Assembly: GCA_011089965.1 (NCBI GenBank)
Contig: JAANAU010000025.1
Span: forward strand, 1 to 53,782
Direction: 5' to 3'
Length of the DNA stretch: 53,782 nt
Origin: Magnetococcales bacterium
GTDB lineage: Bacteria > Pseudomonadota > Magnetococcia > Magnetococcales > Magnetaquicoccaceae
Below, piece after piece: positions 1 to 53,782 of this stretch. The notes beneath the pieces were generated by a model that worked only from the letters and a program-made list of their open reading frames with translations, did no database searches and was not told the DNA's origin. The position numbers and the translations under genes are program-made. How positions within the stretch are numbered: the stretch's first letter is position 1; each line of letters starts with the position of its first letter.

Positions 1-2
1 GC

Positions 3-521
3 AAAAAGGCGTTCACAACCATGGACCAGACCGGTCTGGTCCGTTTATCCCAACCGCTCAACTATCTGATGCATGGACTCAGGAGAAAATTGATGCGTAA
101 TTCATTGAGCCGTCTGGATGATGCCGGTCTGACTCCGGATTCGGTCATGCTGTTCGGACGTCGGGCACTCGAAGCAACCATTGATATGATGTCTGAAGAG
201 GAGTTGTTGGCCTTGCCGAAAGTGGAACGGATTCTGATGCAGAAGCATCAGGATGGGCGTATGGAAGGGTTCCGAATGGGTCGCCAGGAGGGTCGCCAGG
301 AGGGTCGCCAGGAGGGTCGCCAGGAGGGTCGCCAGGAGGGTCGCCAGGAGGGAAGCCAGGAGGGTGCGGTATGGATTCTGACCCGTTTGCTGCAACACCG
401 TTTTGGCCCTCTTCCCGAGTGGGCGCAGAATAAAATTTTTGCAGCCAGCGCGGCCTCTTTGGAGACGTGGAGCCTGAGAGTGGTGGATGCCGAATCGCTG
501 GCAGAGGTGTTGGCAGAGTGA
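3..521 (+). CDS. Rpn/PD-(D/E)XK-type protein, C-terminal part with DUF4351 tail (5' truncated by window)
   Basis: The frame is open back to base 3, so the gene probably starts before the window; the first ATG inside is at 21. The visible part has an alpha-helical segment, a run of GRQE units encoded by a 12-bp tandem repeat (279-362), and a C-terminal block (LLQHRFGPLPEW ... LETWSLRVVDAESLAEVL) typical of the DUF4351 tail found on Rpn-family transposase-related nucleases. Members of that family carry an N-terminal PD-(D/E)XK nuclease domain, which is not visible here. The repeat probably forms a charged helix of variable length. It converges on the ABC permease with a 15-bp gap. Family assignment is fairly firm; whether the protein is active cannot be judged. 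Confidence 0.7.
   Translation, partial: KKAFTTMDQTGLVRLSQPLNYLMHGLRRKLMRNSLSRLDDAGLTPDSVMLFGRRALEATIDMMSEEELLALPKVERILMQKHQDGRMEGFRMGRQEGRQEGRQEGRQEGRQEGRQEGSQEGAVWILTRLLQHRFGPLPEWAQNKIFAASAASLETWSLRVVDAESLAEVLAE
279..362 (+). repeat. 12-bp tandem repeat GGTCGCCAGGAG, 6 perfect copies plus 1 variant
   Basis: Six exact copies of GGTCGCCAGGAG run from 279 to 350. A seventh, GGAAGCCAGGAG, fills 351-362. The unit is a multiple of three and lies in frame, encoding GRQE repeated, so copy number can change without a frameshift. Confidence 0.95.
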
Positions 522-536
522 TCCATCTGGTCTGAA

Positions 537-3101
537 TTATTGATCTTTCATCGCCTCGGCAGGAGAGGTGCGGGCCATGTGGCGTGCTGCCGGGATGGCG
601 GCCAGACAGGCAGTGGGAATGGCCACCAGGAGTGGTTGCAGGATGAGACCCGGCTCCAGATGGCTCTCCAGGGTCCAGCCAAAGGCACGATAGTTGATCA
701 CGTCGATCAACAGCCATCCTTGCACCAGCCCCAAAGGGAGGGCCAGAGTGCCGGCAGCCAGACCGAGCAGCAGGGATTGCAGCAGCACCGAGTGGCGGAT
801 CTCCGGAATGGTCAGGCCAATGGCGCGCAGGGTGGCCAGTTCGCGTACCCGTTCGTGACGGATGGCGGCCAGGGCGGTCAACACCCCGAAGAGGGCTGTC
901 AGGAGAGCCAGGAGTCGCAATGCCCGGGTGATGGCAAAGGTGCGGTCGAAGATCTCCAGGGAGTGTTCCCGCAAGGCGCGGTTGGACTGCATGGTGAGGG
1001 CGCGGTCGGGTCCGGCAGTGGCACGCAGGGTGGCCAGCATGGTTTCTGGATCCATGCCGGGTTGCAGTTGCAGGCCCATGACGCTCATGGCCGGATCCTG
1101 CCAGTGACGCAGCCACGTTGGGCGGCTGAGTGTGATCATGCCGGCATCCGAGCGGAAATCCCGATGGATCCCGCCGATGGTGAAGGGGTGGGGACCGTGG
1201 GGGGTGGGCAGGATCAGAGATGCGCCAACGTGCAGGTTGCGGCGTTGGGCCAGGGATTCGGTGATCAGCACCAGATCGTTGTTTTGAAAACCGGGCCAGA
1301 GTGCGGCATGATCCTTCTGTAACAGCAAAAGTCCGAGGAAACGGTCATAATCGATGTCCAGCACATGCAGACGGGCGATTCCATCCGGGGTATCCAGGTT
1401 GACCCGTCGGCCCAGACCCACGGAGGCGATGCCGGGCAGGGCCGAAAGATGGCGGATGACAACGGGATCCAGGGGAGGGGTGTCGGCGTTGTTGAGTGTG
1501 CCAGCGGCAGATACATAGATGTCGGAGAGGGTTGTGGCATCGAGCCACTGGATCATGGTGTGGCGGAAGCCATGAATCAAAATCCCCATGGCTGAGACCA
1601 TGGCCGTGGCCACGGTCAAGGCCGCCACCGCACTGCCGGTACGGCTCAATCCCCGTTGCACCCCGCCCACGGCCAGTTTTCCCTGCCAACCGGCGATACG
1701 GATCACAGCGGGTTGCAGTCGTTCCATCAGCCAGATGGTGAACCAGGGAGCGAGCAAAGCAGCACCAATGGTCAGCAAGGCCATGGCGATCAATCCCGGC
1801 TCCAGACGTTGGGTTGGCCACCAGACCAGTCCCAGGGCGCAGACCATGCAGCCGACAGCGATGCGGGCCAGGCGTGGAGCCGATTGCAGGTGATCCTGTT
1901 CCAGACGGGTGCGGCTCAGGGCGGTGATCACCGGTGCCATGGCCGCTTCCCGGGCCGGGAACCACGCGGCCATGAGCGTGGCTCCGATTCCCAGCCCCGC
2001 GCCTTTGAGGAGGGAGAACCACTCCAGGCTGGTATCGACCACCTGGAGCCGGAAATAGAGATCATTGATCGTGCGTGCCATCAGTTGCACCAATCCATCG
2101 CCCAGCACCACACCCAACAGGATGCCGAGCAGGGTGCCGGGGAGACCGAGCAGCAAGGCATCCAGCAGAATCGTGGTCAGTATCTCGTGGCGGGTCACCC
2201 CCTGTGCGCGCAGCAGTCCGATCCAGGTGCGGCGCTGAACCACGGAAAAGCTCATGGCATTGTGGATGATGAACATGCCCACCAGAAGGGCCAGCAGACT
2301 CAAGGCGGTCAGATTGGTCCGAAACGAGCGGGTCAGATTTTCCAGCACTTCGAGTCGTTCATGGGCAGGCAGCCGTTGCAGGCCAGGCGGCAGAGGGATG
2401 GGCAGGGGTTGGTTGGGTTCTTTCAGGATCAGATCCATGCGACTGATCTGGCCGGTCATGCCCAGGATCTCTTGGGCCGTGGCAATATCGGTCAGCAGTG
2501 TCGCGGAGAGGCTTTGTCTGGCCAAGGGGTGGGTGGTGGCGATCACTCCCAACAGGGTGATGGTTTTGCGGGTGCCGTTGGCTTCGATCTGGAATGGCGC
2601 TCCGGGTTGGAGTTGCAGCCGGTCTGCGGTCGTGTCCAGCAGCAGGGCACCGTCGGGTTGAATCAGCAGAGCAGCCAGCAGCTCGGGTTTGAGTGCCTGT
2701 CCCAGCTCCAGATGGGGCCGCAACCTGGCTTCGGCCAGAAAGTCAATGCCCAACAGGGTCAAAGAGTCGTGGTGTGTGTCGGGCAGGCGTACCGTCCCTT
2801 CGATGATGGGAGCTGCGGGTGGGGCATTGGGTTGGCGGCACCATTCGGCGTAGAATGTTTCGGGAATGCCGGCAGGTGGACCGATGATGCGGTGGGTGGC
2901 CAGACCGGAGGCTGCCTCCACAGACAGACGCATGGCGCGCATCGCCCCCTGATTGGCCAGATCCACGGCAACCGCAGTCGCCACGCCGATGGCCACCCCC
3001 AACAGGACCAACAGGGCCATGCCGGGATGGGCCTTGATCTGGCGCCAGCCGGAGAGCCAGACCAGCCGCGCACGACCGTTGAGAAAAAAAGGATGGTCCA
3101 T
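537..3101 (-). CDS. FtsX-family ABC transporter permease (large, two permease domains)
   Basis: About 854 residues. A first transmembrane helix near the N-terminus (MALLVLLGVAIGVATAVAVDL) is followed by a large periplasmic MacB-PCD-like region. A three-helix FtsX permease block follows (FIIHNAMSFSVVQRRTWIG, with ILLDALLLGLPGTLLG), then a second such block at the C-terminus (LRLLALLTALFGVLTALAAI ... ATLRAIGL). The double arrangement resembles YbbP/LolC-type permeases for lipoproteins or lipids. No ATPase partner is next to it. The start is uncertain: ATG at 3101 has GAGAGATGAG upstream, while in-frame ATGs at 3113 and 3146 are alternatives, the last overlapping the hscB stop. It follows hscB closely and is probably co-transcribed, though no functional link to Fe-S assembly is evident. 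Confidence 0.85.
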   Translation of the reverse strand: MDHPFFLNGRARLVWLSGWRQIKAHPGMALLVLLGVAIGVATAVAVDLANQGAMRAMRLSVEAASGLATHRIIGPPAGIPETFYAEWCRQPNAPPAAPIIEGTVRLPDTHHDSLTLLGIDFLAEARLRPHLELGQALKPELLAALLIQPDGALLLDTTADRLQLQPGAPFQIEANGTRKTITLLGVIATTHPLARQSLSATLLTDIATAQEILGMTGQISRMDLILKEPNQPLPIPLPPGLQRLPAHERLEVLENLTRSFRTNLTALSLLALLVGMFIIHNAMSFSVVQRRTWIGLLRAQGVTRHEILTTILLDALLLGLPGTLLGILLGVVLGDGLVQLMARTINDLYFRLQVVDTSLEWFSLLKGAGLGIGATLMAAWFPAREAAMAPVITALSRTRLEQDHLQSAPRLARIAVGCMVCALGLVWWPTQRLEPGLIAMALLTIGAALLAPWFTIWLMERLQPAVIRIAGWQGKLAVGGVQRGLSRTGSAVAALTVATAMVSAMGILIHGFRHTMIQWLDATTLSDIYVSAAGTLNNADTPPLDPVVIRHLSALPGIASVGLGRRVNLDTPDGIARLHVLDIDYDRFLGLLLLQKDHAALWPGFQNNDLVLITESLAQRRNLHVGASLILPTPHGPHPFTIGGIHRDFRSDAGMITLSRPTWLRHWQDPAMSVMGLQLQPGMDPETMLATLRATAGPDRALTMQSNRALREHSLEIFDRTFAITRALRLLALLTALFGVLTALAAIRHERVRELATLRAIGLTIPEIRHSVLLQSLLLGLAAGTLALPLGLVQGWLLIDVINYRAFGWTLESHLEPGLILQPLLVAIPTACLAAIPAARHMARTSPAEAMKDQ

Positions 3102-3135
3102 TCCGGATCTCATCTCTCGATGGTTCGACCTGGGG

Positions 3136-3774
3136 TCAATGGGCATCAAGAGCCAGTTCTTCCAGACGATCCAGTTCCTCCAGATAGCGTCGATGGTAGC
3201 GCATGCGATCCACGAGTCGGGCAATGGTCAGGCAGATGGCATCATCCGGGGTTTGTTGCCAGGTCCGGAAGAGGTTGGCAATCTGTGCCATTTCGGCTTG
3301 CAGGCGTGTTGTGGCCAGATTTTTCAAAGAGGATAAACGGGCAAGGGCATTGGTGGCCTGCGGATCGACGGTTTCCAGGGCCTCACGCAGCTCCATCACC
3401 TCTTCCAGAAATTCCGGATCTGGTGGCAATCGTTGCTCTTTCCATCCCAGACGTGCGAGCAGATAGCCGGCCCGGGCTACGGGATCAATCAGGGTTTGCC
3501 GCCCTTCGTTGAGCCGCGTGGTCCATTCCAAAGAGAGACGACGCTCCGTGGGGCTGCGTTGTGCAAAAAAATCGGGATGGAGTTGTCGTTGCAGGGTCCG
3601 GTGGCGCGTTTCCAGAGTGGTCATCTCCAGCTCAAATGCGCGCTCCAGGCCAAAGAGGGCAAAAAAGTCCAGATCCGGGGCAGGGGGGAGCAGTGCCCGG
3701 CAGGTGGTACACTGGACTCCTGCCGGAGTCGGACCCCGGCAGGACCAACAGAGTTGGGTGGCGGTCTGGTTCAT
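3136..3774 (-). CDS. hscB: Fe-S assembly co-chaperone HscB (J-domain) with N-terminal zinc finger
   Basis: About 212 residues. The J-domain carries HPD at residues 66-68 (LQRQLHPDFF) and the C-terminal helical bundle fits the HscB family, which hands IscU to the Hsp70 HscA during cluster transfer. It is longer than the roughly 170-residue E. coli protein. The extra N-terminus has C9-x2-C12 and C22-x2-C25, a rubredoxin-like zinc site of the kind seen in mitochondrial HSC20. The ATG at 3774 overlaps the iscA stop as TGATG; a GTG one codon upstream is possible but less likely. No hscA or fdx follows; the next gene is an ABC permease, so the partner chaperone must be encoded elsewhere. Confidence 0.92.
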   Translation of the reverse strand: MNQTATQLCWSCRGPTPAGVQCTTCRALLPPAPDLDFFALFGLERAFELEMTTLETRHRTLQRQLHPDFFAQRSPTERRLSLEWTTRLNEGRQTLIDPVARAGYLLARLGWKEQRLPPDPEFLEEVMELREALETVDPQATNALARLSSLKNLATTRLQAEMAQIANLFRTWQQTPDDAICLTIARLVDRMRYHRRYLEELDRLEELALDAH

Positions 3775-4112
3775 CACACCTTGAAGGATTCGCCGCAGCC
3801 GCAGCGTTCCTTCTCCTTGGGATTGCTGAACTTGAATCCGGATTTGAAGGGGGTGGACTCGAAATCGACCAGGGTGCCGTCCAGAATCAGGGCGGATTTG
3901 CCATCCACCACCACCCTGACGCCAAAGGATTCAAACACCTGATCCCCGGTATCCAGTTGATCGGCATACTCCAGTTTATAGGAAAAACCCGAGCAGCCTG
4001 CCGTGGTGGTGCCGATGCGGATGGCTGCCTCAGGTGTGCCCCGTTTGGCGAGCATGTTTTTGGCCTGACGTGCGGCCCGTTCGGTGAGTGAGACGCCTTG
4101 CAGGGTGGTCAT
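3774..4112 (-). CDS. iscA: A-type Fe-S carrier protein IscA/ErpA
   Basis: 112 residues, the usual size for HesB/IscA proteins. All three conserved cysteines are present: one in TTAGCSGFSYKLEYAD and the pair in the C-terminal CGCGESF. These proteins bind an Fe-S cluster or iron and deliver clusters to apoproteins. The start is set by AAGGAG ahead of ATG at 4112; an upstream extension in the same frame lacks family similarity. It lies 7 bp after iscU and overlaps hscB by one base, so it is in the isc operon. Whether it is functionally IscA or ErpA cannot be decided from the sequence. Confidence 0.95.
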   Translation of the reverse strand: MTTLQGVSLTERAARQAKNMLAKRGTPEAAIRIGTTTAGCSGFSYKLEYADQLDTGDQVFESFGVRVVVDGKSALILDGTLVDFESTPFKSGFKFSNPKEKERCGCGESFKV

Positions 4113-4119
4113 GATGGGA

Positions 4120-4506
4120 TCAGGCTCCTTTTTGTTTGCTGCGGTAGTCGGCCACAGCGGATTTGATGGCATCTTCGGCCAGCACCGAGCAGTGGATCTT
4201 GACCGGTGGCAAGGCCAACTCCTCGGCGATATCTTTGTTTTTGATCGTCAAGGCCTCATCAATGGTCTTGCCCTTGACCCATTCGGTGACCAGTGAAGAG
4301 GCGGCAATGGCAGAGCCGCAGCCAAAGGTTTTGAATTTGGCATCGTCGATGATGCCTGCGTCATTGACGCGGATCTGCAATTTCATCACATCTCCGCAGG
4401 CTGGCGCACCCACCATGCCGGTGCCGACCTGGAGGTCACCCTTGTCGAGACTGCCCACATTGCGGGGGTTTTCGTAATGATCGAGTACTTTTTCATTGTA
4501 TGCCAT
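4120..4506 (-). CDS. iscU: Fe-S cluster scaffold protein IscU
   Basis: 128 residues, matching E. coli IscU in length and opening (MAYNEKVLDHYENPRNVGS). The three ligand cysteines are visible in GAPACGDVM, FGCGSA and HCSVLAEDA. The HscA-recognition segment is close to LPPVK (here LALPPVKIHC). IscU receives sulfur from IscS and builds the nascent [2Fe-2S] cluster. The start at 4506 follows an IscS stop 28 bp upstream. The presence of LPPVK and hscB implies that an HscA-type chaperone exists in the genome. Confidence 0.97.
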   Translation of the reverse strand: MAYNEKVLDHYENPRNVGSLDKGDLQVGTGMVGAPACGDVMKLQIRVNDAGIIDDAKFKTFGCGSAIAASSLVTEWVKGKTIDEALTIKNKDIAEELALPPVKIHCSVLAEDAIKSAVADYRSKQKGA

Positions 4507-4534
4507 CGCGATTGCTCCAATCGTAGAAGGTAGG

Positions 4535-5746
4535 TTAGTGTGCCGCCCACTGCACGGTGGTCGGATCGATTCCCTCCTGGACCATTTCCCATAAAGGCGA
4601 CATGGCGCGCAGTTTGTTGACGGCACCCACGACGATCCGGATCACGTGCTCGATCTCCTCGGCGGTGGTGAAGCGGCCCAATCCAAAGCGGATCGATGTA
4701 TGGGCCATCTCTTCATGCACGCCCATGGCGCGCAATACATACGAGGGTTCCAGCGAGGCTGAGGTGCAGGCCGATCCGGAGGAGACCGCCACATCCTTGA
4801 TGGCCATCATCAGGGACTCCCCTTCGACGTAACTGAACGAGATGTTGAGGTTGCCGGCAATGCGGACCACGGGATCGCCGTTGAGGGAGACATGGGTCAA
4901 GGCATTCATGATGCCGGAGCGCAGTCGTTCCCGCAGCGTGAGCAGTCGGCTGTTTTCAGCCTCCATTTCGCTTTCAGACAGACGGCACGCCTCGCCCAGA
5001 CCCACCAGCAACGGGGTGGGCAGGGTGCCGGAGCGCATGCCCCGTTCGTGGCCGCCGCCATGCATGAACGCCTTGAGCCGTACCCGAGGTTGGCGACGGA
5101 CATAGAGGGCACCCACCCCTTTGGGTCCATAGATCTTGTGGGCAGAAATCGACAACAGATCGATGTGCATGGTATTGACATCGATGGGGATTTTTCCGAT
5201 GCCCTGGGCGGCGTCACAATGGAAGAAAATCTTGTGGCGTCGACACAACTGACCAATGGCCTCCAGCGGCTGGATCACGCCGACTTCATTGTTGACGGCC
5301 ATCACCGACACCAGAATGGTTTTGGGGGTGATGGCGGCCTCCAGTTCAGCCAGATTGATCAGGCCATTGGTGGCTACCGGCAGATAGGTCACCTCGAATC
5401 CCTCGGCCTCCAGGTGCCGACAGGTATCGAGGACCGCTTTGTGTTCGGTCGTGGGGGTGATGATATGGTTGCCCTTGTCGCGATAGAACTGGGCCACGCC
5501 CCAAATGGCCAGGTTGTCGGATTCGGTGGCCCCGGAGGTGAAGACGATTTCGCGGGGATCGGCACGGATGATGCTGGCCACCTGTTTGCGTGCCGTGGCC
5601 ACCGCCTCGTCGGCTTCCCAGCCATAGGCGTGGGAACGGGAGGCCGGATTGCCGAATCTTTCCGTGAACCAGGGCAGCATGGCTTTCAGCACCCTGGGGT
5701 CCACCGGGGTCGTGGCCTGGTAATCCATATAGATGGGTTTGATCAT
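4535..5746 (-). CDS. iscS: Cysteine desulfurase IscS
   Basis: 403 residues, opening [19 protein letters not shown] as in E. coli IscS (404 residues). The PLP lysine lies in [12 protein letters not shown]. The mobile loop carries the catalytic cysteine in [21 protein letters not shown], and the C-terminus is the IscU-docking type. It converts cysteine to alanine and transfers persulfide sulfur to IscU. AGGAG precedes ATG at 5746; a much longer in-frame extension has no family similarity. It follows a second cysteine desulfurase gene by 13 bp, so the operon carries two. Confidence 0.97.
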
Positions 5747-5759
5747 CGCATATGACTCC

Positions 5760-6890
5760 TTAATTGCGCAAACGGTCCACCGACCGTTTGAATGCTGAAA
5801 TGAATGCATCCACGGCAGTTTCGGTGGTATCCCAGCCGAGACTGATCCGTACCATGCTGCGGCTTGTTTCCGGATCCAGCCCCATGGCCAGCGGGACATG
5901 GGACGGAGTGTTCTTGCCCGATGAGCAGGCGGCACCACTGCTGATGGCAAAGCCGGCCAGATCGAGGGTCATAACCAAGGTTTCGCCATCGATCCTGCGC
6001 AGGGTCAATGCCGTGGTATTGGGCAGACGCGCGGCACCGGCACCCAGGATGACCGCATCCGGGAGGGTTTTCAAGATTCCCTCTTCAAGACGTTGTTGGA
6101 GTGCGGTCATGGTTTGGCTTTCCAGGTCCATGGTGGCGGACAGGCGGGCAGCGAGTGCACCGAATCCGGCGATTCCCGAGAGGTTTTCGGTTCCGGAGCG
6201 TCGTCCGCGCTCCTGGCCGCCACCAAGCAATTGCGGGGCCAGAGAGAGAGCCGGGGTGACCACCAGAGCGCCACACCCTTTGGGACCACCCATTTTGTGG
6301 GCCGAAAGCGTCAGCAGATCCACCCCCAAGGCATCAACGGCCAGAGGCAGTTTGCCGACCCACTGTGTGGCATCGCAATGCCAGGGAACCGGATGGGCGC
6401 GACAGATGGCACCGATTTCAGCCAATGGTTGCAACACGCCGGTTTCGTTGTTGGCTGCCATGATCGAGACCAGACGGGTATCCGGAGTCAAGGCAGAGTG
6501 CAAGGCCTCTGGATCGATCCGGCCTTGACCATCCACCGGCAGTTGTGTCACGTGCATGCCGCGTTGTTGCAGTTTTTCCAGAGGTTTGAGGACCGATGGG
6601 TGTTCGATGGCGCTGGTGATGATCCGGCCCGAGAAGTGACAGGCTTCGGCCAGGCCGAAGAGTGCCAGATGGTTGGCTTCGGTTCCGCCACTGGTGAAGA
6701 GGATGCGGTTGTCATGGATCTGCATCCATTTGGCCACGGCGCGGCGTGCATCATCCAGGGTGTGGCGTGCGGCCCGCCCGGGACCATGCACGGAGGAGGG
6801 GTTGCCTTCGATGCGTTGCAGGGTGGCGAGCATGGCTGCGATCACTTCGGGTCGCGGTGGCGATGAGGCGTTGTGGTCCAGATAGATCAT
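5760..6890 (-). CDS. NifS/IscS-like cysteine desulfurase (second copy)
   Basis: 376 residues of the class V aminotransferase fold. It opens [16 protein letters not shown], has the PLP lysine in [15 protein letters not shown] and the catalytic cysteine in [16 protein letters not shown]. The short loop and N-terminus resemble the NifS branch rather than IscS proper. Its ATG (6890) overlaps the iscR stop as ATGA, so the two are translationally coupled. It probably supplies persulfide to the same scaffold or to a specialised acceptor. It could also be the desulfurase partner of a thiouridylase, but no such gene is in the window. Confidence 0.92.
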
Positions 6891-7339
6891 GGCCGCATCT
6901 CCCTGGCGGAATGGATCGGCATGGCATTGGCCTGGATCTCCTCGATCAGCGTTCCCAGGTGGATCGATTCGAGATAGCGGTTGATGTGGGTGCCCACCCG
7001 TTCCCAGAGGTGATGGGTGATGCAGCGTGTCGCCTTGCGGCATCCTTCGGGATCCCCTTCTTCGCAGGAGGTGGCGCGGATCGGTTCATCCACGGCGCGG
7101 ATGATGTCGGCGATGCTGATGGCAGCGGGTGCGACCTCCAGCAGATATCCGCCGCCTGGACCGCGCACGCTGCGCACCAGACCGCGCCGGCGCAACTTGG
7201 CAAAGAGCTGTTCCAGATAGGACAGGGAGATCTCCTGGCGTCTGGAGATGTCGATCAGGGCCACCGGCGTCTCTCCGTCCTGGCAGCAGAGATCCAGCAT
7301 GGCTGTCACGGCATAACGTCCCCGGGTGGTCAGTTTCAT
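6887..7339 (-). CDS. iscR: Rrf2-family Fe-S regulator IscR
   Basis: 150 residues. It opens [17 protein letters not shown] with the winged helix-turn-helix of the Rrf2 family. A three-cysteine cluster motif follows (C-x7-C-x5-C in [16 protein letters not shown]), with the nearby His as expected for the fourth IscR ligand. IscR with a [2Fe-2S] cluster represses its own operon. GGAGAG precedes ATG at 7339. It overlaps cysE upstream and the nifS-like gene downstream by 4 bp each, placing the sensor second in the operon that it presumably regulates. Confidence 0.96.
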
Positions 7340-8025
7340 GGTTGCTCTCCGTGCCGGGTGGGAGTGGACTCTTCTTGTTCCAGTTTTTTGACGCGATCAT
7401 CCAGATGGCGTACCTGTTCCAAAAGACAGGTGACGGCCTTGGCCACCGGATCCACCATGGCCCCGCTCTGGCCATAAGAGGTGAAGGTGTTGATTTCGGG
7501 GTCGGCTTTGTATTTCGGCATCACCAGGCGTCCGGGGACGCCCACCACCGTGGTGTTGGCCGGTACATCGCTCACCACGACGGCATTGGAGCCGACCCGG
7601 ACGTTGGCGCCGATGGTGATGGGGCCGAGGATTTTGGCTCCTGCCCCGACCACCACGCCGTGTTCCAAAGTGGGGTGGCGTTTGCCGGCATTCCAACTGG
7701 TTCCACCCAGGGTGACGCCGTGGTAGAGCGTGACGTTGTCACCGATTTCGGTCGTCTCCCCGATCACCACCCCCATGCCATGATCAATAAAAAACCGTGC
7801 GCCGATCCGGGCTGCCGGATGAATCTCGATGCCGGTCAGAAAACGGGTCAAATTGGATAAAAAACGGGCCAGCAAACGAAAATTTTTGCGCCACAGCCAG
7901 TGAAACATCCGATAGGCCAGGATGGCATGCAAACCGGGATAACAGAGCAGAACCTCCAGGACGCTTCTGGCTGCGGGATCCCGTTGGAAGATGACTTCGA
8001 TGTCTTGTTTGATCCTGTGAAACAT
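7336..8025 (-). CDS. cysE: Serine O-acetyltransferase (EpsC/CysE type)
   Basis: 229 residues. An N-terminal helical part ([20 protein letters not shown]) precedes a left-handed beta-helix of hexapeptide repeats with the family signature [19 protein letters not shown] and [12 protein letters not shown]. The protein makes O-acetylserine from serine and acetyl-CoA, the first step of cysteine synthesis, and so feeds the two desulfurases downstream. The length fits the short EpsC-like class. The start at 8025 is chosen because further upstream the frame runs antisense to the cytochrome b gene. The stop overlaps the iscR ATG (ATGA). It is the first gene of the operon; the promoter must lie in 8026-8292. 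Confidence 0.95.
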
Positions 8026-8292
8026 GCTGGGATCCTGAAAAGTGGCAGTTGGTATCCGTGGAGCCTTTTGGGGTGCTGCGCGGTGGATACTGTGTTCAAT
8101 TCCGATCTTTTTTGTCAAGTTTTGGTTCCATGATTTCTCAAAAAAAAATCCGGACGAAAGGGTGGACAGGGGGGGGTTGGATGTGATAGCCATATTCCAC
8201 ACAATGCGCAACGGTATTGACTGTTTCCCTTGTGTTGCCCATTCACCGCTGCATCCGCTCAACCTTAAGACCATGACCCGGAGGAGATACGC

Positions 8293-9816
8293 ATGGACGC
8301 CGTGCGCAGAGCAGGAAATAATGTTATATTGTCGATAGAGCAATGGTTTAACAAGGGGTTCCCAGACCGGCTCAATCCATTTTACCACTTGGGATCGCTG
8401 ACATTCTTTTTCTTTTGGATTGTGCTGGTCTCCGGGATTTACGTCTTCATATTTTTTGAGACCAATGTGGCCGGGGCGTACAAGTCGGTGGAGTACATGA
8501 CCCACGACCAGTGGTGGATGGCCGGGGTGATGCGCAGTCTGCACCGGTATGCGTCGGATGCGGCGGTGATTTCGATTTTCATCCACATGTTTCGGGAGTT
8601 TTTCCGGGATCGTTATCGCGGGGTGCGGTGGTTTTCCTGGTTTACCGGGGTTCCGACCTTGTGGCTGGTGGTGATTCTGGGCATCACCGGGTATTGGTTG
8701 GTCTGGGATCAGTTGGCCCAATATGTGGCTTTGGCCACCGGAGAGCTGATCGACTGGATTCCGGGCATTCCCAGTGCCATGGTATTCAATTTCCTGGACA
8801 ACCAGATCACGGATCGTTTTTTCACCCTGATGGCCTTTTTGCATCTGTTGGGATTTCCGGTGGCTCTGGTGTTTCTGTTGTGGACCCATGTGAGCCGCAT
8901 CAGCAAGGTGGATTTCAATCCGCCTCTGCCATTGGCGGTTGGGGCGTTTTTGACGCTGCTGGCCGTTTCTCTGGTGAAGCCGGCGGTCAGTCATGCACCG
9001 GTGCAGGCGGGTCATTCGCCGGTGGTGCTGAATCTCGACTGGTTTTATCTCAACATCTATCCGTTGGTGGATATCATGGGACCGGGTTGGGCCTGGTCGC
9101 TTTCGACGGGTGTGACGATTGTATTGATGCTGTTGCCGTGGTTGCCCTCCAAGAAGGAGCTGCCTGCTGCCGAGGTCAATCTGGAGCATTGCAGCGGTTG
9201 TGGTCAATGCGCTCTGGATTGTCCGTATGGTTCGGTCACCATGCGCAAGCGCACGGATGGCAAAAAGGCCGAATTTGAACCCACGGTGGATCCCGGGTTG
9301 TGTACGGCATGCGGGATTTGCAGTGGCTCTTGTGTGTCATCCAGTCCCTCCCGCATGCCCAATACCACCTTGAAGACCGGTATTGAGATGCCCTGGTTCA
9401 CGGTGGATGCCCTGCGTCAGGAGGTCAGGAGCAAGCTGGGTGCGTTGTCTGGAACAGGGAAGATCATTCTGTTCGGCTGTGAACACGGCGTGGATGTGAC
9501 CACGATGAGCACCCCGCAGACCGCTGTGGTCAATCTGCCGTGCAGTGGCATGCTGCCTCCTTCGATGCTCGATTATGTCTTGAAGAACGGAGCCGATGGA
9601 GTGGTGGTGACCGGTTGCCGGGAAGGGGATTGCTATCATCGTTGCGGCAACACCTGGACCGAGCAACGTCTGTCCGGAGAACGGGAACCGAAACTGCTGA
9701 AACGGGTGGATCGGCAACGGGTGGTTGAGTTCCGGATCTCCAACTCCAAGAGCGAACGGGCGGCATTGAATCAACGGATCGATGCGTTCCGTCGTTCCCT
9801 GCAACCCTCTGCCTGA
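8293..9816 (+). CDS. Cytochrome b / 2x[4Fe-4S] ferredoxin / MvhD (FlpD-like) fusion
   Basis: 507 residues in three parts. Residues 1-290: cytochrome b N-terminal domain with several membrane helices and four heme-b histidines, H84-x13-H98 and H184-x14-H199; the 14-residue spacing is that of cytochrome b6. Residues ~300-355: two [4Fe-4S] motifs ([14 protein letters not shown] and [11 protein letters not shown]). Residues ~385-500: an MvhD/FlpD-like domain with FGCEHG, NLPCSGM and [15 protein letters not shown]. In methanogens MvhD passes electrons from hydrogenase to heterodisulfide reductase. Here the fusion should pass electrons between a cytosolic donor or acceptor and the quinone pool through the b hemes; the direction is inference. 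GGAGGAG precedes the ATG. It is followed at once by a small membrane-anchored protein. Confidence 0.88.
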
Positions 9817-9832
9817 GACAAGGAGTGTCGCC

Positions 9833-10339
9833 ATGCCGAAATCATTCGCGCAATTCGGGATTCAGTTGGTCGCATATGCGATGTTTTTCGTAGTGATCTT
9901 TTATCTCTCTTCGGCCCCGGCCTACCACTATCTGAAGCCGGGAGAGGCCGAGGTGAAGCTGGCCTTCAAGCACACCTCGCAACGGGAGCAGGAGTGTCAT
10001 ACCCGGACCCAGGAGGAGTTGCAGAAGTTGCCGCCCAACATGCGCAAGGCCCAGGATTGTCCACGCAAGCGGGCACTGATCTACATTGAACTGCTGCTCG
10101 ATGATCAATATCTGGCCACCCGCACCTTCACGCCTCCGGGGTTGAGCCAGGATATGGCGACACACGTCTATGCCAAGTTCCGGCTGCCTGCCGGACGGCA
10201 CAAGCTGACCGTGCGCATGCGGGATCGGCTGCGGGCGGACGGGTTTGATTATGTGGAGGAGACGGTGCGGGATTGGATCCCCGGGCAGGGGATCCTGATC
10301 GGTTTTGACGAGAGTCGGGAACGGTTTGAGATCAATTAG
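9833..10339 (+). CDS. Membrane-anchored protein of unknown function
   Basis: 168 residues with one N-terminal membrane helix (LVAYAMFFVVIFYLSS) and a soluble, presumably periplasmic domain. Two isolated cysteines are in QECHTR and AQDCPRKR; there is no CxxCH heme motif. I do not recognise the family. AAGGAG precedes ATG at 9833, 16 bp after the cytochrome b fusion, so the two are probably co-transcribed and the protein may be an accessory of that complex. It converges with the small membrane gene on the other strand, overlapping it by 8 bp. Confidence 0.75.
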   Translation: MPKSFAQFGIQLVAYAMFFVVIFYLSSAPAYHYLKPGEAEVKLAFKHTSQREQECHTRTQEELQKLPPNMRKAQDCPRKRALIYIELLLDDQYLATRTFTPPGLSQDMATHVYAKFRLPAGRHKLTVRMRDRLRADGFDYVEETVRDWIPGQGILIGFDESRERFEIN

Positions 10340-10580
10340 CCGTTTTGGGTGGTGCAGGGGTTTGCGTCTCCTGGCCTGCTGCTGCCGGTGGTGCGGGCGG
10401 TGGTTCGGTCAGGGCGCGAATTCCGGCAAAGGTGGCCATGCTGAGCGAGAAGATGATGACAAAGAAGATCAGGGAGCGCTGCGGCAACAGGCTCCCGCGT
10501 GCCTGTTCGATGCGTGCCAGAATGCGCTCTGAAATCAGATAGAGCGCGCCTCCGATGATGGTGAAATAGAGCAATTCCAT
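10332..10580 (-). CDS. Small membrane protein of unknown function
   Basis: 82 residues. Two hydrophobic stretches (MELLYFTIIGGALYLIS and SLIFFVIIFSLSMATFAGI) are separated by a basic loop, then a Pro/Ala-rich tail. GGAGGG lies just before ATG at 10580, which makes translation likely despite the small size. It sits convergently between two blocks of respiratory genes on the opposite strand. I do not recognise the family; it may be a small membrane subunit or an independent gene. Confidence 0.65.
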   Translation of the reverse strand: MELLYFTIIGGALYLISERILARIEQARGSLLPQRSLIFFVIIFSLSMATFAGIRALTEPPPAPPAAAGQETQTPAPPKTAN

Positions 10581-10772
10581 GGATGTGTCCCTCCGGTGAT
10601 ACTGCAAATTTTGAAAATCCTGCGGTTGCATCATTGTGTCTTGTGATCTGGTTTCAGGTATTGTACACAGTGTTGATGGCTGCAAGAAACCCCTGTTTCG
10701 TGTCGATCATGGGTCAAGTGTGACGTGTTTTTTTTGGAACCTGTGAACACAGTGAAAAAAAATGCATTGAAC

Positions 10773-10786
10773 TTGACCCAGATCAA
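10773..10786. promoter_or_regulatory. FNR/Anr-type site upstream of the molybdoenzyme operon
   Basis: TTGAC-CCAG-ATCAA differs by one base from the FNR consensus TTGAT-N4-ATCAA. Its centre lies 29.5 bp before a possible -10 element TAGCCT (10809-10814), the geometry of a class II activated promoter with a start near 10821, about 50 bp before the ATG of the Fe-S subunit. The sequence just upstream (TGCATTGAACTTGA) is shared with the site before nirS. Confidence 0.7.
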
Positions 10787-10872
10787 GCCCGAATGGAACG
10801 AATTCGTGTAGCCTAAAAATTGACTGTCAACACTCGGATTTTGTCTCCAGATCAGAAAGAGAAGATTCCCAC

Positions 10873-11742
10873 ATGGGAAACCCAGAGAGCCAATCCAAGG
10901 AACCCCGTTCGTTCGGTCTCCAGACCCCTGGCACCAAGGGGGTGCGCGGCACGAAACGGTATGCCATGGTCATCGACCTCAGGAAATGCATTGGCTGCAT
11001 GTCCTGTTCGGTCGCCTGCAAGACCGAATATGGCCTGCCGCTCGGCATCTGGCGTACCTGGGTCAAGGTGGTGGACAAGGGGAGTTATCCCACGACCAAG
11101 CGGGTGTTCATGCCCCGTTTGTGCAACCACTGCGACTATCCGGTATGCGTGCGCAACTGCCCGACCCAGGCGACCTACAAGCACGAAGATGGATTCGTGC
11201 TGCAACGCTACAACCGCTGCATCGGTTGTCGCACCTGCATGGTGGCCTGCCCCTACAACGCACGCCATCTGCTGCCGGAAAAACGGACCGATGGCAATCT
11301 GCCGCGCATGGTGGTGGACAAATGTACCTTCTGCATCCATCGGGTGAAGAAAGGACTGGTTCCGTCATGTGTGCAGGCGTGTGTCGGTGGCGCGCGCATC
11401 TTCGGCGATATCAACGACCCGCAGAGCGAAGTGGCCCGGCTGGTTGCCACGGAAACGGTCACGGTGCTCAAACCTGAACTCGGCACCAGTCCCTCGGTGT
11501 TCTATATCGGCGGGGACTGGGAGATCATGGACGAACCCCACAGCTATACCAATCGGACCCATCAGGTCCGGGAAGAGTTCAACGACTTCAAGCGCAATCA
11601 CAAGGGCGATGCCTTTGCCGATATCGTGGAAGGGGAACCGTTGATGTCTGAAGTGGCCAACAACTGGTACGGCTATCTCAAGACCATCCCCCATAAGGCG
11701 AAAGAGACTTTGAACGCCTTCAAAATCTTTCTGTTCGATTAA
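10873..11742 (+). CDS. 4x[4Fe-4S] electron-transfer subunit (PsrB/DmsB/NrfC type)
   Basis: 289 residues with four ferredoxin-type cysteine groups: CIGCMSCSVAC, CNHCDYPVCVRNC, CIGCRTCMVAC and CTFCIHRVKKGLVPSCVQAC. Proteins of this class wire a molybdopterin subunit to an NrfD-type membrane subunit. There is no signal peptide, as is usual when it is carried out with a Tat-exported partner. The C-terminal ~80 residues, rich in acidic and basic residues, extend beyond the core fold. It is first in the operon after an FNR-like promoter and is followed after 14 bp by the NrfD-type gene. Confidence 0.93.
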   Translation: MGNPESQSKEPRSFGLQTPGTKGVRGTKRYAMVIDLRKCIGCMSCSVACKTEYGLPLGIWRTWVKVVDKGSYPTTKRVFMPRLCNHCDYPVCVRNCPTQATYKHEDGFVLQRYNRCIGCRTCMVACPYNARHLLPEKRTDGNLPRMVVDKCTFCIHRVKKGLVPSCVQACVGGARIFGDINDPQSEVARLVATETVTVLKPELGTSPSVFYIGGDWEIMDEPHSYTNRTHQVREEFNDFKRNHKGDAFADIVEGEPLMSEVANNWYGYLKTIPHKAKETLNAFKIFLFD

Positions 11743-11756
11743 GGGGGCAAGCAACC

Positions 11757-12665
11757 ATGGAAGAGAGCGTCGTCACTTTCAATGCCTTCCACCACGTGGC
11801 CTGGGGTACAACCATTTCGGTCTACTTCTGGTTGGTGGGGGCCAGCGCCGGTTCGTTCGTGATCTCCAGCTTTGGCTGGGTCTTTGGCATCAAACGCTAT
11901 AAACCTTTGACCATGACCGCCTCGGTCACGGCCATCATCATGTTGCTGATCGTGCCGTTTCTCTTGACGTGGGATCTGGGCAAGCCGATGCGCTTCATCT
12001 ACCTGCTGATTCCAGGCTACTGGCACAGTACGGGACCGATGGCCTGGGGTACGATGCTGATCTGTCTTTATCCCATGTCGATGATCGTCTACAGCTATTT
12101 TGTGATCCAGCACAATCAGACCTTTGCCCGGGTCTTCGGGATCGTGGCCATTGTTCTGGCCCTCTCCACCCATTGGTATACCGGTGTGGTGATGGAACTC
12201 AATCCCGGACGGTTCCTCAACCATACTGCCCTGGCACCTCTGTTGTTTCTGACCGGTGCGTTCATCTCCGGGATCGGGTTGATGAACGTGATCGTCACCA
12301 TCCGCAACCTGCTGGTTCCTGCTGTCAAGCGTTATGACTGGGCCTTGATCCATGAGATGTCCCAGTTCATGATGTACGGGATTGTGTTTGACATCTTTCT
12401 GCTGTTTCTGGACTTCATGCAAACCACCTACGGAAACCAGAATGAGGTCATGGGCCACACCGTCGTCTTGATGCAGGTTTTCCGCTTTCCCTATCTCTGG
12501 CTTGAGCTGGTGATTGGACTTATTATTCCCTTGATCATTTTGGTCACCCCCTTGAAGCGCAGTTTGATGGGTGCCTTTGTGGCCTCGCTGCTGGTTGCCA
12601 TTGGCGTGTATGGCATGCGTGTCTGGTGGGTGATGGGTGGTCAGTATCTCCAGTCGTTTTATTGA
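11757..12665 (+). CDS. nrfD: NrfD/PsrC-family quinone-reactive membrane subunit
   Basis: 302 residues, almost entirely hydrophobic, with about eight membrane helices in the NrfD/PsrC pattern. It opens with an amphipathic stretch and TISVYFWLVGASAGSFVISS. These heme-free proteins exchange electrons and sometimes protons with quinol at the periplasmic face. GGGGGC precedes ATG at 11757. It lies between the Fe-S subunit and the molybdoenzyme, giving the standard three-part complex in the order B-C-A. The symbol is the family name; the true physiological complex is unknown. Confidence 0.92.
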   Translation: MEESVVTFNAFHHVAWGTTISVYFWLVGASAGSFVISSFGWVFGIKRYKPLTMTASVTAIIMLLIVPFLLTWDLGKPMRFIYLLIPGYWHSTGPMAWGTMLICLYPMSMIVYSYFVIQHNQTFARVFGIVAIVLALSTHWYTGVVMELNPGRFLNHTALAPLLFLTGAFISGIGLMNVIVTIRNLLVPAVKRYDWALIHEMSQFMMYGIVFDIFLLFLDFMQTTYGNQNEVMGHTVVLMQVFRFPYLWLELVIGLIIPLIILVTPLKRSLMGAFVASLLVAIGVYGMRVWWVMGGQYLQSFY

Positions 12666-12682
12666 TCGTGGGAAGGATCGGC

Positions 12683-15034
12683 ATGGCTGAAATCCGTAGA
12701 CGCGAATTTCTTCTGGCCAGTGGCACGGCTTTGGCAGCAACGGCGCTGCCTGACCCGGCAGAGGCCATGGAGCTGGAACTGGGTGGCAAAGGCTTCCACC
12801 AGTTGCGCACCTTTCACCCCAGAGTGCGCAGCCATTTTGCCTGCACGCTTTGTCCCTATTATGATGGCGGCTTCACCTATGCGGAAAATGGCCGCATTCA
12901 AAAGGCCGAAGGGAACCATGAACATGTGGCCAGCCGGGGCAAGTTTTGCGCCAAGGGGTTGGCCTCGTTTCTGGGGGCCTATGACCCGGATCGCATCGTG
13001 ACACCCCTCAAACGGGTGGGACCGCGCGGCTCCGGGAGTTGGCGCGAAATCACCTGGGAGGCGGCTATTGCCGAGGTGGCTGCCAAGGTTGCAGAAGCAC
13101 TGGGGGATCCGGATGCCATCGTGGTCAACGAGGGCAGCTCGCAAGACGGGGTGATGTCCCGCTTTGCCAACTCCTTGGGATCCGGTTCGATCTATCGCAG
13201 TTGTGCGCCGGGATTGGGTGGTGTGGCCAAACAGGAGGCGTTGCGCCGCATGGTGGGGGTGCCGTTTCTGTTGCCTGACCTGGAGCGGGCCAAATATGTG
13301 CTCAATTTTGGCTGCAACATCATGGAGACCGCTTTGCCTTTGGCCCAGCGTCTGACCGATGGCATGGTCAACAATCGTCTGAAGCTGGTCACCTTTGATG
13401 TGCGCATGTCCAACACCGCAGGCCGCAGCCATGAATGGATTCCGGTCTTTCCCGGAACCGATGGTTTCATTGCCTTGGCCATGTGTCAGCATATCCTGAG
13501 CAAGGGGTTGGCGGACAAGAATTTCATCGAGACCTGGACCAACACCACGGTCGAGAAATTGCTGACGGATCTGGCACCCTATACGCCCAAAAAGGCGTCT
13601 GAAGTGAGCGGTGTGCCGGAAAAGACCATCAAACGGCTGGCTGTGGAGTTTGCCAAGAACCATCCGGCCACGGTCTACAGCATGAATGGTGTGACCCGGC
13701 GTGAGAATGGCATGGACACGGAACAGGCTTGCACCCTGTTGGCCGTGATCACCGGCAATATCGATAACGAAGGGGGATGCTGCCTGCCCCGTCAGTTTCA
13801 GGTTGGGGTGCCGCAACCCGCACCCAAGCCGATTGGCGAGCAGAAGGTGCAACTCAACCATGCCTTGCCGTTTCAGATCCAGGCCAAGAGCCGCCCGGTC
13901 AAGGTGTTGTTCAACCATATGAGCAACCCGGTCTATTCGGCTCCTGCGGCCAGCATGTGGCGGGAGGTGCTCAAGGATGAAACCCTGGTGCCGTTCATCG
14001 TGGATTTCACCCCTTTCATGAGCGAAACCTCGGAGTGGGCGGATCTGATTCTGCCGGATGTGGTGGCGGTGGAGCGGCATGACCTGGTGAGCGCCCCGAC
14101 CTCGTTGTGGCCCTGGATCAGCATCAGTGCGCCCACGGTCAAACCCATGATGCAGGCCCAGGATGTGCGTGAAACTCTGAAAAAAATCATCGATGCCGTG
14201 GATGCTGATGGCCAGAAAGGGATGAAAGCCTTCTGGAGTTTCACCAGCGCCAAGCAGTGGGTCGAACAGGCTTGCGCCGCCACTCCAGGCATGGAAAAAA
14301 ATTACAAAAAACTCCTGACCAAAGGATTCTGGCCGGAACACGGCAAGATTGATTCGGCGGATCGTGCAGTTGTCAAGGGGGGGGAGCCTTTGACACCCGA
14401 ATATCACACCTATCGACAATCCGGATTTGCCACACCGTCCGGCAAGATCGAAGTGACGATTCCGCAATTGCAGAAGAATCCCAAGCACGACAAGTTGACC
14501 AATGGGCAGTTTGTGCTGGCCACCTACAAGGTTGCCTATCATGTACTCTCCATGACCTCGAATCTGAAGTATCTTGCGGAGATCCATCACAGCAATCCCT
14601 TGTGGATCAACAAACAGAAGGCGATTGCCATGGGCATTCGCGATGGGGATCTGGTGCGGGTCACCACCACGGCTGGATATCTGGTCACCCGTGCCTGGTT
14701 GACCAACGGCATCCATCCCCAGGTGGTGGGGATCTCCACCTCGGTGGGACGCAGCAGCTATGGTCGTGTGGCCAAGGCCGATCCTCTGACCAAGCCGCCA
14801 GCCTATGCCCATGCTCAACTGGAAGACGCGGATATCGATGACAATGTCTGGTGGCGGGACAAAGGGGTCAATCCCAATGAGATTATGCCACTGGCTGCCG
14901 CATCACAGCATGGGGAGCAGGCATGGAACGATACCGTGGTCACGGTCTCTTTGGCTGAGGCTGGCGATGTCTATGGCACAATCCATGTGGATAATGCCAA
15001 GCATGTTGCGATCTTCAAGCAATTGATGGGTTGA
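12683..15034 (+). CDS. Tat-exported molybdopterin oxidoreductase of unknown substrate
   Basis: 783 residues, DMSO-reductase family catalytic subunit. The N-terminus has a Tat signal (RRREFLLASG, then an Ala-rich stretch). The Fe-S segment reads Cys54-x2-Cys57-x3-Asp61-x27-Cys89: spacing is canonical but Asp replaces the third cysteine. A probable molybdenum ligand is Cys174 in SIYRSCAPGLGG, aligned by position with NapA and Psr-type enzymes. The C-terminal molydop-binding domain is complete (ISTSVGRSSYG). AAGGATCGGC precedes ATG at 12683; an upstream in-frame start would spoil the Tat signal. The substrate could be a sulfur oxyanion or polysulfide, nitrate or an arsenic species; nothing in the sequence decides. 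Confidence 0.9.
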   Translation: MAEIRRREFLLASGTALAATALPDPAEAMELELGGKGFHQLRTFHPRVRSHFACTLCPYYDGGFTYAENGRIQKAEGNHEHVASRGKFCAKGLASFLGAYDPDRIVTPLKRVGPRGSGSWREITWEAAIAEVAAKVAEALGDPDAIVVNEGSSQDGVMSRFANSLGSGSIYRSCAPGLGGVAKQEALRRMVGVPFLLPDLERAKYVLNFGCNIMETALPLAQRLTDGMVNNRLKLVTFDVRMSNTAGRSHEWIPVFPGTDGFIALAMCQHILSKGLADKNFIETWTNTTVEKLLTDLAPYTPKKASEVSGVPEKTIKRLAVEFAKNHPATVYSMNGVTRRENGMDTEQACTLLAVITGNIDNEGGCCLPRQFQVGVPQPAPKPIGEQKVQLNHALPFQIQAKSRPVKVLFNHMSNPVYSAPAASMWREVLKDETLVPFIVDFTPFMSETSEWADLILPDVVAVERHDLVSAPTSLWPWISISAPTVKPMMQAQDVRETLKKIIDAVDADGQKGMKAFWSFTSAKQWVEQACAATPGMEKNYKKLLTKGFWPEHGKIDSADRAVVKGGEPLTPEYHTYRQSGFATPSGKIEVTIPQLQKNPKHDKLTNGQFVLATYKVAYHVLSMTSNLKYLAEIHHSNPLWINKQKAIAMGIRDGDLVRVTTTAGYLVTRAWLTNGIHPQVVGISTSVGRSSYGRVAKADPLTKPPAYAHAQLEDADIDDNVWWRDKGVNPNEIMPLAAASQHGEQAWNDTVVTVSLAEAGDVYGTIHVDNAKHVAIFKQLMG

Positions 15035-15071
15035 ACTCCCACTGGACACTGCTACGCATGGAGAGGTTGGA

Positions 15072-15719
15072 GTGAACTTTTTCAAGAAAAAATGGGTTAT
15101 CGTGGCGGGTGTTGCCCTGCTGGTGGTGCTGATGATCGGCTTGGGCTGGAGCAGTCATCGATTCAACCGGATCAGCCTCTGCACCTCGTGTCACGAGATC
15201 TTCGTCAGCTATGACGAATACAAACCGGTGGGAACGATCAGTCGTTCCAAGGAGGATTACAATCCGGCCAAGCCGCCTTCACCCGGTTTGTTCAATATGA
15301 CGGTCGGGTGTGCCGAATGTCATGCCTATCCGTATGAGGAGTATCGCAACTCCCCGCACTTTGACAACACCCGTGGGGTGAAGCCTGGGTGCGTGGGTTG
15401 TCACAAGCCGCACTCGGTCTACCAGTTCTTGAATTGGAAGTTCTTCTATCTCAACAAGGGCGGCTATGGTGAAAGTCCGTTCCACGAGATCTCCAACGGC
15501 CTGCGTGATGTGGCCGAATGGGAAGAACAACGGGTGGCACTGGCCAAGCGGGTGCGCAAGGATATGCTTGCAGAAGACTCGATCAGATGCAAAAACTGCC
15601 ACAAGCCGGATGGCGAATGGTTCAAAAAGCTGGAACCGCATAAGGCCACGAACAACAAAACCTGTGTAGAGTGCCATCACAATATCGTGCACAAGGCAGT
15701 CAAATGGGAGATCGACTGA
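15072..15719 (+). CDS. Membrane-anchored pentaheme c cytochrome of the NapC/NirT/NrfH type
   Basis: 215 residues. A single N-terminal membrane anchor is followed by five CxxCH motifs: CTSCH, CAECH, CVGCH, CKNCH and CVECH. The last two resemble NapC hemes 3 and 4 (CVECHHNIVHK). Typical NapC/NirT proteins have four hemes, so one is extra. The family takes electrons from quinol and passes them to periplasmic reductases. The start is GTG at 15072 after GGTTGGA. The gene ends the molybdoenzyme operon and stands just before nirS, so it could serve the molybdoenzyme, NirS (as NirT does in other denitrifiers), or both. Confidence 0.9.
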   Translation: MNFFKKKWVIVAGVALLVVLMIGLGWSSHRFNRISLCTSCHEIFVSYDEYKPVGTISRSKEDYNPAKPPSPGLFNMTVGCAECHAYPYEEYRNSPHFDNTRGVKPGCVGCHKPHSVYQFLNWKFFYLNKGGYGESPFHEISNGLRDVAEWEEQRVALAKRVRKDMLAEDSIRCKNCHKPDGEWFKKLEPHKATNNKTCVECHHNIVHKAVKWEID

Positions 15720-15759
15720 CGCGGAATCAATATAAGGTGGTAATATAACCAGCAACAGG

Positions 15760-15797
15760 GGTGCGGATCATGATGATTGATCCAGATGATCCGCACC
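15760..15797. repeat. 11-bp inverted repeat (hairpin) after the molybdoenzyme operon
   Basis: GGTGCGGATCA (15760-15770) is perfectly complementary to TGATCCGCACC (15787-15797) across a 16-base loop. There is no T-run directly after it, so a classical intrinsic terminator is not supported; it may stabilise the 3' end or bind a protein. The rest of 15720-16059 holds no gene that I can support, only a T7 run near 15866 and the nirS promoter. Confidence 0.6.
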
Positions 15798-15951
15798 AGT
15801 GTTGAAACAGGGGCAGATGCAGCACAGGGATCAGGGGGGTCAATGGATGCTGTTACAGGCCCTTTTTTTATGAGTTGGGTTTACGGTTTGGGTTTCGATT
15901 CAACAGATGTGCCGGCATTGTAAAGTTCATGTGAATTTTTTTGCATTGGAC

Positions 15952-15965
15952 TTGATATAAGTCAA
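15952..15965. promoter_or_regulatory. FNR/Anr/Dnr-type site upstream of nirS
   Basis: TTGAT-ATAA-GTCAA is one base from the FNR consensus. The centre is 29.5 bp before a candidate -10 TAGAGT (15988-15993), the same distance as at the site before the molybdoenzyme operon, and about 100 bp before the nirS ATG. nirS in other denitrifiers is controlled by FNR/Dnr-type regulators, which fits. Confidence 0.78.
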
Positions 15966-16059
15966 GGAACCTTGCAAACGGATCTGATAGAGTTTTACGC
16001 TATGTTAACCAGAACACAATGCCCCTTTTCCACCCCTTTTCGTTTCCAAGGAGTTTGAT

Positions 16060-17670
16060 ATGAAGAAGAAGACCCTGTTGTGGCGGTCCGTGCTGGCAGG
16101 AGCTGCTTTGGTCGTGGGTTTTGCGGGCACGGCCATGGCCAATGCCCCGGCAGCACCCGCCCTGCAACCGGAGCCAACCCTCTCGAAAGAGGATTTTCAA
16201 AAAGGTCAGCAGATCTATTTTGATCGTTGTTCCGGTTGCCATGGCGCGCTGCGCAAGGGTGCCACGGGTCCGGACATCACCCCGGCCAAGACCCGTCTGA
16301 AGACCTTGGCTGCTTTGGACAAGATCCTGTTCGAGGGCACGGATGGCGGTATGCCGGGTTGGGGCAAGAGCGGCTTCATGACCAAAGATGAGACCGCTTT
16401 GATGGCCAAATATGTGCAAATCGAAGCCCCGATGCCGCCGGAATGGGGCATGAAAGAGATGAAGAACTCCTGGAAGGTGATCGTGCCGGTGGAGAAGCGT
16501 CCCACCGAGCCGCCAAAGGGCAAGAACTGGCAGAACTATTTTGGCGTGGTCGAGCGTGACAAAGGTCAGATCGCCATCATCGACGGCGACACCAAGAAGG
16601 TTCTCGTGACCATTCCTTCGGGCTTTGCCACCCACATCCTGCGTACCTCGGCCAGCGGTCGCTACATGTTTGCCATTGGCCGCGATGGCAAGGCCACCAT
16701 GATGGATATGTGGGCCGATCCGCCGAACCTGGTCGCCGAAGTGCGTACCGGTCTGGATGCCCGCTCCATCGACACCTCCAAGTACAAAGGGTTCGAGGAC
16801 AAATATGCCGTGGTGGGTGACTACTGGCCGCCCCACTATGTGATCCTGAAAGGCGACACCCTGGAGCCTCTGAAGATCGTGGGCACCCGTGGTTACACCT
16901 ATGACACCAACGAGTATCACCCCGAGCCGCGCGTGGCCTCCATCGTGGCCTCGCACCATGCCCCGGAGTGGGTGCTCAACCTGAAAGAGACCGGTGTCGT
17001 GCTGCTGGTGGACTACAGCAAACTGGCCTCCGGCACCGTGACCGAAACCAAGATCAATGCCGAGCGGTTCCTGCATGACGGCGGTTGGGATGCCTCCAAG
17101 CGGTACTTCCTGGTGGCTGCCAATGCCCGCGACACCATCTCCGTGATCGATACCGTGGATCGCAAGCTGGTCAAGAACATCAAGACCGGAACCAAACCCC
17201 ATCCGGGCCGTGGTGCCAACTGGGTGGATCCGGAGTTCGGACCGGTGTGGGCCACCGTGCATCTGGGTGAGGGACTGGTCTCCATGATCAGCACCGATCC
17301 GAAAAGTCCGAAAGCCTGGACCGTGGTGCGTGAGTGGAAACTCAATGGCAACTCCTTGTTCATCAAGACCCATCCGAAGAGCAAGAATGTCTATTGTGAC
17401 AACACCATCAATCCCAACAAGTCCAACGTGCTGACCGTCTTCAACATCGACAAGCCGAACGATCCTCCGAAAGAGCTGACCTTCACCAAGAAGGTGGTGC
17501 ATATGGAGTATGACAAGGAAGGCGGCGAAGTGTGGGTCTCTTTGTGGGACAAGGAAGGCGAGATCGTGGTGCTGGATGACAAGACCTTGAAAGAAAAGGC
17601 ACGCATCACGGGTCTGCACATGCCGACCGGCAAGTTCAATGTCTACAACACCCAGATGGATGTCTATTGA
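16060..17670 (+). CDS. nirS: Cytochrome cd1 nitrite reductase NirS
   Basis: 536 residues. A signal peptide ends near AMA-NA. The c-heme motif CSGCH is at 57-61, and an eight-bladed d1 propeller follows. The probable proximal d1 ligand is His192 (FATHILRTSASGRY). Conserved distal-side histidines are present in EYHPEPRVASIVASHH and FLHDGGWD. The C-terminus (TPTGKFNVYNTQ-like, here MPTGKFNVYNTQMDVY) is characteristic. The periplasmic enzyme reduces nitrite to nitric oxide. AAGGAG precedes the ATG. It heads the nir operon under an FNR-like promoter. A strong hairpin follows it, and the heme d1 assembly genes lie downstream. Confidence 0.98.
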   Translation: MKKKTLLWRSVLAGAALVVGFAGTAMANAPAAPALQPEPTLSKEDFQKGQQIYFDRCSGCHGALRKGATGPDITPAKTRLKTLAALDKILFEGTDGGMPGWGKSGFMTKDETALMAKYVQIEAPMPPEWGMKEMKNSWKVIVPVEKRPTEPPKGKNWQNYFGVVERDKGQIAIIDGDTKKVLVTIPSGFATHILRTSASGRYMFAIGRDGKATMMDMWADPPNLVAEVRTGLDARSIDTSKYKGFEDKYAVVGDYWPPHYVILKGDTLEPLKIVGTRGYTYDTNEYHPEPRVASIVASHHAPEWVLNLKETGVVLLVDYSKLASGTVTETKINAERFLHDGGWDASKRYFLVAANARDTISVIDTVDRKLVKNIKTGTKPHPGRGANWVDPEFGPVWATVHLGEGLVSMISTDPKSPKAWTVVREWKLNGNSLFIKTHPKSKNVYCDNTINPNKSNVLTVFNIDKPNDPPKELTFTKKVVHMEYDKEGGEVWVSLWDKEGEIVVLDDKTLKEKARITGLHMPTGKFNVYNTQMDVY

Positions 17671-17692
17671 TCCATCGCAGTAATCAACCTCT

Positions 17693-17721
17693 CCCAAGGC
17701 CGGGTTGACCCCGGCCTTGGG
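17693..17721. other. Strong intergenic hairpin between nirS and the c cytochrome
   Basis: CCCAAGGCCGGG (17693-17704) pairs perfectly with CCCGGCCTTGGG (17710-17721) over a 5-base loop. No T-run follows. It probably acts as a 3' stabiliser that raises nirS mRNA relative to downstream genes, or as a weak or Rho-assisted stop. Confidence 0.75.
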
Positions 17722-17747
17722 TCGTACCATCCAAGAGGATTCGATTC

Positions 17748-18182
17748 ATGAAAGCGCATGCGATTTTATCTCTGATGGGTGCGGTTGGTCTGTTGTTTGC
17801 CACCCAGGCCATTGCCCAGGAGCGTCAGATTCCCACGGCTCCGGCTGATTTTTTGAGCAAGGAAAATCCGGTCAAGGCGGAAGAGGCGGATGAGGCGATC
17901 ATCAAGGAAGGCGGCAAGATCTACACCAAGAAGTGCCAGAAGTGTCATGGTGAAACCGGTGACGGCAAAGGATCGGCAGCTGGTGAATTGACCATCAAAC
18001 CGACCAATCTTTCGGCTCCAGGCTACCTGGCCAGCCGCAAGGATGGACAACTGCTCTGGATTTTGTTGCAGGGCAGCCCGAATACCGAAATGAAGGCATA
18101 TGGTCCTGGATCTGAGCAGAACTACTCGGAAGAAGATCTCTGGAAAGTCATTACCTTCATGCGTGTGACATTCACCAAATAA
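17748..18182 (+). CDS. Periplasmic class I c-type cytochrome (NirM-like electron donor)
   Basis: 144 residues with a signal peptide (MKAHAILSLMGAVGLLFATQAIAQ) and one heme motif CQKCH at 63-67. A C-terminal Met ligand region reads NTEMKAYGPG and a closing helix follows. By position after nirS it is the likely electron donor to NirS, as NirM (c551) is in pseudomonads, but the sequence is longer and not a clear NirM. AGAGGA precedes the ATG. It is followed by an intrinsic terminator, so nirS and this gene probably form one strongly expressed unit. Confidence 0.88.
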   Translation: MKAHAILSLMGAVGLLFATQAIAQERQIPTAPADFLSKENPVKAEEADEAIIKEGGKIYTKKCQKCHGETGDGKGSAAGELTIKPTNLSAPGYLASRKDGQLLWILLQGSPNTEMKAYGPGSEQNYSEEDLWKVITFMRVTFTK

Positions 18183-18212
18183 ACACGCACAGTGGTTGCA
18201 GTGTGACGGTGC

Positions 18213-18250
18213 AACGGTCGCAGTGAACTTCATTGCGACCGTTTTTTTTT
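18213..18250 (+). terminator. Intrinsic terminator after the NirS cytochrome gene
   Basis: AACGGTCGCA (18213-18222) pairs with TGCGACCGTT (18234-18243), followed by an unbroken T run to 18250. This is a textbook Rho-independent terminator. The next gene starts only about 20 bp later, so its transcription must come from read-through or an internal promoter. Confidence 0.88.
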
Positions 18251-18270
18251 GGATCATTGGACAGCAGGTG

Positions 18271-19119
18271 ATGGGCATGATTGGATGGTGGCGTGGTTGG
18301 ATGGTGGGTTTGGCGGTTGGGATCGGGTGTGGCATGGCAGAGGCAGCTCCATCCGGGTCGGATGTGTGGCAGGATCCGGTGGTTGGCATGGCCATGGTAC
18401 GCATCGAAGCCGACTGTTTTGCCATGGGTTCCAGGGAACCGGCATTGGGGGCAGGGCCTGTGCATCGGGTCTGCCTGGACAGTTATTGGATGGGGCAACA
18501 TGAGGTGACCAATCGCCAATATGGGGCCTGCGTGGCTGCTGGAGCCTGCCAGCCGCCTGAACGGCATGATTCCGGCATCAATGACCATTTCCGCACCGGC
18601 AATGAAGATGAATATGATAAACTCGGTGAGGCGTTGGATGGTCCGGATCATCCGGTCGTAGGGGTGTCGCTGGTCAATGGTTGGGAGTTTGTGCGTTGGC
18701 TTTCGGCGCGTTCGGGACAGAGGTTTCGTTTGCCGACTGAAGCCGAATGGGAGTACGCCTGTCGTGCCAAGGCGGGGGATGAACCCCTCGGCAACGAAAC
18801 CCAATGGGAGGCACGCGGTTGGTCCCAGCATAACAGTGGCGGCAGACCCCATGCGGTTGGCAGCAAGGCACCCAATGCTTTGGGTCTGTATGATATGCAG
18901 GGCAATGTCTGGGAGTGGGTACAGGATCACTTTGATGTGACGGCCTATGGGCGGCATGCGGAACGCAATCCTCTGTTTGTGAAAGAGGATCTGTTTCATG
19001 TGTCGCGCGGGGGTTCCTGGTCCAGCCCCGGGATCTATCTGCACTGCGCCTATCGGGGGGTGAGCGAGGAGCGGGACCGGGATGACAATCTCGGCTTGCG
19101 TGTGGTGCGGGAGGAGTAG
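18271..19119 (+). CDS. SUMF1/formylglycine-generating-enzyme-like protein (NirV-like)
   Basis: About 282 residues with an N-terminal signal peptide (MIGWWRGWMVGLAVGIGCGMAEA). The FGE-sulfatase fold is recognised by MVRIEADCFAMGS, HEVTNRQY, RLPTEAEWEYACRAK and GNVWEWVQDHF with a closing RGGSW and GLRVVRE. SUMF1-like genes (nirV) are known beside nitrite reductase genes in other denitrifiers, with unsettled function. The copper-binding cysteine pair of true formylglycine generators is not evident, so sulfatase activation is unlikely. ATG at 18271 or 18277 are both possible after CAGGTG. It may help to assemble the periplasmic respiratory proteins. Confidence 0.88.
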   Translation: MGMIGWWRGWMVGLAVGIGCGMAEAAPSGSDVWQDPVVGMAMVRIEADCFAMGSREPALGAGPVHRVCLDSYWMGQHEVTNRQYGACVAAGACQPPERHDSGINDHFRTGNEDEYDKLGEALDGPDHPVVGVSLVNGWEFVRWLSARSGQRFRLPTEAEWEYACRAKAGDEPLGNETQWEARGWSQHNSGGRPHAVGSKAPNALGLYDMQGNVWEWVQDHFDVTAYGRHAERNPLFVKEDLFHVSRGGSWSSPGIYLHCAYRGVSEERDRDDNLGLRVVREE

Positions 19120-19235
19120 GGGCGAGTCGGCTCTTGCATTCCGGAGCCATCCGATTTACAAGAAAGTGAGGTCTTTCTGTGCGGCTGACCGTGATCAGAC
19201 CGCGCCTGTCTGGAAAGGATGCGGTCTGGATCCGT

Positions 19236-19589
19236 ATGAAGTCTACCCAAACGATTGGTCACAGCATCTGCGTTGCCCTGGTTGGGCTGATCGGCACTCT
19301 GGTTGCGGTCAACGGCAGCGCGGCAGAGAGTCTGGTGACTCAGGCACGGCAGAATCAGTTGGTCCATCTGCTGCGTCATGATTGCGGTTCGTGCCATGGC
19401 ATGACGTTGAAAGGGGGGTTGGGACCGCCACTGCTGCCGGAAAATCTGGTTGGCAAGGATGCCCAATGGTTGGAGGATGTGATCCATTACGGAGTCCCGG
19501 AGCGGGCCATGCCACCCTGGGAGGGGTTGCTGACCCGTGCGGAGATTCGTTGGCTGGTGGAGCAGTTGCTGAAAGGAGAGATCCCATGA
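19236..19589 (+). CDS. nirC: NirC-like periplasmic c-type cytochrome
   Basis: About 117 residues with a signal peptide (start MKSTQTIGHSICVALVG) and heme motif CGSCH at 50-54. The pattern LGPPLLPENLVGKD ... VPERAMPPWEGLLTRAEIRWLVEQLL matches NirC and the cytochrome part of NirN. NirC is a small cytochrome of nir clusters implicated in heme d1 maturation. ATG at 19236 gives the better signal peptide; GTG at 19179 with a GTGAGG upstream is the alternative. The stop overlaps the nirF ATG (ATGA). Confidence 0.85.
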   Translation: MKSTQTIGHSICVALVGLIGTLVAVNGSAAESLVTQARQNQLVHLLRHDCGSCHGMTLKGGLGPPLLPENLVGKDAQWLEDVIHYGVPERAMPPWEGLLTRAEIRWLVEQLLKGEIP

Positions 19590-20776
19590 TCCGTGCGCTG
19601 TTGGAGGTTCGCAGCAGGGCCTGGTTGACCTGGCTGCTCATGATCGTTCCGCTGTTGCCTGGCTGTGCCACGCGCGGAGTCGGAGACATGGGAGTGATCA
19701 TCGAACGGGCCACAGGAAGTGTGGAGGTGGTGGAGACCACGGGCATGAGCGTGTTGGCGCGCGTGGAGGGACTGGGAGATCTGTCGCATGCTTCGGTGGT
19801 GTATGGCCGTGATGGTCGCCATGCCTTTGTGTTTGGTCGTGACGGCGGATTGAGCAAGGTGGATCTTCTGACCGGACAACTGGTCGGACGGGTCATGCAA
19901 GCCGGCAACAGCATTGGCGGTGCCATTTCCCAGGATGGCCGTTTGGTCGCTGTGGCCAATTACCAGCCAGGCGGGGTGCGCGTGTTTGACGCAGAGACCC
20001 TGGCGCAGGTGGCAGACATCCCGGCCACCGATGCCTCGGGACGCAACTCCAAGGTGGTTGGACTGGAAGACTCCACAGGGCAGAAGTTTGTCTTCAGTCT
20101 GTTTGATTCGGATGAGATCTGGGTGGCGGACCTGAATGAGCCGAGCAAACCCAGGCTGACCAAATTCACCGGAATCGGCAGCAAACCTTACGACGCTTTG
20201 ATCTCCATGGATGGACGGTATTACATTGCCGGGCTGTTTGGAGAGGATGGTTTTGCGTTGCTGGATCTGTGGCATCTGGATGGCGGTGTCAAACGAATTT
20301 TGCCGGATTATGGACGGGGAGAGAAACGGAGTGCGGTTCACAAAATGCCTCATCTGGAAGGGTGGGGATTGACCGAGGAATTTGCTTTTCTTCCGGCCAT
20401 GGGGCGGCATGAGGTGTTGATTGTGGATCGGGTCAACTGGCGCGAGGTCAAGCGTGTGCCGGTGGCCGGGCAACCGGTGTTTGTGATGGTCCGACCGGAC
20501 GGACGGCAGGTGTGGGTCAATTTTGCCCATCCGCACAATGGCAAGGTGCAGGTGATCGATGTGCCAAGCCGCAAGGTGGTCAAAACCATTGAACCGGGTC
20601 CAGCCGTCATGCATATGGAGTTCACCCCGCGCGGCGAGCATGTGTGGCTGTCGGTCCGGGACAAGGATCAGGTGGATGTCTATCATACCGACACCTTTGA
20701 AAAGCTGAAGAGTCTGCCAGCCACGAAACCGAGTGGCATCTTCTTCACCTTCCGTGCCCATCGGATTGGGTTGTAA
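19586..20776 (+). CDS. nirF: Heme d1 biosynthesis protein NirF
   Basis: 396 residues. An N-terminal hydrophobic segment with a lipobox (LLPGCAT) suggests a periplasmic lipoprotein, as reported for some NirF proteins. The rest is a beta-propeller related to the d1 domain of NirS but without a cytochrome c domain (KPYDALISMDGRYY, AVMHMEFTPRGEHVWLS). NirF acts late in heme d1 synthesis, before the NirN step. AAGGAGAG precedes ATG at 19586, which overlaps the nirC stop. A hairpin repeat element directly follows the stop. Confidence 0.94.
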   Translation: MIRALLEVRSRAWLTWLLMIVPLLPGCATRGVGDMGVIIERATGSVEVVETTGMSVLARVEGLGDLSHASVVYGRDGRHAFVFGRDGGLSKVDLLTGQLVGRVMQAGNSIGGAISQDGRLVAVANYQPGGVRVFDAETLAQVADIPATDASGRNSKVVGLEDSTGQKFVFSLFDSDEIWVADLNEPSKPRLTKFTGIGSKPYDALISMDGRYYIAGLFGEDGFALLDLWHLDGGVKRILPDYGRGEKRSAVHKMPHLEGWGLTEEFAFLPAMGRHEVLIVDRVNWREVKRVPVAGQPVFVMVRPDGRQVWVNFAHPHNGKVQVIDVPSRKVVKTIEPGPAVMHMEFTPRGEHVWLSVRDKDQVDVYHTDTFEKLKSLPATKPSGIFFTFRAHRIGL

Positions 20777-20922
20777 ACCAAAGCCGTTTTGGAGTGTGTT
20801 ATTTGTTTTGTTGGGGCGTTGCCCCAAACCCCACCAAGGGCGTTGCCCTTGGATCCCACCAGGGGCCATTGGCCCCTGGACCCCTTTGATAGAAACGACG
20901 CATCTCGTAACAGGTGCGGTTT
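20775..20922 (+). repeat. Triple-hairpin repeat element, copy A
   Basis: Three consecutive perfect hairpins with 3-base loops: TTGGGGC-GTT-GCCCCAA (20811-20827), CCAAGGGC-GTT-GCCCTTGG (20834-20852) and one with 9-bp arms CCAGGGGCC around ATT (20859-20879). They are spaced by ACCCCA-like linkers. The whole ~148-bp element, ending GTAACAGGTGCGGTT, recurs in inverted orientation at 21901-22047; the core recurs at 24541-24645. Confidence 0.92.
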
Positions 20923-20956
20923 CATAAAAATTCAGCACATTCTGGTTGCCTGCGCC

Positions 20957-21418
20957 ATGTTTGCCACACTTTCATCGTTGGATAACCGCTTGCTGGATGA
21001 GTTTCAACGGGACTTCCCTTTGGAGCCGGAACCGTATCGGTTCATGGCCGAACGTCTGGGCATTTCCGAATCCGAGGTGCTGGAACGGCTGTGTGTTTTG
21101 CATAAGGAGGGTTTGATCAGTCGGATTGGGGTGGTGTTGCGACCACGTCGCGTGGGGGTCAGCACTCTGGCTGCCATGCGCGTACCAGCGGAGCGCCTGG
21201 ATGACGTGGCAGCGATCATCAGCAGCTTTCCGGAGGTCAATCACAACTATGAACGCGAACATGCCTTCAACCTTTGGTTTGTGCTGACCGCGCGCGATGC
21301 GGCACGCATGGAGACCATCATTGCAGAGATGGAAAAATATACCGGTATACAGGTTTGTCGCATGCCCATGGAAGAGGAGTTCCATATTGATCTGGGCTTT
21401 CGGATGCATGGTGAGTGA
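20957..21418 (+). CDS. nirG: Siroheme decarboxylase subunit, NirG/NirD-like
   Basis: 153 residues of the Lrp/AsnC-like fold: an N-terminal winged helix (RFMAERLGISESEVLERL) then a RAM-like domain with the family block VNHNYEREHAFNLWF. The family (NirD, L, G, H) decarboxylates siroheme to didecarboxysiroheme in heme d1 synthesis. The HNYxREHxxNxWF block places it with the NirD/NirG half; G versus D is tentative and rests on order and on a separate D-L fusion downstream. ATG at 20957 gives the family length but has no good ribosome-binding site. Confidence 0.85.
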   Translation: MFATLSSLDNRLLDEFQRDFPLEPEPYRFMAERLGISESEVLERLCVLHKEGLISRIGVVLRPRRVGVSTLAAMRVPAERLDDVAAIISSFPEVNHNYEREHAFNLWFVLTARDAARMETIIAEMEKYTGIQVCRMPMEEEFHIDLGFRMHGE

Positions 21419-21421
21419 GCC

Positions 21422-21901
21422 ATGTTGAATGATGACGATCAACGGGTGATTGCTGCGGTTCAGTGTGGATTTCCCCTGGTGTCGCGTCCGTTTCAGGAGT
21501 TGGGTCAGACCATCGGTTGGGATGAAGAGCGACTTCTGGAGCGTCTGCGCGATTTGCGTGACCAGGGCATCATCAAGCGGGTTGGGGTTGTGGTGCATCA
21601 CCATGAGCTGGGCTTTGCGGCCAATGCCATGGTGGTATGGGACATCCCGGATGAGACCGTACGCCAGATAGGAGAGCGTATCCGGAGTTTTGATTTTGTT
21701 TCGTTGTGCTATTTGCGACAACGTTGTCTGCCGGATTGGCCGTATAATCTGTATTGCATGATCCATGGACGGGAACGGGACGAGACTCAGGAGCGGGCGG
21801 ATCGATTGACCGCAGAGTGTGGATTGGCCCACTATCCCCGTGCTGTGTTGTTCAGTCGGCGGCGTTTCAAGCAGTGCGGAGCCAAATATTTCAGTTGTTG
21901 A
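21422..21901 (+). CDS. nirH: Siroheme decarboxylase subunit, NirH/NirL-like
   Basis: 159 residues, same Lrp-like fold. It carries the NirL/NirH-side block (LCYLRQRCLPDWPYNLYCMIHG) rather than the HNY-type block of its neighbour. It is expected to pair with the NirG-like protein in a heteromeric siroheme decarboxylase. ATG at 21422 is 3 bp after the nirG-like stop. The stop codon at 21899-21901 lies exactly at the edge of the inverted repeat copy B, so the gene pair is bracketed by repeats. Confidence 0.85.
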   Translation: MLNDDDQRVIAAVQCGFPLVSRPFQELGQTIGWDEERLLERLRDLRDQGIIKRVGVVVHHHELGFAANAMVVWDIPDETVRQIGERIRSFDFVSLCYLRQRCLPDWPYNLYCMIHGRERDETQERADRLTAECGLAHYPRAVLFSRRRFKQCGAKYFSC

Positions 21902-22047
21902 ACCGCACCTGTTACGGGATGCATCGTTTATATCAAAGGGGTCCAGGGGCCTATGGTCCCTGGTGGGATCCAAGGGCAAAGCCCTTGGTGGGGTTTGGGG
22001 CAACGCCCCAACAAAACAAATGACACATTCCAAAATGGTTTTGGCTT
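21901..22047 (-). repeat. Triple-hairpin repeat element, copy B (inverted relative to copy A)
   Basis: Read on the minus strand this matches copy A over almost its whole length, from the GCCAAAACC end to GTAACAGGTGCGGTT. A few base changes disturb the second and third hairpins. It begins in the stop codon of the nirH-like gene and ends 14 bp before the nirD-nirL start. Confidence 0.92.
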
Positions 22048-22060
22048 AAATGGAGGTTGG

Positions 22061-23047
22061 ATGGAGCCACGGTTGGTACGCATCATCAACGGTTTGCAAA
22101 CCGGATTCCCGTTAACTTCTGCCCCATTCCGGCTGGCTGCCGACCGTTTGAATCTGACCGAAGAAGAGTTGATCCAAGGGATTGCTGCATTGCTGGCGGA
22201 TGGGGATGTCACCCGTTTTGGTCCTTTTTTCAATGCCGAGCGGTGGGGAGGGGGTGTGACTTTGGCGGCAATGCGTGTACCGGTTGATGATTATGAGCAG
22301 GTGGCGGCTCTGGTCAATGCCCAACCTGAAGTGGCTCATAACTATGCGCGTGAACATGCCTTAAATATGTGGTTCGTGGTGGCTACGGAGCGCAAGGAGC
22401 AGATCCATGCGGTTCTGGCGCGTCTTTCGGCTTTGACTGGCCTGGAGGTGTTCAATCTCCCCAAGTTGGAGGAGTATCGGTTGGGGTTTCAGGTGGTGCT
22501 GCGGGACGATGGGGGCGTGGATTCCTGTTTTCTGGAGGATCCGCCGATTGTAGAGCATGACCGTGAACCGGATACGTTTGATCGTGCTGTGATTGCGGCG
22601 ACTCAGGCGGGTATTTCTTTGATTCCTGAACCTTATGCAGAGATTGCCCGCGGGTTGGGTGTGGATGAGGAGCGGCTATTGGAGCGGATGCAGTGGATGA
22701 TTCGGTGTGGTTGGATGCGGAGGATTGGTTTGGCCACCAATCATTACCGGTTGGGTCTCAAGGGGAATGGCATGTCGGTGTGGAGTGTGCCGGATGAGCG
22801 TGTGCGTGCATTGGGGCGTCAAATTGGCACTTTGGATTTTGTCACCCATTGTTATCGCCGTCCCAGACATTTGCCGACCTGGCCATATAATCTATTTGTG
22901 ATGGTGCATGGCGCGGATCGGAGTGCGGTTGCAGCCAAGGTGCAGGTGTTGGCTGAGGTGATTGGTGCGGACAATCAGGGCCATTTGGTATTGCACAGCA
23001 CGCGGATATTGAAGAAAACTGGCTTACGTTTATCATCATTTTCATGA
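22061..23047 (+). CDS. nirDL: Fused siroheme decarboxylase NirD-NirL
   Basis: 328 residues made of two complete Lrp-like siroheme decarboxylase modules. Residues ~1-155 have the NirD/G-type block VAHNYAREHALNMWF. Residues ~170-328 have the NirL/H-type block HCYRRPRHLPTWPYNLFVMVHG. Such D-L fusions occur in several denitrifiers. With the separate NirG- and NirH-like proteins the cell has all four modules, in three polypeptides. GGAGG sits 5 bp before ATG at 22061. The preceding repeat copy B separates it from nirH. Confidence 0.92.
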   Translation: MEPRLVRIINGLQTGFPLTSAPFRLAADRLNLTEEELIQGIAALLADGDVTRFGPFFNAERWGGGVTLAAMRVPVDDYEQVAALVNAQPEVAHNYAREHALNMWFVVATERKEQIHAVLARLSALTGLEVFNLPKLEEYRLGFQVVLRDDGGVDSCFLEDPPIVEHDREPDTFDRAVIAATQAGISLIPEPYAEIARGLGVDEERLLERMQWMIRCGWMRRIGLATNHYRLGLKGNGMSVWSVPDERVRALGRQIGTLDFVTHCYRRPRHLPTWPYNLFVMVHGADRSAVAAKVQVLAEVIGADNQGHLVLHSTRILKKTGLRLSSFS

Positions 23048-23170
23048 GGGACAGCACGATGAACAGGGGGCCAGGGACAGAGTCATTCTGGGATTTTTAA
23101 TTTTTTTATTCTTTTAAAAACAACAATATATTAAATATTTTGATTTTTTGGTAAACTTTAAAATCAAAAT

Positions 23171-23226
23171 ATTAAACCCTGGGGGATGAATCCCCCAGAC
23201 CCCCTCTTTTTTTCAATAATTTGGAT
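23171..23226 (+). repeat. Palindromic repeat element, copy D (before nirJ)
   Basis: The core is a perfect 20-bp palindrome with a 2-base loop, CTGGGGGATGAATCCCCCAG (23179-23198). GACCCCC, a T7 run and CAATAATTTGGAT follow. The same ~55-bp element stands inverted after nirJ at 24431-24487. The stretch 23085-23175 upstream is strongly A+T-rich, unlike the surrounding DNA, and holds no gene. Confidence 0.9.
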
Positions 23227-23256
23227 ACGGTTTTCATGCGTGTCGGAGGTGCGTGA

Positions 23257-24417
23257 ATGTTTCGTTTGACCCAATTCATGCGGCGTTTGTCGCAACCATT
23301 GACCATAGAACGTCCGAAGGGGTTGGGCACAACCGGACCTGTAGTGGTCTGGAATGTGATCCGTCGCTGCAATCTGGCTTGTGCGCACTGTTACTCGGCC
23401 TCTGCGGATCGGGAGTTTCGGGGTGAGTTGACCTTGGAAGAGTGTTGTCGGGTTCTGGATGATCTGAAACGCAGCGGAGTGTCAGCACTGATTTTGTCTG
23501 GTGGCGAACCTTTGTTGCGTCCGGATCTGTTTGAGCTGGCTGAACATGCACGCAGTCTGGGATTTTACTTGGGTCTGTCGAGCAACGGGACGCTCATGGA
23601 TGCCAACATGGCCAAACGGATTGCACAGGCAGGTTTTGATTATGTCGGGGTGAGTCTGGATGGCATGGAGTCCCATCACGACAAAATGCGCGGTGTGGCT
23701 GGGTCGTTTCAGCGTTCGGTTGCGGGGATTCGTCAATGTCGTGCGCACGGAGTGAAAGCAGGCATCCGCTTTACCCCGACACAAGACAATGTGGGCGATC
23801 TGCCGGCCCTGTTTGCCTGGATGCAACAGGAAGGGTGTGATCGATTTTATCTCTCGCATTGGAACCATGCCGGGCGCGGCAAGGTCAATCGCGCTGAGAA
23901 TGCCGACCTGATGGCCGTACGTCAGGTGATGGAGTGGTTGTTTACCGTAAGTCGGGATGACCTGGAGCAGGGGGGGGCACGGGAGATCGTTACGGGCAAT
24001 AATGATGCGGATGGTGTGTTTTTTCTGTTCTGGGTGCGTCGTCACTGGCCCCAATGGGCAGAACAGGCGGAAGCCATGTTGCAGCGTTGGGGTGGAAATG
24101 CGTCAGGTGTGGGAATTGCCAATATCGATGAGCAGGGCGAGGTGCATCCGGATATTTTCTGGCGTCATTATAGCGTGGGAAATGTGCGTCGGGACTCTTT
24201 TGGCGCGATTTGGAATCGTACCGATGACCCGCTGTTGAATGCGCTTCGTACCAGACCCCGACCACTCAAAGGGCGTTGTGGGCATTGTCGATATTTGGCC
24301 ATTTGTGGTGGCAATACCCGTGTTCGCGCATATCAGGCCACCGGGGATCACTGGGAGGAGGATCCAGGCTGTTATCTGACCGATGCAGAGATTGAGAGGC
24401 TGTTTGGTGATTCCTGA
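23257..24417 (+). CDS. nirJ: Radical SAM heme d1 biosynthesis enzyme NirJ
   Basis: 386 residues. The radical SAM cluster motif is Cys38-x3-Cys42-x2-Cys45 (CNLACAHC). A GGEPLLRPDL motif follows, and a C-terminal SPASM-like cysteine region (CGHCRYLAICGGNTRVRAY ... DPGCYL) binds further Fe-S clusters. NirJ removes the propionate side chains of didecarboxysiroheme and brings in oxo groups en route to heme d1. GGAGG precedes ATG at 23257. The gene is bracketed by inverted copies of a palindromic element. Confidence 0.96.
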   Translation: MFRLTQFMRRLSQPLTIERPKGLGTTGPVVVWNVIRRCNLACAHCYSASADREFRGELTLEECCRVLDDLKRSGVSALILSGGEPLLRPDLFELAEHARSLGFYLGLSSNGTLMDANMAKRIAQAGFDYVGVSLDGMESHHDKMRGVAGSFQRSVAGIRQCRAHGVKAGIRFTPTQDNVGDLPALFAWMQQEGCDRFYLSHWNHAGRGKVNRAENADLMAVRQVMEWLFTVSRDDLEQGGAREIVTGNNDADGVFFLFWVRRHWPQWAEQAEAMLQRWGGNASGVGIANIDEQGEVHPDIFWRHYSVGNVRRDSFGAIWNRTDDPLLNALRTRPRPLKGRCGHCRYLAICGGNTRVRAYQATGDHWEEDPGCYLTDAEIERLFGDS

Positions 24418-24430
24418 GCCGAGTATAAAC

Positions 24431-24487
24431 ATCCAATTATTGAAAAAAAAGAGGGGGTCTGGGGGATTCATCCCCCAGTGTTTTAAT
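24431..24487 (-). repeat. Palindromic repeat element, copy E (after nirJ, inverted)
   Basis: On the minus strand it matches copy D, including the 20-bp palindrome (24459-24478), the GACCCCC stretch, the T8 run and CAATAATTGGAT. An A+T-rich tract (24488-24545) follows, mirroring the tract before copy D. As an RNA hairpin it could terminate transcription. Confidence 0.9.
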
Positions 24488-24540
24488 GTTTTCATGGTTT
24501 AAAAAAATAATTTATAAATATTTTTTATTTAAAAAATAAC

Positions 24541-24645
24541 CGTTTTTGAATGTGTCATTTGTTTTGTTGGGGCGTTGCCCCAAACCCCACCAAGGGCGTT
24601 GCCCTTGGATCCCACCAGGGGGATAATCCCCCTGGACCCCTGAAA
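24541..24645 (+). repeat. Triple-hairpin repeat element, copy C
   Basis: It shares TGTGTCATTTGTTTTG, the hairpins TTGGGGCGTTGCCCCAA and CCAAGGGCGTTGCCCTTGG and the linkers with copies A and B. The third hairpin differs (CCAGGGGGAT and ATCCCCCTGG arms). The flank found in A and B (AACAGGTGCGG) is absent. With copy E it fills the 300-bp gap between nirJ and nirN, which otherwise holds no gene. Confidence 0.9.
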
Positions 24646-24716
24646 CTTTTTCCCTCATAGTTGTGGGCTGTCGCTTGCACTTGCATTTGCACGTTTATCC
24701 CTCGCAATGATGGAAC

Positions 24717-26225
24717 ATGAATATGACCACGACACCGTACCGTTGGATTTGGCTGCTCCCCGTGATGTTGCTGTGGAGCTGGCCAGCACACGCAACGGAT
24801 CTCTATCGTCAATTGTGCGCACAATGTCACCATCCAGACCGGTTGGGAGCCATGGGTCCGGCACTGCTCCCGGAAAATCTGGAACGTTTTTCCAAAAAAG
24901 CAGCAGCCGAGGTGATCGCCACGGGTCGCCCGGCAACCCAAATGCCCGGGTTCAGCGATAAATTGACAGAGGATGAGATCCAATCCCTGGTCAACTTTAT
25001 CTACTCACCACGTGTACCTGCACCCACCTGGGATGAGGCAGCCATCCACGACAGCCGGATTGTCCATCGGGCCAATGATACGCTGCCAGAGAAGCCGGTT
25101 CACAAATCAGACATTATGAACCTGTTCATGGTTGTCGAGTTGGGAGATCACCATGTGACGGTTTTTGATGGGGATCGTCTGGAACCGATCTACCGCTTTC
25201 CCTCCCGTTTTGCCCTGCATGGCGGCATCAAATACTCTCCGGATGGTCGTTTTGCCTACATGGCATCACGCGATGGCTGGATCAGCCGGTTTGATCTCTA
25301 CTCTTTGAATATGACCGCCGAGGTCCGGGTGGCGGTCAATACCCGTAATGTCGCGGTTTCTGGTGACGGACGGTACGTGCTGGCAGCCAATACCCTGCCG
25401 CGTACCCTGGTGATTCTGGATGCAACCGATCTTTCTCTGGTCAAAACCATTCCAGTGGTCAATGCCAAGGGGGAGAGCGCCCGTCCCAGCGCAGTCTATG
25501 CAGCCCCGCCGCGCCACTCGTTCATCGTGGCCCTGAAAGATATTGCCGAGGTGTGGGAAATTCCTGTGCCACAGGATGAAAAATCCACAGAAGATCCCCC
25601 TTTCTCCGTGCGGACGATTGCCGTGGATGCCGTACTGGATGATTTTCTGTTCAACCAGGAGTATACCCAACTGATTGGCGCCTCCCGTTCAGCCCCGGCA
25701 GGTCAGGTGATTGATCTGAATGCCGGTCGCAAGATGGCCGATATTGCCATTCCAGGCATGCCCCATTTGTCATCGGGGATAACCTGGCCCTATCAGGATA
25801 CCGTGGTCATGGCCACTCCCAACATCAAGGAAGGAGAGGTTACGGTCGTGGATATGCAGAGTTGGAAGACCATCAAACGGATTCCGACTTTGGGACCGGG
25901 TTTTTTCATGCGCAGCCATGAAAATTCTCCTTATGCCTGGGTGGATGTCTTTTCCAGTGCCAGCAAGGATTCGGTGCATGTGATCGACAAGGCCACTTTG
26001 GAGATCCACAAGACCTTGCAACCCGCTCCAGGCAAGACGGCTGCCCATGTGGAATTTACCAAGGATGGCCGGTATGCGTTGTTGAGCATTTGGGAGATGG
26101 ATGGTGCCCTGGTGATTTATGATGCCAAAAGTCTGGAAGAGGTCAAGCGTATCCCCATGAAAAAGCCCTCGGGAAAATACAACGTTTCCAATAAAATCAA
26201 CCGTTCTGCCGGGACCAGCCACTGA
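24717..26225 (+). CDS. nirN: NirN, dihydro-heme d1 dehydrogenase (NirS paralogue)
   Basis: 502 residues. A signal peptide (MTTTPYRWIWLLPVMLLWSWPAHA) is followed by a cytochrome c domain with CAQCH at 34-38 and a d1-type beta-propeller (KYSPDGRFAYMASRDGWISRFD, TKDGRYALLSIWEMDG). NirN resembles NirS but catalyses the last oxidation of heme d1 and passes the cofactor to NirS. The distal histidine blocks of NirS (YHPEPR, FLHDGGWD) are absent, which supports NirN over a second NirS. ATG at 24717 or 24723 are near-equivalent starts. nirE follows one base after the stop. Confidence 0.93.
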   Translation: MNMTTTPYRWIWLLPVMLLWSWPAHATDLYRQLCAQCHHPDRLGAMGPALLPENLERFSKKAAAEVIATGRPATQMPGFSDKLTEDEIQSLVNFIYSPRVPAPTWDEAAIHDSRIVHRANDTLPEKPVHKSDIMNLFMVVELGDHHVTVFDGDRLEPIYRFPSRFALHGGIKYSPDGRFAYMASRDGWISRFDLYSLNMTAEVRVAVNTRNVAVSGDGRYVLAANTLPRTLVILDATDLSLVKTIPVVNAKGESARPSAVYAAPPRHSFIVALKDIAEVWEIPVPQDEKSTEDPPFSVRTIAVDAVLDDFLFNQEYTQLIGASRSAPAGQVIDLNAGRKMADIAIPGMPHLSSGITWPYQDTVVMATPNIKEGEVTVVDMQSWKTIKRIPTLGPGFFMRSHENSPYAWVDVFSSASKDSVHVIDKATLEIHKTLQPAPGKTAAHVEFTKDGRYALLSIWEMDGALVIYDAKSLEEVKRIPMKKPSGKYNVSNKINRSAGTSH

Positions 26226-26226
26226 C

Positions 26227-27042
26227 ATGTCCATTGATTTGACCAGTCCGTATCCCCAACCCGGCATGGTATTGCTGGTGGGTGCTGGTCCGGGTGATCC
26301 GGATCTGCTGACCATTGCCGCCTTGAAGGCCTTGCGCAATGCCGATGTGGTGGTGCATGACGCCCTGGTATCTCCGGAGATTCTGGCCATGATCCCGGAA
26401 ACCTGTGAAAAGTTCCATGCGGGCAAACGGGGAGGCAGCCCCTCTTCCTGTCAGAAGGATATCAGCGAAACCCTGGTCCGTTTGGCCAAGGCTGGCCGAC
26501 GTGTGGTGCGTCTGAAAGGGGGAGATCCCTTTGTATTTGGTCGCGGCGGCGAGGAGGCCGAACGTCTGGTGGCCGAAGGGATCCCGTTTCGGGTGGTGCC
26601 TGGTTTGACATCCGGGATTGCCGGTCCGGCCTATGCCGGAATTCCGGTCACCCATCGGGATGTCAATGCCAATGTGGCCTTTTTGACCGGTCATGAATCG
26701 GCGGAAAACCCATCCTTTGTCACGGGATCCCCCTCTTCGCGCATTCATTGGGAAGGGGTGGCGCAGGCTTTTCCGGTATTGGTACTGTACATGGCGATTC
26801 AGAATCTGTCGGTGGTCGTGAGTCGTCTGATGGCGGCTGGTCGTGCTGCTGATACGCCGGTGGCCGTGATTCGCTGGGCCACCACCCCGGAACAGCAGAC
26901 CCTGATCTCCACCCTGGGTCAGGTCGAAGCCGATGTGATGGCCCTGGATATTCAACCCCCGGCCATTGTCGTGATCGGGGATGTGGTGCGCTATCGGGAG
27001 CAGTTGCGCTGGTTTCCGGATGAGACGCTGCTGGCATCTTGA
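26227..27042 (+). CDS. nirE: Uroporphyrinogen-III C-methyltransferase NirE
   Basis: 271 residues of the SUMT/CobA fold: GAGPGDPDLLT near the N-terminus, then VVRLKGGDPFVFGRGGEEA, VVPGLTSG and the SAM-binding region. It makes precorrin-2 from uroporphyrinogen III, the entry to siroheme and, in this context, heme d1. There is no CysG-type dehydrogenase/ferrochelatase domain, so siroheme completion must be elsewhere. The position right after nirN supports the NirE assignment over a CobA for cobalamin. Confidence 0.95.
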   Translation: MSIDLTSPYPQPGMVLLVGAGPGDPDLLTIAALKALRNADVVVHDALVSPEILAMIPETCEKFHAGKRGGSPSSCQKDISETLVRLAKAGRRVVRLKGGDPFVFGRGGEEAERLVAEGIPFRVVPGLTSGIAGPAYAGIPVTHRDVNANVAFLTGHESAENPSFVTGSPSSRIHWEGVAQAFPVLVLYMAIQNLSVVVSRLMAAGRAADTPVAVIRWATTPEQQTLISTLGQVEADVMALDIQPPAIVVIGDVVRYREQLRWFPDETLLAS

Positions 27043-27100
27043 AGCGTGATTGGGTGGATTGGCGTTGTGATTTCCGACTGCCCGCAGGAGTGACACAATC

Positions 27101-27661
27101 ATGAACCGTTATCCGGTGTTTTTGTTTCTTCTTCTTTTTCTTTGGCCTGGAGTCACTGCCAGCGCCAGTCCGGAGCTGGTGGAACGTCTCAGGAATGAAA
27201 AAAAATGTTTGAAATGTAACCTGCAATACACCGATTGGCAGGGTGCAGACCTGAGCGGTGCGGATGTGAGCGGGACTTTTTTTTACAAGTCGCGTATGCG
27301 CGGGGTGAAACTGGTCAAAAGCCGTCTGGTCTGGTCCAATCTGGAGTTGGCCGATATGGTCGAAGCCGACCTGAGTGAGGCGGATCTGACCGGTGCCGAT
27401 TTGCGGCAAACCGATCTGACCCGCGCCAATCTGACCAAAGGGTATCTGTATGGGGCCAACATGGGTGCGGTCATTGCCCCTGAAGCCAACTTCACCGGTG
27501 CTTTTCTGAAGGGGGCCAATTTGACCGGGGCGGATCTGCGGGGCAGCAATCTCCAGGGTGCCAATCTGGAACGGGCGGTGTTGACCAATGCCTTGCTTGG
27601 AGGTGCGATCTGGACCGATGGTCGTGTGTGTGCTGCCGAATCCAAGGGGGCGTGCCGATGA
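27101..27661 (+). CDS. Secreted pentapeptide-repeat protein 1
   Basis: 186 residues. It has a signal peptide (MNRYPVFLFLLLFLWPGVTASA), a short CLKCNL motif, then about 20 A(D/N)LxG-type pentapeptides forming a right-handed beta-helix, and a C-terminal pair of cysteines (CAAESKGAC). Secreted pentapeptide proteins are usually of unknown role. The stop overlaps the ATG of the next gene, which has the same architecture. It lies 58 bp after nirE, so it may be expressed with the heme d1 genes. Confidence 0.9.
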   Translation: MNRYPVFLFLLLFLWPGVTASASPELVERLRNEKKCLKCNLQYTDWQGADLSGADVSGTFFYKSRMRGVKLVKSRLVWSNLELADMVEADLSEADLTGADLRQTDLTRANLTKGYLYGANMGAVIAPEANFTGAFLKGANLTGADLRGSNLQGANLERAVLTNALLGGAIWTDGRVCAAESKGACR

Positions 27662-28245
27662 CCCGCTGGATGCGCTGTTTTCTGCTGTTGGGAATGGCAG
27701 TTGCCTCTCCCGGTCATGCGGACAACACCACCGGCAGTGTGGAAGAGCTGCTCAAGAGTGGTCGATGTGTCCGTTGCAATCTGACCGGGGCGGATTTGCA
27801 GCAGGCGGCCTTGAAATCGGCCATGCTCCAAGGCAGCATCCTCGATCAGGCCAATCTGACTGGAGCGAATCTGAGTGCTGCCCGGCTGTTCAAAGCCAAA
27901 ATGCGCCAGACCAATGCCAGCCGGGCCAATCTGCAACAGGCACTGCTGCGTGTGGCCGACATGTCGGGTATTGTGTTGCGCGGTGCCGATCTGCAACGGG
28001 CCGATCTCTCCCAGGCCAACCTGGAAGGGGCGGATCTGCAAGATGCCGATCTGCGCAAGGCCACGTTCGAGGGGGCATTTCTGAAGAATGCCCGCCTGGT
28101 GGGAGCAGACCTGCGGGAAACGGTATTTTTTGGTGCCAATCTGGATGGCGTGGATTGGAGTGGTGCGCAGTTGTCTGGAACCTACTGGTTCAACGGGAAA
28201 CGGTGCCGTGAAGGATCTGTGGGACAATGTGATCTGGGACCGTGA
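27658..28245 (+). CDS. Secreted pentapeptide-repeat protein 2
   Basis: 195 residues. Signal peptide (MTRWMRCFLLLGMAVASPGHA), then CVRCNLTGADL, pentapeptide repeats, and a closing YWFNGKRC ... GQC. The CxxCN entry motif and terminal cysteines match the first protein, so the two arose by duplication. ATG at 27658 overlaps the previous stop (ATGA), indicating translational coupling. The cysteines may form caps or disulfides in the periplasm. Function unknown. Confidence 0.9.
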   Translation: MTRWMRCFLLLGMAVASPGHADNTTGSVEELLKSGRCVRCNLTGADLQQAALKSAMLQGSILDQANLTGANLSAARLFKAKMRQTNASRANLQQALLRVADMSGIVLRGADLQRADLSQANLEGADLQDADLRKATFEGAFLKNARLVGADLRETVFFGANLDGVDWSGAQLSGTYWFNGKRCREGSVGQCDLGP

Positions 28246-28268
28246 GTTTCGTTTTTGGGAGATCAGGC

Positions 28269-29318
28269 ATGACACGTCAGGATCAACGGCAGGTGGGCAT
28301 CTGGCTCTTTATCTGCTGTATTTTTGTTTATGCCATGTTGGCTTTGGGTGGTATCACCCGGTTGACCGGTTCCGGATTGTCCATGGTGGAGTGGCAACCG
28401 TTGATCGGAATCATTCCTCCCATGGATCAGGCTGCCTGGCAGGAGCTGTTTGAGAAATATCGTCAAACCCCGGAGTTCCGTCATATCAACCATGATATGA
28501 ATCTGGAGGGGTTCAAGGGGATCTTCTGGTTGGAGTATTTGCATCGTGTTTTGGGGCGGATGACGGGTGTGGTTTTTTTTGTGCCGTTTGTCTGGTTTTG
28601 GTGGCGGCGCAAATTGAATCGTCCTCTGTTGATCCGTTTGGGGCAGATCTTTCTGGTGGGGGCCATGCAGGGGGTGATGGGTTGGCTGATGGTCAAAAGC
28701 GGTTTGATTTCTGATCCGCATGTCAGCCCGTATCGTCTGACCGCCCACCTGGGACTGGCGTTTCTGTTGTATGGCTGGATGCTCTGGACAGCCCTGGAAC
28801 TCTATATCGGGATTGAAGGACGTGCTCAGGGGGGGGTGCCGAACGGTTTCAGGCGGGCCGCTTTGGGGATGGTCACCTTGATCTCGATCACCGTGTTGAG
28901 CGGAGGGTTCGTGGCCGGGGCCAAAGCCGGATATGGTTATAACACCTTTCCGTTGATGCATGGCCAATGGTTTCCGGATGCCTATTGGGATATGCAACCC
29001 GCCTGGCGCAACTTTTTTGAAAATGTCGCAGCCATCCAGTGGGATCATCGCCTGCTGGCCACCATCACCTTTTTTGCCGTCCTGTTGTTCTGGTTTTTCG
29101 GGCGGCGTCTGGCTGTACCCGGAGCGGTCCAATTGGGATTGCAGTGGATGGTGGTTGCCGTGATCATTCAGGTGGCACTCGGCATTGCCACGTTGTTGCT
29201 GCATGTGCCGATCCATCTGGCCTGGGCACATCAGGTGTGGTCCATGGTCCTGTTTACCGTGGCCCTGTTCATTCAGTTTCATGTGAAAAGCGGTACAGCG
29301 GAGGAGAGATGGAGCTGA
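28269..29318 (+). CDS. ctaA: Heme A synthase, CtaA/COX15 family
   Basis: 349 residues with eight predicted membrane helices and the COX15 signature GGITRLTGSGLSMVEWQPLIG. The ligand histidines appear as EYLHRVLGR, TAHLG, WDHRLLA and AHQ. The enzyme oxidises heme O to heme A for cytochrome aa3 oxidases. GGGAGA precedes ATG at 28269. No ctaB or oxidase subunit is in the window, so placement at the end of a nir cluster is unusual. It overlaps the DUF420 gene by 10 bp. Confidence 0.94.
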   Translation: MTRQDQRQVGIWLFICCIFVYAMLALGGITRLTGSGLSMVEWQPLIGIIPPMDQAAWQELFEKYRQTPEFRHINHDMNLEGFKGIFWLEYLHRVLGRMTGVVFFVPFVWFWWRRKLNRPLLIRLGQIFLVGAMQGVMGWLMVKSGLISDPHVSPYRLTAHLGLAFLLYGWMLWTALELYIGIEGRAQGGVPNGFRRAALGMVTLISITVLSGGFVAGAKAGYGYNTFPLMHGQWFPDAYWDMQPAWRNFFENVAAIQWDHRLLATITFFAVLLFWFFGRRLAVPGAVQLGLQWMVVAVIIQVALGIATLLLHVPIHLAWAHQVWSMVLFTVALFIQFHVKSGTAEERWS

Positions 29319-29755
29319 TTCCGGTTTTGCCACACTTTCAGGCCGCCTTGAACCTGACCGCTGCCCTGTTTCTCTGGGCTGGTTTCCGGGCGATCCGTCG
29401 TCGTGATCTCCAGACCCATCGGAAACGGATGGCCGCGGCTGTGTTGGTGTCGGCGATCTTTCTGGTCTCCTATTTGATTTATCACGCGGCGGTCGGAAAT
29501 GTGAAATTTGCCGGTGAAGGTTGGATTCGACCGGTTTATTTCACGATTCTGATTTCGCACGTTGCTCTGGCGGCGGTCTCATTGCCGATGATTTTTCTGA
29601 CCCTGCGCCGTGCGCCGTGGCAACTGCTTGTGTCCACTTGTGACCCTCACCGGCGCATTGCCCGTCTGACCTGGCCTGTGTGGATGTATGTGTCGATCTC
29701 CGGGCTGGTGGTTTATGTGCTGGCCTTTCATCTCTACCCGCCTGCCGTGGGATGA
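29309..29755 (+). CDS. DUF420 membrane protein (CtaM-like)
   Basis: 148 residues with four membrane helices. It carries the DUF420 pattern of conserved histidines (LPHFQAALN, LQTHRKRM, YHAAVGN, ISHVALA). Family members (YozB/CtaM) are needed for maturation of heme A-containing oxidases in Firmicutes. GGAGAG precedes ATG at 29309, inside the end of ctaA, so the two are coupled. The pair probably acts together on oxidase assembly. Confidence 0.9.
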   Translation: MELIPVLPHFQAALNLTAALFLWAGFRAIRRRDLQTHRKRMAAAVLVSAIFLVSYLIYHAAVGNVKFAGEGWIRPVYFTILISHVALAAVSLPMIFLTLRRAPWQLLVSTCDPHRRIARLTWPVWMYVSISGLVVYVLAFHLYPPAVG

Positions 29756-29780
29756 ATCGCTTTTTTTCAGGTGCTTAAAG

Positions 29781-31529
29781 TCATAATGTTACCCTTACCA
29801 CCACCTCGCCCAACAGACGGACATGTTTCCGCAGGGATTGCTCCACCGCTCTGGCGATTGCATCCGCCACATGGACCGGCAAATTGGGATCGACGGCGAT
29901 GGCGACATCGCTGTAGACCTTATGGCCGATCCACCGCGCCCGCACAGTGCGCACCGCCCGCACCCCGGCGACATGGCTGGGGGCGTGTGTGATTTCATCC
30001 AGGATATCCGGTTCAATCCCATCGATCAGGCGATGCCAGACTGCCTTGGCGGCATCCTTGACGATGAACAGAATGGCGATAGTGATGCCGACACCCACGA
30101 TGGGATCCAGCAGCGGATAGCCCAACCAGGTTCCGATCACGCCGATCAACACCGACAGACTGGTGAAACCATCCACCCGGGAGTGGTGACCGTCGGCGAC
30201 CAGGGCGGCAGAACCGATTTCGGTCCCCACCCGGATGCGATAGACCGCCACCGCCTCGTTGCCGATGAATCCGATCACAGCCGCTGCCGCCACCCAACCC
30301 AGATGGGTCATGGGTTCGGGGTGGATCAACTTGAGAAAGGCCTCGTACCCGGCCACACAAGCGGAAAAGAAGATCACCCCGACGATAATCACCCCGGCCA
30401 CGTCCTCGGTCTTACCATAGCCGTAAGTGAATCGGCGATTGGCCCCCCGCCTGGCCAGGGCGAAGGCGATCCACAGAGGGATGCTGGTGGCGGCGTCGGC
30501 AAAGTTGTGAATGGTATCCGCCAGCAGGGCCACCGATCCGGAATAGAGTACCACCAGCACTTGCAGGATGGCCGTGATTCCCAACCCAACCAGCGAGATC
30601 TTGAGCGCCCGGATGCCTTTTTCGCTGGACTCCATGACCGAATCGATCTTGTCGCTCACGTCGTGGGAGTGGCCGAAGGTTCCCTTGAGCCAGCCCAGGA
30701 GACCGCTTCCATGATTGTGGCCATGGTCGCCATGACCGTGATCCCTGTGACCATGATCACCATGGCCATGCCCTCCATGACCGTGATCCCCATGACCGTG
30801 TGCATCCGCCTGATGGCCAACATCTCCGTGAGCATGCCCCTCCTCGGTGAAGGGAGTGACCAGCCTTTGCCGCCCGTCTTCCCGCCGGATGTCCAGATGC
30901 GCCTCGAATTCATGCGGTTCCGGGATGTCCGTGGTCGATTCCAGGAACTCCACTTCCTGGCGAAAGTGGAAGATTTGTTCGGCGCCATTGGGACGCACGG
31001 TGGTCAGAGTGATCGCCTCGGCAGGCAGGGTGCTGCCCGCTTGACCTTGGTTGTCCTGAAAATAGAGGCGGAAACGGGGGGGAACTCCGGTCTCGAATAC
31101 ACTGATTTCCACCAGACCATCGGCGTGGGCGATCATGGGTCCGCCGTGGTCGCCATGCTCCGCGTCGCCATGCGCGTGGTCGTGATCATGCCCTTCCTCG
31201 GTGAAGAGGGTCGCCAACCTCTGGCGTCGTCCGTCCAGGTCCACTCGTGCCAGAAATTCATGGGGTTCTGGAATATTGGTGCAGGACTCCAGAAAAGCCT
31301 CCTCGCGTCGGAATTTAAAGCGCTGCCGGACATCTTCTGGACGTTCGGTTTCCATGACCACAGAGTCGGCGGCGGGCGGGGCAACCGGTTGCATCGCCTC
31401 GTCCAGGAAGTAAAGCCGGAAACGAGGTGGAACCCCGGTCTCGAAAACGCTGATCTCCACATATCCTGTGGCATGCGGCAGGAGAGGACCGTTGTGTTGT
31501 CCGTGAGATGGGGGTGACAAGGCTGGCAT
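29781..31529 (-). CDS. CDF cation efflux transporter with duplicated His-rich N-terminal module
   Basis: 582 residues. The C-terminal ~310 are a complete cation diffusion facilitator with six helices and metal-site motifs HNFAD (TM2) and HSRVD (TM5), the H-x3-D pair typical of Zn/Co/Ni carriers. A cytosolic C-terminal domain follows. The N-terminal ~270 residues contain two copies of a ~95-residue module (ISVFETGVPPRFRLYF ... IPEPHEF ... FTEEGH). Each ends in a His/Asp-rich tail, the second running through many GHGDHGH units. I do not know this module from standard CDF proteins. AAGGACG precedes ATG at 31529. It lies 49 bp behind a CsoR/RcnR-family sensor gene. Confidence 0.9.
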   Translation of the reverse strand: MPALSPPSHGQHNGPLLPHATGYVEISVFETGVPPRFRLYFLDEAMQPVAPPAADSVVMETERPEDVRQRFKFRREEAFLESCTNIPEPHEFLARVDLDGRRQRLATLFTEEGHDHDHAHGDAEHGDHGGPMIAHADGLVEISVFETGVPPRFRLYFQDNQGQAGSTLPAEAITLTTVRPNGAEQIFHFRQEVEFLESTTDIPEPHEFEAHLDIRREDGRQRLVTPFTEEGHAHGDVGHQADAHGHGDHGHGGHGHGDHGHRDHGHGDHGHNHGSGLLGWLKGTFGHSHDVSDKIDSVMESSEKGIRALKISLVGLGITAILQVLVVLYSGSVALLADTIHNFADAATSIPLWIAFALARRGANRRFTYGYGKTEDVAGVIIVGVIFFSACVAGYEAFLKLIHPEPMTHLGWVAAAAVIGFIGNEAVAVYRIRVGTEIGSAALVADGHHSRVDGFTSLSVLIGVIGTWLGYPLLDPIVGVGITIAILFIVKDAAKAVWHRLIDGIEPDILDEITHAPSHVAGVRAVRTVRARWIGHKVYSDVAIAVDPNLPVHVADAIARAVEQSLRKHVRLLGEVVVRVTL

Positions 31530-31578
31530 GAATGGGACGTCCTTTTGTGGATGATCCGTAAGGCGGAAAGTGAATGAT

Positions 31579-31848
31579 CTACAAATATTTGGCCATGGCT
31601 TTCAATGATTTTACCTGCCCAACGACCTCGCGCATGGCCATGCCTTCCTGGATATCCAGGCAGTTCTCGATGTGATCGGTAACGTATTGGCGTTTGGCCG
31701 CCACCAGGGCACTGGTGACCGCCTGGAGTTGCTGGGCCACATTCTCGCACACCTCCTCGGCCTCTATCATGGCGATCACCTTGGTCAGATGACCGGAGGC
31801 GCGCTTCAAGCGCGTGATGATTTCTGGATGGCAGGTATGTTTATTCAT
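31579..31848 (-). CDS. CsoR/RcnR/InrS-family metal-sensing repressor (DUF156)
   Basis: 89 residues, all-helical DUF156 fold. Metal ligands in the C-H-C arrangement are Cys34 (EEVCENVAQQL), His59 and Cys63 (DHIENCL), with His4, Cys6 and His7 near the N-terminus. C-H-C is found in copper sensors (CsoR) and, with N-terminal His, in the nickel sensor InrS; the adjacent CDF transporter favours nickel, cobalt or zinc over copper. ATG at 31848 gives the family length. It presumably represses itself and the transporter through the G-tract site just upstream. Confidence 0.92.
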   Translation of the reverse strand: MNKHTCHPEIITRLKRASGHLTKVIAMIEAEEVCENVAQQLQAVTSALVAAKRQYVTDHIENCLDIQEGMAMREVVGQVKSLKAMAKYL

Positions 31849-31860
31849 GGGTTCATATCC

Positions 31861-31873
31861 TATCCTGGGGGAT
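31861..31873. promoter_or_regulatory. Candidate operator for the CsoR/RcnR-family repressor
   Basis: TATCCTGGGGGAT, 12 bp upstream of the repressor ATG, is a G5 tract flanked by A/T-containing arms, resembling RcnR/FrmR-type operators (TACT-Gn-AGTA). Only one half is convincing, so this is a suggestion from position and shape. Confidence 0.4.
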
Positions 31874-31952
31874 TGGTTCATGTCAAGTGGCGTCATCACC
31901 CGCGTCACCCGTTTGCCGTCGAGACCACCTTGGGATGATCCGGCTGGTATCA

Positions 31953-33248
31953 TCAGGCGCGGGCTACAGGCAATTCATCCCAATGGGTGGTATAGCGGGG
32001 GGAGCGGTTGCCGGAGCGGCCTTGCCAGTCCGTGGCTTGTTCTTCTCCGGCCAGACGGATCGCTTTGGGGCCAAAACGGTGGCGCAGGGTGTCCAGGGTG
32101 GTCATCAGGGCCGCAGAGCGGCGCTTGACCACCGGATCGGCAAACAGATCGCCGCAGCCCTGATGGTTCTCTTCCAGAGCCAGCAATATCACTCCGGCTT
32201 TATGATAGGCATATCCAGGACGGTACAGGGCAGTCAGACCGCGCATGGCCGCACGTGCCAGCAGCAGCTCGTCATCGGTCAGATCGGGCAGGGGGAGGGT
32301 CACCCCGGCAGCATATTGGGGATCCTGTTCCCGAAACCGATTGGTGCGCAGGAACAGATGCAGCGCCCCGGCCCGTGAGCCTTGTTGACGCAGCCGTCCG
32401 GATGCCAGACGTACAAAGGTGAGAATGGCAGCCTCAAGGCCCTCTTGCGTATGCACCGGAGCGCCGAAAGAACGGGCCGCTTGAATGCGTTGGCGTGGTG
32501 GCGTGACCTCTTCGATGGCGAGACAGGGGTGGCCATTCAATTCCAGGACGATTCGTTCCATGACAATGGAGAAGTGTTTGCGCAGGAAAGGGCCGTTGCT
32601 TTGCTGGAGATCGCGTGCCGTGGCGATGTTCAGGGCGCGCAACCGGTTGGCACTGCGTGTGCCGACCCCCCAGACCGTGCCCACATCGATAGAGGCGAGC
32701 AGGGTGTTCAGTTCCATCTGGTCCAGTGCGTTGAAATTGCACACCCCGGCATATGCAGGGTGTTTTTTGGCCACGTGGTTGGCGAGCTTGGCCAAGGTTT
32801 TGGTGGCGGCGATACCCACCCCGACCGGAAGGCCGACAGAACGGGCGATACGGCTTTGGATGGCATGACCCAGTGCCGTGGCGTTTGGGCATCCTGGACC
32901 CAGATCGAGAAAGCATTCATCGATGGAGTAGATCTCCTGATGGGGGGTGAACTGGTGGAGCAGGGCCATCATGCGTTGGGACATGTCGCCATACAGGCCA
33001 TAATTGCTCGACAGAGCGATGATGCCATGTTGTTGGGCCAGGGTGCGCAGACGGAACCAGGGTTCCCCCATCTTGACTCCCAGGGCCTTCACCTCATTGG
33101 AGCGGGCCACGGCGCAGCCGTCGTTGTTGGAGAGTACGACCACCGGTCGTTCCCGCAGATACGGATTGAACACCCGCTCGCAGGAGACATAGAAATTGTT
33201 GCCATCGATCAGGGCGATGTGCGGTATGTCAGCCGGTGCAGCGACCAT
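31953..33248 (-). CDS. umuC: DNA polymerase V catalytic subunit UmuC
   Basis: 431 residues, Y-family polymerase. Catalytic acidic residues are in [16 protein letters not shown] and [10 protein letters not shown]. Palm, thumb and little-finger regions follow, with the DUF4113-type end ([14 protein letters not shown] ... [17 protein letters not shown]). It carries out error-prone bypass of DNA lesions with processed UmuD. The ATG at 33248 lies 40 bp inside the end of umuD, so the genes are coupled, and the operon is headed by a lexA-type gene. Confidence 0.96.
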
Positions 33249-33604
33249 CGGACCACTCCCCAGATTGTCAGTTCCTGTTCCGGATCGATCATGATCTCCG
33301 GGTAATCCGGATGGGCAGAGCGCAAGATCAACCGATTGGTGCGCCGTATCAGTTGTTTGACCACAAAGCCGCCATCTACCACCGCCACCACCACATGACC
33401 GCTGACAGGCTCCAGCGCGCGATCCACCACCAGAATATCGCCGTGATGAATCCCCATTCCGGTCATGGAGTGGCCTTCCACCCGCCAGAAGAAGGTGGCT
33501 TCTTGGTGTTCGATCAGCAACTGTTCCAGATTCAGCGCCACTCCCCTTTCATCGCGCGCCGGAGAGGGAAAACCGGCACCAACTGGCGTTTGGATGAGCA
33601 TCAT
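33209..33604 (-). CDS. umuD: UmuD, self-cleaving polymerase V accessory protein
   Basis: 131 residues, S24 peptidase fold. The cleavage site is Ala10-Gly11, with the catalytic dyad Ser46 ([17 protein letters not shown]) and Lys83 (GGFVVKQL). RecA-stimulated cleavage yields UmuD', which joins UmuC as polymerase V. Its ATG at 33604 overlaps the lexA stop (ATGA). Confidence 0.95.
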
Positions 33605-34200
33605 GGTTGACCATACCTCCGGATCAGGCCGGTGACGACACCCAGCAGTGTCAAACCGTGGCGCGGGCGCAGCACCGGATAGTCCGGATGGGCGGGATGC
33701 AGGCTCCAGCCACCCTCTGCATCACGCAGCAAGGTTTTCAGCGTATATTCATCATCCACCACGGCCACCACCAGATCCCCATGTTTGGCTGTGGCACCCC
33801 GTTCCACCACCACCAGATCCCCTTCCCGGATCCCTGCGTCACGCATGGAGTCGCCATGCACGGGAATCAATACCGTACGTGACGGGGTTTTGACCAGCAG
33901 AGAGTCGATCAGCAGCGGTTGCAACGACTCTTCTTCCAGGGCTTCCGGCAGACCGGCGCGTACGGTTTGATCGGCCAGGGGGCGCTCGAAAAATCGGTCT
34001 GTGGGTCGCCAGGTGGCATCCGGAGTCCGTTCCACATATCCCGCCTCTTCCAGACGGCGCAGCAGTTTGAGGACCGCAGATTTGGCATGCAGGCCTAGAA
34101 TTTCCCCAAGTCGGGCATAGGAAGGCCAGGTGCGATGGCGGGCATGATAATCCCGCAGACGGTTCAAATGGGCGTCATCGCGATTGACGGGTGGGGACAT
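33601..34200 (-). CDS. lexA: LexA-type SOS repressor heading a umuDC operon
   Basis: 199 residues. An N-terminal winged helix (RTWPSYARLGEILGLHAKSAV, then LLRRLEEAGYVERT) precedes an S24 peptidase domain. The cleavage bond is Ala82-Gly83 and the dyad is Ser118 (VHGDSMRDAGIREGDLV) and Lys155 (EYTLKTLL). CGGAG precedes ATG at 34200. It presumably represses its own operon, lexA-umuD-umuC, from the palindrome at 34251-34266. It may be an additional, operon-specific LexA rather than the main one. Confidence 0.93.
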   Translation of the reverse strand: MSPPVNRDDAHLNRLRDYHARHRTWPSYARLGEILGLHAKSAVLKLLRRLEEAGYVERTPDATWRPTDRFFERPLADQTVRAGLPEALEEESLQPLLIDSLLVKTPSRTVLIPVHGDSMRDAGIREGDLVVVERGATAKHGDLVVAVVDDEYTLKTLLRDAEGGWSLHPAHPDYPVLRPRHGLTLLGVVTGLIRRYGQP

Positions 34201-34250
34201 GGACGACTCCGGAGCATGAGCAGTGGTGGTATGGTTTGTTTGTGAGTATA

Positions 34251-34266
34251 GAGAACAATCGTTCTC
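34251..34266. promoter_or_regulatory. SOS box (LexA operator)
   Basis: GAGAACAATCGTTCTC is a perfect 6-bp inverted repeat over 4 bases, i.e. GAAC-N4-GTTC, 50 bp upstream of lexA. This is the form of the Gram-positive-type SOS box, not the CTGT-N8-ACAG of gammaproteobacteria or the GTTC-N7-GTTC direct repeat of most alphaproteobacteria. The rest of 34270-34520 shows no gene that I can support. Confidence 0.82.
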
Positions 34267-34520
34267 CATGTCCAGAGAAATTGCATGGGTTCAGGAGTGT
34301 TGACGGGTCACTGGAGAGTGGGTATCTTGACCTTCATGATGAGCGTATTGCTTATGACCGATGTGCAGATCATCGAAATCCTGGATGCCTTTTCCAGGAT
34401 TGTGATCGAACAACTGCACAGAGGCGATGCCTGTTCAAAAATTCCCAAGCTTGTTTCAATCCGAGAGCATGTCAGCAAGAATGACAACATGCATCTGATA
34501 TGGGGAGTGGGTGGTGGAGC

Positions 34521-34799
34521 ATGGGTACGAGTGTGGTGGTGTGCATCAAGGACCGTTTCGGGTCAGCGGCATCGTGTGCAGCGGGCGGCGGGGTGGCGTT
34601 GGCCGATCTGCTGGAGCAGGAGTTGGCGCGTCAGGGGTTGGCCGTGCCGGTCAAGCGATTGCTCTGCTTTGGGCGGTGTAATGAGGGACCGAATATCCGC
34701 ATTGCCCCGGGTGGTGCCTTTTTTACGGCCATGAGCCGTGAGCGGTTGCCTGAAGTGGTGGCAGCGGTTCAGGCAGCATTGGCGGCGGAAACGTCGTGA
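34521..34799 (+). CDS. Thioredoxin-like [2Fe-2S] ferredoxin
   Basis: 92 residues with four cysteines spaced C8-x10-C19-x29-C49-x3-C53 (VCIKDRFGSAASC and LCFGRCNEGP), the ligand pattern of thioredoxin-fold [2Fe-2S] ferredoxins related to NuoE. It is a small soluble electron carrier with no evident partner nearby. The internal ATG at 34521 follows GGTGGAGC; an ATG seven codons upstream is possible. The alpha-2-macroglobulin gene starts 41 bp later. Confidence 0.88.
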   Translation: MGTSVVVCIKDRFGSAASCAAGGGVALADLLEQELARQGLAVPVKRLLCFGRCNEGPNIRIAPGGAFFTAMSRERLPEVVAAVQAALAAETS

Positions 34800-34840
34800 C
34801 CGGCTTGTTAGGAATTTCATACATTTGAAGGAGATGCTCC

Positions 34841-37800
34841 ATGTGGCGTCATGTGGTTATGCTGGCAGGGGTTGTGGTTTGCATGGTGGCTGCTCCGTTG
34901 CTGGCCAACTCCAAGAGTCCGCGTTTCAGCCACTATACGGTGGACACTGGTCACGCTCCAACCCAGACCTGCCTGCATTTCTCAAGGCCTCTGGATGCCA
35001 GGAAGCCGGAATCCTATCGGGATTATTTCAAGATCACTCCCGAGGTGAAGCCCGCCTTGCGGGTCGATGGTCCCAGGCTGTGTCTGTCAGGTCTGGCCTT
35101 TGCCACACCCTATCGGATCACTCTGCTGAAAGGTCTTCCCGATGGGGAAGGCGGACGCAGCGTGGATGAAACTCAGGTCACGGTCGATCTGGGAGATCGT
35201 CAGCCCCGCATCGGTTTTACCGGCAATGGGGCGTTCATTCTGCCGCGTCGTGTGGTTGGCACCATTGGTTTGGAGTCGATCAATGTGGAACAGGCCTGGA
35301 TCACCATTCATCGTTTGGGGGATCGGATGGTGGCCCCGGATCTGCGGGATCCGGTGCGGTTGACCCGGTCGCAGATTCCACCCGACCAGTTGCACAAACT
35401 GCTGCGGCGCCATATGACACCGATCTGGTCTGGCACCATCCAGACGCGCAAGGAGCACAATCAGAAGGTCCATACCACCTTTGCCTTTGCCGACGTGGTG
35501 AAAAACCGGCAACCCGGAGTGTATCTGGTGACAGCCCAGGATGCACGCCGTCCCAAACGTCTGACCCTGCATGAGTCGCCAGACAACACGGCCGGGGATG
35601 ACGGGGAGGACCGTTTTGATTGGGAGATGTATGACAATATCGCCGTGCAATGGGTGGTGGATACCGATCTGGGCGTGTCGGCCCTGCAAGGACGGGATGG
35701 ATTGCATCTGTTTGTCCGTTCTTTGGCGAATGGTACACCGGTGAGCGGGGCCACCGTGACCCTGATGGCGGTCAATAACGAGGAGTTGGCCCGTTTGACC
35801 ACGGATGCCCATGGAGGTGTGCGTTTTGATCCGGGTCTGCTGCGTGGTGGAGGCGGTCTGGCCCCGGCAGCTGTTTTGGCTTACGGCCATCAAGGGGATT
35901 TCACCGTAATGGATCTGAAGCGTCCGGCTTTTGACCTGTCGGACCGTGGGGTGGGGGGACGGAGCCATCCGGGAGAGCTGGATGGTTATCTCTATACGGA
36001 TCGGGGCATCTATCGACCGGGTGAGACGGTCCATCTGGCTGCCTTGTTGCGGGATGCGGCGGTGATCAGCCGTGCCGGACAGCCGTTGCAGTTTGTGATC
36101 CGACGTCCCAATGGCAGCGAGTTTCAGCAGAAGAGGGCAGAACCTGCCGGAGATGGGGCGTATCTGTTGGATGTGACCTTGCCGACCACCGCAGCGCGCG
36201 GCCTGTGGCAGGTGGTCGCACACCTGCCTGGTGCTTCCCAGCCCGTGGGACAGGTGGCGTTTGATGTGCAGGATTTCGTACCTCAGCGGCTCAAGGTCTT
36301 GGCCTCGATGCACGAGCAGAGGTTGTCACCTGCGGATCCGGTGGTGGTGGATGTGGATGCGGTGTTCCTTTACGGGGCACCGGCCAGCGGTCTCAGGGGC
36401 GAGGGGGAGTTGGCGGTCAAGAGCGATCCCGTGCCGTTTGCCGATTTCAAAGAGTACGGCTTTGGCAAGCCGGTCACGGATCCGGCCCCGATTCGTCTGA
36501 TGGTTCCGGATACCGATGCCAAAGGCCATACCACGGCCACGGGTCTGCTGCCGGATGGGCCAGCCGGGAATCCGCGCAAGGCCGAGATCACGGTGCGGGT
36601 GGTGGAGCCGGGAGGACGTGCAACCACGACCGTTGTGGAAAAACCGATTCTGGCCAGTCAGCCTCTGGTTGGGATTCGTCCGTTGTTCCGGGAGGATCGG
36701 GTGTCGGAAGGGGAGGAGGCCCGTTTTCATGTGCTTCTGGTGGCACCGGATGGCACGGCCCTGGAACGTCCGGAGTTGCACTATCGGTTGCTGGAGGAGC
36801 AGACCGACCATCAATGGTACTTCCAGAATCAAACCTGGAAGATGCAGGTGATGCGACGGGATCATCTGGTGCAAGAGGGGGTGGTGCCGGTGGGGGCTGG
36901 CCAGCCGGGTCAGATCGCTGCCCAGGGTTTGGGATGGGGACGATTTCGTCTGGAGGTGCGTGATCCCGGGGGCGGGAGCGAATCACTGCGACGTTTTCAG
37001 GTGGGCTGGGGCGGTCATGACAATACCGATGTGCCGGACAAGGCCGAGGTGCGCAGCGACAAACCGTTCTATCAACCGGGCGAGACGGCCCGCATTCAGA
37101 TTCAGACCCCGGCCCCGGGACCGCTGCAAGTGGTCGTGGCCACGGATCGGGTCTGGGAGAGCCGTTCGTTGCAGGTGGAGGGGAACAAAGGGGTGACGGT
37201 CGAGATTCCGGTCAAGAAAGAGTGGGGGGCTGGTGCCTATGTTTTGGTCACCTCTTTTCGACCTTTGGGCAGGGGCAAGGCGCGGGATCCGGTGCGTGCC
37301 GTGGGTTTGACCTGGTTGGGGATCGATCCGGGCCAGCACGCCTTGCAGGTGGCCATGGAGTTGCCGGAGAAGATCCAGCCGGGGAGACTGACGATTCCGG
37401 TGGCCGTGCAGGGGGCGGACAGTGAAAAGATCTTTCTCACCCTGGCCGCAGTGGATGAGGGGATTTTGCAACTGACCCGTTTCAAGAGTCCGGATCCTTT
37501 GGGGCATTACATGGGCAAGCGCCGGTTGGCGGTCGAGGTGCGGGATGATTACGGACGTCTGCTGGATGGCGGTCAGGGTGTGGCGGGTGAGATCCGTTCC
37601 GGTGGGGATGGTCCGGGTGGTGCTCTGCCGGTCGTGCCGACCAAAAGTACCGCGCTTTTTTCCGGATTGGTGGCCCTGGATGAACGCGGTCAGGCCACGG
37701 TCCATCTGGATGTGCCGAGTTTCAATGGCAAACTGCGATTGATGGCCGTGGCCCATAGTCGCAGCCGGGTGGGTGCGGCAGAAGGATTGGTCACGGTGCG

Positions 37801-39709
37801 TCATCCGGTGGTGGGCGAGGTCTCTTTGCCGCGTTTTCTGGCCCCGGATGATCAGGGGCGTTTGACCTTGCTGGTGCAGAACATGGATCTGCCTTCTGGC
37901 GAGGTGCGGGTCCGTTTGACCGCTGCCGGGGCCTTGTCCCTTCCGGATGGGTATTACAAGAGTGTCACCATGGCACCCGAGGATCGTCTGATCGAGACCG
38001 TGCCGGTGGTTGCCGGGAGTCAGGCCGGGATTGGTACGGTGACTTTGTCGTTGTCTGCTGGCGACTATACGGAAGAGCGGGAGTGGTCGATAGCGGTACG
38101 CGCCCCCCATCGACCGGTGACCACCGAAGAGACGGCGGTGCAGAAACCGGATGAGAGCTGGACCCTGCCTGCTGCCCGGTGGGCGGATCGTCAGGCCGAG
38201 GGGTTGCGTGTCCAGCTTCATTACGGGGTGCGCAAGGAGTTGGATCCGGCGGGTTTGCTGAACTCCTTGGATCGCTATCCCTTTGGTTGTACCGAACAGT
38301 TGACCAGTCGCGCCATGGCTTTGCTCCATTTCGGGGAGGTGATGCCGAAAAAAGGCGAAGATCCGGCAACCATGCGGGATCGGGCGGTCATTCAGGGAGT
38401 TGTCAACCAGATCCTGGAACGTCAGGATGCCGAAGGAGGGGTGGGATTGTATCGCGCCGGGGATGGATGGTTGGATCATTATCTGGCTGCTTTTGTGATG
38501 GACCTGTTGCAGCAGGCTGCGGATCAGGGGTTTTTTGTCCCAGAGGTGGCGCTGGAGTCGGGTTATCGATGGTTGCGGGAGTTGTCTTCCCATTACCAGC
38601 AGAGTCGTTATGAAAAAAGACGCCACTCCACCTATTTGCTGTATGTGTTGGCCCGTCGTGGCAAGGTGGATCTCGGAGAGTTGCGTTATCTGCATGACAA
38701 TCGCCTGGGAGAGTTGCCAGGACAGGATCGGGCATTTCTGGGTGCTGCCCTGTATCGCCTGGGTGATGTGGCGCGGGCCGTACATGCCCTGGAACAGGCG
38801 GTAGCGGTCATGGAGAGCGCGCAGAATGCACCCTATCCCTATTTTCAGTCCCGTTTGCAGGAGTGGGCAGCCATTCTCGCCCTGGCCCTGGAGAGCAAAC
38901 AGGAAAAACAGGTGGCCGCTGCCCTGAAAGGGATTTCCCAGCAGATCGAACCTGCCGAGCGGCTCAATACCCAGGAGAAGGCATGGTTGTTGCGCGCAGC
39001 CGCTTTGCTTGCCGGCAGCGAACCGTTGCGGGTCGCTCACAATGGTCAAGAGGATGGACGTGTCGGACGGGGTGTGCTTTCCTGGGTGATCGATGCGCCT
39101 GGTGCGCGTGTCGAGCAGTTTGTCAATCGGACCCAACGGGATCTCTGGCGTACCCTGACCATTACCGGGGTTCCGCTGCGTGCTTTGCCCGCCGAAAGCC
39201 ATGAGGTGACGATCCTGCGTACTCTGTTCTCTTTGTCCGGCCAGCCTCTGGATCCCGGGCAGTTGCGTCAGAATGACCGGTTCATCGTCTCTTTGACCGG
39301 AAAGCTGCTCAAACCCATGCACCGTCATCTGGTTCTGTCTGACCTGTTGCCAGCGGGTTGGGAGATCGAAGGGGTGATCAAAGGGAATGATGAGGGGGAG
39401 TCGGTCTATCCGTTTCTGCCACGCATGACAGAACTGGCCATGCGTGAAGCGCGTGATGACCGTCTGGTGGCGGCATTTGATGTCCACCCAGCGCAGACGA
39501 ACAAGCCGGGGTCTCCACCGGCAAAAGAGGGAACCGCTCAAAAGTCGGGTTCCCACCCTTTGGAACCCAATGCCTTTCATGTGGCATATGTGGTGCGGGC
39601 GGTTACGCCGGGTCGGTTTGTCCTGCCGCCGCCGTTGGTTGAAGACATGTACCGATCCACGGTGTTTGCCCGTGGTGCCACGGGTCAGACTGTGGTGCAT
39701 GTCCCATAA
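34841..39709 (+). CDS. Bacterial alpha-2-macroglobulin (YfhM type, thioester-containing)
   Basis: 1622 residues, close to E. coli YfhM (1653). An N-terminal signal peptide lacks a lipobox cysteine, so it is probably soluble or anchored by the uncleaved helix. MG-type beta domains are followed by the macroglobulin core (YLYTDRGIYRPGETVHLAALLRD) and the thioester motif CTEQ at Cys1150 (YPFGCTEQLTSRAMALL). Next is an alpha/alpha toroid and a C-terminal receptor-like domain. These proteins trap proteases in the periplasm. AAGGAGAT precedes the ATG. The stop overlaps pbpC by 11 bp, reproducing the known yfhM-pbpC pairing. Confidence 0.95.
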   Translation: MWRHVVMLAGVVVCMVAAPLLANSKSPRFSHYTVDTGHAPTQTCLHFSRPLDARKPESYRDYFKITPEVKPALRVDGPRLCLSGLAFATPYRITLLKGLPDGEGGRSVDETQVTVDLGDRQPRIGFTGNGAFILPRRVVGTIGLESINVEQAWITIHRLGDRMVAPDLRDPVRLTRSQIPPDQLHKLLRRHMTPIWSGTIQTRKEHNQKVHTTFAFADVVKNRQPGVYLVTAQDARRPKRLTLHESPDNTAGDDGEDRFDWEMYDNIAVQWVVDTDLGVSALQGRDGLHLFVRSLANGTPVSGATVTLMAVNNEELARLTTDAHGGVRFDPGLLRGGGGLAPAAVLAYGHQGDFTVMDLKRPAFDLSDRGVGGRSHPGELDGYLYTDRGIYRPGETVHLAALLRDAAVISRAGQPLQFVIRRPNGSEFQQKRAEPAGDGAYLLDVTLPTTAARGLWQVVAHLPGASQPVGQVAFDVQDFVPQRLKVLASMHEQRLSPADPVVVDVDAVFLYGAPASGLRGEGELAVKSDPVPFADFKEYGFGKPVTDPAPIRLMVPDTDAKGHTTATGLLPDGPAGNPRKAEITVRVVEPGGRATTTVVEKPILASQPLVGIRPLFREDRVSEGEEARFHVLLVAPDGTALERPELHYRLLEEQTDHQWYFQNQTWKMQVMRRDHLVQEGVVPVGAGQPGQIAAQGLGWGRFRLEVRDPGGGSESLRRFQVGWGGHDNTDVPDKAEVRSDKPFYQPGETARIQIQTPAPGPLQVVVATDRVWESRSLQVEGNKGVTVEIPVKKEWGAGAYVLVTSFRPLGRGKARDPVRAVGLTWLGIDPGQHALQVAMELPEKIQPGRLTIPVAVQGADSEKIFLTLAAVDEGILQLTRFKSPDPLGHYMGKRRLAVEVRDDYGRLLDGGQGVAGEIRSGGDGPGGALPVVPTKSTALFSGLVALDERGQATVHLDVPSFNGKLRLMAVAHSRSRVGAAEGLVTVRHPVVGEVSLPRFLAPDDQGRLTLLVQNMDLPSGEVRVRLTAAGALSLPDGYYKSVTMAPEDRLIETVPVVAGSQAGIGTVTLSLSAGDYTEEREWSIAVRAPHRPVTTEETAVQKPDESWTLPAARWADRQAEGLRVQLHYGVRKELDPAGLLNSLDRYPFGCTEQLTSRAMALLHFGEVMPKKGEDPATMRDRAVIQGVVNQILERQDAEGGVGLYRAGDGWLDHYLAAFVMDLLQQAADQGFFVPEVALESGYRWLRELSSHYQQSRYEKRRHSTYLLYVLARRGKVDLGELRYLHDNRLGELPGQDRAFLGAALYRLGDVARAVHALEQAVAVMESAQNAPYPYFQSRLQEWAAILALALESKQEKQVAAALKGISQQIEPAERLNTQEKAWLLRAAALLAGSEPLRVAHNGQEDGRVGRGVLSWVIDAPGARVEQFVNRTQRDLWRTLTITGVPLRALPAESHEVTILRTLFSLSGQPLDPGQLRQNDRFIVSLTGKLLKPMHRHLVLSDLLPAGWEIEGVIKGNDEGESVYPFLPRMTELAMREARDDRLVAAFDVHPAQTNKPGSPPAKEGTAQKSGSHPLEPNAFHVAYVVRAVTPGRFVLPPPLVEDMYRSTVFARGATGQTVVHVP

Positions 39710-41804
39710 CCGTCCGGCTGGCTGGAAGCGCCGCTCCTGTTGGATGTTGGTGGCTCTGGTGCTGGGAGTGGCCGGATTGTGGCTGCTGGACCGGCTGTTC
39801 CCACCCGACCTCAGCCGTTATCTGGACCGCTCCCGTCTGGTGACCGATGCGCGCGGGGAGTTGCTGCGACCGTTTTTGTCGCGCGATCACAAGTGGCGGC
39901 TGCATACCCGGCCTGACGATGTGGATCCGGGCTATCTGGCCATGTTGCTGGCCTATGAGGATGGGCGTTATGCCCGGCATGTCGGGATCGACCCATTGGC
40001 CCTGATGCGGGCTGCGTGGCAATGGATTCAGGCGGGAAGACCGGTTTCCGGGGGATCGACTCTGACCATGCAGGTGGCCCGGTTGCTGGAACCCCGTTCC
40101 CGCACCCTGGGTGCCAAACTGGTGGAGTTGTGGCGCGCCTTGCAACTGGAGTGGCGTTTTGACAAACAGGAGATCCTCTCCATCTATCTGACTCTGGCCC
40201 CGATGGGCGGTAATCTGGAGGGGGTGCGTGCCGCCTCTCTGGCCTACTGGGGCCGTGAACCGCATCAACTCACTTTGGGTCAGGCCGCACTGCTGACTGC
40301 GCTGCCTCAATCCCCGGCAGCACGGCGTCCGGATCGTCACCCGCAAGCTGCTGCTTTGGGGGTGGCGCGGGTTCTGGAACGCATGGTGCGCAAAGGGGTG
40401 ATCTCTTTGGCCAGGTCTGCCGAAGCGGCTCAGGAACCCATCCCCCGGACACGCATTCCGCTGCCTTTTGTGGCTCCGCACCTCAGTTGGCGTCTGATTC
40501 GTCAGGAACCGCCGGGCGCTGTGGTGCGTACCACGGTGCATGCCCCGTTGCAACGCGCTTTGGAGGCTTTGGTGCGTCGTCAGGTTGACCGCTTCGACGA
40601 TGGCGCTACCGCGGCGTTCCTGGTTGTGGAGAACAGTGGACGGGCGGTGCGGGCGTATCTCTCCGGTCACTCTTTTCAGGCCCGGGCAGGTCAGGTCGAT
40701 CTGGTGCGGGCGCTGCGTTCTCCGGGTTCGGCGCTGAAACCGTTTTTGTACGGTCTGGCCATGGACGATTTGGCCATTCATCCGGAGACCATCCTGGAAG
40801 ACCGTCCATTGCGTTATGGTGGTTATGTCCCGCGCAATTTCGATACCGGGCATGCGGGCGCAGTCACTGCCCGTCAGGCGTTGCGGGATTCCCTCAATCT
40901 GCCGGCCATTGCCTTGGCGGATCGGGTGGGGCCGCTGCGTTTTGCCGGATTGCTGACCCGGGGAGGTGCCCGTCTGGTCTTTCCGAAGTCGGATCTCTCT
41001 CCCGGGTTGGCCGTGGCCCTGGGAGGGGTGGGCATCACACTGGAAGATCTGGCCACCCTGTATGTGGCACTGGCCAATGGCGGTGAGGCGGGTAGGCTCC
41101 GCATGCGGTTGGATGAACCGGTGGCATCTGCACCGCAGCCTTTTTTGTCTGCCGGGAGCAGCTGGCATCTGACGCGCATTCTGGCCGGGGCAGCCCGTCC
41201 TGATCTGTTCAGTCAGCAATCCGGAGGAACGGGACGAGGTGTGATCGCCTATAAGACCGGCACTTCGTATGGTTATCGGGATGCCTGGGCATTTGGTTAT
41301 TCCGATCAGTATACGGTCGGGGTGTGGGTGGGGCGTGCGGATGGTTCAGCCCGGCCCGGTCATTATGGTCGCAATACGGCTGCCCCTCTGTTGTTCCAGA
41401 TCTTCGATCTGTTGCCGGAATCCGCCGATCCACGTCTGCGTCCACCGCCGGACGGGATTCTGTTGGCAGACACCAACGATCAACTCCCCGAGGGGTTGCG
41501 TCGGTTCCGACCGGCAGACTCCACCCTGGCAGCGGTCATGCCAGTCCGTGGCGATCCGCCGCGCATTCTGTTCCCGCCGGATGGTTCCGGGTTGGAACTG
41601 TCACCCGGTGAGGCCGTGACCTTGCTGGCCGAAGGGGGATCCCCGCCGCTCTCCTGGTTGGTGAATGGCATGCCCCTGGCGCAACCGCGCTGGTTTCCGG
41701 ACGGGATGGGTTTCAATCGTCTGGTGGTGGTGGACCGTTTGGGCCGTCAGGATGTGGCTGTGGTGCGGGTGCGACAGGATCTGGTGGTTGGAAGTCCTGA
41801 ATAG
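39699..41804 (+). CDS. pbpC: Penicillin-binding protein 1C (PbpC)
   Basis: 701 residues. One N-terminal membrane helix precedes a glycosyltransferase 51 domain (catalytic Glu87 in YEDGRYARHVG, GGSTLTMQVARLL). The transpeptidase domain follows, with Ser344-x2-Lys347 (PGSALKPF), SLN (RDSLNLPAI) and Lys519-Thr-Gly. A C-terminal PBP1C-specific beta domain begins at RILFPPDGSG. It links peptidoglycan synthesis to periplasmic repair; pairing with alpha-2-macroglobulin is proposed to defend against cell-wall breach. The start overlaps the preceding gene, and the 3' end faces the TPR gene with a 9-bp gap. Confidence 0.95.
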   Translation: MSHNRPAGWKRRSCWMLVALVLGVAGLWLLDRLFPPDLSRYLDRSRLVTDARGELLRPFLSRDHKWRLHTRPDDVDPGYLAMLLAYEDGRYARHVGIDPLALMRAAWQWIQAGRPVSGGSTLTMQVARLLEPRSRTLGAKLVELWRALQLEWRFDKQEILSIYLTLAPMGGNLEGVRAASLAYWGREPHQLTLGQAALLTALPQSPAARRPDRHPQAAALGVARVLERMVRKGVISLARSAEAAQEPIPRTRIPLPFVAPHLSWRLIRQEPPGAVVRTTVHAPLQRALEALVRRQVDRFDDGATAAFLVVENSGRAVRAYLSGHSFQARAGQVDLVRALRSPGSALKPFLYGLAMDDLAIHPETILEDRPLRYGGYVPRNFDTGHAGAVTARQALRDSLNLPAIALADRVGPLRFAGLLTRGGARLVFPKSDLSPGLAVALGGVGITLEDLATLYVALANGGEAGRLRMRLDEPVASAPQPFLSAGSSWHLTRILAGAARPDLFSQQSGGTGRGVIAYKTGTSYGYRDAWAFGYSDQYTVGVWVGRADGSARPGHYGRNTAAPLLFQIFDLLPESADPRLRPPPDGILLADTNDQLPEGLRRFRPADSTLAAVMPVRGDPPRILFPPDGSGLELSPGEAVTLLAEGGSPPLSWLVNGMPLAQPRWFPDGMGFNRLVVVDRLGRQDVAVVRVRQDLVVGSPE

Positions 41805-41813
41805 TTTTGATGG

Positions 41814-44420
41814 TCATGGGTTTGTGCGTGAGGGGAGGTTGGCATCGTTCGGATCGGCCTGGATGGCGCGATGGTACAGCTCTTCTGCCTGGTCATAATC
41901 CTGGCGGATGTTCTGCATGAAAAGAGCAAAATTGCCGAGGTTGTTGGCATGGTTGGGATCGGCCTGGATGGCGCGGCGGTACAGTTTTTCTGCCTGGTCA
42001 TAATCCTGGCGGACGTTTTGCATGAAAAGAGCAAAGTTGCCGAGGTGGTTGGCATGGTTGGGATCGGCCTGGATGGCGCGGCGGTACAGCTCTTCCGCCA
42101 GATCATAATCCTGGCGGACGTTCTGCATGAAAAGAGCAAAATTGCCGAGGTGGTTGGCATGGTTGGGATCGGCCTGGAGTGCGCGGCGGTACAGCTCTTC
42201 CGCCTGATCATGATCCTGGCGGACGTTCTCCATGAAAACAGCAAAATTGCCGAGGTGGTTGGCATGGTTGGGATCGGCCTGGAGTGCGCGGCGGTACAGC
42301 TCTTCCGCCAGATCATAATCCTGGCGGACGTTCTGCATGAAAAGAGCAAAATTGCCGAGAACATGAGCATTTTTGTCATCAAGCGCCATAGCCTTGCGAT
42401 AGGCGGCTTCGGCCTCTTCATACCGTTTCAGATGGTGACAAAGCAGGTTGCCCCAAGAATTCATCACATAGGAATCGTCAGGCAATTGTTCCACAGCACG
42501 ACGCAGGAAGGGTTCGGTGCTTGCACCCAACCGGGGTTGGTGATCTAATATCCAAGCTGCCAGGATGAAACAACGCCTGCCATCCAACTGTGACAGCTGT
42601 TGCATCAGAAGATGCATGATCGCCTCAATTTGGCCTGCTTCTGGTGCCGACTCTTTGCGCACGATCTGGAACTGCATCCATGGATCCTCTCCAGCCAAAA
42701 CCTTTGCCTGCTCCACGATCTGCCTGTTCCATGCCGGGTCGCGGGGATCCATCCGATTCAACAGCTCATCCAGAGCGTTCTGCGGGATACTCTCCAGTTT
42801 TTGTGCGCGCGCCATGGCCTCCCAGGCACGGGTCTTCTGGCCCAACTCCCCTTTGAGATCCTGTGCCAGACGCCACCAATAGTCTGGATGCGACTCCCAG
42901 GCCGAAAACAGGGAGATCCCCTCCAGAGGCCACAAAAGAAAACGGCGCATTCCCTCACCAGCAGGGGTGACCAGCAGATCTGCCCACTCCATCTGATGTT
43001 TGTAAAGCTGTTGATGAAGGTCATTCTGTTGATGGTCTGGCAGACTGGAAAGCTTTTGTCGCTCTTCATTGAAGACATCCGTCAACTGCTGAATCTGGGT
43101 TGTACTGCGCTGTGACAAAGAGGAGAGCATTGCCTGCTTTTCCTGCCTGGAGAGCGCGATGGAGCCGGAGAGTCCATCGAGAAAAGATTCCAACACTTCT
43201 GACCTCAGATCGGAACGCCCGTTCTTCAGCTGATGGAGGCGTTGAGAAACTTCCGGGGTGCATTTTCCACTCTGCGTCAGAGGCCAATACCATTTGGGAA
43301 GTTGCATGATGGCATGGCAATCGCTCCTTTCAACAGGGGTCGCGTAACCCTTCCATATGCTCTCCTGATCTGTTCCGGCCCCCTGTTTCCCGATGCTCAG
43401 GGTGGCAGCGCCAGCGCGCACCAGTTTGTCCTTTACCTGTTCGATCTGGCTGTCAACCGGCGTCTCTTGCAGAAAATCGGCAATCTCCACCACACTCCGA
43501 CTGTACGGATGGTCAAGACTGACCGTCGTCAAAGGCAGATCCGAAACCGCCAGACGCGGGGTGTAGGGCAGGGTGAAGATTTTCGGTCCATCTTCCTGCT
43601 GCATGTTGTTTCTGGGGGGCTTCCGGTGGGCATGGACGATATTCCGACCCTGCTCCAGCACAGCCAACGACTCAGGATCATCGTGAATATGCACCGGAAC
43701 CGGTGAGAAGACCACCACCACATCACGGGCAAAATACCCTTCCGGAACCCGCTCTGCACGCAATTTGCCAAGCGTGAGGTCCAAACCGACCAGATTCTGT
43801 CCATTCAACCCGGAGACCAGGACCATGCGATCTGCCAGATAGCCCAACACCAGATCCAGCAACTCCGGAAAGCCGGTCCGACAGTCGATGAGCAGGTAAT
43901 CCAACCCCCGACCTGCCTGGGGATGACCTGATGGCAGACGGAAAGCCCGCATGTCCCGTTTCAGCAGAGAGGCAAAGGCCCGCAAGGCACGATCATCAGG
44001 GCTTTCGACAGGAGTGCGACCCTTTTTCCCAGGAAAGGCAACTTCAATCGTGGTTGCGGGAGGATAGCGGAAATGGACGTTTCCGGCAGGCATGACCAGA
44101 ATCACCCCACCATTGCCCCACTGAGCCTGCGGTGCGCGCATTTCGTAAAAAAGCCCGGCAGGCGGAAAATAACCCAGACGGTCATCCTCATCCCGACCGA
44201 AATAATAAGCTGCCAGCAAATCGCTGAATCCCCGACCCTGCATTTCTGGATCCAGGGGGGTTGGTGACAGTAAAGGTGAAAAACTCAACCCAGGGGCAGC
44301 CAGGTCCATATCCACCAACCCGACCACCTGCCCCACAGATGCCCAATAGGCCGCCAGATTGGTCAACAGCGCCGTACGTCCAACACCACCTTTGAATGAA
44401 AAGAAAGCCAGTATCTGCAT
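41814..44420 (-). CDS. KGGVGR-motif ATPase fused to TPR repeats
   Basis: 868 residues. Residues 1-~330 are a ParA/MinD-like ATPase with deviant Walker A FKGGVGRTALLTNLA (the P-loop Lys is Arg15), the A' motif VDMDLAAPGLSF and DYLLIDCRTGFPE. A helical linker region follows, and residues ~640-860 are TPRs, the last five almost identical 35-residue units (LGNFALFMQNVRQDYD ... AEELYRRA). KGGVGR ATPases with repeats often stand in conflict or signalling loci. It is third of three same-strand genes; the two upstream are uncharacterised. The start ATG at 44420 is 18 bp after its neighbour. Function is inferred only. Confidence 0.88.
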   Translation of the reverse strand: MQILAFFSFKGGVGRTALLTNLAAYWASVGQVVGLVDMDLAAPGLSFSPLLSPTPLDPEMQGRGFSDLLAAYYFGRDEDDRLGYFPPAGLFYEMRAPQAQWGNGGVILVMPAGNVHFRYPPATTIEVAFPGKKGRTPVESPDDRALRAFASLLKRDMRAFRLPSGHPQAGRGLDYLLIDCRTGFPELLDLVLGYLADRMVLVSGLNGQNLVGLDLTLGKLRAERVPEGYFARDVVVVFSPVPVHIHDDPESLAVLEQGRNIVHAHRKPPRNNMQQEDGPKIFTLPYTPRLAVSDLPLTTVSLDHPYSRSVVEIADFLQETPVDSQIEQVKDKLVRAGAATLSIGKQGAGTDQESIWKGYATPVERSDCHAIMQLPKWYWPLTQSGKCTPEVSQRLHQLKNGRSDLRSEVLESFLDGLSGSIALSRQEKQAMLSSLSQRSTTQIQQLTDVFNEERQKLSSLPDHQQNDLHQQLYKHQMEWADLLVTPAGEGMRRFLLWPLEGISLFSAWESHPDYWWRLAQDLKGELGQKTRAWEAMARAQKLESIPQNALDELLNRMDPRDPAWNRQIVEQAKVLAGEDPWMQFQIVRKESAPEAGQIEAIMHLLMQQLSQLDGRRCFILAAWILDHQPRLGASTEPFLRRAVEQLPDDSYVMNSWGNLLCHHLKRYEEAEAAYRKAMALDDKNAHVLGNFALFMQNVRQDYDLAEELYRRALQADPNHANHLGNFAVFMENVRQDHDQAEELYRRALQADPNHANHLGNFALFMQNVRQDYDLAEELYRRAIQADPNHANHLGNFALFMQNVRQDYDQAEKLYRRAIQADPNHANNLGNFALFMQNIRQDYDQAEELYHRAIQADPNDANLPSRTNP
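41851..42375 (-). repeat. Five near-identical 105-bp tandem repeats encoding TPRs
   Basis: The anchor GGATCGGCCT recurs at 41851, 41956, 42061, 42166 and 42271, exactly 105 bp (35 codons) apart, with only scattered base differences between units. Upstream TPRs are clearly diverged. The homogeneity indicates recent duplication or gene conversion. Confidence 0.93.
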
Positions 44421-44438
44421 GGAAGCGTTGCCTGGTTG

Positions 44439-45338
44439 TTAATGAGAAAACGATTCGTGGCTTGCCCTTTTCACATCAAAACCATGAGGAAGAGAGAAAC
44501 CTTGTATTAATAATCTATTGTTCTGTATTATTGGAGAAACAGTAATAACCGTATCTCTATGCATTCTGTGATGAGTGCTGCTCCTTTTGAATAAAGAAGC
44601 TTGAGTTTGCCAGTTTTCTGCACGGATGCGCGCATCCCGGGCATACTGTTCAAAGGTGATGTCTGGATAATCCGACTGCACCTGAAGATCATACGTCAAA
44701 CGCAATCGGTAGAACTCGTTCGGCATCAATACCAGGACTGCTGCGATGATTTGATGAAACTCCAAATAATAATCGCGCCCTTCTGTAAAATCAGGATCAA
44801 CACACATGGCGCCGCAGCGTGCCCATCTTTCCACTGCTGGCAAAAACCCATTGACCAGTTCCGCAGGATCTGACGGAAGCTCTGATGGTATTTTCACTGC
44901 CAGTTCTTCCAGAAGTTTAGCCGCCGCATGACGTTGCAAGGTTTGCAAGCGGGAAAAAGGACCAAAGACCGTCCAATGTTGTCCACCTTGCATGCCATGT
45001 GGTGTCAAATCTTCCCAGGGAAACCCTTCTCGACAAACTTCCTGATAGGATTCCAGAAACTCCTTGCTGACACAAAATGCCATATCCGAACCCATGACAG
45101 TCGCTTGTGCATGACTGTCCAACAGATGAATCAATTGCTCACTGGCATACTGCTGCAAGGTTGGCAAGGTGATCGGATTTTTCAATCCTCTTTTCGGGTC
45201 CAGCAGCCAAACCGGTTCTGCACTCAAACGCTTGCGAACAACAATCCAGGTGATGGTGCATAGATCCGTCGGGCTGCCATTGATGGCAACCGCATCCAGT
45301 TGCTCTGCACTCGGGATCATGGTTGACGTGTCAGCCAT
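44439..45338 (-). CDS. Uncharacterised protein, middle gene of the KGGVGR cassette
   Basis: About 299 residues with no signal peptide or membrane helix. It is mixed alpha/beta in appearance, with a central helix-rich part (LLEELAVKIPSELPSDPAELVNGFLPAVERWARCGAMCVDP) and a conserved-looking WVFGPF-like patch (HWTVFGPFSRLQTLQRHAAAKLL). I do not recognise the family. ATG at 45338 is inside the end of the upstream gene, so the two are coupled; a TTG four codons earlier is an alternative. The KGGVGR ATPase begins 18 bp later. It may be the adaptor or effector handled by the ATPase, which is inference from position. Confidence 0.8.
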   Translation of the reverse strand: MADTSTMIPSAEQLDAVAINGSPTDLCTITWIVVRKRLSAEPVWLLDPKRGLKNPITLPTLQQYASEQLIHLLDSHAQATVMGSDMAFCVSKEFLESYQEVCREGFPWEDLTPHGMQGGQHWTVFGPFSRLQTLQRHAAAKLLEELAVKIPSELPSDPAELVNGFLPAVERWARCGAMCVDPDFTEGRDYYLEFHQIIAAVLVLMPNEFYRLRLTYDLQVQSDYPDITFEQYARDARIRAENWQTQASLFKRSSTHHRMHRDTVITVSPIIQNNRLLIQGFSLPHGFDVKRASHESFSH

Positions 45339-46111
45339 TGCCTGGTCCAATCTTTCAATTCCACGACGGCATCATCCTGTTCATGAGTGATGATATTGAA
45401 TATTTTTTTCAATCTTTCAAAATTTCTTGATGCATTGAAGCCCAGTTTCCCGTGTGCGATTTGATTGTTGATACGTTTGAAAACCTGTCGTGACGTAGAC
45501 CAGACCAACAAATCCTCTTTCAGTTCCACAGGCTGTTCAATACGCACCTCCCATATCCATGACAACAAATCCGATTGCTGATGATTCCATGCAAAACGGG
45601 CTGGCAGATTCGGATCCCCCCAGGCTGGTGGAACCAAAAAATTTGGCGGCTGCTGCGCACAATAAGCATTCATGTTGTTGCCAAAATAATCCTTCAAATA
45701 GTCGGCAAACGGTTCCCGCCATTGATCCAAAGGGTATCGATTCTGCTGCAAAAAAAACACGGCTGGATTTTTGGGGTCACTCCCGGCAAGTGCCAGAAAC
45801 GGATCACATTTGCCAGCATACACCCCACCCGAATCGCAGGGTGCCACATGGCCTGCTTTTCCTTGTTCAAAATCCGGCGCGTAAGCAAAGGCGATCTCCC
45901 CATACTGCGGTATCGCGTGTCCCGCATAAAAATAGACACAACGCGACCATCCACACGCCATCTGTACGTCGCGTGGTGTGCGGGAGGCATCGCGGGTCAC
46001 CTGCCATGCACCCGAGCCTTTCAGAATGCTCTCGATTTCCGCGACCCCGGCCACCCGCATCAAGGGAATCGATCTGGCCAGACGTTGATGCTCCGGTTCA
46101 TTCTGCTGCAT
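45317..46111 (-). CDS. Uncharacterised protein, first gene of the KGGVGR cassette
   Basis: 264 residues, soluble. The notable segment is RCVYFYAGHAIPQYGEIAF ... GHVAPCDSGGVYAGK, followed by a Trp-rich stretch (LLSWIWEVRIEQPVELKEDLLVW) and a helical tail. The order Arg, then YGE-strand, then DSGG and a WEVRI strand loosely recalls ADP-ribosyltransferase-like folds, but I cannot support that assignment. ATG at 46111 lies after a 260-bp divergent intergenic region that must hold its promoter. It overlaps the middle gene by 22 bp. Confidence 0.8.
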   Translation of the reverse strand: MQQNEPEHQRLARSIPLMRVAGVAEIESILKGSGAWQVTRDASRTPRDVQMACGWSRCVYFYAGHAIPQYGEIAFAYAPDFEQGKAGHVAPCDSGGVYAGKCDPFLALAGSDPKNPAVFFLQQNRYPLDQWREPFADYLKDYFGNNMNAYCAQQPPNFLVPPAWGDPNLPARFAWNHQQSDLLSWIWEVRIEQPVELKEDLLVWSTSRQVFKRINNQIAHGKLGFNASRNFERLKKIFNIITHEQDDAVVELKDWTRQWLTRQP

Positions 46112-46373
46112 AGGGAATCACCCGAATCGTACCCGCAATCGATATTTCCAAAATACCTTGCTCACCCAATTGATGGCAGGATAGAACTGCACTGCATGAT
46201 TTGTAAAGTTTTTTTTTAAGTCCCTGTCAACCTGTACGACATGCAGTCAACTCCCGGACCGGCATCCTCATGACCCGTCATCTGGATTAATGGAACTTTA
46301 GACCCTTGCCAACAGGGTCGTTATAAGGCAATCTTTTGCTCCTTCCGTTTGGCACCCCAGCATTGCAGGACAT

Positions 46374-47261
46374 ATGAAGATGGCCGACACCGACGATCTG
46401 AAAGAGACCCACGATTATCACCTCACTGTACCCCAACAGGCCGAACCGTTTCCACTCAAAGGGTGTCATGCCCTGGATTGGGGCATGCAGAACCGTCTGT
46501 CCAAAATCTTCTCTCCGGCGACCGGTCGCACGGTGATGCTGGCAGTGGATCATGGATATTTCATGGGACCAACCACCGGGTTGGAACGGATCGATGTCAC
46601 GATCAACCCCTTGTTGAAATTTGCCGACACCTTGATGTGTACCCGGGGCGTGTTGCGAGCTTTGACTCCCGCCACTTTTACCAAAGGGATCTCCCTGCGC
46701 GTCAGCGGCGGACCGAGCATCCTCAAAGAGCTGTCCGACGAACGGATTGCAGTGGACATTGAGGATGCCTTGCGCCTGAATGTCTCGGCCATGGCAGTCC
46801 AGGTCTTTATCGGTGGCGAACATGAAACCCAGTCCGTTCATAACATGACCCGCCTGGTGGATCAGGGGTTGCGCTATGGTCTGCCGGTCCTGGGAGTCAC
46901 TGCCGTGGGCAAGGAGTTGACCCGCGACGCCAAATACATGCGACTGGCCACGCGCATCTGTGCCGAACTGGGCGCAACCTTTGTCAAAACCTATTACGTG
47001 GCCAAAGGATTCGAGACCGTCACAGCCTCCTGCCCAGTGCCGATTGTGATTGCCGGCGGCAAAAAACAGCCCGAAGCCGATGCCTTGACCATGGCCTATC
47101 AGGCCATCCAACAAGGTGCTGCCGGAGTGGACATGGGCCGAAACATCTTTCAGTCCAATGCCCCGGCTGCCATGATCCAGGCCGTGGGCAAGGTGGTGCA
47201 TGAAGGGTTCACCCCGCGTGAGGCGTATGAATTCTATCAAGATCTCAGTTCCGGATCATGA
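46374..47261 (+). CDS. DeoC/FbaB-type aldolase, LsrF-like
   Basis: 295 residues, TIM-barrel class I aldolase family. It carries [24 protein letters not shown] (Schiff-base lysine region) and VIAGGKK, and its length equals LsrF (about 291). LsrF is a thiolase that cleaves the phosphorylated AI-2 product to acetyl-CoA and dihydroxyacetone phosphate; relatives act in other sugar-phosphate pathways. No lsr transporter or kinase is present, so the substrate is uncertain. ATG at 46374 or 46380. The stop overlaps the next gene (ATGA), so aldolase and aldolase/dehydrogenase are coupled. Confidence 0.88.
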
Positions 47262-49339
47262 AAAGTCGCTGGTCAGATGCCGAAGCTGAAGAGTTCGTCC
47301 AACGCTATGGAAGCCGTTGGGGCGAACGGTTGGCCTTGCGCACCTATACCAGCCGTTTGCTGGGCGCTGAAAAAGGGTTGGTCCTCCATGGCGGTGGCAA
47401 CACCTCGGTCAAAGATCAGGGACGCGATCTGCTGGGGCGGGAGTTGCCGGTCATTTTCATCAAGGCCACGGGCTGGGATTTGGCCACCATCGAACCCGAA
47501 GGACACTGCGGCCTGGAACTGGAGCCATTGCGTCCCCTGAGCACCCTGGATGCATTGGATGAGGCCACCATGGTCAATGCCGTATGCATCCGTCGTCTGC
47601 ATGCCGACAGCCCGGCTCCCTCGATTGAAGCACTGTTGCATGTATTCTTGCCCCACACCTTTATCGATCATACCCATGCCGATGCCATTCTGGCGCTGAC
47701 CAATCAGCCGGATGGTGCGACTCTCGTGCGTGCGGCCCTGGGAGAGCGGGTCATCATTCTGCCCTATGTCCATCCCGGCTTTGCCCTGGCCAGGGCCGTG
47801 GCTGTGGCCCATGCCGCCCACCCCGAAGCCAACGGCATGGTGCTGATGCATCACGGCCTGATCACCTGGGGTGAAAGCGCCCGTCAGGCCTATGAAACCA
47901 CCATCGACCTGGTCAACCGGGCCGAAAGCTACATCGCAACCCACTCCCGGGCACCCAAGGCCTTGCGGCGCGTCACCACCATTGCCTCGGCCCGTGAACG
48001 CTATCTGGACGCAGCCCCTGTGATCCGTGGTCGCCTGGCCATCCCGACCGGAGATGCCGATCACCCGTACCAACGTTTCATCCTGTTGCCTGCGATCACC
48101 CGCGAAACCCTCAATCTGGTCGATTCCGAACAGGGACGCACGCTGGCCATCACCCCCCCTCTGACCACGGATCATCTGATCCGGACCAAACATCTGCCGC
48201 TCTGGATCGATGACCATGACGCGATCCCCACTGCCATAGCCGGATATCAGTCTGCCTATCGGGAGCGGTTCGACCGGTTGGCCGATCTGGAAGGGCGTCC
48301 CACGCCGTTCGATCCCTCCCCCAGAGTGATCTTCATGCCGGGAATCGGTGCCATCTGCGCCGGTCGAACCGCTGCCGAGGCGGAAATCACCCGCGATATC
48401 CTGCTGCAAAGTCTGACGGTCAAAAATCAGATCGCAGCCATGAACAGCAGTTATCTGGGACTCGACGACCCGGAACTGTTTGCCATGGAGTATTTTCCCA
48501 GCCAGGTGCGCAAATTGCGCCCGATCTCCGCCCATGCCCTGGCCCGTCAGGTGGCACTGGTCACCGGAGCGGCAGGGGCCATCGGTGCCGGGATCTGCCG
48601 GGAGCTTTTGGCCCAGGGGTGTCATGTGGCCGCTGCCGATCTGCCCGGTGCCGGACTCGACAGTCTGGCTGAGGAGTTCAACCGTCACCATCCGGGTCAA
48701 CTGCTGCCTGTGGCCATGGACGTGACCCAACCCGAGTCGGTCACTGCCGGTTTTGCTCTGGTCGTGGAACGTTGGGGCGGCGTGGATATCCTGATTCCGA
48801 ATGCGGGTCTGGCCCATGTGGCGGGCCTGGATACCCTCAAACTGGCAGCATTCCAAAAAATCCACAAGGTCAACGTGGAAGGGACGCTGCTGGTGTTGGC
48901 CGAGTCGGCGCGCCTGTTCAAACGTCAGGGGACTGGCGGGGATGTGGTGTTGATTTCGACCAAAAATGTCTTTGCTCCCGGTGCCCGGTTTGGTGCCTAC
49001 AGCGCCACCAAAGCCGCAGCTCACCAGTTGGCGCGCATTGCTTCCCTGGAGTTGGCCGAGTTCGGGGTGCGGGTCAACATGGTGGCCCCGGACGGGGTGT
49101 TTGCCGATGGTGCCCGTCCCTCTGGATTGTGGGCTGAAGTCGGACCGGATCGTATGCAGGCACGCGGCCTGGATGCCGATGGTTTGCAAGAGTATTACCG
49201 CAACCGCAACCTGTTGAAAGCACGCATCACCGCCCAACATGTGGCCAATGCGGTGCTGTTTTTTGTCACGCGCCAAACCCCGACCACCGGTGCCACCCTG
49301 CCGGTGGACGGCGGTCTGCCCGACGCCACCCCGCGCTGA
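47258..49339 (+). CDS. Bifunctional class II aldolase / short-chain dehydrogenase (RhaD-type fusion)
   Basis: 693 residues. The N-terminal half is a class II aldolase with zinc ligands in HTHAD and MHHGLITWG. The C-terminal ~260 residues are an SDR with [11 protein letters not shown] ([11 protein letters not shown]), a serine region LISTKN and the YSATKAA Tyr/Lys pair, ending [12 protein letters not shown]. The layout is that of the bifunctional rhamnulose-1-phosphate aldolase/lactaldehyde dehydrogenase family. The usual rhamnose genes are absent, so the sugar is open. It starts by overlapping the LsrF-like stop and ends 18 bp before the HA-repeat gene. Confidence 0.9.
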
Positions 49340-49357
49340 TCCGATTCCGAGTCTGCC

Positions 49358-52300
49358 ATGCTGCCGCGTCATCCCAAGGCAAAATCCTTGATCGAAAACG
49401 GCCTGTTTCAGGATGTCTCCCGTTTTGCCGAGTTGGAATTGCGTATCGCATCCTGTGAGGATCCACAGGATCGTCAGGCAGCCTTTGCCTTGTTTGTCGA
49501 AGGTCTGCTCACCACCCGCGCCATCCACCGTGCCGTGGAGTGTTGGCCCACGGGTCAGATGCCCCTCGATGCCCGTCGTCGCCTGGGCATGCCTGCTCAC
49601 CTGCCCGGTGCAGACGGAGTGTTCCGTTCCCTGGAAGGGGAGATCCATGCCTATCAACTGCTTTTCCGTCCGGAACGGGACAAACCTTTGCCCGGCGAAT
49701 CCGACCGTTTTGCCCCACTGCTGGCTGCCACTTTGCAGCCATTGCTGATCACCAATGCCGACCACCTGACCAATGGATGGAAAAAGCTGAAAGGGGGTCA
49801 TGCGCTGCGCGGGATCGATCTGGATCGTTTGGAGCCGCGCGTTTTTCAGACCATCCGACGCTGGCTGCAAGGGGCTGGAACCATGCTGGAACGGCCAGCC
49901 ATGCCCCCATTTCATGTGCGCACCCTGGAACAACTCCTGACACGCCTGGGGCAGAACGAACCGTTGACATGGCAGCTCTCCCCTGGTGCCGAAACAGAAC
50001 TGCTCACGTTGCGGCTGATTCAGCGTTTGGGCGGACGCCGGGTGGTCGTGGTGGTGTTGGCCAATCTGGAACATCTGGTCTATACACTACGACAATGGCG
50101 GCTGCATGTCGGCTGGGGCGATCTGGCCTTGGTGCAGATGGTGGAAGAGCCGGTCCCATCCATGGAACTGGATTTTCCCGTCACCACCCATCCGGAAGGG
50201 GTGCGACGTTTTCTTGCCTGGCATCACACCGGGGCACGGGTGATCCTGGTCACGGCACACCAGATTCCGTTGCTGGCGCGCGCCTTGATGGGATTTCCCA
50301 TGGTCGACCTGGTGGTCAGCTTTGCACCTCCGGCTGGCACCACCCTGCCTGCTGCCAAACAGCTTGTGTGGCAAAGCGGGAGTGTCAAGCGTGTCCGTGG
50401 CGAGGAGGTCGAATCCGTGGCAGTCTTGCCTCTGCCCCGCTCCTGGAAGCTTTTGTTGATGCCCGTGTCCGGCAACCGCACCGACAATCCGTTGTCGATC
50501 TTGCTGGCTGGAATCGCCAGGCTTGCAGAGATCCGTCATGTGCATGCCTATCTGCCAGCCGTTGAACCGAATCCAGGGGATCCACCCGAATTCGAGTGGT
50601 TTCAGATCGACAAGGAGGCCAAAAGCCTGGAACTGGAACGGGTTCGGTTGGCTTTTCAACGGGCACGACGGGCGGTGTGGGTGCATACTCTGCCGGTTGT
50701 CGCAGGACGTTGGTTGGCACCGGCGGATGTGGCGCTGTTTCTGACGCTCCCGGATGGAGCCGGATTGAGTCAGGCACTGGAGGCGATATTGGCAGCCAGT
50801 CATTCCACCGGCGCAGGCTGTCTGATGGTGCCGGTCTGGGTCAAGGATGGCCTGGTGGTGGATGCCAGCCTGATGTGGGATCTTTTGCGCAGAATGCGCG
50901 GGTTGGATCCCGCTTTTCATGCGCATGTGCGTGCTGCCATGGAGCAGTTGGGACGGGATGGACAATGCAATCCGGAACCGCTGTTGGCCCGGATTCAATG
51001 GGTGACTGATGCGGATCAACCGCCGAGCTGGTCCCGGGATGCGCTGTTTCCCGAACTCTTGCAACAGCTCGGAGACGTTTGGGATCAACGCTTTGGTGCC
51101 TTGTTGGCCTACCAGGCAACCCATGGGGATACGGCTGTACCGCTCCAGTGGCCGGACAACCCGGAACTGGCCGAATGGGCGGCGCGGCAACGTTTGGCCA
51201 AAATGCGCGGCACTTTGGATGCGGAACAACAGGCCCGCCTGGAGAAGATCGACTTTGTCTGGAATTTGGAGCAACACGCCTGGGAAATGGCCTTTTACCG
51301 TTTGCAGCGATTTGTGGAACATCATGGCCATGCTCGGGTTCAAGACCCCTGCCAGGAAGATGTCGCCCTGGGGGAGTGGTGTGTGCGACAACGCCAGCTC
51401 AAGAAAAAAGCGAAACTCTCCTCAGAGCTGGAACAACGCCTGGAGGGAGTCGGATTCATTTGGGATCTGGAAGAGTATGCCTGGGAAGAGTCGTATCAGC
51501 TTTTCTTGCGGTTCAAGGGGTTGCGTGGTCACGGCAAAATTCCCAGTTATTGTCCCGAAGATCCTCTGCTGGCCAAATGGGCAGACAAACAGCGCAAAGA
51601 AAAAGAGTTGAAAAAATTGCCTTCTGAACGGATCAAGCGTCTGGATGCCGAGGGGTTTGTCTGGGATCTGGCGGCTGCGGCCTGGGACGAGATGTGCGAG
51701 GTGTTGCGTCAACACTGGCTGAAATATGGACATGGCAAGGTGCCCAAAGAGTGGCCGGAAAATCCCACCTTGGCCATCTGGTCTGAAGAGCAGCGCCGGC
51801 TGCGTGCCAAGGGTGGACTGACGGATGAGCGCATCGCCCGCCTGGAGGCATTGGATTTTGTCTGGGATTTGAAAAAGGCACGCTGGGAAGAGGGATGGCA
51901 ACTGTTTCAGGAGTTTCGTATCCAGAATGGCCATGGGCGCATTCCCGATCCCTGTCCAGACTCCTGGCAGCTCGATCAGTGGGCGCGGGAGATGCGACGT
52001 GCCTGGCGTTTGGGGCAGCTGGATCCCAAAATCCAGGCCCGTATGACCGAAGCCGGTTTTGTCTGGGATCTGGAACAGGCGGTTTGGGAGGATCATTTTC
52101 AGGCGCTTGTCGATTTTCATCAAGAATACGGTCATTTCAATGTGCCCAAAGAGTGGCCGGAGCTGCCGGAGTTGCCGACCTGGGTCAAGACCCAACGTTT
52201 GATGCGGGACAAGGAAAAACTGGATGAGGAGCGATTGACCCGGTTGGTCTCTCTGGGATTTGTGTGGGATGCGCGTGATGCGGCCTGGGAGGAGATGTTT

Positions 52301-53077
52301 CTGGCTCTGACCCGGTTTCAGCAGACGCGCAACCACTGCCTGGTGCCAACCAACTGGGAGAGTGATCCGGCCTTGGCCCGCTGGGTGGAACAACAACGAC
52401 GCGATTATCGCCTGAAACTGTCCAGACCTGAACATGTGCAACGGTTGGAATCTCTGGGATTTGTCTGGGACTCGAAGGCGATTTTCTGGGAAGAGATGTT
52501 TGCTGCCCTCACCGAATATCGGGAGCGACACGGCGATTGTCTGGTGTCGGAAAATGCCACGGAGCAGTCGCAATTGGGTTGGTGGGTGGCTGCACAACGC
52601 AAGGCGCGGCTGGCCGGGCAACTGGAGCCGGAGCGGGTACAGCGGCTGGATGCCATCGGTTTTGTGTGGGATGCCCAGGAGGTGATCTGGATGGAGTCGT
52701 TCCGGGCATTGGAAGCGTTTCATGGTCATCATGGTCATGTTGTCGTGCCCACCGATTGGCCGGAAAACCCCCGTCTGGCCTCCTGGGTCGCCACTCAGCG
52801 CACTGCCCGTCAGAAGGGTCATTTGGGAGAGAAACGCACCGCTTTGTTGGACCATCTGGGCATGGTGTGGGATGGCAAAGAGGCTATTGCAGAAGAGATG
52901 ATGCAGCAGTTGCGCGCCTTTCACGCCCGTTACGGCCACTGCGAGGTTCCGTTGGAAAGTCCAGAGTTTCCGCGTTTGGGATTGTGGTTGCAATTTCAGC
53001 GACAAGCCAAAAGGGATGGCCAACTGGATCCAGTCCGTCTGGCCCGGTTGGAAGAGATCGGAGTGACCTGGAAATGA
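49358..53077 (+). CDS. Catalytically degenerate nuclease-helicase with ten HA (helicase-associated) domains
   Basis: 1239 residues, no stops or frameshifts. Residues 1-~125 resemble the PD-(D/E)XK domain that precedes some SF2 helicases, with Asp86 kept but the QxK motif reading QLLF (100-103). Residues ~200-500 follow a helicase plan with key residues lost: Walker A GTGKT reads GAETE (210-214), the DEAH position reads FAPP (322-325), and motif VI QAxGRxxR reads QALEAILA (472-479). From Trp575 to the end are ten ~67-residue HA domains (consensus WEE-x-F ... GHxxVP-x-WP ... W ... QR ... GFVWD). HA domains are thought to bind nucleic acid. It follows the aldolase fusion by 18 bp. Likely a non-enzymatic DNA/RNA-binding protein. 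Confidence 0.85.
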   Translation: MLPRHPKAKSLIENGLFQDVSRFAELELRIASCEDPQDRQAAFALFVEGLLTTRAIHRAVECWPTGQMPLDARRRLGMPAHLPGADGVFRSLEGEIHAYQLLFRPERDKPLPGESDRFAPLLAATLQPLLITNADHLTNGWKKLKGGHALRGIDLDRLEPRVFQTIRRWLQGAGTMLERPAMPPFHVRTLEQLLTRLGQNEPLTWQLSPGAETELLTLRLIQRLGGRRVVVVVLANLEHLVYTLRQWRLHVGWGDLALVQMVEEPVPSMELDFPVTTHPEGVRRFLAWHHTGARVILVTAHQIPLLARALMGFPMVDLVVSFAPPAGTTLPAAKQLVWQSGSVKRVRGEEVESVAVLPLPRSWKLLLMPVSGNRTDNPLSILLAGIARLAEIRHVHAYLPAVEPNPGDPPEFEWFQIDKEAKSLELERVRLAFQRARRAVWVHTLPVVAGRWLAPADVALFLTLPDGAGLSQALEAILAASHSTGAGCLMVPVWVKDGLVVDASLMWDLLRRMRGLDPAFHAHVRAAMEQLGRDGQCNPEPLLARIQWVTDADQPPSWSRDALFPELLQQLGDVWDQRFGALLAYQATHGDTAVPLQWPDNPELAEWAARQRLAKMRGTLDAEQQARLEKIDFVWNLEQHAWEMAFYRLQRFVEHHGHARVQDPCQEDVALGEWCVRQRQLKKKAKLSSELEQRLEGVGFIWDLEEYAWEESYQLFLRFKGLRGHGKIPSYCPEDPLLAKWADKQRKEKELKKLPSERIKRLDAEGFVWDLAAAAWDEMCEVLRQHWLKYGHGKVPKEWPENPTLAIWSEEQRRLRAKGGLTDERIARLEALDFVWDLKKARWEEGWQLFQEFRIQNGHGRIPDPCPDSWQLDQWAREMRRAWRLGQLDPKIQARMTEAGFVWDLEQAVWEDHFQALVDFHQEYGHFNVPKEWPELPELPTWVKTQRLMRDKEKLDEERLTRLVSLGFVWDARDAAWEEMFLALTRFQQTRNHCLVPTNWESDPALARWVEQQRRDYRLKLSRPEHVQRLESLGFVWDSKAIFWEEMFAALTEYRERHGDCLVSENATEQSQLGWWVAAQRKARLAGQLEPERVQRLDAIGFVWDAQEVIWMESFRALEAFHGHHGHVVVPTDWPENPRLASWVATQRTARQKGHLGEKRTALLDHLGMVWDGKEAIAEEMMQQLRAFHARYGHCEVPLESPEFPRLGLWLQFQRQAKRDGQLDPVRLARLEEIGVTWK

Positions 53078-53162
53078 TGGGATGGCCCATCCGGAAGGTG
53101 ACGGATTGGGCTTGCTTTTGTTGACGACATCCGGTAAATTAAGAGGATTGAATTTTTTCGTT

Positions 53163-53238
53163 GGGGGTGTAGCTCAGTCGGGAGAGCGCCTGCTTTGCAA
53201 GCAGGAGGTCATCGGTTCGATCCCGTTCACCTCCACCA
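53163..53238 (+). tRNA. tRNA-Ala (anticodon UGC)
   Basis: A full cloverleaf is present: acceptor GGGGGTG pairs with CACCTCC, the D arm is in TAGCTCAGTCGGGAGAGC, and the anticodon stem CCTGC/GCAGG encloses TTTGCAA (anticodon TGC). The T loop is TTCGATC, with discriminator A and encoded CCA. The T stem (ATCGG/CCGTT) has a T-T mismatch, otherwise normal. An intrinsic terminator follows. Confidence 0.96.
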
Positions 53239-53267
53239 ATTAAAGTTATTAGGAAAGTCTCAAAATC

Positions 53268-53296
53268 AAAGCCGCCTTCAAGGGCGGCTTTTTTTG
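53268..53296 (+). terminator. Intrinsic terminator after tRNA-Ala
   Basis: AAGCCGCC (53269-53276) pairs with GGCGGCTT (53283-53290) over TTCAAG, followed by a T run to about 53295. Confidence 0.9.
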
Positions 53297-53415
53297 TGCC
53301 TGAAAAGTCCAATGTTTCCAATGGTTACCAGAACCGGTCTGAAATTCCTTTCGGTCTGAACTTGGACCAGCGAACACCGAAAACCGCGTTCCTCATTCTC
53401 TCTCGGCCCGAATTC

Positions 53416-53574
53416 TCCTGAAGCTGTGGACCAGGGCCTTCCTGGTCCTGAACCTGTGGACCAGACATTTCCCTTTAAATATCAAAGTTCGCCCTGGTCC
53501 ACAGCTTCAGGACCAGTTTGATGGGGTACTTGCTACCAGAAAAAGTACAACCAGGATCTAACTTTGATCCTGGT
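53416..53574. repeat. Nested inverted repeats in the 3' intergenic region
   Basis: A 22-bp perfect inverted pair lies at 53416-53437 and 53491-53512. A near-copy, CCTGAACCTGTGGACCAG (53447-53464), lies in the loop. A second hairpin has arms ACCAGGATC (53550-53558) and GATCCTGGT (53566-53574). GGACCAG/CTGGTCC recurs throughout. No gene is seen in 53297-53715. The block may be an IS end, an integration scar or a regulatory structure. Confidence 0.7.
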
Positions 53575-53715
53575 CAGCATTTTGAAACGGATTTTCCCAC
53601 CCTGAAGACACCTGCACGCCTTGTCAAAACACCGCCCTTGGCCACCAGTCGCGTCACGTTTGGATGCTATTCAAAATAACTTGAACAAGTGGCAGTCAGA
53701 GAGTACCATGTTGGC

Positions 53716-53782
53716 ATGGCTACCAACGAACTCCTTGATGCGAAATACCGGAAATTGACCGGACTGCTCGACGAACGCGCCA
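53716..53782 (+). CDS. Start of a probable ISAzo13-type transposase (3' truncated by window)
   Basis: From ATG at 53716 the last 22 codons read MATNELLDAKYRKLTGLLDERA and continue past the window edge. The pattern (A-K-Y/F-R-x-L-x-x-x-L-x-E-R) resembles the N-terminus of ISAzo13-family transposases, which open with a similar helix. The evidence is short, so family and even gene status are tentative. The repeat-rich DNA before it is compatible with an IS boundary. Confidence 0.42.
   Translation, partial: MATNELLDAKYRKLTGLLDERA

What the first reader, a model, noticed from the sequence alone, without database searches (positions are those of the whole stretch)
49358..53077. A dead nuclease-helicase that has kept and expanded ten HA domains
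The protein can be followed block by block along a PD-(D/E)XK + SF2 helicase + HA plan, yet catalytic positions are replaced: QxK to QLLF, GTGKT to GAETE, DEAH to FAPP, QAxGRxxR to QALEAILA (both arginines are Ala). The 3.7-kb frame is intact, so it is kept for something other than nuclease or ATPase activity. The ten ~67-residue HA domains suggest a long nucleic-acid-binding solenoid. It could be a decoy, regulator or architectural protein derived from a restriction-like enzyme. It lies in an operon with two sugar-phosphate aldolase genes, which is unexpected.
Basis: partly seen in the sequence, partly recalled or inferred. Interest (0 to 1): 0.78.

Follow-up and report, generated by a model that had tools for sequence, protein, structure and literature searches.

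The report
Dead restriction helicase with ten HA domains
A DNA-cutting motor protein lost every catalytic motif in the ancestor of a whole class of magnet-making bacteria, yet it has been kept under strong selection beside a sugar-aldolase gene with a long tail of repeated helical domains, so it most likely works now as a binding or scaffold protein.

Summary
Confirmed and widened. ORF 49358-53077 (+) encodes 1,239 aa with ten HA domains (PF03457, E 3e-156). Residues 1-570 are homologous to the Mrr nuclease plus SF2 translocase of Type ISP / HA-bearing helicases: hhalign probability 100, E 3e-48; AlphaFold2 pLDDT 83; best PDB match LlaBIII, Z 21.8 over 514 residues. This is no private pseudogene. 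Orthologues occur in 44 of 48 genomes of the class (Magnetococcia); none examined retains GxGK[ST], DEAH or QxxGRxxR, whereas relatives outside the class do. dN/dS is 0.06-0.26. Erosion is graded, with the window's genus among the most eroded. Linkage to the bifunctional aldolase/SDR gene is class-wide (35 loci, usually 7-63 nt apart), and the two proteins' distances correlate at r 0.96. Two points argue against a simple nucleic-acid solenoid: the HA array is net acidic here (-14) and in most families, while nine active relatives are net basic (+3 to +27); and AF2 does not fix how the repeats are placed (pTM 0.47). Constraint peaks in HA7-10. Best reading: a domesticated pseudoenzyme acting as a scaffold or regulator tied to the aldolase operon. 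Identity is near certain; function is inferred.

The parts
46374..47261 (+). LsrF-like class I aldolase/thiolase gene (295 aa), first gene of the conserved operon in most families
   Evidence: NF006081 495 bits against a cut-off of 297; PF01791; found upstream in most families, not detected in f6, f14 or f11
47258..49339 (+). bifunctional class II aldolase / short-chain dehydrogenase gene (693 aa)
   Evidence: NF006194 856 bits against a cut-off of 686; SDR YSATK present, HTHAD present; directly upstream of the HA gene in 35 loci
49358..53077 (+). the finding: pseudo-nuclease-helicase with HA array, 1,239 aa
49358..49450 (+). N-terminal element, residues 1-31 (LF..l..F.ELE.R pattern), 38% mean identity between families
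49451..49852 (+). dead Mrr-type PD-(D/E)XK nuclease domain, residues 32-165
   Evidence: hhalign to active relatives; active relative L021 has PF13156 Mrr_cat_2 there; LlaBIII match from model residue 19
49655..49663 (+). lost nuclease lysine: QLL (100-102) in place of QxK
49880..50392 (+). dead RecA-like lobe 1, residues 175-345
49985..49999 (+). lost motif I: GAETE (210-214) in place of GTGKT
   Evidence: no G.GK[ST] in the class orthologues examined
50321..50332 (+). lost motif II: FAPP (322-325) in place of DEAH
50435..50962 (+). dead RecA-like lobe 2, residues 360-535, the least conserved domain (19%)
50771..50794 (+). lost motif VI: QALEAILA (472-479) in place of QxxGRxxR
51071..53074 (+). 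array of ten HA domains, residues 572-1239, three helices each, net charge -14
52274..53074 (+). HA7-HA10, residues 973-1239, the most conserved part of the protein (40-52% between families), largely co-linear across the class

Best explanation
It is an ancient, class-wide pseudoenzyme. A single-chain restriction-type enzyme (Mrr nuclease + SF2 translocase + HA array) was captured next to an aldolase/SDR gene in the ancestor of Magnetococcia, lost nuclease and ATPase chemistry there, and has been inherited vertically since (shown: homology, fold, motif loss, purifying selection, operon conservation). What is kept is binding: the N-terminal element and above all HA7-HA10 carry the constraint, while the RecA lobes drift as a spacer-like core (shown as a conservation gradient; the functional reading is inferred). 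The most likely job is a protein-binding scaffold or regulator acting with the aldolase/SDR (and LsrF-like) enzymes encoded in the same operon, because linkage and co-inheritance with that enzyme are the strongest outside signal and the array has lost the basic character of active HA helicases (inferred). I put identity as a dead Type ISP/HA-helicase relative at about 0.97, and the specific scaffold/regulator-of-the-operon mechanism at the confidence below.
For: hhalign of 30 class N-termini against 11 active relatives: probability 100, E 3.1e-48, 555 columns. AF2 model pLDDT 82.9, pTM 0.76; Foldseek best hits LlaBIII 4xqk E 9e-18 and LlaGI; VIA Z 21.8, 514 residues, model 19-570. An active relative in a Gallionella MAG (L021) has Mrr_cat_2 + ResIII + Helicase_C + 6 HA, the same architecture. 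Motifs absent in all full-length and partial class orthologues examined, present in relatives outside the class. 44 of 48 class genomes have it (HA array in 40; N-terminus alone in 4 more). dN/dS: N-terminal part 0.06-0.26, HA part 0.06-0.20, similar to the aldolase/SDR at 0.09-0.18. Aldolase/SDR directly upstream, same strand, in 35 loci, gap mostly 7-63 nt; distance correlation r 0.957, 0 of 999 permutations; two genomes without the protein also lack a full aldolase/SDR (G025, G041). Conservation: RecA2 19%, RecA1 26%, nuclease 30%, N-term 38%, HA7-10 40-52%. HA array charge -14 here, negative in most families, against +3 to +27 in nine active relatives.
Against: No direct evidence of any partner. 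G024 and G031 carry the aldolase/SDR without the HA protein, and in G012, G034 and apparently G005 the two genes are not adjacent, so the link is not obligatory. The distance correlation mainly shows shared vertical descent and would arise for any two vertically inherited genes. Family f6 has a basic array (+11 to +16). Net charge does not exclude a basic patch. The metabolic role of the aldolase pair is unknown.
Confidence: 0.45

Rival explanations
1. Nucleic-acid-binding regulator or architectural protein: the dead motor no longer moves, but the HA array and RecA lobes still bind DNA or RNA, for example to control its own operon.
For: HA domains accompany DNA translocases; the precedent pseudohelicase D. 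radiodurans PriA keeps DNA binding without ATPase (PMC4504706); conserved W..QR positions in HA.
Against: Array net acidic in the window and most families, net basic in nine active relatives. The RecA lobes, which would grip DNA, are the least conserved part. Motif V/VI arginines are lost.
Confidence: 0.35
2. Decoy or regulator of active restriction enzymes (Type ISP or HA helicases), or of phage proteins.
For: Its ancestor is of the restriction/defence type (PADLOC restriction-enzyme models hit the active relatives), and some class genomes carry an active Type ISP-like enzyme (G035, G001).
Against: Near-universal and vertical in the class, while active relatives are sporadic; tied to metabolic genes rather than a defence island; no PADLOC hit for the protein itself.
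Confidence: 0.08
3. It retains a cryptic or altered enzymatic activity with a re-routed active site.
For: Nuclease fold and one Asp (GAD) kept; domain still folds confidently.
Against: No motif is conserved in place of the lost ones across families. The remaining Asp is itself not universal in the class.
Confidence: 0.05
4. Recent pseudogene or assembly artefact.
For: Motif loss alone would fit.
Against: Open frames in orthologues across the class, dN/dS 0.06-0.26, independent assemblies.
Confidence: 0.01

Closest known systems
Type ISP restriction-modification enzymes LlaBIII (4xqk) and LlaGI (5ffj)
   Same: Same N-terminal order and fold: Mrr-family nuclease then SF2 RecA1-RecA2; best structural match over 514 residues.
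   Different: Catalytic motifs lost; no methyltransferase or target-recognition domain, an HA array instead.
Active Mrr_cat_2 + ResIII/Helicase_C + HA helicases (Gallionella MAG L021; Rhodococcus, Streptomyces, Cupriavidus plasmid proteins)
   Same: Same full architecture, 4-8 HA domains.
   Different: Those keep the motor motifs (one Rhodococcus protein, L187, kept only motif I by strict pattern), have basic HA arrays, are sporadic and often on plasmids, and are not linked to aldolases in the regions seen.
Pseudohelicases: D. radiodurans PriA (PMC4504706), yeast Utp25 (PMC9539457)
   Same: A helicase fold kept after loss of catalytic motifs, with a non-catalytic role.
   Different: Different helicase families; those act in replication restart or ribosome assembly, and nothing of that kind is known here. 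Utp25 was read only as a title and abstract opening.
HA domain PF03457 (NMR structure 2kta)
   Same: Ten copies; HA2 matches 2kta by sequence, E 5e-5.
   Different: No function is established for HA arrays in the papers found.

Membership tests
Type ISP-like Mrr nuclease / SF2 translocase (homology) | Sequence-profile homology over nuclease and both RecA lobes | tested here: met
   hhalign probability 100, E 3.1e-48, 555 columns
Type ISP-like Mrr nuclease / SF2 translocase (homology) | Fold of nuclease + RecA1 + RecA2 | tested here: met
   LlaBIII Z 21.8, rmsd 4.8, 514 aligned, model 19-570
Functional Type ISP enzyme | Motif I GTGKT, motif II DEAH, motif VI QxxGRxxR | tested here: not met
   GAETE, FAPP, QALEAILA; absent across class orthologues
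Functional Type ISP enzyme | Nuclease D...QxK | tested here: not met
   Lys replaced by Leu
Functional Type ISP enzyme | Methyltransferase and target-recognition domains | tested here: not met
   HA array follows directly; no such Pfam hit
HA-domain helicases | HA array C-terminal to helicase | tested here: met
   PF03457 ten stretches, E 2.9e-156
HA-domain helicases | Active SF2 motor | tested here: not met
Pseudohelicase (as D. radiodurans PriA) | Loss of helicase motifs with the gene conserved | tested here: met
Pseudohelicase (as D. radiodurans PriA) | No ATPase or unwinding activity, ligand binding kept | not testable with these tools
   needs purified protein

The most novel reading that the evidence does not exclude
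A restriction translocase was domesticated in the ancestor of a bacterial class into a metabolic scaffold: dead motor plus an acidic HA array that organises or regulates aldolase/SDR enzymes, which would make HA arrays protein-binding modules and give a route from defence enzyme to metabolic organiser.
Probability: 0.25. Interest if true: 0.8.

Novelty: new variant of a known kind. Interest (0 to 1): 0.6.

Why it matters
Restriction motors are usually mobile and short-lived in genomes. Here one seems to have been disarmed and then kept vertically by a whole bacterial class, in an operon with metabolic enzymes. It gives a natural test of what HA domains, which are common and uncharacterised, do when the motor is dead, and a lineage with graded steps of helicase decay, from TATPR still present to all motifs lost.

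Tried and rejected
Pfam, NCBIfam and PADLOC scans see no nuclease or helicase in the protein itself; homology appears only with profiles. Whole-array Foldseek against PDB gave no match at E <= 0.001, so no fold relation is claimed for the array as a whole. A viral scan with the active relative found nothing, and with the HA array one 223-kb contig. Paper searches for HA-domain function and for Magnetococcales genome comparisons mentioning helicases gave nothing specific, and a search for the aldolase pair likewise. The recent-pseudogene idea was rejected on orthologue frames and dN/dS. Pairwise dS is near saturation for some pairs, so only the closer pairs weigh. The charge comparison is confounded by phylogeny: nine active proteins and about ten class families are few independent points.

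Full report
What is there. The ORF at 49358-53077 (+) is open over 1,239 codons. Pfam finds ten HA domains and nothing in residues 1-570. Two genes precede it on the same strand: an LsrF-like thiolase/aldolase and a bifunctional class II aldolase/SDR, the latter ending 18 nt upstream. The genome belongs to Magnetococcales: its nearest relatives in the genome collection are Magnetococcales MAGs.

Is it a dead nuclease-helicase? Yes. A profile of 30 class N-termini (A1) finds Type ISP-like and HA-bearing helicases outside the class, down to E 1.6e-56 or 4.5e-58 when scored on the extracted proteins. Profile against profile it aligns 555 columns with 11 active relatives at E 3.1e-48. AlphaFold2 on the class alignment gives pLDDT 82.9, pTM 0.76, with the Type ISP enzyme LlaBIII as best PDB match in Foldseek (E 9.4e-18) and in VIA-align (Z 21.8, 514 residues).

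How old is the loss? HA arrays were found in 40 of 48 class genomes and the N-terminus alone, often at contig ends, in four more. Outside the class only 4 of 350 sampled genomes of the phylum had HA domains. None of the class orthologues examined has GxGK[ST], DEAH or QxxGRxxR. All the near-full-length relatives outside the class recovered with the profile have these motifs; of six plasmid HA helicases fetched later, all keep motif I, five keep DEAH and QxxGRxxR, and four keep all four motifs by strict pattern. Remnants survive in some class families: TATPR and DAHR in G036, DAHK or EAHR or DSH in others. In a tree of the shared region, class members and active relatives separate with full support, G036 lying nearest the active ones. 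This fits one ancestral loss followed by erosion. It is inference, as no ancestral reconstruction was run.

Is it kept? Pairwise dN/dS is 0.06-0.26 for the N-terminal part and 0.06-0.20 for the HA part, comparable to the aldolase/SDR (some pairs have near-saturated dS). Conservation between families rises from 19% in RecA lobe 2 and 26% in lobe 1 to 30% in the nuclease, 38% in residues 1-31, and 40-52% in HA7-HA10. HA7-10 are largely reciprocal best matches of the last repeats in other families, so these repeats have individual identities.

Context. The aldolase/SDR gene lies directly upstream on the same strand in 35 loci, usually 7-63 nt away, with a few larger gaps. Genes further out are not conserved. 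The LsrF-like gene is upstream in most families but not f6, f14 or f11. Pairwise distances of the two proteins correlate at r 0.957 over 26 genomes, which shows shared vertical inheritance. Exceptions: G012 and G034 have the two genes apart, G005 shows no aldolase/SDR in 4.7 kb upstream, G024 and G031 have the aldolase/SDR but no HA protein, and G025 and G041 lack both. The aldolase/SDR family is widespread outside the class without HA neighbours in the short flanks seen.

What does the HA array do? AlphaFold2 gives ten confident three-helix units (pLDDT 88.5) but low confidence in how they are arranged (pTM 0.47); neither a rigid solenoid nor beads on a string is established. The array from HA1 on has net charge -14 here, -17 to -24 in f13 and negative in most families, but +11 to +16 in f6. 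In nine active relatives it is +3 to +27. This is the main reason to prefer a protein partner over nucleic acid. It is a coarse measure and the points are not independent.

Mechanism. Shown: dead motor, retained fold, purifying selection, class-wide vertical retention, conserved operon. Inferred: that binding is the retained activity and that HA7-10 is its seat. More weakly inferred: that the partner is an enzyme of the same operon. The rival of a nucleic-acid-binding regulator remains nearly as likely.

Known or new? The families are known (Type ISP-like motors, HA domain, pseudohelicases). A class-wide pseudo-restriction motor in an aldolase operon was not found in the papers searched, though the library holds only open-licence papers. 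I rate it a new variant of a known kind.

Noticed in passing
window 41814-46111 (-): Three adjacent minus-strand ORFs: a KGGVGR-type ATPase fused to nearly identical TPR repeats (868 aa), plus 303-aa and 264-aa proteins with no family hit. Possibly one system; the TPR copies look recently duplicated.
   Followed up: partly
window 16060-26225 (+): Two cytochrome cd1 (Cytochrom_D1) proteins with a siroheme decarboxylase NirDL-like protein and a radical SAM protein between them, a heme d1 / denitrification set.
   Followed up: no
window 34841-41804 (+): Bacterial alpha-2-macroglobulin gene followed by a penicillin-binding protein with BiPBP_C domain, the familiar A2M/PBP1C pair.
   Followed up: no
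L185 6001-7458: A 223-kb IMG/VR contig encodes an HA-like repeat stretch distantly related to the array (25% identity).
   Followed up: no
L119 / G018:C107: In G018 the aldolase/SDR homologue is split over two frames and its HA protein has only four HA domains, possibly a start of decay or a sequencing error.
   Followed up: no
plasmids collection: Active HA-bearing helicases are common on plasmids, especially Streptomyces, Pseudomonas and Rhodococcus (797 records with a match to L021).
   Followed up: partly
L187 2492-5557: A Rhodococcus plasmid HA helicase keeps motif I but has no strict DEAH, TATPR or QxxGRxxR pattern; it could be a second, independent case of decay or just variant motifs.
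   Followed up: no
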